From: Sipunculus nudus
Taxonomy: Eukaryota; Annelida; Sipuncula; Golfingiida; Sipunculidae
Length of the DNA: 64,000 bases
Assembly: GCA_026874595.1 (NCBI GenBank)
Contig: CM049313.1
Coordinates: 64,918,159 to 64,982,158, forward strand
Direction of reading: 5' to 3'
Position numbers and translations under genes: made by a program. Positions 1 through 64,000 of this stretch are shown here, in pieces (positions within the stretch are counted from its first letter, which is position 1; every line of letters starts with the position of its first letter). The notes beneath the pieces are model-generated. The model did not search any database, was not told the DNA's origin, and saw only the letters and a list, made by a program, of their open reading frames with translations.

Positions 1-1330
<1,330 letters not shown>

Positions 1331-1447
1331 ATATCACAGCATTTTCAGCCGACCCTATTGTCCATCAGGATCCGCTCAATTAGCGCAATGATACTAAAGA
1401 CTTGAAGATACTAATGATCAATCTAATCATACCTCCAGACCTACTAT

Positions 1448-1449
<2 letters not shown>

Positions 1450-1509
<60 letters not shown>

Positions 1510-1650
1510 TGGACAACGGTTGGGGTGACCGGTGAAAGGTTATTCGCTCGGTTTCTGGGGGCCTGTGCATGGAGCTGACCCCAGTTTTCCAATTACTCAT
1601 TAAGTCAGGGCATATACGTCACACACACGAACACAGCCCACGTGTCTGGA

Positions 1651-1715
<65 letters not shown>
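1450..1715. repeat. Two (TA)n microsatellites
   Basis: Uninterrupted TA dinucleotide arrays occupy about 1451-1507 and 1652-1714. The sequence between and after them, up to the first exon at 2562, is unique-looking non-coding DNA in which I recognise no gene. It would be intron 3 of the upstream sorbitol dehydrogenase copy. Confidence 0.9.
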
Positions 1716-1716
<1 letters not shown>

Positions 1717-2561
1717 ATTCATGTTTTAGCTCGGTGACATCAGCGTCACCATTCAGAACATTCCAGAACGACCACGTGGTCTTGTGCAATACTGCGGTTT
1801 CACGGGCCACAACCAGGCCAGGCAGATGAGACAGGCTGGCTTATCATGCCCTGCATTTAGCAACACACCTCCAGTTGAACAGACATCCTGTGGTCGTCCG
1901 GAACCTTACCCGACCTGCAGAACTTTCCAGATGTATAACCAAAGGTCATCATCTTATATAACCAGACGTCTGGTCATCATCACAATGTCACCCTTACATT
2001 TACAGCTATCAGATATCACCACAACATACCAACAAAACAAACACAGGAGAGGCCTGTTGACCCAGTTGGCCAGATGTTCCACTTGACCCAGTTACCGCCC
2101 ACCAGGTCAACAACCCTTTGTTTGTAAACAAACCCGGGGACAGGTGCACTCCAAAGGTCATCAAGTACAAACACTTTAGTAGGTACCTAGCCATCACTAC
2201 TGACCGACAATAGATAGGTAAGCCATGATCCGAGGTACACATTGTTAATATCTTTTTAGATAATATATGTCCTTGCTTAGACTGCAGCATACATATTTTA
2301 AGTACATGTATTGTAATATCCTGGAATTCCATACCCTGGACAAGCAGAATTAACTTAGATTTCACAATTACATGGGTGCTACATGCACGATTTGTATTTC
2401 ACATTACCGATCTTATTACCCAGCTATTTCTCAGTATAACTGTGGCAACACTGTTATTATAATATAATAATGCACTACTAAGTATGAAGTATGAGTCCGT
2501 AGAATCGTATATTTATTTTCTTTGTATTGTCTAAGTTGAATCTCATGTCTTTATGCTATAG

Positions 2562-2721
2562 GAGACCGTGTGGCAGTAGAACCCGGGGTGCCATGTCGTG
2601 TGTGCGACTTCTGTAAGACCGGTCGGTACAACCTGTGTCCAGATGAGACGTTTCTAGTGACACCGCCTGACCATGGGGACCTGTGCCGCTTCCATGTTCA
2701 TGCTGCTGATTTCTGCTTCAG
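2562..2721 (+). CDS. Sorbitol dehydrogenase copy A, exon-4 homologue
   Basis: The exon is bordered by an acceptor (ctatag) and a donor (gtaaaa), 160 nt, the same length as exon 4 of copy B. It encodes GDRVAVEPGVPCRVCDFC followed by [18 protein letters not shown] and [17 protein letters not shown]. This is the second part of the GroES-like catalytic domain of polyol dehydrogenases of the zinc MDR superfamily, which oxidise sorbitol to fructose with NAD+ in the cytosol. The Cys-x2-Cys-x2-Cys-x7-Cys structural zinc motif is intact. It differs from copy B at several residues (for example CRVC against CLAC). Exons 1-3 of this copy would lie left of the window. The reading frame is open, so the exon itself is not decayed. 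Confidence 0.88.
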
Positions 2722-2929
2722 GTAAAATATTTATATTCGTAAGTTGTGTACACAATCATCCATTGTTCCGACAATGACAATGCGGCAACGGCGAAGAGAT
2801 TGGTCATGTGAAATTTCATTGGAGTGTACACATGCCCACGGCACGGCAACGACAATGCGGACAGTGAGCATTTTTTTGCCGTTGGACATAATCAAACGGC
2901 GCCACTCCCATAAGATGACGTAATACAAC

Positions 2930-3016
2930 CATGCAAGGGCATCTGTTACGACCCATAATGTAATAACCGGCCCATAATGTAATAACGGCCCATACTGTAA
3001 TAAAAACGACCCATAA
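2930..3016 (-). repeat. Left inverted arm of the intronic insertion
   Basis: The stretch is a tandem run of cccataatgtaataa-type units. Its reverse complement matches 7926-8010 almost base for base, including the flanking gtaacag. The two arms are about 5 kb apart. Confidence 0.75.
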
Positions 3017-3042
3017 TGTACACTATAAATAAAATATGGGAT

Positions 3043-3280
3043 AAACATGTCTTATATAAAAACACTTGAGCGTCACAGCTAATAAACATGTCTAGTGTTT
3101 ATAGTTAAACATGTCTAGTGTTTTTGGAAGTCACTTGTAAACATGTCTAGTGTTTTTTCAGGATGACGTCTGAATAATAGCTTAAAGACATGTCTAATGT
3201 TTTTGTAATACCTGGAAAGACATGTCTACTGTTTATATAAAAAACATGTAGCCACCATCTTAATACATGTATAGTGATTA
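3043..3280. repeat. Degenerate AAACATGTCTAGTGTTT repeats
   Basis: Six decamers fit RRRCATGYYY exactly, at 3043, 3084, 3107, 3139, 3186 and 3218. They are embedded in a loosely repeated unit aaacatgtctagtgttt. The two at 3186 and 3218 are the palindrome AGACATGTCT. The array lies just inside the left inverted arm. Confidence 0.8.
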
Positions 3281-4190
3281 TGTTCTTGGTTGAGTGACTG
3301 ATATTAAATGACTTAACCTTTAATAATTAAAGGGTTGGTGTAACAATGGTTGGTCCATCTGGTCAATGATGTTTCTGACTGTAAAGTCTCTGGCTTGATC
3401 TGGAATTATTTAAATTGTTATGTGCATCAGTCAGGAAAAAAAATGGTCAGGCAAAAAATAAGTAATATCACTTTGTATTGTTCACTAGTGTTTTATTATC
3501 AAGTCATCCAAACATGGTCATATTGTATAGTGACAAAAACTGTAGTATCTGTTTGAAATTGACAAATATAGACAAAAATGATATCCAGACAAAACTATAA
3601 CAAATACAGAAAAAATACCATGATTAAATAATACGCAAAAGGCATCAAAATAGAATGCATAATATATGATGTGAAACAAATTAGCATTGGAAGCTGGACC
3701 ATGATTGGCCAAACAAACAGGTAAATATCAGGTGTATAATCTTATTCAAACACTGCAGAAAATCATAATTTTATGACACAAGTGAAGTCTTGGAACACTT
3801 TCAAAGAATAAGTGGAACTGCATAATATAAACTAAACAATGTAAAACAGTTGCAAAATACTAATAGAAATTAATCATACCTTATTCCTGCATTGACTCTA
3901 CAATATCCATTGCACTATAAATATATGTCACAGTTCGTGCCCTGCTAAAAATGAACAACTGGGTAGAGGTACAACAGGTAACCACTTGTGTTACTCTTAT
4001 TAAACACTGCAGAAAATCAAATTTTATGAAAGGAATGAGCTATCAGAACAGATTCGTTGCATTTTTACATGACGAACTGTTAAAGGTACACTCTAAATAA
4101 ATGTCAAGATAGAAGTTCCTAGTACAAACCATTATGATTTGTGCCCGGTAAATGGATGACCAGACAGACAGCAGACAAAAAGCAGACATA

Positions 4191-4520
4191 TTATTTCATT
4201 TCGGCATCCAATGACAGTTTAAACTTTTGACATTTTAAACTATATTTCTTGAAGTCAACATCATCCCGCAACACAAAATGTTGCAAGATGCCCAAAATAT
4301 TGGAGTAAATCCTGGGGTAGTCCAGGTTACACACATAATACAGCATTATGAGGTAGTGTAAACCCTGAAGAATACTGTTAGTTATGGTGAACAGGTGTAT
4401 GCCATCTGCAAGGATGTCACCATACGTCATATTTCCCTGGTCGTCCAGGAACACCTTGAGGTGGTGTGCAGCATTTTTTTTGGACTTCAAGTGTCTTTCA
4501 ATTTCTGTTTCTGCTATCCC
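4191..4520 (-). CDS. Element-borne gene, probable last exon
   Basis: The exon follows an acceptor (catttcag) and encodes 109 residues ending in TAA. It begins GIAETEIERHLKSKK and includes a hydrophobic stretch LHYLIMLYYVCNLDYPRIYS. It joins in phase 0 to the exon at 4807-4917. The pattern of a short hydrophobic segment followed by a Tyr-Pro and a downstream helix reminds me of the C-terminal part of uncharacterised transposon-associated proteins of fish and invertebrates, but this resemblance is from memory and weak. No function is assigned. It lies wholly within the intronic insertion and opposes the host gene. Confidence 0.5.
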   Translation of the reverse strand, partial: GIAETEIERHLKSKKNAAHHLKVFLDDQGNMTYGDILADGIHLFTITNSILQGLHYLIMLYYVCNLDYPRIYSNILGILQHFVLRDDVDFKKYSLKCQKFKLSLDAEMK

Positions 4521-4806
4521 CTGAAATGACAATACATAACCACATGCATAATCAAGGCACATATAGTGATTTTCTATAGTATGGCAAAAATAATATTTAC
4601 TGAAGCAGTATGTGATAAAAAAACACAGGAGAGAACACCTGACTGCAATTTAAAGTTCCAAACCCCACTTCCCTGTAGTATCTGAATGTCCCTAGAACTT
4701 CCTTAGAAATTCAATTAACAGTTTTGATTTGTGCCTGCCCTGTTGACAGGCAACTTAATGATTGCTGCATCAGGGATAATAAAAAGGAAAATACTATCAA
4801 CATTAC

Positions 4807-4917
4807 GTCCTGTACAACTGTCACCACCGGCTCAGTTTTGGTGCCTTTCCCTTTGTCAAAAGCCGAGCTCTTCTCAGCAAACTTGATGACAGCCAGCTGG
4901 ACCTGGCTTTCAGTTAC
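4807..4917 (-). CDS. Element-borne gene, internal exon
   Basis: The exon is bordered by an acceptor (aaaaag) and a donor (gtaatg), 111 nt, phase 0 at both ends. It encodes 37 residues beginning VTESQVQLAVIKFAEKSSAF and ending in a Thr-Glu-Pro-Val-Val run. Joined to the 4191-4520 exon it gives a smooth coding-like sequence. The family is not recognised. The downstream open frame on the same strand runs into an intron. Confidence 0.45.
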
Positions 4918-5301
4918 CTTTTTAAATAGTAAGAAAAATAACAATTATTTTCTAAAGAAGTCTTTTTTTACGTTTTTTAAGTTTCTCATTATCATTCTTT
5001 ACAAGTAAAATCATAAATAATTCTTTTTCAGTGTAAAAAGCTCAAATGTTTATTATAAAATATTAAGAAAACGCATGCCCCGAATATGATGGAAAAACAC
5101 AAAAAGTACAAGTATTCTAGAAGCACAGGCAGAATATTATCTCCTGTAGAGGACTATGCAATTACCCTTTCCCCATATAAATCCTATAAGTGCGTAGCAG
5201 CACACACACACACACACATATATAGGTATGATTTGTATTGCCCCCCTCTTCCAAAGAATATATAGCTTCACCGCATATGGAAATCTTATTTAGATTTTTA
5301 C

Positions 5302-5379
5302 TGGAAAATTTCTTATTTTTGGGTCTTTTTTCATGAAGCCAAGGAGAGCTTCCAACAACAGTCGCAAATTCTCGCATTC
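5302..5379 (-). CDS. Element-borne gene, possible upstream exon
   Basis: An acceptor (acccacag) precedes a coding-like segment ECENLRLLLEALLGFMKK with a possible donor (gtaaaa) at its end, phase 0 at both ends. It could splice to 4807-4917. If that donor is not used, the frame stops three codons later at 5290, which would make this a terminal exon instead. It is leucine-rich and helical in appearance. Function unknown. Confidence 0.35.
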
Positions 5380-5754
5380 CTGTGGGTAAGTAATAATGGC
5401 CCATAATGTAATAAAAAACGGCCCATATTGTAATAACCAGACCCTGCTCATATTGTAATATAATCGCAAGTTGGTAAAACGGCCCATATTGTAATAAAAT
5501 CGCAGGTAGGTAAAACGGCCAATAATTTTATAATTCATATTTCATGCAAATTAACTTAATTAATTCAAATATTGACTTCTCGTGACACGAATGTGTAAGT
5601 GAACATACAAGTATGAAGAACCACTGGATTACTTAATGACTATCTGTTTAAAACGGTGACCAAGCTAATATGAGCGAAATATGGCCATGATTCATGTCTA
5701 TCCATTTGTTGAATCAGTGTTTAAATAGGGTGATAAAGTATTTACACAAGATAA

Positions 5755-5805
<51 letters not shown>

Positions 5806-5955
5806 TTAATACGGCTGTAGTATTTTGGTTCCTGAATAAACCCAACAAAAACACGTATTGAATGAATTTTGGTTTGCTGAAAACACCTTAATATTTCTTC
5901 TGGCTACATTTCTAGGATTTATTTAAGCGCCTGGGTCCATTAAAGCTAATAAACT

Positions 5956-5996
<41 letters not shown>

Positions 5997-7253
5997 CCAA
6001 AATGTAAATATTTTGTCAATTTTAACAGATAAAATATACAAAACTGTCATTATCGATTTTAATGTATTTTAATTCTTTTTAAAATATAAATCAAACTTTA
6101 AATTCCAGTGCGTTTTGCTCAATGTATCATAGAGAATATTTTATATGATCTCTCGAAACCTCCCGAGATTGAGAAATTATAAATGTAGGTAAGACTGCAA
6201 TTTTTTGGTGCCCATATATGCATTGGTTAAGATGTCTTAGGTCAATATGTATAACGAGTCGCATAGATTAAGAGCTTTCAACACACATATTTGAAGTTAC
6301 GTGGATGCGAAACGGATCGGTGAGCGATTCATCCGTTTTGCGGATGGCAGAAATGCCTACATTTCCCAATAGTGCCCCGGCGCCAGGGGTGATGAGACAT
6401 ATTGACCTTCTACCTGCCTGTCGTCCTTAAAGTTTCAAAAGAGGCACGCGAAAGGGTATCCGCAAGAAAAACGTACGTACTTATGGAAACAGTTTTTGCG
6501 GACTGCGCACTATGGAACGTACGTACGTCTTTTGCGGATACGTTTTTTTGCGGATACATGGAAACACAGCTTTAAGCGTGTGCCCTGTCACGTTTTCCAA
6601 ACCGAGATAGATTTATACAGACTTACAAACAGGTTAAGATTAGTTAAAAAAGCGATTTCATCCAGTAAAAATATATATAAACCTTATTCCTTCAAAAAAG
6701 GAATCATCCAACAGAGAAGGATTAACTCAGTAGTATAATTTTTTTTTTTTAATTTACCAGGGTGACAGTATTTTGTCTACCTAAAGGATCGACGATAAAA
6801 CTATAAAGACCTATGAAAACTGCGAACGCCACCATCTGAGCCATGGAGAGTTCATCACAGTTATTATTATAACTGTTTGCACAATCCATGAAAAACCAGA
6901 TGTTTGCAATCGCTGAGCAATCGCAAGGGAAGCCTCCCTCAGCCTTCTCCACCCTAACCCGCTACCCCTGCCCCACCCCCACCCCTCAAACACACCCCCT
7001 CCCCGGTTACCCGCAAATAATCGGTGATAGTAAATATGGGGAAAAGGGAAGGAGTAAAGTTTGCTACCCAGTTACTTTGTCAGTCATATGCTATATTGCT
7101 ATTTACTATTTTTGCTTATTACTATTCATGGCATTATGTAAATGCCGTGGTCTCAAAGGAATATGAAATGTCGCCATTTACAAAATAAATCTAAACAATA
7201 TGCCTCACCCCATCCCATTGGCCTGTTGCTAGGGTTTTTCCTTGGTTAGTATT

Positions 7254-7255
<2 letters not shown>

Positions 7256-7311
<56 letters not shown>
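7256..7311. repeat. (TA)n microsatellite
   Basis: A pure TA array inside the intronic insertion. Further short arrays in the same element are at about 5756-5803 and, as mixed GT/TA, at 5956-5993. Confidence 0.9.
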
Positions 7312-7314
<3 letters not shown>

Positions 7315-7737
7315 CCGTTATTACAATATGGGACGGTTATTACATTTAGTCGTTGTTATAACGACCTATATTGTAACAATGGTCAATATTGTAGTAAAAA
7401 TTGTCTATTTTGTTGTAAAAACGGCCAATATTATAATACTTGCCGATACCGTAATAATAAATGAGTAACATTTTAATAACTTTACCACACCTTTACTGTA
7501 ATCAGCATGTTGGGGGCTAAAATGGGCAAAAAGGCCAATATTGTAAAAAAAATGCAGTTTAGAAGCTTATGATTAAATATACGTAGACAGCATAAATGTT
7601 AACTGTTTCACTGGATTTCCATTATGACTGCATCTCTTATACCAATGAGGAACCAAATTGGCTGTCATTTTAGAAGTGATTCTCAAACGACATATCGCCT
7701 GTTAGATTTGGGATTCATTCTTGAGCTTAAACATACG

Positions 7738-8010
7738 TTATTACAATATGGGCCGTTTTTCCCACTTCCCGTTTTATAACAATATGGGTAGGGTATGATC
7801 ATTGCAATATGGGTCGTTTTTGTTACAATATGGGCCTTAATTACAATATGGGCCGTTTTTTATTACATTATGGGCCGTTATTACAGTATGGGCCAGTTTT
7901 ATTACAATATAGGCAGGGTATGATTATTACATTATGGGTCGTTTTTATTACAATTTGGGCCGTTATTACATTATGGGCCGGTTATTACATTATGGGTCGT
8001 AACAGCATCC
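7738..8010 (+). repeat. Right inverted arm and TTACAATATGGGCCG tandem array
   Basis: At least ten degenerate units of ttacaatatgggccgtttt occur in tandem. The distal 85 bases (7926-8010) are the reverse-complement partner of 2930-3016. The array ends about 500 bases before sequence shared with copy B resumes. Confidence 0.75.
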
Positions 8011-8516
8011 TTTGCTACTTTGGTGCTCCGAAAAGGCAAAATATCGGCTGAAAGGTGTAAATAAAGTAAGGTAGACAACCTTTGTCTAGACACACGATAA
8101 TATATAACTATATAACTCTTAATTGTTATAAGGTTTATAAAATATATTCTAATGCGTTCAATTCTGTCTTCGTCTTTGATTAAAAAATTGAACTCCGTAT
8201 AATCCCTTTACTTCTTCATCTTGTCAGCTGGGTAATTAAAGGCAAAGGCAATACTTAGAAGGATGTTGTCGCTCTGAAGCTCCATCGAGATGAACGAAAC
8301 ATCCGATTTTAAATTTAATAATTTATCCGATTATAAATTTTGCCGGATTAATGTGTACCGGCAAAACGGATAGTCGTTGCCGTCGCCACTGCCATTGACG
8401 TTGTGGTTGCCGGATAACCGTATGTATGTGTACATAGCTTTACACGCACATACACACTATACCCTCCTCAGGCAGCGGTATACACTGCTGTCGTCCCAGA
8501 TCTCTTTTCGTGTAAC

Positions 8517-9775
8517 CGCTACTTTGTATAGCAAGATTATTTGGGCTCGACCACCAGCGTGGGCAGAGAGGAAAGAAGCCTTATCAGACCAATGAAGGCG
8601 TGATATCGCATTTTGCATCCAGCTCCAAATTTTAAACAAGCGACACACGCTGTCGTTTGTCTGATTAAATCGGGTCTGATTCTCGGCCCTGTGCCAGAAC
8701 CGATGATATGTGGTATATGGTATTTATTAAAATTGCGTAGGTTGTATAACTAAGATGACCCCTTCAATATATTTTACCAGTTGTAGGATATCATGATGAA
8801 AGATAGGAACCATTTTTATTGAGAAAGCTCTGAGATCGAAAACATCCTCGAGTTGTTTTAGGCGGATTTTTAAATTTGATTTTGTTGAAAATATACTTTA
8901 TTATGACACTTCCTCTCAATTTTCAGACTACCGGACCAGGTGACTTATGAAGAGGGCGCCTTGTTAGAGCCTTTGTCAGTTGCTGTCCATGCGTGCCGCC
9001 GTGCGGGAGTGACTATTGGTCAGAAAGTGTTCATATGTGGAGCTGGGCCAATCGGTCTGGTGTGTATGCTGACAGCTAAGGCCCTGGGGGCTAGTGAAGT
9101 TGTTTTTACCGGTAGGTTGTAATGATTTTTTTAAATTCTTGGGACAGAATTCCATGTATTTTATGTACCTGAACAATGTAAAGAACCACAACAAGTATGA
9201 GGCGTTTAAGTAAATCTAAACTACAAATTTTAACAAACATTAAACTGCATACAATGTACAAGCAAAATGAATTCAGACATACCAAAAGGAATGCATTTCA
9301 ACCATTCGTAACGTAGCATAAACGATGGAGATATTTCCCCCATTAACTTGGCTTTTGATTTACTTACATGTGTAGCAATACTCAGGGGTGTCAATCTGGG
9401 GGGGGGGTATATATATTTACCCCCGCCCACTTTTTTGCAAGGGGGTGGGGGTGGGGATGGTCAATGTAATCATCCCCCCCACTATTCAGAGAATTATATT
9501 TATGTATTGCAAATGAAATATAATAATACATAGAACTGTAGACGTTTAGTTCCATATATGTGTAAAATATGAAAATTATATCTAGAATATTAAATTATTA
9601 AATAAATAATTAAATTATATCTAGAATTATATCTATCTGTTTAGAATCAACTTATACTGGAAACAATATACCTTATTTGATAAAACCTTTACTTCATTGT
9701 AATATATTGGAAATGTGATTTAAGTATATATATTTAAAATGTGTTACACATTTACAGGCGCTATATTTGTATATA

Positions 9776-9828
<53 letters not shown>

Positions 9829-10420
9829 ATATATATATGTGTGTGTGTCTACGAGTCACCCCCTCCCCTCTGGAAGATAAATTGTCGCCACTTGCAATAT
9901 AAAAGCCTTTACCATCAAAATTCATTTTAAATCACTGACGGGATCATAGTCGTAAAGCAGGAGTACAGAATCTGAGACAATCGGGGACTCGGCACCCTGG
10001 CACAAGTAAATAAGTATGTCGGGATCGCAAGTAGACTGTATACACACATTACAGAATTATAGAAGCGTTTAGGCAAAGCCGTGCACTGCTCTTCGGTATT
10101 AAGCGCATATATTAATATTATTATTCTACTTCCCATATTATAAATCCCCGTTTAAATCTGCCCACGGGGAGAGTCCGTGAGAGACATTTTGACTTTCTGC
10201 GCGTGCGACATGCCGATCTTCACCCTCGTCCACGGTCTCCTTCAGATTTCTTTCTGAGGGTAGGAGGGCGACATCTGGTGGACGCTGAGGCAATTATAAT
10301 GTATCATTAAAAACTGATTAAATGGTTCCGACAGTGAAAAGTGAAATATTAAAACCAACAAGTATTCAGAGGTCAAGGTATGCTTTAACGTTCCTTCAGA
10401 AGATATTTATTTCCGTAAAA
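8517..10420 (+). repeat. Segmental duplication, copy A (introns 4-5 of SORD)
   Basis: This block is homologous to about 23580-24940, including intron 4 after the insertion point, exon 5, a (TA)n array (9768-9834 against 24332-24382) and a shared intron-5 stretch. Shared landmarks are catccagctccaaattttaa (about 8617 and 23680) and ggcgacatctggtgga (about 10267 and 24779). Introns have diverged more than exons, as expected for an old tandem gene duplication. Confidence 0.85.
8927..9111 (+). CDS. Sorbitol dehydrogenase copy A, exon-5 homologue
   Basis: The exon follows the acceptor tttcag and ends at the donor gtaggt, 185 nt, identical in length and phase to copy B exon 5. It encodes [20 protein letters not shown], then [20 protein letters not shown] and [20 protein letters not shown]. 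It carries the catalytic-zinc glutamate (LLEPLSVA) and the Rossmann NAD-binding motif GAGPIG. The frame is open. It joins in phase to exon 4A (AG + A giving Arg). No copy A homologue of exon 6 or 7 follows before copy B starts at 13877. Either copy A is a truncated relict or its exons splice onward to copy B exon 6 at 26940, which the phase would allow. Confidence 0.9.
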
Positions 10421-12026
10421 AACTTCACTTGATGCTTCACTATGTCAGTCCCACTTTTAGGTAAATGTTAATACCAAAACTGCAATATCTCAGTAACTCA
10501 TTCATGGAATAGCCTGAAATTTCGTATTCCCCACTTCCAATTGGTAACTAGAATTGGGTTGTTTTTGCAATGCAAAAACAGATAAATATTTCCCCTCCCT
10601 ATGGGCCTCACATCACTTAATTTGAAGAATAATTACTGACTACTTCAAAAGTCACAGCATTCACAAATAATTTTTGTTCCGGCTGATTTGTCCTTGAAGG
10701 TCCAGGTCCAGGTCACTAGTCTTTAAACATGTCAAAACAATTGGAACGATTAGTGTTTTCAATTTGAGCAAAATATTTGGGATACTTCTAAAGTTATTAG
10801 GTTGACAAAAAATGTCTATTTCGGCCTATTTGACCTTGAAGATAAAGTTTCGGGTCACCTGCTTTTGAACTCGTCCGAAATATTGATAGAAACAATTGAA
10901 TTTTAAATTTCATGAAAAAAAATTTAATCATTCAAAAGTTATCGCGTTCACAAGAAATGACCCTTACGACGAATACAGACGACGACGGCAACGACAGACC
11001 AAACTCTACATGTCTATCCCCATGGGAGGGGAGACATAATCCCTTTTATGATATCAGCTCATAATTCAGACGGTTTTAGTTTGTATGCGACCAGCGTTGC
11101 AATCTGAAACTTTCACCTGTTCATTTTAGTTTATTGGTTATTTTGCGACTGACAAATATCAGTAATGCCACAGTATTTGCTAAGTAATCATATTGTATTT
11201 GACCTTAGACCTGAACGTGTAATGTGCTTTGAAGCTTAAAATTATTAAGCCACAACATCACAGGTCTTGCTTGTCAGTTAAGTGAGATTGGTCACAAGAG
11301 TCCCATAAATGAACTTAACATATGATTAAGAATACAAACTCTGTACATTCAAAGAGATATGAACTTTTAACTTTAAAACTACCAGCTTTTATTCTGGACA
11401 TAAAAACAACACAAAACCTTTTGCCAATTCAGATTTTTTTTATATAACATCAATTCTAAATATTTTAATTAAGTCTTTTTAAAAAGAAACAATTCATTTT
11501 ATCCATATAGCATGTTAAGGTGTCCACAATCAATTTATCGGCTGCCAACAAGGTCGTCATCCTGGGTCGTCTAGACTGGCCCAATCCATGCAATGGTTAA
11601 CATAATTTCTCCCACTATCAGAGCCATCAAACTTAATTTTGCTGTGCTGCAAAGCTAGAACAGATACTTCCATCTCGCGGCATATTAAATAACTAAATGG
11701 GTTTCTGGCCCATTATTTCATGATAAGAGCTTGCACTCAGTTACGTCTATTGGTATATGCTATCACTTTTTAATTCAGGCATGTTTGTAGCAAACGTAAA
11801 TACTAAAGCCCAGGCGGACTATGGGTCGTCATGTGACACCACCAGACTTAGAATGATGTATATATAATAGGGGTACACTGGATCTAGAAGTTCTTCCACA
11901 AAAGGATGGTGGAGAAAATTTATTACCCCCCCCCCCCCCGATCACTGGGTTCCTGCAGACCCTATGCGTGAAAATAGCTCCTGTGGTGTTTTTGGCCCTT
12001 ATGTGAAAGGTCAAGGCATTATCTTA
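9112..12026. other. Non-coding region after SORD exon 5A; exon 6 homologue absent
   Basis: It contains the end of the shared intron-5 block (to about 10420), a (TA)n array, and a dispersed-looking stretch at about 10440-11040 that ends with a short inverted motif (ccccatgggaggggagacat). A stretch at about 11570-11740 resembles 27670-27830 of copy B intron 6 (agactggcccaa and ggcccagccaatgca), though that may be an independent dispersed repeat. A poly-C run is at about 11929. I searched by eye for a counterpart of exon 6 (GGDHTILV region) and found none. Confidence 0.6.
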
Positions 12027-12492
12027 ATAGGTGCCCATTCACCAACCATTTGAAAAAGAATTTATGTGATATCTTGCTTCCTGTCGGTTTATATTGATGA
12101 TCTTAAGGTAATAATGATAAAGTAATAAAAGTTCTAATGAGGCCTACGTGAAGGATGTATGAACTTGTTTATCAACAACATGTTGGTAAACACATCAAGA
12201 TTTACAAACGAAAAAAAAAATATGGTATGTTGCATTCATGCGGAGGAAGTATACGGTCACCTGATGCAAAATTTCATTTGCAAAGCTCTGGCTTATCTGA
12301 CTACCCACCAGATATCCTTGTTAAATTTGTTTTAATTATTTTGGCGGGCCCCCATATATAAAAAAAAAATTTGATATATACAAAACAAGCAGCCTCTGTG
12401 CGGTGATATCCACGTTTCATGGCCTATTTTTATAATAGCTCCAAGGGATTATCTCTATTTATAAAGGTCAGATATTTGATTTGGCCCCTTTA
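12027..12492 (+). mobile_element. MITE-like repeat, copy 1 (~0.46 kb)
   Basis: It is homologous end to end with 61477-61928. Shared landmarks are ccattcacc near the start, gaacttgtttatcaacaaca, tggcgggcccc, gatatccacgttt and ggcccctttaa at the end. The ends are imperfect terminal inverted repeats: AAAGGTGACCATTCACC at the start of copy 2 against AAAGGGGCCCAATCACC as the reverse complement of its end. No open frame: non-autonomous. Confidence 0.7.
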
Positions 12493-12563
12493 AATAGTAG
12501 ACGTTAAATATCAGCCGCCTGCATGGCTGTAGTTGACTCTTAGAGTTCTTCTAAATGTATAAA

Positions 12564-12780
12564 GACAAGGGCGGATCCAGGATTTAGGAAAAGGGGGGCC
12601 AACCCAGGAGGACTAATGAAAATCCTAAAAAAAAGTCATCACGTCTGGAAAAGGGGGGGTCCAGGTCGCAAAATTACGTCTAAAACCCCTTAAAAAAGGT
12701 TGCTTCGGGTGAAAAGGGGGGGGGGGGGGGGGTCCGGACCCCGTGGACCCCCCCCCCCCCTCCCGCCGGATCCGCTTCTG
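12564..12780. mobile_element. Short hAT-type MITE-like element with poly-G/poly-C
   Basis: It starts with caagggcggatccagg and ends with ccggatccgcttctg, an inverted pair resembling the CAGTGGCGGATCC termini typical of hAT MITEs. Internally it carries a 17-G run (12716-12732) and a 13-C run (12748-12760) separated by 15 bases, which could fold back. No target-site duplication was established. Confidence 0.5.
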
Positions 12781-13399
12781 AAAGATTTGTGGGATGAAAC
12801 TCAGGATCTTTGTAGGAAGCTCACAACAGGACAGACTCCTACAGTCTTGATAACCCGGGTATGAAAGACTTGTCACTCAAGGCTATACAGTGATAATCAA
12901 TATAAGTATCATCCCACATTCAAGTCAAGGAGAACAATACGCCTGTCAATAATGTACTGATGTGTGGTAATTCGTTTATGTAATCACTTTATAATCAATA
13001 CAGCAAAACTGTACTGACGGATTTATATTAATCATGTTGGTACTTGCCTATCAGTGCTCATGTGCAATTTATAGTCACATTCAGTAATTCATTATTATAT
13101 TGGCTAGCATATATATATATAAATATATATATTATATTATATATATTAACATATATACCTATATATGAAAAGTTTAAATCAATCCATTTATTGTAAGAAA
13201 CGATTAGATTAGATTTTGGTGTGAATCTGGCTCATGATCCGGATTCATATTCATATAAAGGAATATTGACAAATGTAAAGTAACTTAAACACGAGTGAGG
13301 CTGAATAAGTGAATGCAAACACAGGTTTGGGAGCATCCCGCAATAGGGATATAGCGGAAGCTTGCACTTCTTAAACTAAATTTTTCCGCTTTGGATTGT

Positions 13400-13658
13400 A
13401 TTTTATAGTGTTGAGTCGTAAATTTAGTTGTAAAATATCCTTTGCAAAACTCTGGTTTGTATGAGTTACTGGCAGCTGTCATTGTTGAATATTTTATTGG
13501 ATTATTTTGACGGCCCCACATGTTATAAATAAATGGGTAAAAATAGGAACAACCTGTGAGCGTTGAGATCGATTGGCGTTTTCATAATTTGGTTTAGGGG
13601 TTATCTTAGAGGGGTTATCTTGAGTCAATAGACGCAAGATATCGGAATAGGCCCCTTA
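13400..13658 (+). mobile_element. MITE-like repeat, diverged copy
   Basis: It shares with 12027-12492 the order tttgcaaaactctgg, attattttgacggcccc, ggggttatct, then gatatcggaataggcccctt at its end. The left end is not clear. It lies directly upstream of the SORD copy B first exon. Confidence 0.5.
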
Positions 13659-13807
13659 CGGAGACGCGCGCTAAATTGTTATGATTTTATCCAGCTGCAC
13701 ATGGTTGACCCGAATACAAAGTCTGTTTCTTTTTTGTACATCTAAGCCAAATATGGTGTTCGGTTTAACTGAGCTACCCATGATGCACTGGAGTCGCCTA
13801 TAGGCTG

Positions 13808-13850
13808 TATATTTATACGTCTGCAGCTTGTATTCCCCTTTTCTCATCAC
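13808..13850 (+). promoter_or_regulatory. Candidate TATA box of SORD copy B
   Basis: TATATTTATA at 13808-13817 lies about 60 bases before the start codon at 13877, leaving room for a transcription start near 13838-13845 and a short leader. In DNA this AT-rich a TATA match alone is weak evidence. Confidence 0.25.
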
Positions 13851-13876
13851 GAAGTGGACGGTGACATTCAGACAAG

Positions 13877-13930
13877 ATGACAGACACAAACCTGTCATGT
13901 GTGCTGCATGGAAAGATGGACATGAGGCTG
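13877..13930 (+). CDS. SORD: SORD copy B exon 1 (start)
   Basis: It encodes [18 protein letters not shown], matching the family N-terminus (NLSxVxHGxxDxRL). The ATG has a purine at -3 (gacaagATGA). It ends in phase 0 at the donor gtgagg. This is the only methionine upstream in the family-conserved frame. Confidence 0.88.
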
Positions 13931-16900
13931 GTGAGGTTTGCTCACACTTTGTAAACGGTGTGCTAGTGTGTTAAATAATAGTTTGTTTTGTGTACAGGTT
14001 ATGCGTCCAAGTATTTTGTGTACAGAGAAGGAACAGTAATCACGTGTTAAATATTGACTTTAAAACTCGAACTTCTTCCATGCAAACTAAATATAACCTT
14101 CACATATTATGTTTTCCTGATTAATATTCAAAACTTTAGTATATTTTTTACCTATTCCTACACTAAAAGCCACTAAATAAGCAATAATTCAGTTATACAG
14201 ATTCGCTCAGTTAAACACATAACTTATTTATTAAGGCCTATCAAGCTTTCTGTCTTTCTTAAAAGGGCCTAATCACTAATCTGACCTTGATTTACTATAG
14301 GTAATCCCTTGCGTGGTCATTCAGACAGGGTCCATTGTAAACTCTTGATAGGAGACTTTTTGGAATACAACTGGATCAAATGTATTCTAATTTTAAACTA
14401 CATGACAATATAAAAAAAGTATTTTTCCCGTTGATCATCTTAAACTGATATTTAAACTTGATTCAATAAAACAAAAGCACCGCAAATTGTGCATAATACG
14501 CCCGTCGCATATCTGGTGACCTCTGACCTCAATCAATATGCGTGAATTTAGCTGGGGATGAAATTCAGGTTTTGATTTTAATTGGTGAATATATATAATT
14601 ATTTTATTCAAAATCGATAATATATTTGGTAAGTTACATGGTGCCACCAAAGTCTGGTGACCTCTTACCACATTAAATATGTGATGGATATCGAATGTAG
14701 GCGAGATATAATATTGTTTGATATTTCTTGTTAAATCAAAATCCATCGTATTCTTCGTAAGTTATCGCGGCGTCACCACAAAGTAGTTTAGTGACCTCTG
14801 ATTTTGACCATATTCGAACTCGGGCGTGATAATCTATTGCTCAATAATTATGGCGAGTTTCGTGTAACCATCAAAGCCCCAGTAGGTTATAGCGGTGACA
14901 CTTAAAGTTAACGGACGGGCGGACAGGCGGACGGACCGTGGGTATACCATAATACATCCAAACACAGACGGCCATATAAAAATGTACATACGATCGAGAA
15001 AAAAATTGAGATATAGTAGTAGAACTTGCCCGCTTAAAAGTGGCTTGTTTTTACTGAGTGCTTAAATAGTGTACTATTTAAAGATTGCAAAGAATATGTA
15101 AAGGGATATATTAAGAAAAAGAATACAAAATAATACAAAAAAGATATGTTAACAAATCATATAAAAATGAACGAAATTTTCAAAAATAACTATACTATTA
15201 GCACGAACAATTTATCAGGTTAAAATTAATATATAAAGGTCTAATATTAAGTCTATTTGGTTGATTTTGAAGGGGGGGGGGGCGGGGGTTCCAAGTACTG
15301 CTACCTTAAGACTGGCTTCAAGATCAAGATCGGGGACATACATCACTGTCGTTACATTAAGAAATCATATTCAAGTACCTTTAAGGCCTAGAAATCAATT
15401 TATTTATAAAATATTGTGTAGAAGAATCAAGAGGTATCGTCATATATTTGAAAAAAAAAAATCATATAATATTTAATATTTAAGTGACTCTGAATCAAGA
15501 ACAATCTACACCAAATCAAGAAATCTGTACACTATTGAAAGTTGTTATCATTGCTTTTATTTAAACGCTTATATGTGTGAAAACTTATTTATGTAATTCT
15601 TTCTGGCAACTCTGTGATGCAGGCAGGCGTCTGTTTTGTATAAGTACATGAACTGACATCGCGGTGTTCATTCCTTCCGCTTTGGATATGTTGATAAGGA
15701 AAGTGATTATTACTACAGCTTTGAATGGAAAGTCCTTAACAAATCTGACCTGCTGTGACCTTGTGATTGCACAATCGTTGTACCTATATTAAAGAACTAT
15801 ATGAACTGACATCGCGGTGTCCATTCCTTCCGCTTGGGATATGTTGATAAGAAAATTTATTATTACTACAGCTTTGAATGAAAAGTACGTAACAAATCTG
15901 ACCTGCTGTGACCTCGTGATTACACAATCGTTGTACCTATTTAGGAACTTTAAGGTTCAATGAACGTTGTACCCAAGTCGGTTGTGATATAATATATATT
16001 CTGGGTTGCAGCGGGACATACAGGTTTCAGGACACTTTACTCTTCGTTGCTCCATAAGTAAAAGTAAAAGTTTTTATTTCTGAAGTTTCATATCCTCATA
16101 TCATTGCTGTATTGACACAGTGTTTGCATTTTTCAAGAATGATCTTGAAATCCAAATATATAAAAATACAACTGACATCCCAAAATACCATGCATTGTGT
16201 TTAAAGAATAACATTAATATAATGTTTCACATTTTTTAAAACAAATATTGAACATTGGCTTTAAACGAGTCAAGGCCACAGGTGTTACAGACACCAGTAA
16301 ATAATGATTAATGAATAATTCATTTACTAACAACCATATATGTTAGTATGGTAAAATGTACATTTTTTTTTTGGAATGTAAAACATTGCTCGAAATTAAA
16401 AAAAAATCTTCCAGACTACGCCCATTAACGATCGGCAATGCAGAAAAATTCAATAGATAAGCCTATTTAAAATGGGGTCATGACCTTTACTAGGAGAGTG
16501 ACCTTGACCTTGAATAGTTACATTATTAACAAAAATCATACAAAACCTTAAATATATCAAGAAAAAGTTGTTGGATTGGTCCAAAAATCAAATTTACAAT
16601 AGATTTTGCATAGCTCTGTCTTGTATGGGAGACTTCGGGCGCCACCTATTATTTTTTCCCTAGTTTTTGCGCCTGCTTGAACCTCATCATCGCCACTTAA
16701 CAGTAACCTTGAGCTTTATAAGTAAAAACTTATAGACACATTTTTTCATTTTATGCACATGTATCGATATCGGTTACATTATTAAGTCTATTTAAATAAG
16801 TTCATGACCTTTACCATGAGAGTGAACTTAAACTTGAATATTTTCATTTTTGGTGAAAACAAACAAAACATTGTTTCTCAAGTGGATGGATGTATTTTTC

Positions 16901-19900
16901 TAATAACACATGATAGGTGTCAGATGATAAGTTGTCGAAAAAATTGTGACCAATTTTTATGTGAACTCCATAACATTTGAAGTACTCTTCTTTTTTCTTT
17001 AAATTTGACACAAGAAATATTTCCATCAATATCTCGGATATGTTAGAAGACTGGTGACCTTGATCTTTACCTTCAAGGTAAAATCTGCGAATATTTAGGA
17101 TTTATTTTAACCCCATACCTTTTTAAGAACTACATATGTTTACTTCAAATTTGACACAAACGATTTCTACCAAAAAATTTCAACCTCGGATTTGACTATT
17201 CGAGGTCAAACCTGAAGAGTTATGGGATTCTTGTGAACCCCTAACTTTTAAATAACTGCCTTACTTTTTCTACAAATCTGATATGCGAATTGTCTCCACC
17301 AAGATGCTGGATAAGTTCCAACATTTGTACCTTGAACCTGGTGGCCTAGGCAAGTGTCAGTAAATGCTTCTGATGAAGGGGTTCTATTTTCGAAGGGGGG
17401 TTACCTTAAATGTCTGGGGATAACATGGCATCTACGATGCCAGAAATTTCTAGTTGAAAGTGTGCCTCTCTAAAATACGATCATGGAACTTGGTTACATT
17501 GGCCCGTAGCCTTACGAAGAATATATAGCATTACCTATTCCCCCCATGTCCAGCGAACAGCGACTCTGGGCTATATCATATATATTTAGTTGTTCTCTAA
17601 AGTTTAGATGTACAAACTGCTTCTTGCATCATTTTTTTTTGCATCTTTACATCATTCTCAAGGTGTTTTCTTGGTCTTCTCTAACTCCTTTTATTTCTAG
17701 GGGGGGGGGGGGGGCTCACGGAAACTACATTAAACAATTCCTGTGTCTTTGTTGTTGATGACATTAAAATTTTTATATCGAAGCAAAATTTAAAATTTCA
17801 GTTTTAAGATAAATAGAATAATAGAGAAAAAACAACAACAAACATTTTTTAGATATTACCATGTAGTTTAATGTAAGCCCGCTAGGAGGCGGGTTGATTT
17901 TAGGCCTACTGGGTGCTTAAAATATCGCATTTTTTTTAAAATAAAAAAATAAATAAATGTTATAATATCATATGAAAATGAATAAAACTGTCAAAATATG
18001 TATAAAAATATGCATATGCCTATAAAAATATGTTTGTTCAAGTGGAATATTTTTTTTACCCGACCCTATTTCCTTTGCAATACAGTTTCTATTGTAACGA
18101 GAAGCAGACCATGTCTCCCAAACTTATGCTGTAATATCTTTTTCTGATCATAAAAAAATTTGTATAATTCAATTCTTGCTGCTTCTGTGTATCATTCGAT
18201 GGTTATGTAGGGTTTATAACTCTGGTGTTCCTATGGCCTTTTTCATGCTTTTCTTTGTTGATACTGACTCCTGAAGTGTTGGCTTTTCTTGCGCCTGCCC
18301 ATGATTATACGACTGTAGACGGATATCATCTGCATAATCATAAAGGGGCCAATTCCGATATCTCCCGAACCTTTTATAAATATAAGGCAGAAAAAGCTAG
18401 TCCTACCGGCTGTTTGATTTGTTAACAGCCACGTGTTTATAACGTGGGGCCCGCCAAAGTAATCCTAACACCTTCAACTCTGTTGGAAAGTCAGTTTCCG
18501 AAAGGACGTAGTGACCTCTCATTTTCTGCACATATGCAACCAACCACCTTAGCTTAGGTGTTTTCTTTTGTTTGTCACTAATGGCGCATGTACCGGGGTA
18601 ACAATGACAGCCTAACAAGCTCGTATACATCCGTTACAGATATTATAGTGATATAAAATAACTTTCCTGAACATAAATTATCTTAAGTACCGTAAGATGT
18701 ACCCAGATTATGCAAGGAATCGCAAGTTCTGCAGAATATGTAGGAATATCGCTTACTTTAATCTTGTCCATATCCATGCTTTGTTTCTTATTCCTTTCAT
18801 TTATGGCCATCTTCATAATCCAGGCAAATATCAGTTGAAAAATGAATGCATAAAACTGACAAGCCTGTTCCAGAAAACTCCACTTTTTGTACGAATCCAC
18901 ATGTGATTCAAGAAGAGTTGTATTTTCTTGGAGAAATATATTTCTCGACACTATCAAGAGCTTTTTCAATATCAATGGATTTACTTTCATCCATAAACTC
19001 CATTCTAAGTACTATCAGAAAATTGTTTTTTATTTAAATAAAAAAATGGGGCAAATTTCACTACAATTAGCCTATATTCATTAAGAGTTTGCCTGGACCA
19101 TTGGTATATTTTTTAAGTTCGGTAACGTTATCTAAATAGTGTAACTATGTATATCATCCAATAAACAGTTCTTTATAAAGTTTACTTGTCATTTACACAA
19201 TCACATTTTTACAATCATCATGGAGAAACTATGTATAATTCAGTCAATCCCTGTGGTTTCATTTAGAAAAGTAAGTTTTGGCAAAATCGGCCAACGGTTC
19301 CCATAAAGGAGCTGACTGGTGTCAAATTTCAATACATTCAGTTTAAGGCAAACGATTTTACAATACTCAATGTTTTTATTTTTGTAGGAAGAGAGACCTG
19401 TACCTGAACCAGGTCCTGGAGGCAAGTATTCATTTTAGCTCAGTTGCTAATAGTTCATTTGAGCTATAGCAATCATCCTTTGTCGGTCGTCCGGATGTCC
19501 GTCTGTATGTCCGTCCATTAACAAGGCAAAAATCGTAACCGTTTGATCTAGAAAATTTCAACTTGATGTCAAAAAAGGTCCTCGGTAACTCTCCTGGCAT
19601 AATAAAAAAAGAAGGTCATTGGGACCTATATTTGGCGAGTTACGCGCGTTTTTGTGTATTGTATCACTTCTGAAAAAAATACAATCCTTATGCTAAAACA
19701 TTGTGCTTCATCTGCACATATAAGATTCTACCATGCAAAAAATTAGAAAATCGGCTTTGCGTATTCTTCAGAACTATTACTGATTTTAACAATTTCAGCT
19801 GTTGAGGTATGAAATTCATACTTTAGTTAAGATATCTCAGTAATGATTGCATGAATCTTTTTTGATATTCGGTAAGCTTATTGATCATAGACAGCCATTT

Positions 19901-20858
19901 CAGCTGTGGAAGTCGGGTTTTGTCATCTTAATTTTCTTTATTTTTAAGCGATTTTGTTATTTATTTTTTAAATTAAAAATTACGGCTGGCCAGTTGTCAA
20001 CAAGGCTCAAATTGTAACCTATAAATATTTTACTTAACCTAAAATTAGGCCACTGTGACCTGTATATTGTAAGGTTGCAATTGTTTTTGTGTTTACAGCG
20101 CTTTGAAATTTTAACATTACCAACTTTTTAAGTCAGCTGAGCGTCATGACATATGGGTCACTTGTTTCTTTTTAATCTGCAATATAACAAGGAGTATAAA
20201 CAGTCGGTATAAACTTTAAATTGTATGATCGTATCTTTCGTTGAATATCAAAGATTCACTCTATATTGTGGTTTCCTTTGGAATATACGTAATACTATTT
20301 AAAAACATCATTATCAGCAAACCTCAACGTATTTGGAGAGGAATTCAAATTCACCTTTATCGAAAATTGAAAAATTAAAAAAGGTTAGTATGTTTAATTA
20401 ATTGAAAAATACAGTCAGACCTTTTCTTATACAGAAGTACAGATAGCCGTTCAGTCTGTTGGAATATGTGGTTCTGACGTGCATTTCTGGACCAAGGGAA
20501 ACATTGGAGATTTTGTTGTTAAGGCGCCAATGGTCCTTGGCCATGAGTCAAGTGGAACTGTGACTAAGCTGGGTCAAGGTGTCACACACCTCAGAGTGGG
20601 TCAGTATATAATCATGTGATCTTTTTTTACGTTAATACATTTACATGTTAATGAGGTTAAATTTAGTACAGTCTTATTACATAGAACCGTTCAACAATTT
20701 TTGTCAAAATTAGGTCTGGGTATCGCCTATAAATTTCATATTGCAGTATATTGCATTTATGGTTGCGTATTGCGATACGTATTTTCATTGTATTCAGTTG
20801 ATAGGAAAAGTGTGTTTTCTGTATTATGCATACATAAATAATTCATTATTATTATTAC

Positions 20859-20897
<39 letters not shown>

Positions 20898-23800
20898 CTT
20901 TATCTTGTTAAATATGATGACACAATAAAAGTTTATGCAGTTTGGTTTATTTCACAAACGAGATACTATAATATTTCTTACTTATTGTGTTTAGTATAAA
21001 AGCCTTACATGTGAAAATAACTTGGCGGTTAGAGAACTGGCCCGTGGTTTAGCATATAGAGGGGTAGATGGTGTGCACAATCAAAGGCGTGTACCACATC
21101 GCAAGGCTGTCGTTCTTAAACAATATAACACTGTGAAATTTACTCATGATCTTCCTGCAGTCATCATGTGTAAATGAAAATTAATGACTGATTAATTATT
21201 ATGGCCATGTTCAGCAATTTTTATCTTTTTTTTGTGTTATGGATATATTTCCCCCATGAAAAAATACGTCATCGTGCAGACATGCAAATTTCCTCGGACA
21301 GACCTTTGATCTATGGTATATCAGGCCTACTTATACAATGCTTATTGACCATCTAAAGACACAGTAGAGCTTTCAATTTAAACCTGTAATTATTCCCATC
21401 CGATTTATATGTCTTTATTTGTAACAGAATTATTATTTTACTGCAAAAGATCAGTTTCAGGCAAGTTAAAAAATCGAAAAATATCGATATTTGAAAGGTG
21501 TATATGAAACACCGTGTCGCGATGTTCCTAGTGGAGGGTTGAACGCCTGTCTTTTTTTTTTCTTCTCTATTTTTCTTCTATACAGGATTTGTCTCAGAGC
21601 ATCATTTTTCCCAACATTGCACATTTCATCATCAAATTGAACGCCTGTCGCAGAAATCGCTACATGCGCGATTTTCGCCGCGCAGTGTCAAACGCGCGCG
21701 TTCACCCGCAGGTGGAAATGAAAAGGCTACATTGATACAGAGAACAAGAACGATTCTGACCGCCAACGGAAAGCCATTACTGCGCAGTAAAGTCGCGTTC
21801 ATGAAAAGTAAAGGTTTTGCCTGCGCATTCCCTCCGTGCTTTCCCGCGCGGCGAACTCCCCGGGCTCATGGAAAGGCAGCTTGAAGGGGCGTACTCGCTT
21901 CAACGAATTGGGACCCCGATGCGCTGCGCTACGAATCGACTCTTTTTTGACACTGCTACGAATTGTCAAATTTCGCAGGTCATATGTACCTCTTAGAAAT
22001 GCTTCGTAGCCCGTGGTAGATATTTCGTGTTAGATCGTAAGTTTTAGGTTAATAAATCGGAGAACATCGGGGCAAATCGTGACGCTGCGTGGGCACTTAA
22101 CCATTAGGTATCACCGCGTAAATGTTACGAAGTAACCACGATCCCTTAAGAAGTGGCTGAGACACAACTAATAAATACCTAAACAATTATCTCGAAATAG
22201 CTAAGAATCATTAAAACGTACTACGATTTAACCCAAATTACTTATGCTACATCAAGAATTACTGACAATACAGTTATGACGTATTACTAAGGGGCTATGT
22301 TAAGGCTACAAAACTTCTTAACCTTTTATGACGTTGTCTTCGGGTATAAACAAGTGTTAATCGTCCATGCATTGTCAAAGGGTCACATACTTCTCAGAAT
22401 GGGACTAACTAGAGTACGACTCAGCTGTTTATGGTTTGTGGGCATTGGAATAAGGCCCAAAATGCACCGGGGTTTCTACATACACAGATGGCTTAGGTAT
22501 AAATGCAGTGAAGAGGTTAATTTAGTCCGTTCAAATACGTTGGCATTGGAATTGTTTGACGGCAAATTGTATAAACATTGGTGGTAAGGAGCTCACGGAA
22601 TAAATAAAATTTTGTTAACATGCGCATGAGAAATATATACAGGTGTTTCCTTAAAATGTATTTTTTTTTTTAATTTCGATTTTGAAGACAAGTAGTCCCA
22701 CAATGTCAAACTGGAAGAGGTTTATAGTGAGAAGAAACGACCTCATTCATAGAAGACTGTAGAGATAGTGAAATGCAGGATATGTTGTTATAGGGTGAGG
22801 TAGAAGCATGAGGCAATGCTGCCTGTCGAAGTGGAAGAGGGGGAACATGTATATAAAACATCATACATTTACACCCTGATGTTAGAGCTACCTCTCCCAA
22901 TTTTCTGTAGCTACCATGCCACAGCAGCTCTTGTATAAGCTCGTCCATATTTTGCCAGGGAATTAAATGAAGAGAAGAGTACCAGAGTCGGACTCTCTTC
23001 GAGTGATGCAGACCTCTTTCACTCCTCATTTAAATACGTTTGTCCCAACTTAACATTGCCTATGGCAATATAAAGCTCAACAGCCTCCTAGTGAATCGCA
23101 GCAATGCATTCTGTTGTGTGGCTTGTCTTATATCATATCGTACCCAATGCCTCTATATATATCGTTCATGGCAGAAGCTCGGTAGTTCCTTGTAATTCGT
23201 TGTAACTCTTACGGCACAAACTGCGTTTTATAGTACACATAACATTTAGTAATATCTTCGTATATTCTACCTGTATATTTTGAATAGATACGAAAATTGA
23301 ATAAATTTGTTCCATATTGTTTGGCTGGGGTAAGACTCCGTAGAACCGTTTATTTATTTTTCCTTGTGTTGTCAAAGTTTAATCTGATGCTTTGATGATA
23401 CAGGAGACCGTGTGACAGTAGAACCCGGGGTGCCGTGTCTTGCGTGCGACTTCTGTAAGACCGGTCGATACAACTTGTGTCCTGATGTCGAGTTTTTAGG
23501 AACACCACCGGTCCATGGGGATCTGTGCCGCTTCCATGTTCATGCTGCGGATTTCTGCTTCAAGTAATATAATAATAAGCGCTGCTTTGTAAAGCAAGAT
23601 TTTCTGGGTTCGACCACCAGAGTGCGCCCAGGGCAAAGAAGTGTAATCAGACCAAAGTGTTCGCGGTTATGCGTTGTGCATCCAGCTCCAAATTTTAAAC
23701 AAGCGACACACGTTCTCGTTTGTCTGATTAAATTGGGTCTGATTCTTGGTCCTGTGTCAGAACCGATGTGTGGTATAATGGTATATATGAAATTTATATA

Positions 23801-24328
23801 GTTATCCATACCTAAGATGATCTCTAAATATTTTTGCCCAGTTGTAGTATTTTAAGATGAAAAGATCGAGATATTTAAATTGAGAAAGCTCTAGTTCGAA
23901 AATATTGTATGGTTGATTTAATCATACAGTGGTCTACTTATTTTAGTTTGTCGAAAAATATACTTTATTATGACAATTTCTCTCAATTTTCAGATTACCG
24001 GACCACGTGACCCATGAGGAGGGGGCCTTGTTAGAGCCGTTGTCAGTTGCTGTCCATGCGTGCCGCCGTGCGGGAGTGACTGTTGGTCAGAAAGTGTTCA
24101 TATGTGGAGCCGGCCCAGTCGGTCTGGTTTTTATGCTGACAGCTAAGGCCATGGGGGCTGCTGAAGTGGTTTTAACTGGTAGGTTGTATTTTTTTCATTC
24201 TTTGGATAGAATTCCCTTGTACTTTATCTACCTTAACAAAGTAAAGACTTACAACAAGTATGATGAGTTTATGTAAATCTTAACAATCCTAAAATTTCAT
24301 GTAGTGCATATTCGATAGAGAGATATCC

Positions 24329-24385
<57 letters not shown>

Positions 24386-27300
24386 AGCTTACCTATTCAT
24401 CTACGTAAATGTATTGCAATACTCACCTTTACCATCAAAATTCAATTTCAAATCACTGACGGGATCACAGTCGGAAAGCAGAAGCAACACACAATCTAAG
24501 ACAATCGGGTTCTCCGCACCTTGGCAAAGAAAAACGAGTATGCCGGGAGTGCTTGTAAACTTTATGCGTAACTCTGACATGCAGAATATTTGGAGATTTT
24601 TAGTGGAGTAATACGGAAATAATCGAACTGCTTTTCGGTATTAAGCGGGTGTATTAATATTGTCGTTAAAAATATATCCCCCTGTTGGAGGAGACATTTC
24701 GGAGACATCTCTGCGTTCAACAGGCCGATCTTAACCCTCGTCTACGGTCTCCACAAGATTTCTTTCTAAGAGTACGAAGGCGACATCTGGTGGACACTGT
24801 GGCAATTATAATATTTAAAAAAAAAAAAAAAACAACAAAAAAAAACAGCAACAACAAAAAAACTGATTCAATGGTACCGGCAGTGACATTCAGAAGTAAA
24901 GGTGTGTTTTAAAGTTCCTGCAGAACATATTTATTTTCGTATTTTTATCCCAGCTGACCATAGGACTATTGAGCTATAGCGATCACCCTTTGTCCGTCGT
25001 CTGTCCTCCGTCCGGCTGTCCCGTCTTTCCATTAACAAGGCACAATTCGTAACCATTTGACCTAGAAACCTCTAACTTGACATCAAAGAATGTCCTTGGG
25101 CAAATCTCCTAATATACCAAAAAAAAGGTCACTGTGAAATATATTGTGCGAGTTTCGCATGTTTTTGTGTGTTTTAGCACTTAAGAAAAAAATCAGTCTT
25201 GAGCTGCAAAACTAAGATTTTACACTCAATCCAAAAACTAAAACTTCGGGCATCAACTGTACATATAACATTGTTATCATGCGAAAATGGAAGAAAATCG
25301 ACCGCAAGTTTTTCAGAACGTTTGCGGACACAATTGAAAAATGTCTAGTATTTTCTAGTTGATGTAAGGTGATTGATACTTTAGATAAAATAACATACAT
25401 CAATAATGATTGCATGAATCTTTCTGAAAACCTGCAAGCTTATTGATCATAGATATCCCTTAAGCTGTGGCAGACTAGTGGCGCCATCTACCTTTTCTTT
25501 ATTTTTACGCCTTTTTGTATAATCAGAAATTACGGCTGGTCAGATGTTAGCAAGGCACAAATCGTAACTGCTCGACTTAGATACTTTTTACTTAAACTAT
25601 AGATAGGTCCTTGAGCAATCTCCTTGCATACCAAACAGTAGGTCACTGTGGCCTATTTTTGTGAGTTATGGCTGTTTCTATGAAAGATGCGGAAGGTCTC
25701 ACACACAGGGTGATCATTTAATTCAAAGTGTCCTCTTTGGACTGGTCAGGTTTGCTAAAGTGTTATTACATTTCCGGTTAATTTTGTTTTACATTAACAG
25801 TTAGGGAACTTTGTTATATTATCGGGTAATTTCGTATAACGTAATCGGTGAACATGTTGTTATCTTATCGGTTGATTTTGTTTTACATTATTGGTTAATG
25901 TTACATTATCAATAGTTTTTTATTACGTTATCGGTTGGTAATCAGCTATCATTTGATTTGTAATAACGTTGGTGTTACATTATCAGTTAATTTATTATTA
26001 CATTATTGGTTTATGTTACATTAAAAGGTGACTATTATATTATCAGTTGTAACAGATGTGATCGTCTCATTTATACGATACTAGCTTCTCCTTCCCGTTC
26101 ACTATTTTCAATTTGAAGACCAGTTTTAAGTATAATCCAAAATACAACAGATGGTGCTTAAATATAACGAGTCTAGATGAGAAGCAGTAGACGAGACAGA
26201 AACTATTTCAAACATATTTATACTTACAACATATTTGTTTAACAGAATCAAACTGTCTGTTGATATTCTTTGAAGAATTGAATAATTTTGAATATCTGAC
26301 TTTTTGAGTCTCAGAAAATGTCAAGATACAGCCTTAGACCCTGATGCAAGGTAACAACTGCTTTCAGCCTTGATACACAATATGTAGCGACAGGTGGCGC
26401 TGAGATAGCTATTCCGAAATATATTTTGAGAAATCACTGGAATTATGGAGAAATAAGAAAAATGATGGACACACTTTGTGTAATTCCCAACCGTAACACG
26501 CAGATCTTTATAAAATTACCCATCCATATATATATTAGAAGGATGGTGTGGTGTTATATCCAACATTTCCGATGAGACTCAATGCAATCATTTCATCATG
26601 ACAAACGGCGGTTAAAAAGCTTATCTTTTTTATCAAGTTCACCTTTTAACAAGAGGGCTTGTAGTACAGAAGATATGTCGATAATTGTTTTCCTTTTTAG
26701 AGAAAGGCCGAGCGTTGCGAGGCTGGCGGCAACGTTGGCCCAGAATTAATTATAGGGTCACCACTGGGCTTAAACAAGTGACCGCATGGCGTCATAATTA
26801 AAAATTTATGAGAATATGTATATGCTTGAACATTTTTTTGTAAAGATGAAAATTTCAGATTTCAGAAAATTAGGAAGAAACGATTTTCCGGAAACCGGCG
26901 TTCGGAAAAACGGCATTCTACTTACTGTTTTACCTGCAGACATATCAGAGCACCGGTTAAATGTGGCCAAGCGGATGGGAGGGGATCACACCATTCTTGT
27001 GACGGACAAGAGCGCCAAGGAGACTGCTAACAAAGTGTCTGAGGCGCTGCGTGGCCAGCCTGACGTCACCATCGAGTGTAGCGGCGCCGAGAGCAGCATT
27101 CAAACAGGCATTTATGTAAGTTCCCCTTACGTCATCACTGCCTTCCGGAGAGATACTGTAGCTGACTTCATATTGGCGGGGTTTAATTTCGCGGTTTTCA
27201 TTTTACCAGTTTTTCGCGTATGTTCTATTTTCGCGGTCTCATATTATACACATTATGTGAATTAATTGTATCAAATATTATGTGCATAAAATCTGATTAA

Positions 27301-28875
27301 CAAAAAATCTTTTTTTTTTAATGGCAAACAAATGTAAAGATCTGATAGTTTTTTAAAATATAAGTCTAAGAACATACACGATCTATTCTTAATCAGTTCT
27401 AATTCATGAATATTTATATTCGCGATTATTCCCCTTTCATGGATATCGCGAATTTGAAAACCTCGCGAACAAAAAAGGCAACCACAGAAATGTTTGTATA
27501 TCTTATCGCTGAAAAAAGAATTCCCCTCATATTTGTTATTTTGTACAATCTGGTATATTTCATATTTGATCAAGTCTCCTTCCCTTATCGTATGTTTATC
27601 ACCATTGTGGAATACGAAAGAAACAATGGTATTTTTTATTAGCTGACTGCACTGTTAAATAGAAAGCAAGAAATAGACTGGCCCAGCCAATGCAGGGGTT
27701 AAGACTGAATTGTTCCCGTTGACAGAGCAAACTTTCTCTCCCTGTGTTGTAATGCTCAGAACGGGTACTGCCACCTTGCGGCAAATTCCATAACTAATTT
27801 GCGGCTTTCTGATCGTCTCATTCCATCTTTGTGCTTAGAGCTGACTACGGGTTACGTCTATCTATACATGGCCTCATGTTTTAATTTACTAATTTAAATA
27901 GCAATAATAATAATAATAATAAGAAAAAAAAAAACAAACTGGCTTGGCTACACTAGACCTGACAATTCGTAAATTAAGTGATTATATGTTTGAACTTTTA
28001 TAGTTGTTTTATTGAAGAAACTATATATCTTAGCATAAAGTAAAGACAGACTAATATACACAAGTGATGATATGCAATTACTATAGAGATTTATGCTCAG
28101 TACTTTCCCATATCAAGTAAAATCCTAATTTTAACCCATTTTTGTAAACAAATACCAGAACAAATACCTATCTAACAAAGAAATAACCATGATATAATAA
28201 AGACATGTAAGGAGGCGTGTTTACCCAACTTTCTTTGCTAACCCCTCAAATTTGTGGGGCAATGTGGAAACTGTCAGAAAACGTGAGCTTTAGTAAGCAC
28301 GGTATGTGCGCCATTGTTGACAAACAGCAAAGCACGACTATACCCTATGGAGGTTAGTTTGCGTTGCATATGCGTAGAATCTGAAAGGTCACTAGTTGCA
28401 AAACGGTACTGGGTAAAAGCCGGTAGTACCGGCCGGTAACCGGTACGTACCGGCAGAGGGGAAAAGCCGGGACTTCGATTATTACAGCCAATAATGGCAC
28501 ATACACGCAAAGTTTTTATAATGATCCGATGCATACAATAATGCATTTAGAATCTTCATCGAATTACCGAAGACCGCCAATGCCAGAACAGAATTTGTAC
28601 ATCGCAGAGTTGTAACTTTTGACACTGATGCGAAAGCAGATGCACTCATTGAAAAATCAGGGTCATGAAAAGTAATAATTCATATATAAGCGCAATGTAT
28701 AACTTCGATATATATATGGAATCAAAACTGTTTCATCAGTGCGAGCAGAAGCTCTTTATAAACAAGGGAAAACCCACAAACAAAAACAAATAAGGTTATA
28801 TTTTTTTTCACAAATATGTAACATATATATATATAGTCTCCTGACAAAATATTTATATGAGTTTGTATACATGTG

Positions 28876-28935
<60 letters not shown>

Positions 28936-29201
28936 TTTGACACCCCACCAGCCCTGTTTTCATGTGGACATACACAGGCCAGTCCTGACAAGACATCAGA
29001 TTGATTAATGAGTTTAGCTGGCAAGCCAGCCCCGTTGACCTAGCGAAGGGTCACACTATCAGCTTTGTTTACAGTTAGTCACTCGCTCTGACGAAGGCTA
29101 CAGGGGTAGCTGAAAATTAAGCAACAATCTGTACATGTTATCCAAATAATATGATTGTTTGAAATGTTGGCGTTGATGTCTCTCTTCTTTTTGTGTTCAT
29201 T

Positions 29202-29264
<63 letters not shown>

Positions 29265-29606
29265 TATAAAATCTGTTTTATTAATGAGAGAGGCTGTTTC
29301 TAGTAAAATTATAAGATAATTTTAAGAACTGTTGAAATATAAAAATGCAATTTGAATTCAAGTCAGGTAAAGCTTCTGTGCAAATACTGATTTAGATGAA
29401 TCTTTGTACACATTCTCTATATATATATTATTCATGCAATATTTTTTTATAGCAAATGACGCTACAGCACTTTTAATAATCTTGGACAAACTACCGGGGT
29501 ACTCCTTCAACCCATGATGAAGTATACGGCAATACAGGCTTATTATATAGTATACAGCTATTATTTTAATGATTATTTTCATGGTGTGTACATGTATACT
29601 TATGTA

Positions 29607-29662
<56 letters not shown>

Positions 29663-31400
29663 TTCACGCTGTGAATGCATATTTGTATGCATATATTGTA
29701 AGTTTTAAAGTAACACCATGTTATTTGTATCGGTAGATATATGTTATAAAATAACCAGTATTTTTTCTACATCAAATGATAATTCAGACCGCCAGTATAT
29801 AATTTGTTTTGTTAAAGCTGCCATATAGTAAAATATTTTTAATAGCACTTGTTGTGTCGCAATTTATTCCATCAATATCACACCTTATTTACACTGTTTT
29901 GATGAAAATAAATCATTGATGAGAAAACATATCTATTAAGGACAGATTTTCTTGTTATTGTAGAAAAACATCCTTTTAAGATGGTCCCGGCTTTACCATG
30001 AGTGCATGCATGGTCCCGAATTGGTCCCGGGTCGCCTTGAGGCTCAATCGCGACCAAAAATAGGTTCAATATAAGGCGGGGAATAATGCTTAAAAAATAT
30101 TTGAGGTGAAACTTTCTCAGTTTAATTGATAGAAAGACATATACATTTTTCATTCATATTAATATCGATATAAAGTTGATATAAAGGCGTTATCATGTAT
30201 GAAACGGCCTATATAGACACCACGTCTTGGTCCCCACTTGGTCCCGGGTTGAGTGTGGCCCCCTACTGGTACTTAAAACCCCATCAGTGTGGTAATCTGT
30301 TGATATGGCTGTTTAGTAGCGTGATAATGATCCCAGTGGGGAGCCATTAATCACCGCCGAACTGCTTCCTTTGGTTGCTCAGGGAAGGAAAGGGAAAGGG
30401 AAAGTTGCTTTTTAATTGGTCACATAGATTCAGTGGTGTTTATATCCAAATGATATACCATGTATATATATAGCTGGAACAATGAATGCCATATCATGTC
30501 CATGTTCCTGCAGGCTGCTATTGATAGAGATGTCTATCTGGCTGCACTTGGTTCTAATTGGGCACAAATAGGTTTGGTGTATGACCAGGTGTAACTGCCA
30601 CTCTCATTATATATACTATGCAACAACATACAAACATGTTTGACAAAAAATACTTCCCCTGAAAACCCCACGCCCCCTCACTCTCTTGGATCTGCATGCC
30701 ATGGTTATTTAAGAATAAAATTCTCATAATCTATAGATACATGAATTATTCAAAGTGTGTTTTTATATCTGCATGGGTTCCAAATGTCATGGAAACCGGT
30801 TAATCCTGCCATATAATCAATTATTGTTGATCATTCAGATAAATTAGTTATTTTTGGAAGATAACATTTTGTTAAAAATTGAGGAAGCTGTCATAGCATA
30901 TTTTAATGGCAAAATGACATTTTATTTTTTTATTTGATAAAATGGGGGCGGAGGAACTTATATGGCATGTCCACTATGGTTTTATTGAAAAGTTTAAGTC
31001 CACCCCCCCCCATTCCACACCATGGAATGGTTATACTATGAATGTACGTCTTTTGCACCATCTATATCTTTTTCTGCATCTGCTTAATTAACAATATATA
31101 TATATTTAATAATATGTATGTGTTTATCTTTTATTTTCCACTCCATTTCCACAAACCAAACACAATGAAAGCAAGTCATTGCTAAAGTTGATTGACATTT
31201 TTATAAAAAATACATAACAATTGAATAAACAAACAACAAATATATATGCATGAAACAGTATACAATAACATGTTTTTAACCTCGACATCTCGAGTAAAGA
31301 AGGTGATAAAGGCGATATATATATATAAGAATTATATGTAAGAATAGTTATAAATGTATGATATAAAGTATTGATGTAGATTGACATTACATACTTGTCC

Positions 31401-31435
<35 letters not shown>

Positions 31436-31485
31436 TATACATTATATTTTTAACATGTTATATATAACATTATATATGTAACATA

Positions 31486-31533
<48 letters not shown>

Positions 31534-32166
31534 AATGCTATGTGAGGGTACTGCATGATCTTTAATAACAGTGGACTGTGGAACAGATCTTTTTGGATTT
31601 GACAAAAAAATAATGATTTACCGGTGAAGGTCCAAAACATATATTAGGCCTACATGGGTTATTACTGATAAAATGGTAGCTCCTCCAAATCGTAACTAAA
31701 CTCCCGTTATCTAAGTAGTGTTATACCGTGGGTTGAAACATTTGTTTGGCACCAAGTCCCCTCCCCCCCCCCCCCCCCCCCGGCATTTGGACATGCCGCC
31801 GGGTATTATCCGTTATAGACGGAGGGTGTCACTAGCCGCCACCTAGCTCCTTGTAGCTTGGTTTGTGGGGGAAGAGGATTGTTGCTATATGCTCTTGGAA
31901 AATATTATGCTTATGCGTACATGCCATTGATACTTACGGTAACTTACCTCATATCCACCGAACACACAGTCAAATGGAGGCAATCTTCTAAAGGAAACAT
32001 AAATATTTATATATATAATTACATATATAATACATAATACATTATGAATATTTATATATAGTATTAAGTAAATTTCAACTCCATCACGTTTTCTGATTTG
32101 GGTTTCGCGGTCTACACCTACGATTTTCCCAAACCAGCAGGGACATTTATAGAAATTACAGGCACG

Positions 32167-32221
<55 letters not shown>

Positions 32222-33726
32222 TGTGTGTGTGTGTGTGTGTGTGTGTTTACCAGCTGACATATGTTTAACTTGCCATGCTAAAAATATGACGAAGTATCAT
32301 TAGATACAGTTCCGCCACCAACATGCAAAGAAAAAATATATGTCACATGTCATATAAGTAAGGCGACCTACCGAGTACACCTACATAATATATTTATATG
32401 TAAGCAGAATTGATCTGCGGGAATGCAGCTGGCCCAGCGTCATGCACCCACTCATGGTGAAGTCTGACTTTAAGCACACTTCATTTTTGAAATGTAACGT
32501 GGCCCAACAAACAGAAAAAATGTAACACAAAAAAATGCATGTATATATGCATGTTTTTTTATTCACTATAATTTATGTTATTATGTGATTTTTTTGCAGA
32601 CACGAGGACCAGTGGCGTATCCAGGGGGGGGGGGTAAGGGGGTTTAACCCCCCGTATTGCGAAAAACTACCTCTTTTTGCAGTGTTTCCCCCAGTTTTTT
32701 AAAGGCTGAAAAACCTCGTCATGGTTTTGTGGACCTTTTTAAGGTTTTAATTAGTCCCTCGCGTGACCATATATAAAACCCCTCCCTTGCCAAAATCCTA
32801 GATCCGCCACTGAGAATATATTTCATCAGCCATTAAGGATAATATATAATCCTGTAAATATAAATATGTTTAAACTATTAGCAAAATACAAAAATGAAAT
32901 ATAAAATAACCTTAATAGCCTACGTGAGATGAATAACATTTTTTTAATAAATAGATATTAAATTAAATGCTAAATGATATGTCACAAAAATAATATACAT
33001 ATTAAATTATAAATCAAATAAAATACGATATATTTTTTATCTAATAGTTATTAACAATTTGTAAACGTAATGCATATAATTGCACTGGGGCCCAGATGCC
33101 GGTGGCTGGACGAAGTACGGAATACTGTATTTTACGTGACACCATGTAAAATTGGTACCGGCATTTACCAAGTTTCTACATTTCAATCAGCATTATTTCC
33201 ACCTTAAAGACATTTTTTGATCTGATAAATTTTAGGATATGAAACGTTTCATTACTTCATCGGATTATTATAAAAAACATTACATGAGTGTGCCATTATT
33301 AAATAGGCTGTAATAATCGAAGTCCCGGCTTTTCCCCGCTGCCGGTACGTACCGGCTACAGGCCGGTATACTATACCGGCTTTTACCCAGTACCTTGCAA
33401 AACGCCCTGTTCGAAACACTGGTTAACCACCAGATGTCCTTGTTGAATATGTTTTAAATATAATGGCGCCATATCTTTTATAAACATGTGGATATAAACA
33501 AAATAAGCTGTCTGTATGCGATAGGATCGATGTTTTCTGAAGTATTTGTTGGAAAGTATAAGATATTTTCTTTGGTTAACACACGTCATATATGTGTATT
33601 AAAGGCTACAAAGTCAGGTGGGGTATTGTACCTGGTTGGTCAGGGCACAGCTGAGGTGAAGATACCGATTGTAAATGCTGCACTGAGAGAGGTGGACATC
33701 CGGTGCAATCAGCGTTACGCAAACAC
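13877..33726 (+). CDS. SORD: Sorbitol dehydrogenase copy B (seven exons found, last exon not found)
   Basis: This spliced gene encodes a cytosolic NAD-dependent polyol dehydrogenase of the zinc MDR family (sorbitol to fructose, second step of the polyol pathway). Exons are 13877-13930, 19388-19421, 20435-20599, 23404-23563, 23994-24178, 26940-27115 and 33605-33726. All junction phases agree and the sum is 896 nt, about 298 residues; family members have about 350-360, so roughly 55-60 C-terminal residues are missing. Visible catalytic zinc ligands are Cys in GICGSD, His-Glu in LGHESSG and Glu in LLEPLSV. A structural-zinc motif C-x2-C-x2-C-x7-C is present, which vertebrate SORD lacks. The NAD fold motif is GAGPVG. 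Later signatures are [19 protein letters not shown] and the terminal [14 protein letters not shown]. The intron after exon 2 has a GC donor. The final exon (WP... to VKPLVTH...) was not seen between 33727 and 45 kb. Confidence 0.92.
15648..15950 (+). repeat. Tandem duplication, ~150-bp unit, two copies
   Basis: Both units begin at atgaactgacatcgcggtgt (about 15649 and 15801) and end at acaatcgttgtacctat. They differ at a few bases (ttcattcc/tccattcc, ggaaag/gaaaat), so the duplication is recent but not brand new. Confidence 0.9.
18338..18480 (-). mobile_element. MITE-like repeat, inverted partial copy
   Basis: It begins aaaggggccaattccgatat, the reverse complement of the end of the 13.6-kb copy, followed by ataacgtggggcccgccaaa, which matches the internal ggcgggcccc segment in reverse. 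The far end is unclear. Confidence 0.5.
19388..19421 (+). CDS. SORD: SORD copy B exon 2 with GC donor
   Basis: This 34-nt exon encodes [11 protein letters not shown], the conserved ENYPIPEPGPNE segment of the family. The acceptor is ttttgtag. The 3' border is GGAG|gcaagt, a GC-AG intron with an otherwise perfect consensus. A GT donor elsewhere would break the frame. Confidence 0.85.
19432..20170 (+). repeat. Dispersed repeat with GAGCTATAGC start, copy 1
   Basis: The stretch attgagctatagc... with gtccgtc runs and cattaacaaggca is repeated at 24949-25690 in the same orientation, sharing the order aaggtcctcgg/aatgtccttgg, ggtcattggg/ggtcactgtg and gcttattgatcatag. It is non-coding and seems to be an ancient interspersed element. 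It fills most of the intron between exons 2 and 3. Confidence 0.8.
20435..20599 (+). CDS. SORD: SORD copy B exon 3
   Basis: It encodes [19 protein letters not shown], then [20 protein letters not shown] and [16 protein letters not shown]. It contains three of the residues around the catalytic zinc (Cys of GICGSD, His-Glu of LGHES). Acceptor ttatacag, donor gtcagt, 165 nt. Confidence 0.93.
20600..23403. other. SORD copy B intron 3
   Basis: It contains an ATT trinucleotide run (about 20848-20896), a (c)gcgcg-rich stretch at 21660-21860 unusual for this AT-rich DNA, and two open frames without recognisable homology (22297-22587 on + and 22706-23029 on -). I see no support that either is a gene. 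Confidence 0.5.
23404..23563 (+). CDS. SORD: SORD copy B exon 4
   Basis: It encodes [36 protein letters not shown] and [17 protein letters not shown]. The four cysteines of the structural-zinc loop are intact. It follows the acceptor gatacag and ends in phase 2 at gtaata. It is the paralogue of 2562-2721. Confidence 0.93.
23580..24940 (+). repeat. Segmental duplication, copy B (SORD introns 4-5)
   Basis: Partner of 8517-10420. In this copy intron 4 is only about 430 bases, giving the reference state for the 5.8-kb insertion in copy A. It contains a (TA)n array at about 24332-24382 and an A-rich tract near 24817-24850. Confidence 0.85.
23994..24178 (+). CDS. SORD: SORD copy B exon 5
   Basis: It encodes [40 protein letters not shown] and [20 protein letters not shown]. 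It has the catalytic-site Glu and the GAGPVG dinucleotide-binding motif. Acceptor tttcag, donor gtaggt, 185 nt. Confidence 0.93.
24949..25690 (+). repeat. Dispersed repeat with GAGCTATAGC start, copy 2
   Basis: Partner of 19432-20170, diverged by many substitutions and small indels. It lies in intron 5 of SORD copy B. Confidence 0.8.
25740..26055 (+). repeat. Degenerate GTTACATTATCGGTTAAT array
   Basis: About ten loose units of ttacattatcggttaatttt follow one another with strong drift. It differs from the TTACAATATGGGCCG arrays of the 2.7-8.5 kb insertion but has the same rhythm. Confidence 0.6.
26940..27115 (+). CDS. SORD: SORD copy B exon 6
   Basis: It encodes [40 protein letters not shown] and [19 protein letters not shown]. 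This is the second half of the Rossmann domain, including the Asp/Arg that discriminates NAD (DISEHRL). Acceptor cctgcag, donor gtaagt, ends in phase 0. No homologue of this exon was seen in copy A. Confidence 0.93.
28381..28555 (+). repeat. Inverted repeat pair in intron 6, left copy
   Basis: The stretch from ggtactgggtaaaagccggt to about 28550 matches the reverse complement of 33230-33400 over some 170 bases. Both copies centre on CCGGTACGTACCGG, a 14-bp palindrome, and share aaaagccgggacttcgatta. Confidence 0.8.
28879..29660. repeat. Cluster of three (TA)n arrays
   Basis: Pure TA arrays at about 28879-28932, 29203-29269 and 29608-29658 within 800 bases of intron 6. Confidence 0.9.
31402..32246. 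repeat. (TA)n, (C)n and (TG)n arrays
   Basis: TA arrays lie at about 31402-31530 and 32166-32218, the latter running into a (TG)n tract to about 32246. A 19-C run lies at 31763-31781. Confidence 0.9.
32610..32812. mobile_element. hAT-type MITE-like element (~203 bp)
   Basis: It starts CAGTGGCGTATCCAGG and ends ctagatccgccactg, so the ends are inverted repeats of the CAGTGGCGGATC type typical of hAT MITEs. It contains an 11-G run and a matching C-run (ggggtttaacccccc). I could not establish a clean 8-bp target duplication. Confidence 0.6.
33230..33402 (-). repeat. Inverted repeat pair in intron 6, right copy
   Basis: Partner of 28381-28555 in opposite orientation, about 5 kb away and about 200 bases before exon 7. 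The two may be the ends of one large inserted element or two separate MITE insertions. Confidence 0.8.
33605..33726 (+). CDS. SORD: SORD copy B exon 7
   Basis: It encodes [20 protein letters not shown] followed by [20 protein letters not shown] and the first two bases of a Thr codon. It matches the family segment ending REVDIKGVFRYCNT. Acceptor tattaaag, donor gtgagt. A following exon starting with one base and Trp-Pro is expected. Confidence 0.9.
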
Positions 33727-35219
33727 GTGAGTACACGCGGTCAACACAAAACATACAAAAGTTAACATTTTGGAATAACATTAACAAAGATGAAACATTG
33801 GCTGTGTTTTGGGGGAAAAAGCATGGATTTATGTTTATTATAAAAAGGAGAATAATTAAATGATTATTATCTGATCTTAATAATAACTAGATTGTGTAGT
33901 CAGAGCCAACAAACCTCCCCCGGATATGTGTATACTATAGGTGTTACGCTTCAGTAACACGGGTTCTCCTGGCGAGTGGCATAACAGATGCTACTCCCTA
34001 ATCCCATGAATGGGTGGATTATTCCTCGGTGTTCTGATGGTATATAAATATATATAAACATGGGCTTTTACCAAGAGATACAGTTTAAGCCAAAAAAAGT
34101 AGGGCTATCAGGCACCGCCCCCGACAATTTTATCCCCGCGCATCCAAAAATTTTTTTTTCGAAATTTACCGATTTGTGCTCAAGCCTTTCTGTTTAGCGA
34201 AGCAATTTTTTAATTATTATGTTGTCCCCGGTTCATATGAAATTTTGATTAAAAATTAATGATTAAAAAGGTAAAAAAATCGGTCTCCCTCATTTATAAT
34301 CAGGCCCAACCTGTTTTTTGGCCTTAAGCTGCAGGCCTGCAAAATCACTCTTATTATAAATAGAGTCGCTCTTTTTTGAGGATTTCCTTAAAATTACTCT
34401 TTTTCTCACTATTTTCTAGCAACAATCTTTTTTCCACTCTTTTCTTCAGTGAAAGAATTTCGATATATATATAATTTCCTTCCTGCTATAGCAGATCCGT
34501 ATGAACAAGAATGGGACACTTCGCAATTTTTGTGTGCGCAAATGTTCAGCATGTGCCACAACGTTAGGAAAATGCTCTTATCTTCATGCAGGGGGATGAC
34601 CACCAAAGTGTGTTTCTGACATTGGGTTTAATATATACATTTATACATACACGTAGCATGTTTTACTCTACTTTTTATTATTTAAGTCTTTTGAACTCAT
34701 TTCAAAGTGTTTAGTAATTGCCTTTTCTTACCATTATCAATCATTTAAATTCACTTGTAACGGGGAGTTAGAAATAACACTTTCCCTCTCTCAACTGTAA
34801 AAGGTTGTTAACATTAATAATTGTTTTACTCATGAATATAACGCCTGTATATTGTCATGCACAAATAAAGTGATTTGCTTCAATTCAGTTCAGAGCTACT
34901 TGTTTTTGTTTGCATGCTGGCATCAATCTGTACAGTGTCATAAATAACTCTAAAGAACGCATGCCCATCCAAAGTATTTTTAATTCACGTGAAATAAACG
35001 GCATTTTTTTTAGAATATAATGATATCTGCCTATATTTTGTTCTAATTCTTAACTTACTCCTGCACACAAGTGGAAATAAACTTACACCCGGCGCGATAA
35101 GAGTGCTAAACATTAACAGAACGCTATCTGGTGGCCGTACCGTGCAAATGTCAAGCTTCAAACTTGTGTTTCTTCAATGTTTTCTCTCCTTGATTTGGAA
35201 TTGTCGGCGCAAGGTCGGC

Positions 35220-35263
35220 GTGCGACTTTACACAGTTAACACTTTGACTGTGTTAAGTCGCAC
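35220..35263. repeat. Perfect-looking hairpin with 17-bp arms
   Basis: Arm GTGCGACTTTACACAGT (35220-35236), a 10-base loop, then ACTGTGTTAAGTCGCAC (35247-35263): one mismatch in 17. It is too short for a typical animal microRNA precursor. Confidence 0.7.
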
Positions 35264-36805
35264 ACAGAAAAATAATATGTATAAAACAGGTAACTTGGAG
35301 ACAGTATAAGTCCGTGTGCCGGAATGATTTTGCAGGGAAACTTTTCAATTTGTATAAATAAATCATAGAATCATGGCCTAACCACACATCGGTTTATGAA
35401 ATAAGTTTCCAAAAACCATTATACTAAACAAGAATAAAATTCTATATTATCTTTATAATTTATATTTTATGTTTTTTTTTCTCGATCATACAGTCACCGA
35501 AGTCAAAATGGGCTAAATATGCGCTGTCAATTTTTTTATTCTTAACTATTCTTTGAGAAAGGTGGCGCCGCACACTATAGAAACAAAGGGTAGCACGTAG
35601 TTCCATTAAAAAAAAACCCAAAAAGCAGCCCCACCCCAACCCACCCATTCCATGTTTCGACTACCCTAATAACGAAGGCTCAAAGTGACAAGCGCTTATT
35701 ATATATTCAATACATGTTACATGTGTATTATATATATATATTAGGCAATTGCACTGCTTTTCTATTAATGCTGCATTTCTGACAGTGTCATACGGGGATG
35801 ATGAGTTGCCTTAGCGGAGGTCTGCGCTCTATGAGTGCTTTTCTAGATTATGATAGGTATATATTGTACAGTATACATATTTTCATTTGTCTTCGTATGG
35901 TCCTTCGTTAGAACTCACCCTCTAGTACCGGCAGATCCCATAATTTATTCTAGCTCAGGTAGACATAAAATGGCCCCCACTGAAACCAAAGTAGGTCCTA
36001 CAGCCACACACTTTACCACGCAGGTGTGCAAACTGAATGGTTGACTTAGTCCACAATCCACTCCCATACAATTTATGTTTGACAAATCTACACTTATAAC
36101 AGTCATTTCAAGACAACCTTGCTCCCACATGATATTTATTGCATGAGATGGCAAACATATATATTTACTATAGCACCCTTATCACAGGACAAGCACTTCT
36201 TGTATTTTCCAGGAAATGTGCTGTTGTACACTCTGCCTTGTTCATAGTAAAATAAAAATACGAAGAAAATAATATATATATATATAATATTTATAATAAT
36301 ATATATTGACGCCAGACACAACTTGTGTTTAACCTTTTCAAATATATAATAGCTATGTCAGTTGTTGAAATAAGGCTTGGTATCATTCAAATAACATTAG
36401 ACGGATGCATGTCTCCGTTCTTTCTCTTTTGTTTTTATAGTCTGGTTACTGGCTTTAGGTAATAAATGAATACACTAGGATGGGCGGTCATTCCAGTCAC
36501 CGATTTGACGAAGAGGAGCAAAGTTCAGACTCTATGACTTGGGGGGGGGGGGGGGGGGGGGGTTGTCCATGTGAGATTACACTTCCATGTTACTCTATCA
36601 CTCCATTCATCTTTGAAATGCCCATAACTATTTATTGTTAAAAAGACTCATAATGGTTTACATAAGAATCAGAAACCTAACATACTCAAGCTTTATGGCA
36701 TCACTGACGTTTGTATTAGGTCCTATTTAGTTGTCAGGTCATATTATATATGAAGTCGCCATTAATATTACTAAAATTCATTATATTATACATCATGTAC
36801 TATTA

Positions 36806-36851
<46 letters not shown>

Positions 36852-37282
36852 TCTGAGATTTTCTCTTTTCCCACGATAATATTGTCAATGCTATAAAAAC
36901 AGTCATTATCATTCTGTACTTTTTACCTTAATTATTTTACTTTCTTTTTCTCACTCTCTCTCTCACACATACACATACACCTTTTATCCTTTCCCTCAAA
37001 TATATTATTTTTAATCAATCAGATCCTATCAACAAAACAACTGTTTCCTGTTTTGCGTGTCCTTATATTCATGGTTGCTGTAAGGAACACCTTGTTAGGT
37101 TTGCTGTACGGTTATCTAACCTAATTAAAGGGGGGGGGGGCACGGTGCAGGTGCTGTACTTTTGACACAGCCCAGCCCAAGCTCCATAACGTCAGAGTGG
37201 GTAGTCATGGGCTTTTTTATGTATTTTGGTCCATTGTAAGGAGAACATAAAAAATAATAAAGGGGAGATAGCCTAAGCTATA

Positions 37283-37414
37283 GATGCCCTCGAAGCCAAG
37301 CAAGACTACAAGAACCGGAGGCAAGACGAGAACTTAGAAGATCCAGCAGAGCAGCTGCACCCACGACCAGTCAATGACGAATGTCTGAACCGCCCAGCCA
37401 CCAGCATAGTTTAG
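37283..37414 (+). other. Unassigned coding-like stretch
   Basis: In one frame this reads ALEAKQDYKNRRQDENLEDP, then AEQLHPRPVNDECLNRPATS and IV before a stop. The charged composition looks more like a protein than the surrounding AT-rich DNA. It could be a terminal exon or a transposon remnant. A possible acceptor (ctatag) lies just before it. The frame does not continue SORD exon 7. Confidence 0.25.
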
Positions 37415-39179
37415 CACTTGTCTATAACTCTTAAAACGAATATTTCAAGAGCAATCTTAATTATCTTCATAATCTGTTATACGGTTATTTCTCCACCAGA
37501 AAGAATATCGAGAATCATCGCAACTGAAATGTCTGTTTAAGAAGTGAACTCACCAAGGATTAAGTTTAACAATATCCTTTACCACGTGATGCCGGGAAAG
37601 GTGGGCTATACCCCTAATACGGACTTTTGGTAAGTCACATCAGGACACATACCACACACGCATTTGTGCATGTGCAGCATCCTGTTTTCCATTATTAACT
37701 ACATGAGGACAATCTCATGCTTGTCTTATTAAAATATGAAAGACTAGTTACCTGGTTTGCCTTGCTGCCGGGAATTGTAACAAGTTTTTGTGTGGATTTA
37801 TGTACACAAAGCCCATGGTCGGAAACTTACAAAGTTACCCATGGGGACACAGAGGATATAGCATGAATTACACTGCATTTTCCATACATATCCCACAGGC
37901 TCTATAGCACTGATCTTAGATTTTGCAGCTCCATCGAGAAATTAGTGTATTATCATGTCTTAGTTATATTTAGCCACTGATTACTTCACTTTTGTATAAT
38001 GGGTTTATTGTAATACCGAAAACCGTTTAGGTTCATCAGCGTATTTATTACGTTTAGGTATTTATTGATTACTGGAGTACTGGGAAGATTTGCACGCCGG
38101 TAATAAAAATTAATGCAGTCTCAGAGTTATTGTCCCTTGTAGGGTCACAGTGGGATCTCGAGGGGTGGATTTAGGGGCGCCTTTTTCGAACTAAAATAGA
38201 AATAGAAATCTCACACGTTAAATACCGAAAAGAGCTCCAAGAATACCCCCAGATCGCGCCATTATATATGAGTTTTCAAAAATAAAATGTCTACATCGCG
38301 TGTGGGGATATCTCTCTCCCAAACTATCTCAGTCTGCCTTAACATTTGTAACAGCCCCCCCCCCCCCAAAAAAAAAAAAAAAATCTAAAATCGTGTATCC
38401 GCCCCTAGTATCTCCACACGCATCATCAGAATCAAACTGACCAAGCTGAATTTATCCCACCGAACCAGAACTTAGGTTCAAAACTATGGGCATTGTTTAT
38501 GAACAAGGCTTAATTTGTCACTGCTAATACGTGAAGTACAACTAGATGTACGCAGTTACGAAGCGGTCATTGGAAAGCCCCGGGCGATAAGGGGGGAACA
38601 GGTATGAACTGTACGGCCTTGGAAGTAAGGGCCAGGTAAAAAAAAAATATCGCACTACGGCGAAAGGGGGATGGGGGCCTAAACAGATCCAAAAACAAAA
38701 TATGTTTTACCCAAATATGGATAATAAGTAGCAATAAGTAGTACTGATTAACATGTTCGGGCTTGCTCTGCCACTGTATAGGAAAAACGCGTCTGGTCCT
38801 TCCTCTTTTTAAAGACTAGATAAAGGTAGTCGTTGATATAGAACCTGTACACCTCCCTACATAACCAAGTGAATGCCATTTATTTCTTGTCTGGTACACC
38901 ACCACTTTATTACTATGGAACAGCATAACGATACCAAAGTAAACAAGCAACTTATCCCGGCATCAGCGGTAATTTTCAGTGCATGCATGCAACTATCCAG
39001 CGATAGAAAAAAGGCCATCATGTACAGTACGATTAATATAATTATAAGAATAAAGTATGTATAGCTGCCACTATATAATCATCCAAGGGTGAAGTTTCTA
39101 TATTTCACTTGATTAAAAAAAATCATATTCGTCATACCAATTGTTTCCCTTCTGTTTTCCTAGAATCCTTTAAACAAGT

Positions 39180-39290
39180 CCTTACCATCGGTACGTGTTA
39201 ATGTCCTTACCACTGGTAGGCCTACGTGTTAATGTCCTTAGCACCGGTACGTGTTTATGTCCTTACCGCTGGTACGTATTAATGGTGCCG
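39180..39290 (+). repeat. Four ~28-bp tandem units
   Basis: Units of the form gtccttaccatcggtacgtgttaat occur four times with small changes, one carrying an extra aggcct insertion. They lie immediately downstream of the probable minus-strand exon at 39298-39760, in its intron or flank. Confidence 0.8.
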
Positions 39291-39297
39291 CTTTCAC

Positions 39298-39760
39298 CTG
39301 TTTGTGTGTGATCCTGTCTTGCAGCCACACGATCTTTGAAAATTTCCTTTTTGGAATTCTTTTGGTAGTTCCATCTTCCTGGCTATGGGAGGAGAGCCGT
39401 GCATGCCCTTCTTGAGAGCGTCATAAAAAGCGCGGAGGTCGGGGCTCGGGCTGCGTGAACGGTCATCTGCCTCAGGCGAACGAGCGTCCTTTTTAGAGAG
39501 TCGGCCATCTTGTCGCCTCAAATCTGGCGCTGATCCCCCATACGAACCTGGCGGCACCGACAAAAGTGACCGCGGGGATGGACTTCTCCCGCGGTCAGAT
39601 AGATCAACAGATGATCCGTTCTTTGAACATGGTGAAAATCCTCTTGAGGGTCTATAATCAGCCGATCTGGGTCTGCTGGAATCGCTATATGCGTTCAAAT
39701 GATTTGGAGTCCCTGACTTTTGCCTTGCATTGCTCTTATGTGAGCCAATACTTGTGTCAA
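39298..39760 (-). CDS. Probable exon of a Ser/Pro/Arg-rich protein
   Basis: An open frame of about 154 codons is bordered by a plausible acceptor (ccatatag) and a plausible donor (CAG|gtgaaag). The frame itself extends from 39803 to a stop at 39294. It encodes low-complexity sequence with repeated RSPSP motifs (GRSPSPRSL, DRSRSPSPDLRAFYDALKKG) and ends in a Lys-rich stretch. Base composition is far more GC-rich and codon-like than the neighbourhood. Such Ser-Arg-Pro segments occur in cytoskeletal scaffold and signalling proteins. I cannot name the family and found no neighbouring exon. It is on the same strand as the pseudoprotease gene but probably belongs to another gene. Confidence 0.5.
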
Positions 39761-39803
39761 CTATATGGATATCGGGGCATGCCATTGCAAAAGCCACGCT
39801 CAC

Positions 39804-41114
39804 CTTGTGTCACTCTTGGAAAATGAGTCGATTAAATATTGTTTTTCTCAGCTTTCACTCTTTTGTCACCTAGTATATATGCCCGGTGTGATCTATTGCA
39901 AGCTCGGGGCACTGGTTAACAAGACGCCTGCAAACGTGATGGTTTCAGTCCTGTGTAACTCACACTTCTAGCGGCATTCTTACCGCACACGTAGCTCAAT
40001 CCATTGTTCACTTTCATATAACAGCCAGTCTTAAGAATTGGCTTGGTCTTATATCTGATTGGTATCAGTATAATTTGTTGCACAGATGATAAATACTGCT
40101 AGCTGTGATATATCATATGTGGTCGCAACTGCCCGGGTCGTAGGCTCGTCTGAGTGGTTACTACTAAAGTACATATACCTCATACCAGTTTTTACACGAC
40201 GTACCCATTAAACTCGACTTACGGCTTACGAGCACACCTGCGGGCGTGTCATTTTTTGTGGTTTACCTATATATGTCAATAGAAAATATACGCCACTTAT
40301 AATGTACTTAGCAAGTTATTTGCTCAAGGTATATAACATGTTGCAACTGGATCATACCCTAAGTCACTGTGTTGTATTTATACGTGTGTGTATTTATGAA
40401 TTTAAGATACATGACGTGGTACAGACGGAGTGCCCGTACATTACTAATCTATATTTCCACGGGGCTATATTAATTGTATTTGAAACATGCCTTTTTTTAA
40501 ATAAAACTAAAGGGTGCCAACATATGACCAGTGCATGAATTCAATTAACAACCAAAGGGATGCCAAAGTGTACAGCTTTCTACGTTCGATGAAAAAGTAC
40601 ACTTGGTAATGCAATTTTTGACCTCGGAAAAACAGAAGTATATCAAGTATTTTAAATTTAGTAAAACATCTGATATTTAGTGATTTATATTAATATCATA
40701 AAAGAATTCCGTTTTCTTATGCACCGCTGGCGTTTATTTTGAAACCCCCTCCCCGTATCAAAACTTGCTCTTTTTTATTTTCAGTGGATATTTAACGATC
40801 CTTAGCTCCAACCTCTCCGGCTTTTCTGAATAAAACCAAGAAATAAAATTATAAAGTTTCCTTTTGTTATGTTGTGTAATTACCTGTTTTGCCAAGCAAT
40901 TCTATTATTATGTAGTCAACTGATCATACGTTTATCGAATAACAAGATTAGGTACAAAAAATCGCCCGCCGGCTCTGATTGCTGATGACAGTGCCTGAGA
41001 AGCCAACCATTTTTTCTGTTACATATGTTCACTTAGACGGAGAATAAACCACTTCATATTTTGTCTATTATATACTGTTAGCTATATACTACTAAAATTG
41101 TCTAAAATAACTTG

Positions 41115-41182
<68 letters not shown>

Positions 41183-43343
41183 AAGGAAAAGATTAAATTA
41201 AAAAAAAGTAATTTTCATATCATAATGCCCATCAATCGCCAACCAAATCTCGAATTTCTGGATCCACCACTGAAAGACTAATTAAAGTCCAGTTTATTAA
41301 TTGTGATGTTTAATTATATTTTGCAAACTGCGAGCAATGGATTAATCATTTAAATGTCTGACTGGAGCACAGCGAATATGAAATAACAGAAGGGCAGTGT
41401 TGGGTACAGGAAGTGATGAGAAATGGTTTAAAAGCCCTATTTGTTCGCTCTTCTGTCAAGCAGAAGTATTAACTAGATGTATATCTGATATCGCAGAGCC
41501 GTCGCTAAAAAACAGAAAACGTTAGGTGAGCATTGCTGTCTTTGACCATTTATTTTATAAAGCTGATTAGCAGTCTTTTATGTTACAAATATTTACAATG
41601 ATGTTCATAGTTATAATTTGTTTATGCTGGGTGTATGCGGCATATCTTATCAACTCCAGATAATTTGTTTATGCTGGGTGTATGCGGCATATCTTATCAA
41701 CTTCAGAAGGCGGGCCTTTCGTAATATCCGCAGTACTTTATTTCATGTATGGGAGGAGAGTTGTTTTATTATTCATCTTCCGTCGTCTATATTGTAAAAA
41801 TATCACAGGCTCGGCCACGTGTACACCGATACATAAACCTAAAGCTATCTCGGAGGTTCCATTGAACTCTAAAATCAGATACAGACATAGTACTTGATAT
41901 CCTCTTGGTTTCAAAGAACATCGCAACACTCAACTTGCAATAATTACCCTTCACAAAAATTCGCGAGCATTAAATACTCGTAATACTCAGATATATACAC
42001 TCTTTTTATTATCCATGGCCCATTTGCCCGGTGTGCATTATATATAAACTCGACGTGTTAGTCGCACCAGTAGTTCTCCTGTCTATATTATATATCGATT
42101 CAGGCCATGCGAAACTTTCTCCTTTCGGACCGATTTTGGTTGCCCGCTCAAGCGAAACCAAATACTATATTTGGGTTTAACAATCCAGCTTACTGAGAGA
42201 ATTTGAAGAAGATAATCTCATGGTAATACGAACGTGCCTAATTAGCACGATACTCGAAGTCTAAATATGTCAATCATATAAAGAACACAAGAAGCCTGCA
42301 GAAAGCAAGACCATTGTTTGTCCACTGACGCATATTGGCATGTACGGAGCTCAAATAAGATTCTTATACAAACATAATTTGAACAGATGATAAGACATTT
42401 AAGTATATGCATTCAAATTTTATACACTAAAACATTATAGATGACATGTACAGGGCTTATGGATGCTTACCTAAGCTTTCTGAGTCGTGCTAAATTCATA
42501 TGGAAGCGTAGGGCCTACAAGGTTTTATGCGCGTGCATACAAGAAATAAAAGTCCGACATTCCAGAGCGTGCGGTTAGGTCCTTGTGGTGCGTAATATAA
42601 AACTTTGAGCCGTATTGGAAACACACTAAAGCGTGTAACGGATTTTTGGCATGTAAAAACTCATCAGATATATCTAAACCACGGCAGGTCACGATTAAAA
42701 AATACATTTTATTTAGCCATAGGATGTACCTGCTGACCCCCTTACTCTCAGAAGGACTGATTATGACACGCTAGGTGAGAGTTGTTTCAAGGCATATTTG
42801 ATGCGGTGGAACGACTTTATGATTAGGAAATATAATAAGTCACATCTGGAATAGGCTGGTATATGTGTAATGTAGACAGAAAGATTTTTTACCGAATTGT
42901 AACAGATTTTGATGTATTTTTGACCGTCCCAAAATCCCTACCAGGATGATGTTTCTTTTGAATAGAAACGACATCTGGCGGTAGGATGAGCCTTTACTGC
43001 CTGTTGGCTGCCGGCCTATGGGCAACAGTTGTTCCTTATCAGTCAGGCTATTCGTCCGTCCGTCGGGCCCTCCGTCCTTCTATCGAGCGTATATATCATC
43101 CCAAGCACTGTTTTATTAATTGTCGTTAATTTTTTTCATTGAAGTACAAATTTCTGATTGTAGGCCCTAGATCTACTTTCGGACTTAACCGGACACACCC
43201 GGTTGAAACCTCACATTGTGCACAGTGTAAATATTAAGGGAATTTTAGAACTGAACAATCTGTAGCATTCACCACACAACCAGACCCGTGTATGGCCCAC
43301 CTTTAAGACCTATACGTCAGAGCACCAATAAATGTTGACATGG

Positions 43344-43404
<61 letters not shown>

Positions 43405-45657
43405 TGCAAATTATACTCATATGAAACATATGAAAGACAATTATATTTAAAGCCTCGGTATATTTGTTGGTCGATGATATTGAGCTATTTGGCTTACTTA
43501 AAGGAATATAAGTGGTTTTTCATCCCTTGAAGAGAACAAAACTTGTTATTTTAGAACTACATATATCCAAAATTGGAACATTAAACTATACTCTGTTTCA
43601 CAATAGGACAATTGACGGCGGGGGGGGGGGGGGGGGGGGGGGGGGGTAGAGAGAGAATGAGAGAGAGGAAGTGAGAGAGAGATTAATTTCAGTCAGACAT
43701 TTCCCTGGTTTGATAGCTACTTCCCTCGCGTTGATAAAGCCGAACTAGAAATCTACATTTTAAGGAACTCATGCCTCCGCCATGTCGGTGGGATGGTCAC
43801 TATTATAGGATGCTCGCAAACCCGTGTTTCCTTCACTTATTCGCCCCATGTTACTGAATAATCCTTCTTAACGTTACTGGATCCGGATCATATGCCGGAT
43901 CCACAACAAATTCTAATCGATTCTTCGTGGGCCCATTCCCGGAAAGCCCTGAAAATTTAATGAGTTCGTTCTTGATTGCGTGAGTTATGTTGTAAAGAAA
44001 CACACAAACACACGCACGAAAGGAGATGAACGCATATTCTCTTTCCGGTGTCAATAATATGAGACTCAGAACATGTTAACATGTTAATGAGAGTCCCTCC
44101 GAATTGGAGGCAGACAGTCCCTGTCACATCCATCGCTGATTCATACATATATCGATCGACCATAAAACACAATTAATGGCACTGGGTCACCAAGATACCG
44201 GAGCATGTAACTGGACGACAATTACCCCTTTTATTTTATTCTCAGTGGGAAGTAACCTTCGCTCGAGCTTATTTTATTAAAGGTACATAAAAATTCACAA
44301 TCAAATATGCATTTTCTCGCACCGTTAGATCATTTATTTCTTACTTATTTTGCGTACATATTAATATAATCTGGTTATTCTTTCAACGAAGGTTTCTTAT
44401 GACGCCTCCCAGAGAGGTGTTAGACCTTATGTATCTACAGGCTGCTAGTAAACATAGAACATGGGCCATTATTGACATACAGAAAACAATGTAATTGAAG
44501 GTTATTGCATGGTGGCATAAATGAGGAACTGGAAAGGAATATGCTAAAGGCCATTTACAAAACTCCGCTTCTTCTGACTTGCTGCCAGATGACCATGTTG
44601 AATGCGTTTTTATTATACTGTAGGGCTCCCACATGCTTAAAACACATAGATATAAAAACAAAATTAACAACCTCAACATCCTTACAATTACAGAATACAG
44701 ATTCACTAAACGGTCTATGCACATTTTCATAATCTGAAGGACTAAAATAAGAAAATGATATACTCTAATGTTTTGATTTGATCTTCATCATTTTCAAAGA
44801 AAGGAAAGGAGGCCAGTGGTGCCATACCCAGAATCATCAATTTGAAAAAAAAACGGATGGAGAACTATTTATCCACAGTGTGAAACTGTTATTTCTTCCG
44901 AGTCACAAAGTGTGAGAGAAAGAGAAAAAAAGGGATAATCCAATAACTATGGAGAAAAACCTGATTTTCTAATGTATAATTACACGTGTGAATTATTTAG
45001 AAACTTAACACCAGAATGTTCAAAAAAGCCCTTATTATTTAAAAAAATAGTCACTTCATATCAGTTCTAGTATTTTTAAAGAATATTGATAATCATCAAG
45101 ATATATAAAGCTTGTTTTCTATGTATTCCTATGTAGTGTCAGCTGAGAAAATAATCTTTATCATTTGAAATAATTAAAAAAAATCAAATCAGAGTTTTAG
45201 TTCTGTAGGAGGGAGGTAGGATACCTTCAAGATGTGTTTAACATGATCAGGTAAGAAATAAAGAGACATTTCGGTATTAAACAATACAGATACCCTCCAT
45301 AAAGACATAAGACGATATGTATTTTCAGACTTTCCTTCAAGCTCATAGCTTTAAATGGCCATAGTTAAAGCAGTGTTGCTTTAACATGTGACGCAGTATG
45401 CTTCAATAAATATAGTTAAACAGATGGAAAACAAACACTTGATGATAGATTGATGTTTAATTAGATATAACCTGAGACAATATCTGGGCCTATGAAATTT
45501 CAACAATGATTGCTTGGTATGTTTGTACTAATTAAATCAAGGATGAAAATTAAGTCTTTTCTTGATATATGTTACTGTGTCGTTATGTTTCAATTCGGAT
45601 CCTTGATACCGTCGGTGACATGATAGGAAACTGTCCCTTTTAACGCCATCGCCCTGC
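39804..45657. other. Intergenic-looking region
   Basis: No gene was recognised. It holds TA arrays at 41118-41181 and 43350-43401, a 48-bp tandem duplication at 41616-41708 (ataatttgtttatgctgggt), a 27-G run at 43620-43646 followed by a GA-rich tract, and a GTCCGTCCGTC stretch near 43055-43080. Open frames on both strands (for example 44383-44730 on -) look non-coding. A possible ATTAAA-type poly(A) signal for the gene at 45658-61205 lies at 45456-45461 on the minus strand. Confidence 0.5.
41616..41708 (+). repeat. 48-bp tandem duplication
   Basis: ataatttgtttatgctgggt through gcggcatatcttatcaact is present twice head to tail, with one difference at the end (ctccag against cttcag). Confidence 0.9.
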
Positions 45658-46494
45658 TCACCCAAAGGGAGGTCCGCCTCCAGGAGCTCCATTACCAAAA
45701 GGCCCACCTGGTCCTGGTCCGTTTCCGTTTGGGCTCGAAAAAGGAGGTCCATTTCCAAAAGGAGGTCCATTACCACCTGGGCCCGAAAAAGGAGGTCCAT
45801 TACCACCTGGGCCCGAAAAAGGAGGTCCATTACCACCTGGGCCCGAAAAAGGAGGTCCATTACCACCTGGACCCGAAAAAGGAGGTCCATTACCACCTGG
45901 GCCCGAAAAAGGAGGTCCATTACCCCCTGGGCTCGAAAAAGGAGGTCCATTACCACCTGGTCCCGCAAAAGGAGGCCCATTACCACCTGGTCCGTTGCCA
46001 CCTGGTGCCGGGAAAGTAGGTCCTTTGCCACCTGGGCCCGCAAAAGGAGGTCCATTGCCACCTGGTCCCGCAAAAGGAGGTCCATTACCACCTGGTCCCG
46101 CAAAAGGAGGTCCATTGCCACCTGGTCCCGCAAAAGGAGGTCCGTTTCCATTTGGTCCCGGAAAAGGAGGTCCCGAACCAAATGGTTCTTCATCTGCCTC
46201 TTCATTTTCCAAAACGAAGCCTCCTTCGGGTATGTCCCAGTTCCCTGGAAGGTTTCCGGGAATCTCTGGCTGATTGGTCTCTTCCGGCTCCGGCATCGTG
46301 TCAATGAGATAGTTGCACATGTAACGAACTTCGTAGTCGTGACAGCGGCATCCCATTTGCTGTCTGGCGTGATTACACCGGAAACCCCACGACCCCATTT
46401 CCACGTATTGTTCTGATGGGCAGTAGGCGGGGTTGGGCGCTGCTGTTTTTACATTATGCTCTGTGCACAGAGGCTGTTCTCCGCCACAAGCAAC
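45658..46494 (-). CDS. Pseudoprotease gene exon 7 (Cys-rich module, acidic linker, repeats)
   Basis: It encodes VACGGEQPLCTEHNVKTAAP..., then RCNHARQQMGCRCHDYEVRY and MC, an acidic linker (PEPEETNQPEIPGNLPGNWD and VLENEEADEEPF), then the GNGPPF decapeptides, ending GAPGGGPPFG and TGA at 45658. Acceptor tatacag. Other frames stay open through the repeats only because of their 30-bp periodicity. Confidence 0.9.
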   Translation of the reverse strand, partial: VACGGEQPLCTEHNVKTAAPNPAYCPSEQYVEMGSWGFRCNHARQQMGCRCHDYEVRYMCNYLIDTMPEPEETNQPEIPGNLPGNWDIPEGGFVLENEEADEEPFGSGPPFPGPNGNGPPFAGPGGNGPPFAGPGGNGPPFAGPGGNGPPFAGPGGKGPTFPAPGGNGPGGNGPPFAGPGGNGPPFSSPGGNGPPFSGPGGNGPPFSGPGGNGPPFSGPGGNGPPFSGPGGNGPPFSGPGGNGPPFGNGPPFSSPNGNGPGPGGPFGNGAPGGGPPFG

Positions 46495-49400
46495 CTGTAT
46501 AATTACACGAAGAAGTGATTACGGTAATAATACAATGTAACGGTATTTACGGCGGTTCTGTCTGCTAAGGTGGTACAATTTCAACACAGAAATGTGACAA
46601 TGTAGTTTACCGTTAATCTATAATAGATTATTACACCTTCGCCAGATTGTGAGGAATCTCGTTAACTTTTGGTTACTTAGTTATCTGATTTGTCTGTTAG
46701 TGTCTTTACTAGTACACTATAAACTGTGTTAGATGTAAAACGGTGGACGGCAGTTAATTCCCTTGGAACAAATCTTTAAATTTTGGAGAAAAACTACATT
46801 ACCATAATATGTTTATAATATAAATTTAAAAAATCTCTATCATTATGAGTGTCAAGAAAATCATTTATCTTATTTATACAAAGATTTATAAAAAAAGGAT
46901 CATTTATTCGGTGTACTAAGGTGTTGTGAAGAAACTATATATTTATGTGCTTAAGATATTATTAAACGGTCATTTATATAGTTTTTTAAGGTTTGTTGTG
47001 CTTGGTGCATAAATGACCTTGGGGGCGGGACCATTATGTAATAAATAGGGCTGTTTAGTATGATAAGTATGTTTTCCAGCCAGCAAGCTGTATTTACATG
47101 TGTAGCGGGGACACAAGGTCAAAGGTTAAACTGGACCAGACCAGTACTGTCTATGCTGTTATAGAGAGTTCAGACAATGTGTAAAGCATATGACCTTGAA
47201 GTGGCTGTAACATCATGAGTGTAGTCAGTACTTGTCAACAATCCAACAGAGAAAGAAGGGTCCATTTTAGTGGAACGTTATAATAACATAGAGTTACCAG
47301 TAGCAGCAAGTACTCATGAGATCAAAATGAAATACTGAAACTTTTCACGTTTTCAAATACCTTGGGATATTAAGAACTCTATATAAGTGGGATTTTGTAT
47401 TTGTGTTTAAGAGACTGAGAACTGCCTGGTCGACATAAAACAAAAAAAGCATAAGGATCACATGTAATAAACGACCTGCATGGCAAGCCTTAAGAATTCA
47501 GTGAACAATCAAATTGACCGCAAATCTATTGATATAAGAACAGAAGTGTGATGCGCCTGTAAACTAAAAAATAACTGTTCGTGTGTGTGTTGGACCTATA
47601 GAAGAGACAAAACCAGAAGGAAGCCATGAATGAATCATCAAGGACTGTGTGGTACAATTAACTATAATATATGCATTGCTTGAACACTTACAAATCTACA
47701 GATCGTAGGTAGAAAGCTATTCTATCTTGAATAGTTGATAAATGGTATAGGTTATTTTGACCTCTGTGTCCCATATGAATTATGCTAGGTTAGGTATCAA
47801 TGTGGAATGAATTTTGTTATATAAATATTTGTTTTGTACGTTGGCTTTGTTTGTTGTTTGTAATCCTTTAATGCTTTGTAATCCTTTAATGTAAGACATC
47901 GTCGCCTTAAATAATGAATCAAAATCATTTTATATATACTCAAATCGTGACAATGAGATAGGGCATTCCTATTTCGGCCGAGGAATAAAACCTAACATTG
48001 GTAAAAGGGGCCCCTTTTGCACTAGAGCTGACTTTACCAAAGCTTGATTAGAACCTTGGCGGAGTTGTTGGTCTCTGACTGCTCTCAAATAATGACAAAT
48101 ATATGACAAATTACCTGCCCTTTCCACCACTCTTCACAGTCACACTGGTCACCTGGTGTCGGGGTATAGGTACTGCGGGCGGTCGACCAAAAACCTATTT
48201 AAAGAAACAATCTAATCACTTTTGGGTATTACTTTTAGAAAAATTGTACATATATCTTTGTAAAGAACAACACAAAGCTAGAATGAGAAAATTTCTTGTT
48301 CCTTTCTTTTGTCAATATGTGGCATTTCACATTTTTAGATTTTTTACTAGATCCTCGGCTGGGATTTGAACCCACGATCTCCCGTTTTTTTAGTTGCGCT
48401 TAACTTCTAGACCACAGAAGCTGCATGATGGATATTTCTGTATTGTTGGTACCCTTAAAGACAGATATGTCTGCGATGGAGATTAGCAGAAGTGACTGGT
48501 GAATATGTTCCAATCATGACCCCCTCAGTATCAATATTATTTTACACTGAAGCATTCAAACATGATAGTTGGTTTTATGCACGCTAGGGTTTCAATATTA
48601 AAATATATGCGAAAGGGAACTTATCAGGATAATTAAATGGTCGTGAATAAGCGCCCTATAAAAAACATATCTTGGGCATTACCCGTGCATGTAACGCCGA
48701 TAGAAATACGATATCAACGATATCAATATTTCATGTCACCTGTCAATGAACAATCAGAATCACAATTCGTTCGATATTTCCTTGGCTTCTTTATTGTTAA
48801 CAATTTGCTGATAAACCAAAAAAAGACTGTCTCGCTATTATTCTGTACGCAATGAAGCAACTCATAATCTTATATACCCTGCGTAGGTTTATGTACGGTG
48901 AAATTGCGAAAACCTTAATGAAACACTGAAAAAGGGAAATTCGAGAAAAAATCCGTATATACCGGTGCACATGCTGCTAGTCCGGGGTTAATGAAACACG
49001 TCAGGCCATTTGATGCTGATCAGGTGCGGCTTTAGAAGGGGCTCAATGTAAGCGACATTCGTCTTCGACACAAAAATTACTAGTAATGAACGTTTGAAAG
49101 TTGGAAAAAAATATATTGTTAGGGGCCAAAATATTTTTGCAACACAATATCTGTCAATGACAAATGCACTTGACATGGAAATATTGCTTTAACATTATTC
49201 AAAAACCATTACTTCGAAATCAACTAATAAAAGAGGCATTTGCAAAATAAACAAGTGATGTTGACTGTAGTCTTTGTTCGAGACTTGACAAAAGTCGACT
49301 CGGGTCAAGACGCGAGTCCATATTTCAAGGACTCGAGTTAATTAACCAAGGCTTGGACTCGACAGTCTTTGACATTGTAGATCAAGACTCGAGAAAAAAG

Positions 49401-52400
49401 GCTAGATTGCTCCTGAGGCTAGTAGAAGATAAACTTGGTCACCAAAGGTCTGAAGTTGAATTTGGAAAACATCCATAAAGATTACCAATGTAAACGTTTG
49501 ACAGAAATTTGCAAACACAATTAAATATGTACCAACGGACCTATTTGATTATTTTCTAGACTTGTCTATCCGGAATTACCTCCAGTGTGTCAATATTTTA
49601 TGGACCGCTAAGTATATGTGATTTAATTTTTTTTACTTTGACTTGGTTTCTTTCTGATTCAAGACTCTAAGAAGGTTGGACTTGAACAAAAACTTCAAGG
49701 ATTTACTAGCCATGTGGAATTACCGCCAGTATGACCATACTTTACGGACCTCTAAGTATATGTGATTAAAGTTTCTTTAAGAGTCGGACTCTAAGAAAGT
49801 TGGACTTGGAACTACACTTCAAGAATTTACTAGCTATGTGGAATTAACTCCAGTATGTCCATACTTTACAAAGCTCGAAGTATATGAGATTGAACAATAA
49901 AAAAATTAAGCGTAAACTAACATAAAAAATGGTTATCTCAATTTGATGTAAAAAAATACAAATTTCTACTTGGACTTGGTTTCTTAAACAGTCGGACTCG
50001 AAGAAGGTTGGACTTAGATTCGAACTTAAATGATTTGACTAGCCTCGACTCGGACTTGCACTCGGACTCTTTAAATGTGCACTCGACTACATCACTGACA
50101 TAAACAATGAAAACGTGGCTGGGTCTGCAATGTTTAATACTTCGTGGTCTCACCTGGCAATGCACAGCCAACTTCTTGGTAACAGTGATACACTGACGCT
50201 ATCGCCAGTTGGTTGAAGATTCCAAAGTTGTAACATGTCGGGCATTTTGCTGCGATCAAACCTACAAGGTAGATGCGATCTTCGGAGGCGACCAAAACAG
50301 GGGAGCCGTATACGAACGCTTCCTTCCCGGATGGAATGTTCCAGAACACACGAGAACAGATATGTCCGTGATAAGGATCCCACGAAGGCCTACATGAAGT
50401 GTGCTCCAGTACCTTGTGGGTGATGGTAACCTTCTCCGTGGGACCCGTCCCCATGACACTCATCGCCAGGCCGCAGTACTTGTAGAGGTACGTAGGCCCG
50501 TGTCCGGACAATCTCAGCATCCCGAAATCCGGAATTCGCTTGATCATCTTGAGGAGAATGTCAAGAAAACTTGGAGGAACAGAAGGTTTGGAAGAGCTGG
50601 AACTAGAGCTGGTGCTTTGAAACAATGTGCTCGACACGGTCAAGACCACAAGGTCGCAGACATCAGGATGACGAACTACTCTTTTAATAGATGCCGTCTT
50701 CTTTTCTATGAGGTCGCATCCTAACGTTTCAACCCTGTTGATGAGAAAAAGAAGAAAATCATTTCGTTATTTTATTGTAATATTTCGATATAATGACATT
50801 AAATATGAAGGATTTATGTGATATATTCTGTCCTAAATAATAAAGAACATGAGAAGAAATACACTGGACCACTTGTACAAATCAGATGTTCGTTCGACCA
50901 TCGAGTATGGAAATCTGATTTTATGAGCATAACTAACAGTAAAAAAACTCGAAAATGTCCAATGCCAAGCTGCTAAGCTAGTCACAGATGCACTTCGAGC
51001 AACCAGTTATGTAAACTTTCACCTGAACATGTCTGGCATACTTAAGAAAGCCGACGAACAAAATCAAAGTTATGTTTATCCTATAAGTTATTACATTGCC
51101 TATGCCTAGCTTTCATGTCACGATAAATGTGCTCGTCAGTCTCAAATGTTACTCCTATGAACCTAAGAAACACAAGTGAGATGCGCAAGTCTCGTGCAAG
51201 AACGGAGAAATACAAATCATTCATTTCATCTTGCACAGTTCTATGGAAATCATTAGACTAATCATTAAAACAAGCAGTTCTTTAAATGCTTTAAAATTTT
51301 CTGTGAATAGATACCTTTGCTTAGCATCCGATCCCACATTATATTACAGCTATAGAAAACGACAGCAGAATATTTAGATTTCAAGACTTAGATTCGTCAT
51401 AGCTGTCTTAAGGATCATTTGTACACACATGGTCTGTCTGAAAGTGACCGAAATCCACAATGTCGAATGGTTAAAACATTTGTTTTTTTTAATGTGTCCG
51501 AACTACGAAGTCGCACGACAAATGCAATGGAGTAATTACAAAACTTTAGCACTGATATCCTTACTTTATTCACGTCTAATTGGGACAGACGACAAACTTA
51601 TAAATTAATGACCGTCTTAATACATAGGTCATTGAATTTAAGCTTAACAGTTATCCAATGTATACTTAATCATGCATTCGCATATCTTTAATCAATAAGA
51701 CGCTTCTGTGCTGACCGGTAAACTGAGTAAATACAACTGAAGGATACCCGACTTATCATTAATATTTAGATTCGTTTGAACAGATACTGACAGTTTTCAG
51801 GTATTTTTGTAATTATTCATGATTTCATATAAGGTTAAGGTGATATAATATCTTAATTTCGTGAAACGTCTACCCAGGTAATATATAAATCATTGATCAA
51901 TGTTTTATTTGCATTACAAATGTATTAATCAGGCTTTGCTGAGTGTTCTTTCTATCTTATCCTGTATAATATTGATAGATACAGTATCACGCATAATCGA
52001 TAAAAGATTTTCTCGGTTTTCATATTTCAACATATCGATATTAAATGCTTTGCACCGTTTGCTTATTAGACAGAAAAAATTTAAAAATATTGTAATATAT
52101 TGTTATAACGGATTTATGTTATATATGTTATATGCACTATTCGCTTTAATGTTAGACTTGTAAAAAAGTATTTCTGTATTGTATGTTCGGAGAGTACTTA
52201 TAGTATTTAGCATTTAAGCGCAATTTGTAAAATAAAAAAAGGAATACATATGTTTAAACCAACCATTTTTGGTTTAACTTGTTCCTGAATACTCGTGCAA
52301 TTCAAACTGGGAATCGGAGCACCAAACGAATAACCAAACTTTGGCAATACACGCCCATACACTAATACAGGGTTTACGCTTTTACAGACATCGCTGTACA

Positions 52401-55129
52401 TAGAAGTACGAATTAAGTTATTGTTACTTAAAAGTGCTACTTTTAAGTAATTTTACATCACTTGTCCCATGTCTTAATTATTGACGCCATCTGGTATTCA
52501 TTGATTGAAACAATGGAGCTACACATGACGACATATCAGAATTATTCAGGAGACATTGATCCAATCATGTCCCTCGTTTACGGTCCGTCTACGCGGTGGG
52601 GAAACTTTTAGGTCAACCGTCTGGCGACGGGAGACGTAATTTAGAATCTGACCGATCAAATAAAGGCTTGTAACCTTGTTGGTTTCCTGTACATGTGTTC
52701 TTGTTGATAATACTTGTGAAGAGTTTTGTCAGTTCTGTCAACTGTTTAGTATGGTAATTATGGACTTGATTGGCCGTTATGGTTTTGGTCCCATCACATG
52801 TGCGTCTGTTTTAACTCCATGATGCAGCAGGCCAGGAGACCACCTGCATGAAGCAAGGTCTCTACTCAACTGAGTTTGCGACCGGGATCCCGTTAGAAGG
52901 TCGACATTGGATATGAGTGTGATTCTATAATCTGAGACACTAGCAGATATGGAAAGAGAATTTACCATTCAATCTAGGTTGTAGAAATATATACATTTGC
53001 ATGTCCTTTCGTATCTACATAACTGCAAGTTTTACATCAAGTGGGCAGGACCTTCTACCAAGCTTTAACAATGAATACCCGCACTCGCGCACGCATGGGT
53101 GCACTCACACACGTACACTCACACACACACATTTTCTTGCAAAATAAGTTGTTTTTTTTTTATTTTTATTTATCTTAAATCGAGGGGCCAAAACTTAGAA
53201 GCTTTAAAACTTGTGGAGCTCACTGCAAAGATTGATTATCACCCAGTGTGGATATGTAGTCTCGGACTACAGTTCTCATAATTTTTGTTGTGTTAATTGT
53301 GGCATATTTAGAGCTGTAAAACCTAAGGACTGGCAGTATAAATGTTTCGGCTTATTAATTAAAACATTTTAAATTTGGACCAACCTTTTGGTCATTGGGT
53401 GATTTGAAATTTAATCTGCTGTCTTGTTTTGTATTATCTAGGGAGAGATACGGGTATTTGACTCTGTTTGGGGCTGCAACGTTAGCCCAAAGCTTACTCA
53501 TTACACTTACTCGTATCTGTCCGTGTCGTCATCAACCACGCACGTGCTCAGCGTAACAAGGGTGGCCTTTCCCATCAAAATCCCCATACACTTGTGCACC
53601 CCGTCGACCTTGACCTTGGCAATGAGGCACTTAATATCCAGCCCGTCGGGGTTGAGCAATTTGTTGTACAATTCATTCTTGACATTCTGGCAAGTGTCGG
53701 CTGTATGCCCTGTCGTGTAATATACCCAGAAATTATTTTCAATTAAAATTTGCTTTCATTTATTATTTTATAGCATAGTGCTGATCATTAGAAATAAAAG
53801 TGATTTAAACTTACGTACAACTTATAAATTCCCAAATAGCGGGAAAGTAAGAGAAAAATTACACAATAAAGACACGAAACAGAACAGATGTTTTTCATAA
53901 CAGGGCCCTGTTTAGAGACATTTTTTTTCAAAGGAAAAGGTTGCTTCCTACAGACTTCTCATATATAGTTTTGATAAGTATATACATAACTGATGAAAAA
54001 AAAATAGTTTAATGTTTTTTTTTTACGTTTGACGACCGTACATAATAATAGGTCAATAATAATAGTGATGATAATAATAATAATAATTATTATCATCATC
54101 ATCCTTATCATCAACATCTTTTCGGTATATATTTATATTGGGTGGCTACTAAGGAAAACGTTTTGTTCATTAAAACATAGATAATATACTTATATATATA
54201 ATATGACACATATAATATAATATAATATAATATAATAATATATAATATAATAATATATAATAGAATATAATAGAATATAATATAATATATCGGTGAAAAT
54301 CATAACTAGTATAGATCAGCGTCGTTAATCCTTTTTTGTAAAATGTGGCGGCGGCACTGCGTCTCCTCCGTCTGTTACCACACATTGGTGCTGGCGCCAT
54401 CTGAGGAGAAGTCCATCTATTTACTTAACGACCCGCCATAAAGGAGGGCATCATATCTCTCAGACTCGCAGACAGTCCACGTTCAGACGGCAGTTTTCTA
54501 AGCTGGTCACATAAATACACACAAGACTTATTGACTAAATCATCTTTCCATGGAATGAGCCTTGTCGGTACTTTTTCTAAACGACTATCCGCCCTATGTA
54601 TTGTATGTATTCCACCCAGGCCAAGGCCAGATGATTGAATCATGCATACTGATATATTCACATGATATTGCAGCACATGTTCAGAATAAGGCTGTCTGTT
54701 GAATATAAGAAATTATACTTGTGTAGTTACACCAAGCCATTCTCTATATCAACGCAGAAAAAAATGAGTTTATCGTTGCCACCGGCATCCCTCTTTGTCT
54801 TACTGACAATCTTGATGCCAGGTTTCATAAACGAATTATGTAAATTTTATAAATGCCTTTCCGTTCGTAGTTGATACGTTTTATCGCATTTTTATTTAAT
54901 GACTGCTAATCGCATTTACATTTAAATTAGTCGAAGCAATTATAAATGCTTGTACATGTATTTGAACCCATACATCGCCTGACGACACCTCGGTCGAGAG
55001 ACCACATCAAAACACCGATCACTTTGTACGGGTCCCGATTGTTTGTCGCCCTTAATACAAAACTCGCTTACACGACCACCTCGCAAATGCGACCCCTTTA
55101 TCGAGGTCCAGATGCTGGTCGTAATTACG

Positions 55130-55190
<61 letters not shown>

Positions 55191-55794
55191 TACAAAGTCA
55201 GGTTACAAACTTTTTATATGAGTGATCGATGATTTTAGTTTTAATACTTATTGCCATAAAAGAGTTCTTTTTGAAAAGTGGTCAACAGCACATTGAAATT
55301 TTCACTGCAATGACCGCGCCCTCATCCTCAAATATGAGTTGTATAAAGACTGCTGTTTGTTGAACGAGATATCTGCTTTAATGGGTGCTATAATTGTTAT
55401 TATTGTTAGTCTTCGGAACACGCTCTAGCATTTATGGTTCATCTTATATAAAATGAATTATTAGATGAATTGGAAGATGTTCTAACATATTTTAACAGCC
55501 TGCAAACTTAAGATCGCAACCTGTGACAACTGGAGATCTGTTATAAGGTAAGGACTTTGGACTTGACCTACCGGAAATTAAAAGTAGCGATTAAGAAACT
55601 TTGTTTTACTGAAGATTATTGATAATCTTTTGATAAATTCCATTATTTACAAATGGATTAAAACTGATGAAGTGTTCACAGTCTGCATATTTGACAATGA
55701 TATATATATGGGTGTGAGCTCACAAAGTCGGTACTCGCGCTATGTCCAGCATAATGTACGCAGAGCATTCGTGAACATACGATATTTATGTGTC

Positions 55795-55843
<49 letters not shown>

Positions 55844-58800
55844 TTTATTTAAACAAACACAAAGAAATTTCGCCTTTGATGCACCTCTCTCAGCTATTTT
55901 AAACTGCGAATTACTGCCTCCAGCGTTGATTTATGTGCATATTGATGTAAGTCATATGCTGCCCGCATCCGGAGTTGAGGAAAATAAAAGGATAAATCCC
56001 AATGGGAAAACTGTTTCTCTAATTAAGAGGAAAAGACGAATTGCGTCCCCAAAAAAGGAGTCATCGTTACAGCACAGCTATTCTTTTTCTTTCTCTTTGG
56101 GAATCAGGCTGCACAATTTTGTACTTCTATGTGGTCTTCACTTTTGTGTAATGTATGCGGTAATTTGTGTAGTTTGCAAATATATGGCTCTTGGTACTGG
56201 AAAATTTAGATATAAAACCTATAAAATATTAAATTACATCCATATTTTAAAAGGACTTACTTGGACAATTCACCTGGCGATTGTCACATTTCCTGACCTG
56301 GAAATTACTTCCGGTACAGTTACTTCCGCCCTGGCATGTTCTTTTTCTCATAGAGGAACCGACTCCAGCACAGGTGACGGTGCACGGGCTCCAGTCTCCG
56401 TATTCAGACCATGTCCCTGCAGCTGTACATGGTGTAAACTCAGGTCATGTAATGTATTAGATTATAAAATATATAACATAATATGTTAAACACTATGAGG
56501 AAATATAACTGTGTGTGTACATATATAAATAAATATATATAATATTACAAGTAAATAATAATACAATAATACAAGTTCAGTGTTTATAAATAACATATGC
56601 ACATACATGCCTTTCCGTAAACAAAAAAGAATACCAGTGACAATATAGAACGTTTCTCATCATATAAGCCTTTTTTAACCCCCGAAGACGCGGCTTTGAC
56701 CTTTTTCGGCGAACTATTATCTGGGCTAATATGGCAGCGCCCTTTATACCTCCAAGGTTGGAATACGAATTCGGCCTGGGAGTTCCAAGTAGGCAAGAGC
56801 ATGTAAAGCAGCGCCATGTTTTTTATTTGCAAAACTGTGCTCCGTCTGATTTGGCGCCTTGTGGCGCTGCTGGGCGTGTTTTTACTATGATCGTCGGATA
56901 TATTACCCCAAACATGCTTTCAAAATGCTAATACAAACGAATGGAACAACATATGCTTTGCTGAATCGGTTAATTTTATTTATTTTTTGGGGGGTAGGGG
57001 GAGGGGTGGAGTATTCTGATAAAAGTGCCAGATATTATCTTTATTTAATATATGTCAGAAACCAGAATGGGCCTCTTTATTAAAATTATTCAACCTAGTG
57101 AGAGAAGGGCATAATTCGCCAAGGGGGAGGTTGGTGGTGGGGGGGGGGGGGGGGTTAGCACCGGGTTTCACAGGTGATTTACACCTTCTGCCGTGTGTAA
57201 TGTGTAATGAAAATTATGTCACTCATTGTTGGTTAAATCAACCTATATCTCTAGAAGAGGTAACACTTGTAGTAATAACTGAAACGCAAAAAGTCGAAAC
57301 GTATGGATAATATTCCAAAGATTAATCAAATGTAGAAACGTCATATCTTTTTTTTTCAAATTAATTACGTTTTGCTTGAATAATGGAGTAATACCATATG
57401 ACTGGAAAGAGTCCGTCAAAGTCCCAGTGCCTAAAGCAAGTACAGACTGCATGGAGCCTTTAAATCATACAGGGACTAGTCTGTTGTCATGTATCGGGGA
57501 AGGTCTTGTGTTAGGTAATAGAGAGGAGAACTGTGAATTATTGTGATGCTTTCTCAATGATCGCAGATGAACAAAATGGTTTTCGAAGTGGTCGGTCTTG
57601 TATTGATCATATAATTGTATTAAGTAGTATGATAAGAAATCAGTTAGCAAACGGCGAGGAAACGTTTGTTGCCATGGCGGACATGGAAAAGGCTTTCGAC
57701 TGGATAAATAGAAATTTACTTTTATATCGTTTAATAGAGTGCAATATTGATGGCAAGATCTATAATGCTTATAAAGTTATTTATACGGACACAAAAACCT
57801 ATGATCGTATAAATAAATATATGAAAACTAAATGGTTCGGTGTGTCTAGTTGAGTAAGACAAGGAGACCCTCTGTCATCTACATTGATCAATATATTTGT
57901 TAATTCCTTGGTAGATCACCTCAAATTGTTGGATATTGGCATATAAAACAATAGCGAAACCGCGTGCATGTTATTATACGCGGAGGACATAGTACTCTTT
58001 GCTGATTCAGAAGGAGATTTATAGACCTTAATTTCTCCTTTGTAATCACTGGTACAAACATAACAAAGTAAAAAAAGTAATTCATTTTAGAAACCGAAAG
58101 CAAGGATTAACACAATTTAAATTCATGCTTTATTGTCAGGAATTAGGGATAGTTAGTAATTATAAGTATATGGGACTTTATTTAAATGAGCATATGGCTT
58201 ATTATGAGAGTTCAGGAAAAAAACTGATCGAATCCTGTCCGAGGGCTTTAGGCGCAAAAATATCAAAATTCAAGAAAATAAAAATATAACGTATAGTATT
58301 TTTAAAAGTTGTACCATTCAGATGTAGCTCCGGTCATCCATCGACCATGCTTCTGAAATTAGGGGATTCGCCAAAGCGCCTGCATGTGACAGAATTCAGC
58401 AGAGAGCAAACAGATTTTTTCTGGGGTAACACAAATTTTGTACTATTCCGGCTTAATATGGTGAGACGGGATGGTTTGATTGAAGGTGCAGACGACTTGA
58501 TTATAGGATTTCGATTATTATCAAAACACACAAAACTTTGGTCTTCGGAGATTGATCAATTCCTTTGATAATATGAACCTACTTAATCTTTACACTGATG
58601 TTAAACCTTGTCCATTAACACAAGCAAAGGAGAATATAAAAGAACATTTTGACAGTAATTGGTTGATTAATTGTGACAATATGCCAAAGTTACGAACGTA
58701 TGTGAAGTTAAAATCTAAAGTGAGTACTGAAGGATACTTAACTATAATTTAACCACCCTTGGCCCAACTATAGAAGAATATTACCTTTAAAAACAGAAAC

Positions 58801-61205
58801 TGGACTTTTTAAGAACATAAGGGATTCAGAGACAGGGCGGTACAGAAAATGAAAATAGAAGAAAGACTATGTGAACTTTGTGAAAGTAATAGAGTAGAGG
58901 ATGAGGTTCATTTTATCTGTCAATACTCAGAAAGGAGGAAAGAGTTGTATGGCGCTATAAACGACAGGAATCAAGAATTTATTTGCCTGGATGATGAAGA
59001 TTAATTCATATACCTAATTGTAAATGAATTTGAAAGAATGGCTGGTTATATAAGTGACATATGGAACATTTGCACCAACACATTGTTTAGATAAAGAAGA
59101 CATGTTCGGTCTAATATGATAGTTTTCTTTTATATATGGTATTTCAACCTGCATTTTTTAACTTGTTAATTAATTTGTGACATATAAGTCCAGGAAGGCT
59201 GGGTGCACATTAGAATATGTATGTATATAGATAGGATGTTAAAAATATGATGTTCAATGCAAGCATCACTAGCGGGAAAGTTCGGTCAGCTTTTATGTCA
59301 TCCCGTAAAACACCCTTTAAAGAGTGTTCTGCAATCAGAACAAGACAAATTATCCCAGGAATCACACTTTGGTGAGCTTATTCCCTGGGCCACAAAGTCA
59401 CGTTGGACGAGCCCCCTTTTTATTTGGAAAGACAAATTGCTCAAGAAAATATCGGGCCGATCCGTGATTCGAACCCATGTCGGTGGCGCACATGTCCGGC
59501 GTTCGAACCGCTTCGCTAGAAAAGTAAGCTTCACAAGCGAGAAAGTTCGGTCCGCTTTTATGTCACCCCGTAACACAGGTCACCAAGGACGTTTTTGGTC
59601 TGAATTAGGTGCCCACTTGTGGAAACAGCGCGCACCATTGTAGCGTATTGCACCGTTTTTTATAAATCGTTTGGGTAATCTACCAAATTTAGTACTACTT
59701 TACTTGTGTTATGAACAACCTTAATACTTACCCAGTTCTATCTTAATGCTGTTAAAGGTGTTTTTTTCTTATATCTGAGGTGTATCAAATAAAAATAATC
59801 TTGAATCATTATAAAAATAAGCCAAAGTGCGCCGATCCCACGATGCACAGACAGGTTGTCTGTCTTGGTTATAACCACGTGTTTATAACAGGTTTGTGGC
59901 TGTCAAAAAGGCCGATCGAACCTCAAACACGTCCCTCAAAGACATCTAGCGACAGTCATAAGAACCAGAGATTTGCATATGAGAAAATATTTTAATGCTT
60001 CATATGCTGACACTAAGAAAAGCTGTAGAGCGCAATCCACCTCCTTTACTCAGCGGTCACATGATTTTTCTGTTTGTCAACGTGGGCGCGTACACCATGT
60101 TTATCACGTCAGAGTCGTCAGTCACAGAGGCGTTATAAGAATTTTTTTTTTAGCAGGAAATATTACGGATCGTTAATGTGTTCCTAAAGTAAGCAAGAAA
60201 TCATATATACTATATACAAAAAAGGCGGGTGATTATAGCTGACTTTTAATCAGGAACGGGTTTGATAGGATAATGATTTGAATGAAAATTGTGACATGAC
60301 ATAATCAACCAGCGAGCATCAAGAATTTTTGGTGAAGGATGGGTTAATCGGGGGGGGGGGGGGGGGGCTGAGGGGTGATTTCTCACAGTAAGGGGTGGTT
60401 TACCCCTCTGACCTCCACCCCTGTCAACGTCCTGGACAAATATGCAAAGGGAAAATTGACATAATATGGTCGAATAATTATTCAAGGGCACTGACACTAT
60501 TATTACATCTCTTATGTGCTATATCCGCAGCTGAAATTCTAATCAAGGATTATTTTCATTGTGATGGGCTTCACATTTATCAACATAACCTAGACAGTAA
60601 TTTTTTGTCCCGGCGCTGTGTTAATTACCCAGACAACATGTGACTGAAAAAGTAAAACTAACCTTCGTATCCAGTGATCGTTTCGAAAATTATGAGAGTT
60701 GTCAGTACAATGGCATTACAACCTAGTTTCTGCAATAAAAAAGAGAGAACACAACATTAATTTGATATATCTGCGACAAGAATAATAATTAAATTATATG
60801 GTAGACATGTTAAATTTGCGTGAAATCTTGTGCGTAATTGAATGAGTGAACCCTCGAGAATATTAATGATAAACAATAAAAAACAATAAACATTTGTTTG
60901 AAACGAGTGTCCTCTTGATTTGATATGATATTATGCTGTGATATGCTGTTATAGGAAAACAACGAATAACATATATAGCTAATTGTAGGATGGTTACATG
61001 GTCAAACAAATGTATAAGTTCTTATTAATTATAGAATGCACATATTGTATGATTTACGCCATAAATTGCGTACATTCAATGACACCAGCCATAGAATATA
61101 CAAATAGACTTACTACACGCGTGACTTTGTTCTTCCTGTAATAAAGCGAATTGCGAGTTCAGTGCTGAAATATTGTTTGACATTACTCACATCTATCTTT
61201 TGCAT
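45658..61205 (-). CDS. Secreted TSP1 / S1 pseudoprotease / Cys-rich / GNGPPF-repeat protein (7 exons, complete)
   Basis: The coding exons are 61205-61191, 60729-60663, 56422-56261, 53709-53511, 50734-50154, 48194-48115 and 46494-45658. All junctions are GT-AG, phases match at every join, and the total is 1941 nt: 646 residues plus TGA. Layout by residue: 1-25 signal peptide (MQKIDKLGCNAIVLTTLIIF...); about 28-81 a thrombospondin type-1 repeat (WSEYGDWSPCTVTC); about 82-341 a trypsin-fold S1 domain; 342-368 linker (CDCEEWWKGQ); 369-428 Cys-rich module ending CHDYEVRYMC like the WxxW domain of mucins and CILP; about 436-475 acidic Pro/Glu linker; about 476-646 decapeptides GNGPPF[A/S]GPG. The S1 domain keeps fold cysteines (CMGILM...STC; TSC...HIC) and an Asp at the D102 site (CDLVVL), but AAHC reads LSTC and GDSGGP reads YGSP, so it should be catalytically dead. 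Role is inferred only: an extracellular matrix, mucus, shell or adhesive protein. Confidence 0.88.
45730..46180 (-). repeat. Coding 30-bp minisatellite (GNGPPFxGPG)
   Basis: About 14 near-identical 30-bp units with a few shortened or changed ones (GKGPTFPAPG; GNGPG). Units of the distal block carry Ser and those of the proximal block carry Ala, so at least two expansion episodes are visible. Confidence 0.95.
48115..48194 (-). CDS. Pseudoprotease gene exon 6 (linker)
   Basis: This 80-nt exon encodes FWSTARSTYTPTPGDQCDCE then EWWKGQ. It is supported by exact phase joins on both sides (G + GT at entry, phase 0 at exit), an acceptor (aaatag) and a donor (gtaatt). The short length makes it the least certain internal exon, but without it the two neighbours would not stay in frame. 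Confidence 0.75.
48352..48425 (-). repeat. tRNA-derived SINE-like sequence
   Basis: The reverse complement contains tggtctagaagttaagcg (A-box-like) and gggttcaaatccc (B box) about 35 bases apart. The acceptor stem and anticodon loop do not fold convincingly, so it is a SINE head or tRNA pseudogene, in an intron of the pseudoprotease gene. Confidence 0.6.
49570..50090 (+). repeat. Degenerate tandem repeat with GGACTC/GACTCGAG motifs
   Basis: Three or more diverged units carry tgtggaattacc-gccagtatg, ctaagtatatgtgatt and gactctaagaaggttggact. A GACTCGAG-rich lead-in starts near 49290. Non-coding, within the intron between exons 5 and 6. Confidence 0.7.
50154..50734 (-). CDS. Pseudoprotease gene exon 5 (bulk of S1 domain)
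   Basis: This 581-nt exon encodes the Asp102-like segment IKRVVRHPDVCDLVVL, a poly-Ser insert (seven Ser), a GHGPT segment in the place of the family GWGxT, the Cys168-Cys182 pair (HTSCRPSWDPYHGHIC), and EAFVYGSPVLVASEDRIYLV, which aligns to GDSGGPLV...LVGI without the catalytic Ser. It ends in QLAIASVYHCYQEVGCALP. Acceptor atcaacag, donor gtgaga. Confidence 0.88.
50870..51720 (+). pseudogene. LINE relic (C-terminal part of reverse transcriptase ORF)
   Basis: Scattered frames read LYKSDVRSTIEYGNLIL, then AAKLVTDALRATSYVN, and later SCLKDHLYTHGLSESDRNPQ and C. These resemble the region after the reverse-transcriptase core of jockey/CR1-like LINEs (LEYGDVIW; ARIVTG; SPxCxC). Many stops and shifts: long dead. 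It lies in an intron of the opposite-strand pseudoprotease gene. Confidence 0.6.
53511..53709 (-). CDS. Pseudoprotease gene exon 4 (N-lobe of S1 domain)
   Basis: It encodes HTADTCQNVKNELYNKLLNP, DGLDIKCLIAKVKVDGVHKC and MGILMGKATLVTLSTCVVDD. It matches the trypsin N-terminal barrel. The Cys42-Cys58 pair is kept, but the catalytic His position in AAHC is Thr (LSTC). Acceptor acgacag, donor gtaagt, ends in phase 2. Confidence 0.85.
54180..54285. repeat. (TATAA)n-type microsatellite
   Basis: An imperfect run of ataat/atagaa units in intron 3 of the pseudoprotease gene. Confidence 0.8.
55131..55846. repeat. Two (TA)n arrays
   Basis: TA arrays at about 55131-55186 and 55797-55846 in intron 3 of the pseudoprotease gene. 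The long open frame that starts inside the second array (55788-56489) runs antisense over the TSP1 exon and is not a gene. Confidence 0.9.
56261..56422 (-). CDS. Pseudoprotease gene exon 3 (TSP type-1 repeat)
   Basis: It encodes AAGTWSEYGDWSPCTVTCAG, VGSSMRKRTCQGGSNCTGSN and FQVRKCDNRQVNCP. It has the paired tryptophans, the CTVTC cysteines and the RKRTC arginine ladder of thrombospondin type-1 repeats, with six cysteines. Two acceptors lie six bases apart (tacag|CTGCAG|GG) and both keep the frame. Donor gtaagt. Confidence 0.93.
57137..57154. repeat. Poly-G run
   Basis: 16 G at about 57139-57154. A second run of 18 G lies at 60350-60367. Both are in intron 2 of the pseudoprotease gene and read as poly-C in its transcript. 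Confidence 0.9.
57225..59095 (+). pseudogene. LINE reverse transcriptase relic
   Basis: Segments in several frames read LNQPISLEEVTLVV, NNGVIPYDWKESVKVPVPKA, then IADEQNGFRSGRSCIDHI, VAMADMEKAFDWINR, VRQGDPLSSTL and LLYAEDIVLFADSE. These are the ordered blocks of a non-LTR reverse transcriptase: finger, QNGFR block, palm Asp block, RQGDPLS and the YADD box, here YAED. A C-terminal segment at 58840-59095 has ERLCELCESNRVEDEVHF. Stop codons and frameshifts are numerous, and the catalytic YADD is altered. It is inserted in intron 2 of the opposite-strand gene. Confidence 0.85.
59265..59590 (-). repeat. SINE-like element with tRNA-type boxes
   Basis: On the minus strand, ctagcgaagcggttcga and gggttcgaatcacgg resemble A and B boxes. 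A roughly 45-bp segment (agcgggaaagttcggtc...ccgtaa) occurs at 59275 and again at 59541 as a direct repeat around it. Confidence 0.55.
60663..60729 (-). CDS. Pseudoprotease gene exon 2 (signal peptide core)
   Basis: It encodes KLGCNAIVLTTLIIFETITG then YE. Acceptor tattgcag, donor gttagt, ends in phase 1. The likely cleavage is after ETITG. Confidence 0.82.
61191..61205 (-). CDS. Pseudoprotease gene exon 1 (start)
   Basis: It encodes MQKID and ends in phase 0 at the donor gtgagt. It supplies the basic n-region of a signal peptide whose hydrophobic core is on the next exon. The 5' untranslated region continues upstream. No clear TATA box was found. Confidence 0.7.
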
Positions 61206-61476
61206 TTCTTTAAACACATGATGGATTCAGAGAGAGTATCAACAAAATGTAAATACGTCATGTGAATAAATATACTTCATTAAACAAGTGTCTTCATATT
61301 TCCATACGCCATGGAAATTACACATTCGACGTTTTAGAATATATGATGTATATACATTTTATACATAATAATTCTATAGAATGTACTGAGCCAAACATTA
61401 ACACATTCTAGAGTTTTCCATGTTATTCCTATACGACATGCATATTCGGATAATTAGACGAACTATTCTGTATATA

Positions 61477-61928
61477 AAAGGTGACCATTCACCTACCTTT
61501 TGAAAAAAAAATTATGTGAATTCTGGCTTCTTCTGTGTATATATTAATGATCAAAGGGTAAATCTCGTTATGAAAAGTTCCAATAAGGCCTTCCTAAACA
61601 TTTTATGAACTTGTTTATCAACAACATGTTTATAAACACAGCAATGTTGACAATAGGGAAAAAAACATGTAACTAAGGTAGTAGGTTGCATATATGGGCA
61701 GGTCGAAAGGTCACTTTTGGCAAAACGCCATTTGCAAACTCTGGCTTATTTGACTTGATGAATTTGTTTTATATTGGCGGGCCCCTACATATTATAAACA
61801 GTTTGATATAAACCAAGCAAGCGGCCTGTGTGCGATGATATCCACGTTTATCTGTCTATTTTTTTTATTAAAGCTCCAAGGGGTTACCTTTAGTTTATAA
61901 AGGTCAGATAGGTGATTGGGCCCCTTTA
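61477..61928 (+). mobile_element. MITE-like repeat, copy 2 (~0.45 kb)
   Basis: Full-length partner of 12027-12492 with the better preserved inverted ends. It lies about 270 bases upstream of the pseudoprotease start codon, so it may supply promoter sequence to that gene. Confidence 0.7.
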
Positions 61929-62559
61929 AGTGTATGCTGTGTTCGATGGTAGATCTAAAGATGGTTCAGACTCAATATTCGATCAAGATCTACCGACGCA
62001 TGCACTCTGCTTGGAATAAAAAATAAGAAAATGAAAGATGAAATAGATGCTCCTCTATAATCCTCGTATCATACCGATTGTATATTTTACCAATTCCCTG
62101 ATCTACCGATAAGCGCCTACAGCGTTGTTGGGTCGACTGAGGTTTTCAACTTGTAACACCCCAGTCCCCCAAAGGGACTGTAAATAAAATCAAATAAAAA
62201 TGCAAATTTCTTTTAATACTTAAAACTGCTCGTAAGTTACCTGTCCCAGTCCTGACCTACACTAGCTAGCATGTTAATTTAATTCTTCCGTTGAAGTTAA
62301 TCTTGTTGGTTAGATGCTGCATTATATAGTAGCTGGTGGAACGTCTAAAATTTGTAATTGTTTATGTACATTTAATTCTTCTTTTTATTTAAAAAAATAA
62401 AATTGATAATTAAAATTTTGCCTGTTTTTCCTGTTGATATAATAGAATCATGTTACATATAAATATATAATAAAATATTTTTTAATATATTATCAATATA
62501 AATATGAATGATGACAGATCGGCCTGTGCCAAGTTGAAATCTTATTCACAGAAATTCGG

Positions 62560-62855
62560 GATCGGATATTGGGTCTGACCCATCTTAAGTTCGGTTATTG
62601 GGTCTGACCCATCTTAAGTTCGGTTATTGGGTCTGACCCATCTTCAGTTCGGTTATTGGGTCTGACCCATCTTAAAGTTCGGTTATTGGGTCTGACCCAT
62701 CTTAAGTTCGGTTATTTGGTCTGACCCATCTTATGTTCGGTTATTGGGTCTAACCCATATTAAGTTCGGTTATTGGGTCTGACCCATCTTAAGTTCGGTT
62801 ATTGGGTCTGACCCATCTTAAGTTCGGTTATTGGGTCAGACGCATCTTAAGATTG
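62560..62855 (+). repeat. 29-bp minisatellite, ten units
   Basis: The unit is gttcggttattgggtctgac followed by ccatcttaa, with rare changes (tttggtc, ctaaccca, cagacgca). Each unit centres on TGGGTCTGACCCA, a palindrome with six-base arms and one central base. Confidence 0.95.
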
Positions 62856-63249
62856 TTAGATTGGAAGATGGCGTGCAACATATGAATATATATATATATA
62901 TATTAGTTCGATTTTTGAATAAAAAAAAGCCAATGATCGATTAATAACCGTTACATTAATACCTTCTATATAACCATGAAATCTGATGTACAGAATTACA
63001 CCTAAATATTGACCAAGAAAACTGATTTGTACATCAAACATCACGCGTAAAGGTCAAGGTCACGGCCAGGTGACTTTTTGGCTGCTCGATGTTCAGTTTA
63101 AATGTGGTTCGCTGCTTCCGGTCTCTCTTATATATCTCTGGTAATATTAGAGTATTTTTCTCTTGGCGACATGACTTCTTTGCGTGTATACATAACCGTT
63201 GGTGATCGATTATGAAAAAAAACAACCATTTTAAAAATTATTATCAAAA

Positions 63250-63378
63250 TTATATATTAGGGCTGTGTATCGAACACTAATTTCGTATGGTAATATATAG
63301 ATATATTGCGATATGTGATAACGTACTGCCATACTTATTGCGATATTTTCATTGTATATTATCTTTATAGGAAAAAAG

Positions 63379-63436
<58 letters not shown>

Positions 63437-63838
63437 TTTTCAATATTATTATAATCAATCATTTTTGGTCTTTGTAAATGTAATGGGACCATTACAGTTT
63501 ATGCAGATCAGGTTTATTCAAACAAGTTAACACGAAATATGACAATACTTTACTTTCTCATGTTCTTACAAGTACTTATTTGTTATTGATAGGACTGAAA
63601 AAAACATTTAAATCAAAGCTTACTTCAGGCCTTTTACACACATGCACCACATTATTTCGATGTCTACATTTTTAACATAAACATTATTTTTACTACAAAA
63701 ATTATTTTTAGGCACGTTTAACGAAATATCTAAAAATATCGATATTTGAATACTTATCGCGATACGCATTATGCGAATCACCGTACCACGAAATACCGAT
63801 ATGCTAGTATCGATATTAACGCCCACTCCTAATATATA
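63250..63838. mobile_element. Transposon-like repeat with inverted ends (~0.59 kb)
   Basis: The left end tatattagggctgtgtatcg and the reverse complement of the right end (tatattaggagtgggcg) form an imperfect inverted repeat followed on both sides by tatcg-type motifs. A (TA)n array (63379-63434) is inside. A related but partial segment lies at 20708-20830 (gggtatcg...tattgcgatacgt). Confidence 0.5.
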
Positions 63839-63859
63839 TGTCATGGTTCAAATGGCAAT

Positions 63860-63884
63860 CTGGTACAATTGGCAATTGTACCAG
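63860..63884. repeat. Perfect 25-bp palindrome and related GGTACAATTG repeats
   Basis: CTGGTACAATTG-G-CAATTGTACCAG is a perfect 12+1+12 palindrome. A near copy ccggtacaattggcaattgt follows at about 63958-63981, with other gtactggtac/caattg pieces between. Confidence 0.85.
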
Positions 63885-64000
63885 TACAGATCGCAATTGT
63901 GATTGTACTGGTACAAATGATAACTGCCAACTGTTCTGGTACAACTGGAATCTTAACCGGTACAATTGGCAATTGTACTAAGGGGTCATAATGAATGTCT

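Follow-up and report, generated by a model that had tools for sequence, protein, structure and literature searches.

Gene structure

The window, that is, the whole 64,000-nucleotide stretch of DNA analysed (C8:64918159-64982158), contains on its minus strand a gene of seven exons between positions 45658 and 61205 (Table 1). When rebuilt from the sequence, the exons are bounded by AG acceptors and GT donors with compatible phases (0-0, 0-1, 1-1, 1-2, 2-1, 1-0 and 0-0 for exons 1 to 7), and join into a coding sequence of 1941 nt (15+67+162+199+581+80+837) that specifies 646 amino acids and a stop codon, with no internal stop codon in the joined reading frame. The seven-exon, 646-residue model of the original prediction was thus reproduced. 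The G+C content of the joined coding sequence is 52%, as against 36% for the window, with exons 3-7 at 50-58%, exon 1 at 27% and exon 2 at 37%. An ATTAAA is located 197 nt past the stop codon, and a TATA-like sequence, TATATTTA, can be seen by eye 69 nt upstream of the ATG.

Table 1. Exons and tandem repeat of the window gene, and related loci elsewhere in the genome.
Feature	Position	Strand	Content	Basis
Exon 1, coding part	61191..61205	-	start of coding sequence	ATG, 5 codons; donor GTGAGT
Exon 2	60663..60729	-	hydrophobic, signal-peptide-like core NAIVLTTLIIFETITG	signal peptide judged by eye
Exon 3	56261..56422	-	TSP1 domain, residues about 28-81, six Cys	TSP_1 3.4e-8, 34 bits; C3 exon also 162 nt, phases equal
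Exon 4	53511..53709	-	first part of degenerate S1 domain; Cys42 and Cys58 equivalents, LSTC for AAHC	Pfam Trypsin 18.2 bits, below cut-off 20.6; profiles, alignment
Exon 5	50154..50734	-	remaining degenerate S1 domain; CDLVVL with Asp at the Asp102 position, VYGSP for GDSGGP	profile matches, alignment
Exon 6	48115..48194	-	start of Mucin2_WxxW (FWSTARSTYTPTPGDQCDCEEWW)	Pfam model 1-88 filled in three of four paralogues scanned
Exon 7	45658..46494	-	WxxW remainder (369-430), acidic linker (434-474), Gly/Pro/Asn/Phe tail (475-646), stop	Pfam, composition
30-bp tandem repeat	45757..46173	-	13.4 copies, decapeptide GNGPPF(A/S)GPG	repeat finding, translation
Paralogue	C16:31.90 Mb		TSP1, dead S1, first WxxW exon, last WxxW exon(s) in order	
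Paralogue	C7:36.12 Mb		TSP1, dead S1, first WxxW exon, last WxxW exon(s) in order	
Paralogue	C7:41.69 Mb		TSP1, dead S1, first WxxW exon, last WxxW exon(s) in order; SUEL exons upstream	
Paralogue	C3:28.39 Mb		TSP1, dead S1, WxxW in order; cleanest copy	
Paralogue	C16:27.39 Mb		same core order; only first and last S1 parts read	
Paralogue	C7:36.15 Mb		TSP1 piece, S1 exons, WxxW exons	
Eighth locus	C16:57.64 Mb		first S1 exon and WxxW exon read only	

For exons 3-7, independent backing comes from the C3 paralogue, whose corresponding exons of 162, 196, 542, 86 and 231 nt have identical phases (1-1, 1-2, 2-1, 1-0 and 0-). For the putative exons 1 and 2, the support is limited to splice sites and the hydrophobic stretch, which would provide the 646-residue protein with a secretion signal. 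No convincing first exon could be identified in the 6 kb upstream of each of three paralogues (0, 1 and 4 candidates). This result, together with the fact that exon 1 encodes five residues only and has a short out-of-frame ATG just upstream (14 nt from the start codon, by eye), would suit a decaying pseudogene, or a mis-joined model in which the first exons or the tail are untranslated. Such an explanation is nevertheless improbable, being opposed by the canonical splice sites, by 1941 nt free of internal stops, by the exon phases shared with the C3 paralogue and by the G+C-richness of exons 3-7; the repeat tail, discussed below, adds one argument to each side. The idea that the sequence is an orphan, and hence possibly not a gene, was dropped after paralogues turned up in the genome.

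A family with a common core

A search of the genome (1.43 Gb, 153 contigs) with the window gene returned the gene itself and weak matches to its TSP1 and WxxW domains, and reading of such places revealed the paralogues. TSP1, a dead S1 domain and WxxW are found in that order at seven of the eight loci examined, the window gene included. The C3 copy is 28% identical to the window protein over 402 residues (pairwise E 9e-41), and the S1 domains of the aligned members are 15-44% identical in pairwise comparisons. At C7:36.12, C16:31.90 and C7:41.69, the second part of the S1 domain is split into more exons, with some of the junctions being putative.

In the case of the C7:41.69 copy (C7:41679001-41699000, minus strand), three exons encoding SUEL (galactose/rhamnose-binding) lectin domains are positioned immediately upstream of TSP1, with Pfam scores of 70-77 bits. 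Phase 1, which is also that of TSP1, applies to the acceptors of lectin exons 2 and 3 and to the GTAATA donors of lectin exons 1 and 2, and the SUEL exons may share a transcript with the TSP1-S1-WxxW core. Judged by eye, the second and third of these exons are near-identical, and would thus stem from a recent tandem duplication. A longer N-terminus with upstream lectins was also considered for the window gene and set aside, as the window, extended by about 20 kb, contains no SUEL match; the same interval holds no TSP1 match other than the window gene's own.

Pieces of similar sequence were observed at other places. At C16:5525455-5574595, the minus strand carries, within 50 kb, five WxxW C-terminal exons that are alike (42-44% to the query), and further WxxW exons are present at C16:6.45, C9:20.32, C1:107.68 and C3:29.41 Mb. 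A weak match to the first S1 exon (E 0.027) was found at C16:6436603.

A protease-like domain lacking catalytic residues

The original prediction had read the middle domain as a trypsin fold with LSTC in place of AAHC and YGSP in place of GDSGGP, and these substitutions are borne out by the alignment. LSTC corresponds to residues 135-138, with Thr at the His57 position, and VYGSP to residues 289-293, with Tyr at the Ser195 position. The triad positions His57/Asp102/Ser195 of the window protein thus read T, D, Y, which is not the triad of an active S1 serine protease. Across the six aligned members, the His57 position is occupied by T, Q, A, A, S and A and the Ser195 position by Y, R, V, R, E and I, such that both catalytic residues are absent from all six, while Asp is found at position 102 in the window gene only (one of the six). 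The C16:27.39 locus, with LTVSQC and VVGAAV, is also devoid of His57 and Ser195, and the C16:57.64 locus, of which the first part only was read, has ITIEEC and no His57. In total, His57 is missing at all eight loci read and Ser195 at all seven. The positions of the S1 cysteine pairs Cys42-Cys58 and Cys168-Cys182 are conserved in six of six aligned members. Inspection by eye revealed no activation cleavage site in the window protein, and no clip domain was listed by Pfam at E up to 10 over the whole protein.

The assignment of this domain to the S1 fold is weak when made from the single protein, and appears better founded when shuffle controls and a profile of six family members are used. The Pfam Trypsin model scores 15.9-18.2 bits on the window protein, short of the cut-off of 20.6, with a match confined to the first part of the domain; in a scan at E up to 1 it was listed for one of the six family members. 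The best PDB match of the single protein is factor D at an E-value of 0.39, and the second half of the domain alone has no S1 match in PDB or Pfam. Profiles dominated by vertebrate trypsins gave little: one scored 0.3 bits against the window domain, another 7.8 bits against a maximum of 7.5 in 3000 shuffles (1948 reported), and an hhalign comparison with such a profile returned a probability of 1.7. Single-sequence AlphaFold runs on exon pieces only gave pLDDT values of 32.5 (exon 5 alone) and 40.0, too low to bear on the fold either way.

When a more varied S1 profile was used (13 rows, comprising 4 vertebrate trypsins and 9 S1 loci), the whole domain scored 16.1 bits, against a maximum of 5.7 in 5000 shuffles (3250 with a reported score). 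The two halves of the domain are also recognised separately, the first at 11.9 bits (maximum 7.8 in 5000 shuffles, 4441 with a reported score) and the second at 9.9 bits (maximum 7.0 in 5000 shuffles, 4142 with a reported score); when matched to the wrong half-model, the halves yielded 0.1 bits and no reported score. At the level of the family, a four-member profile scored 32.6 against the S1 profile (maximum 24.2 in 200 column shuffles), and a five-member profile scored 33.2, as compared to a maximum of 23.0 in 150 column shuffles and to 12.6 for the reversed profile, with an hhalign probability of 34. When a six-member profile was compared with all PDB sequences, 57 of the 59 entries listed up to E 10 were S1 proteases or pseudoproteases, the two others being a ketoacyl synthase. 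These 57 matches represent about 19 different proteins, many in several variants, with factors D and B foremost; their E-values lie between 0.02 and 1.7, and the alignment is in most cases confined to roughly the first 50 profile positions. The top match is protein Z (3f1s, 3h5c), which aligns in two separate stretches that are collinear and each weak alone; protein Z, factor D and prostasin lead the matches, with HGF, factor B and C2 among those that follow.

One could argue that the domain is instead an unrelated Cys-containing beta domain that resembles the CxG...AAHC region by chance, a view consistent with the sub-threshold Pfam score, with the lack of any PDB or Pfam match for the second half alone and with an hhalign probability of 34 at best. 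The fact that the whole domain and each of its halves exceed their shuffle controls, that the profile match is collinear (protein Z included) and that 57 of the 59 PDB matches are S1 proteins makes chance resemblance a most unlikely explanation. Thus, the trypsin fold originally proposed falls short of Pfam's cut-off and is upheld by the shuffle controls, the family profile and the PDB matches, and the middle domain very probably has the S1 fold.

Flanking modules and the repeat tail

Upstream of the S1 domain, the TSP1 domain of the original prediction is recovered by Pfam TSP_1 (PF00090) at residues 33-75 with 34 bits and an E-value of 3.4e-8, well over the cut-off of 21.6, and has six cysteines, at residues 41, 45, 57, 63, 73 and 80. 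In four paralogues the same model scores 18.6, 20.5, 26 and 33 bits, two of which are below the cut-off.

Downstream, Mucin2_WxxW (PF13330) reaches 24.8 bits on isolated residues 343-443, with a cut-off of 22.4, matching model positions 31-88 only; in the whole 646-residue protein it scores 19.6 bits, under the cut-off. For three of the four paralogues scanned, the joined exon pair matches the full Pfam model (1-88) at 22.1, 37.3 and 52.4 bits, and in the C3 paralogue the end of the model alone is matched at about 10 bits. Because the paralogue exon pairs fill the whole model, the WxxW module is taken to start in exon 6, at residue 343. The WxxW-like module that had been recognised from the motif CHDYEVRYMC (residues 419-428) is therefore present, although the extent first given to it was too short. 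A Pfam profile check of the 646-residue model, as had been suggested, found TSP_1 and Mucin2_WxxW, with Trypsin below threshold.

The acidic linker and the Pro/Gly/Asn/Phe repeats that were predicted to follow are likewise evident. The linker (residues 434-474) has a net charge of -12, and the tail (residues 475-646, 172 amino acids) consists of 66 Gly, 52 Pro, 18 Asn, 17 Phe, 10 Ser, 7 Ala, 1 Lys and 1 Thr. Among the decapeptide units, differences from the consensus number 17 at codon position 3, 10 at position 1 and 2 at position 2, as counted on 13 of the 16 repeat units (two truncated units and one irregular unit were left out). This concentration at the third codon position argues that the repeat frame is translated, and against the pseudogene or mis-joined model considered above. 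A match of Extensin_1 to the tail (24.7 bits, cut-off 105) was set aside as low complexity.

The tail was also considered as a trait of the whole family, an idea that was dropped when the four paralogue ends read (CPYLIH, CPFIV, CGY and CPYVHI) were found to stop 2 to 5 residues past the last WxxW cysteine. A tail absent from these four paralogues is a point in favour of its being untranslated, the third-position bias notwithstanding. When 113 residues spanning linker and tail were searched against the genome, 66 matches were listed, of which the window locus alone was strong (182 and 61 bits); the next-best tail match in the genome, with 150 of 293 candidates scored, was 42 bits at 39% identity. 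The repeat tail thus appears to be an addition that is seen only in the window gene.

Relation to known proteins

When residues 1-440 were compared with a protein database (about 5.8 billion sequences after clustering at 90%, with NCBI, nr and UniRef eukaryotes among them), 3728 candidates yielded none at E <= 0.001, and for residues 82-440 none of 2571 candidates was retained at E <= 10. A sequence can be found in this way only if it shares five-residue words with the query and has a length of about 355-1130, and relatives with the divergence of the paralogues could escape the search. There was no NCBIfam match, no relative of the WxxW piece in viral contigs or of exon 5 in prokaryote contigs, and no TSP1 + dead S1 + WxxW combination among the papers listed by literature searches. 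Each module is known; within these searches, the tail and the combination as a family built on a dead S1 core appear to be undescribed. The claim of an undescribed combination therefore survives, with the amendment that it is not a single odd architecture, as at least seven genes have the same core.

Individual features are shared with several well-known proteins. For instance, cartilage intermediate layer protein (CILP), an extracellular matrix protein, has one TSP1 and one Mucin2_WxxW domain, in the order WxxW, TSP1 and then Ig and CILP-specific domains, and is not known to have an S1 domain. The module order is thus the reverse of that in the window protein, and no CILP or immunoglobulin-superfamily family reaches its cut-off in the 646 residues (CATSPERB_Ig-like is listed at 11.8 bits, cut-off 27). 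Gel-forming mucins carry Mucin2_WxxW repeats (Pfam PF13330) and so share WxxW with the window protein, which has an S1 domain, and in which no VWD or C8 domain is listed by Pfam. Protein Z is vitamin K-dependent and has an S1 domain that lacks catalysis and works by binding, accompanied by Gla and EGF modules where the window protein has TSP1 and WxxW; both have a dead S1 domain, and they resemble each other only distantly (E 0.02 with the family profile). Arthropod clip-domain serine protease homologues are secreted S1 proteins with a broken catalytic triad, and differ from the window protein, also with a dead S1, in having a clip domain instead of TSP1 and WxxW. Rhamnospondins have a rhamnose-binding lectin domain, and in this respect are comparable to the C7:41.69 paralogue, in which TSP1 is likewise combined with a SUEL-type lectin, and unlike the window gene, which has no lectin domain; to our knowledge, they have no S1 or WxxW domain.

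On the evidence of the published excerpts consulted, the nearest published combination is the cnidarian Ap_Trypsin-like TSR protein, in which two ShK and four TSR domains precede a C-terminal trypsin domain, and which was called a novel combination (Neubauer et al. 2017, PMC5446238). What the two share is a TSP1/TSR that precedes a trypsin-type domain within a single animal protein; the differences lie in the ShK domains and the several TSRs, and the excerpted text mentions neither catalytic loss nor WxxW (PMC5446238). The window protein, by comparison, combines a single TSP1 with WxxW, a repeat tail and an S1 domain that is dead and has diverged greatly. The same excerpts describe eight TSR domains in the rhamnospondins of Hydractinia (PMC5446238), and for three Elysia species the figure legends list CUB, EGF, Ig, Kunitz, LDL, LRR8 and VWA, among others, as partners of TSR, with no trypsin or WxxW (PMC7663992).

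Possible functions

Our preferred reading, to which we assign a probability of about 0.5, is that the locus belongs to a family of secreted pseudoproteases not described before (signal peptide, TSP1, dead S1, WxxW), and that the window copy, with a self-associating tail, acts in cross-linking within mucus, an adhesive or a matrix. Here, the dead S1 domain would most likely be a rigid binding platform, and TSP1 and WxxW would bind glycosaminoglycans, mucins or other proteins of the matrix. The acidic linker, presumably gained by the window copy, is probably cation-binding. The tail would be disordered and almost uncharged, with Phe recurring at intervals of roughly ten residues in a background of Gly, Pro and Asn, and these Phe residues could serve as weak stickers through which the tail self-associates, making the protein a cross-linking component of mucus, adhesive or extracellular matrix. 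Phe residues spaced by ten in Gly/Pro/Asn beside an acidic linker are a composition of self-associating, elastomer-like or coacervating proteins. The balance also tips slightly towards a fast-diverging animal family of modular extracellular scaffolds, in which the TSP1 - dead S1 - WxxW core is invariant and the end modules are swapped (SUEL in front, Phe-sticker tail behind), such that the window copy would be self-associating and the protease fold would act as a structural connector.

Comparable modules are known from such materials. According to excerpts of the respective reports, green mussel foot tissue expresses TSP1-domain proteins that have no assigned role (PMC7971044), the shell proteomes of abalone and crocus clam include proteins with VWA, TSP1 and chitin-binding domains (PMC6003135, PMC8217771), and some SUEL-domain proteins are foot-specific in the mussel Mytilisepta (PMC5549309). 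The last of these would suit a scaffold role for the lectin-bearing copy, though what the mussel foot and shell reports can be taken to indicate is only that such modules occur in such materials.

A role in innate immunity is a tentative alternative that fits almost as well as one in matrix, mucus, shell or adhesive. The dead S1 domain would then serve as a cofactor or decoy of the serine-protease-homologue type, either regulating a protease cascade outside the cell or binding microbes, with TSP1 and WxxW docking on surfaces. The low identity between the S1 domains (15-44%) is as expected of fast-evolving defence genes, and several of the nearest PDB proteins (protein Z, factor D and prostasin, then HGF, factor B and C2 among others) are regulators or cofactors. 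The three SUEL exons just upstream of TSP1 in the C7:41.69 paralogue point in the same direction, as do the rhamnospondins, cnidarian TSR proteins that are proposed, in the excerpts cited above, to bind microbes (PMC5446238). For the window copy itself, however, no SUEL match turned up either in the window or in about 20 kb upstream of it; this copy terminates in a long tail of structural appearance, and has neither a listed clip domain nor an activation cleavage site discernable by eye.

The proteins secreted into mucus, byssus and shell matrix frequently go uncharacterised, their domains being too divergent for Pfam. The present family was visible only by exon joining and paralogue comparison, with His and Ser lost in every aligned copy and the fold apparently kept between two adhesive modules, and it would offer a new case for why animals keep dead proteases. 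It also gives a profile with which other genomes can be searched, and a tail in one copy may amount to a natural experiment on the gain of a repeat tail.

Neighbouring sequence

Several other features are found in the window. Exons of apparently tandemly repeated genes for zinc alcohol dehydrogenase, perhaps sorbitol dehydrogenase, lie on the plus strand at 8907-9119, 20398-20616, 23974-24273 and 26798-27259, with ADH_N at 58.7 bits in the exon at 20398 and ADH_zinc_N at 30.3 bits, just below its cut-off, in that at 26798; by eye, there is hardly any difference between the exon at 8907 and that at 23974. On the minus strand at 39297-39809, some 6 kb past the 3' end of the gene, is an open stretch of 171 codons that is rich in Arg, Ser and Pro (RSPSPR, RSRSPSPD) and has no Pfam match. 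Within intron 2, a reverse transcriptase fragment (RVT_1, 29.7 bits) at 57515-57850 on the plus strand, opposite to that of the gene, indicates a retroelement. Finally, a 29-bp tandem repeat at 62562-62851, 1.4 kb upstream of the gene start, is present in 10 copies with 94% matches and includes the near-palindrome TGGGTCTGACCCA.
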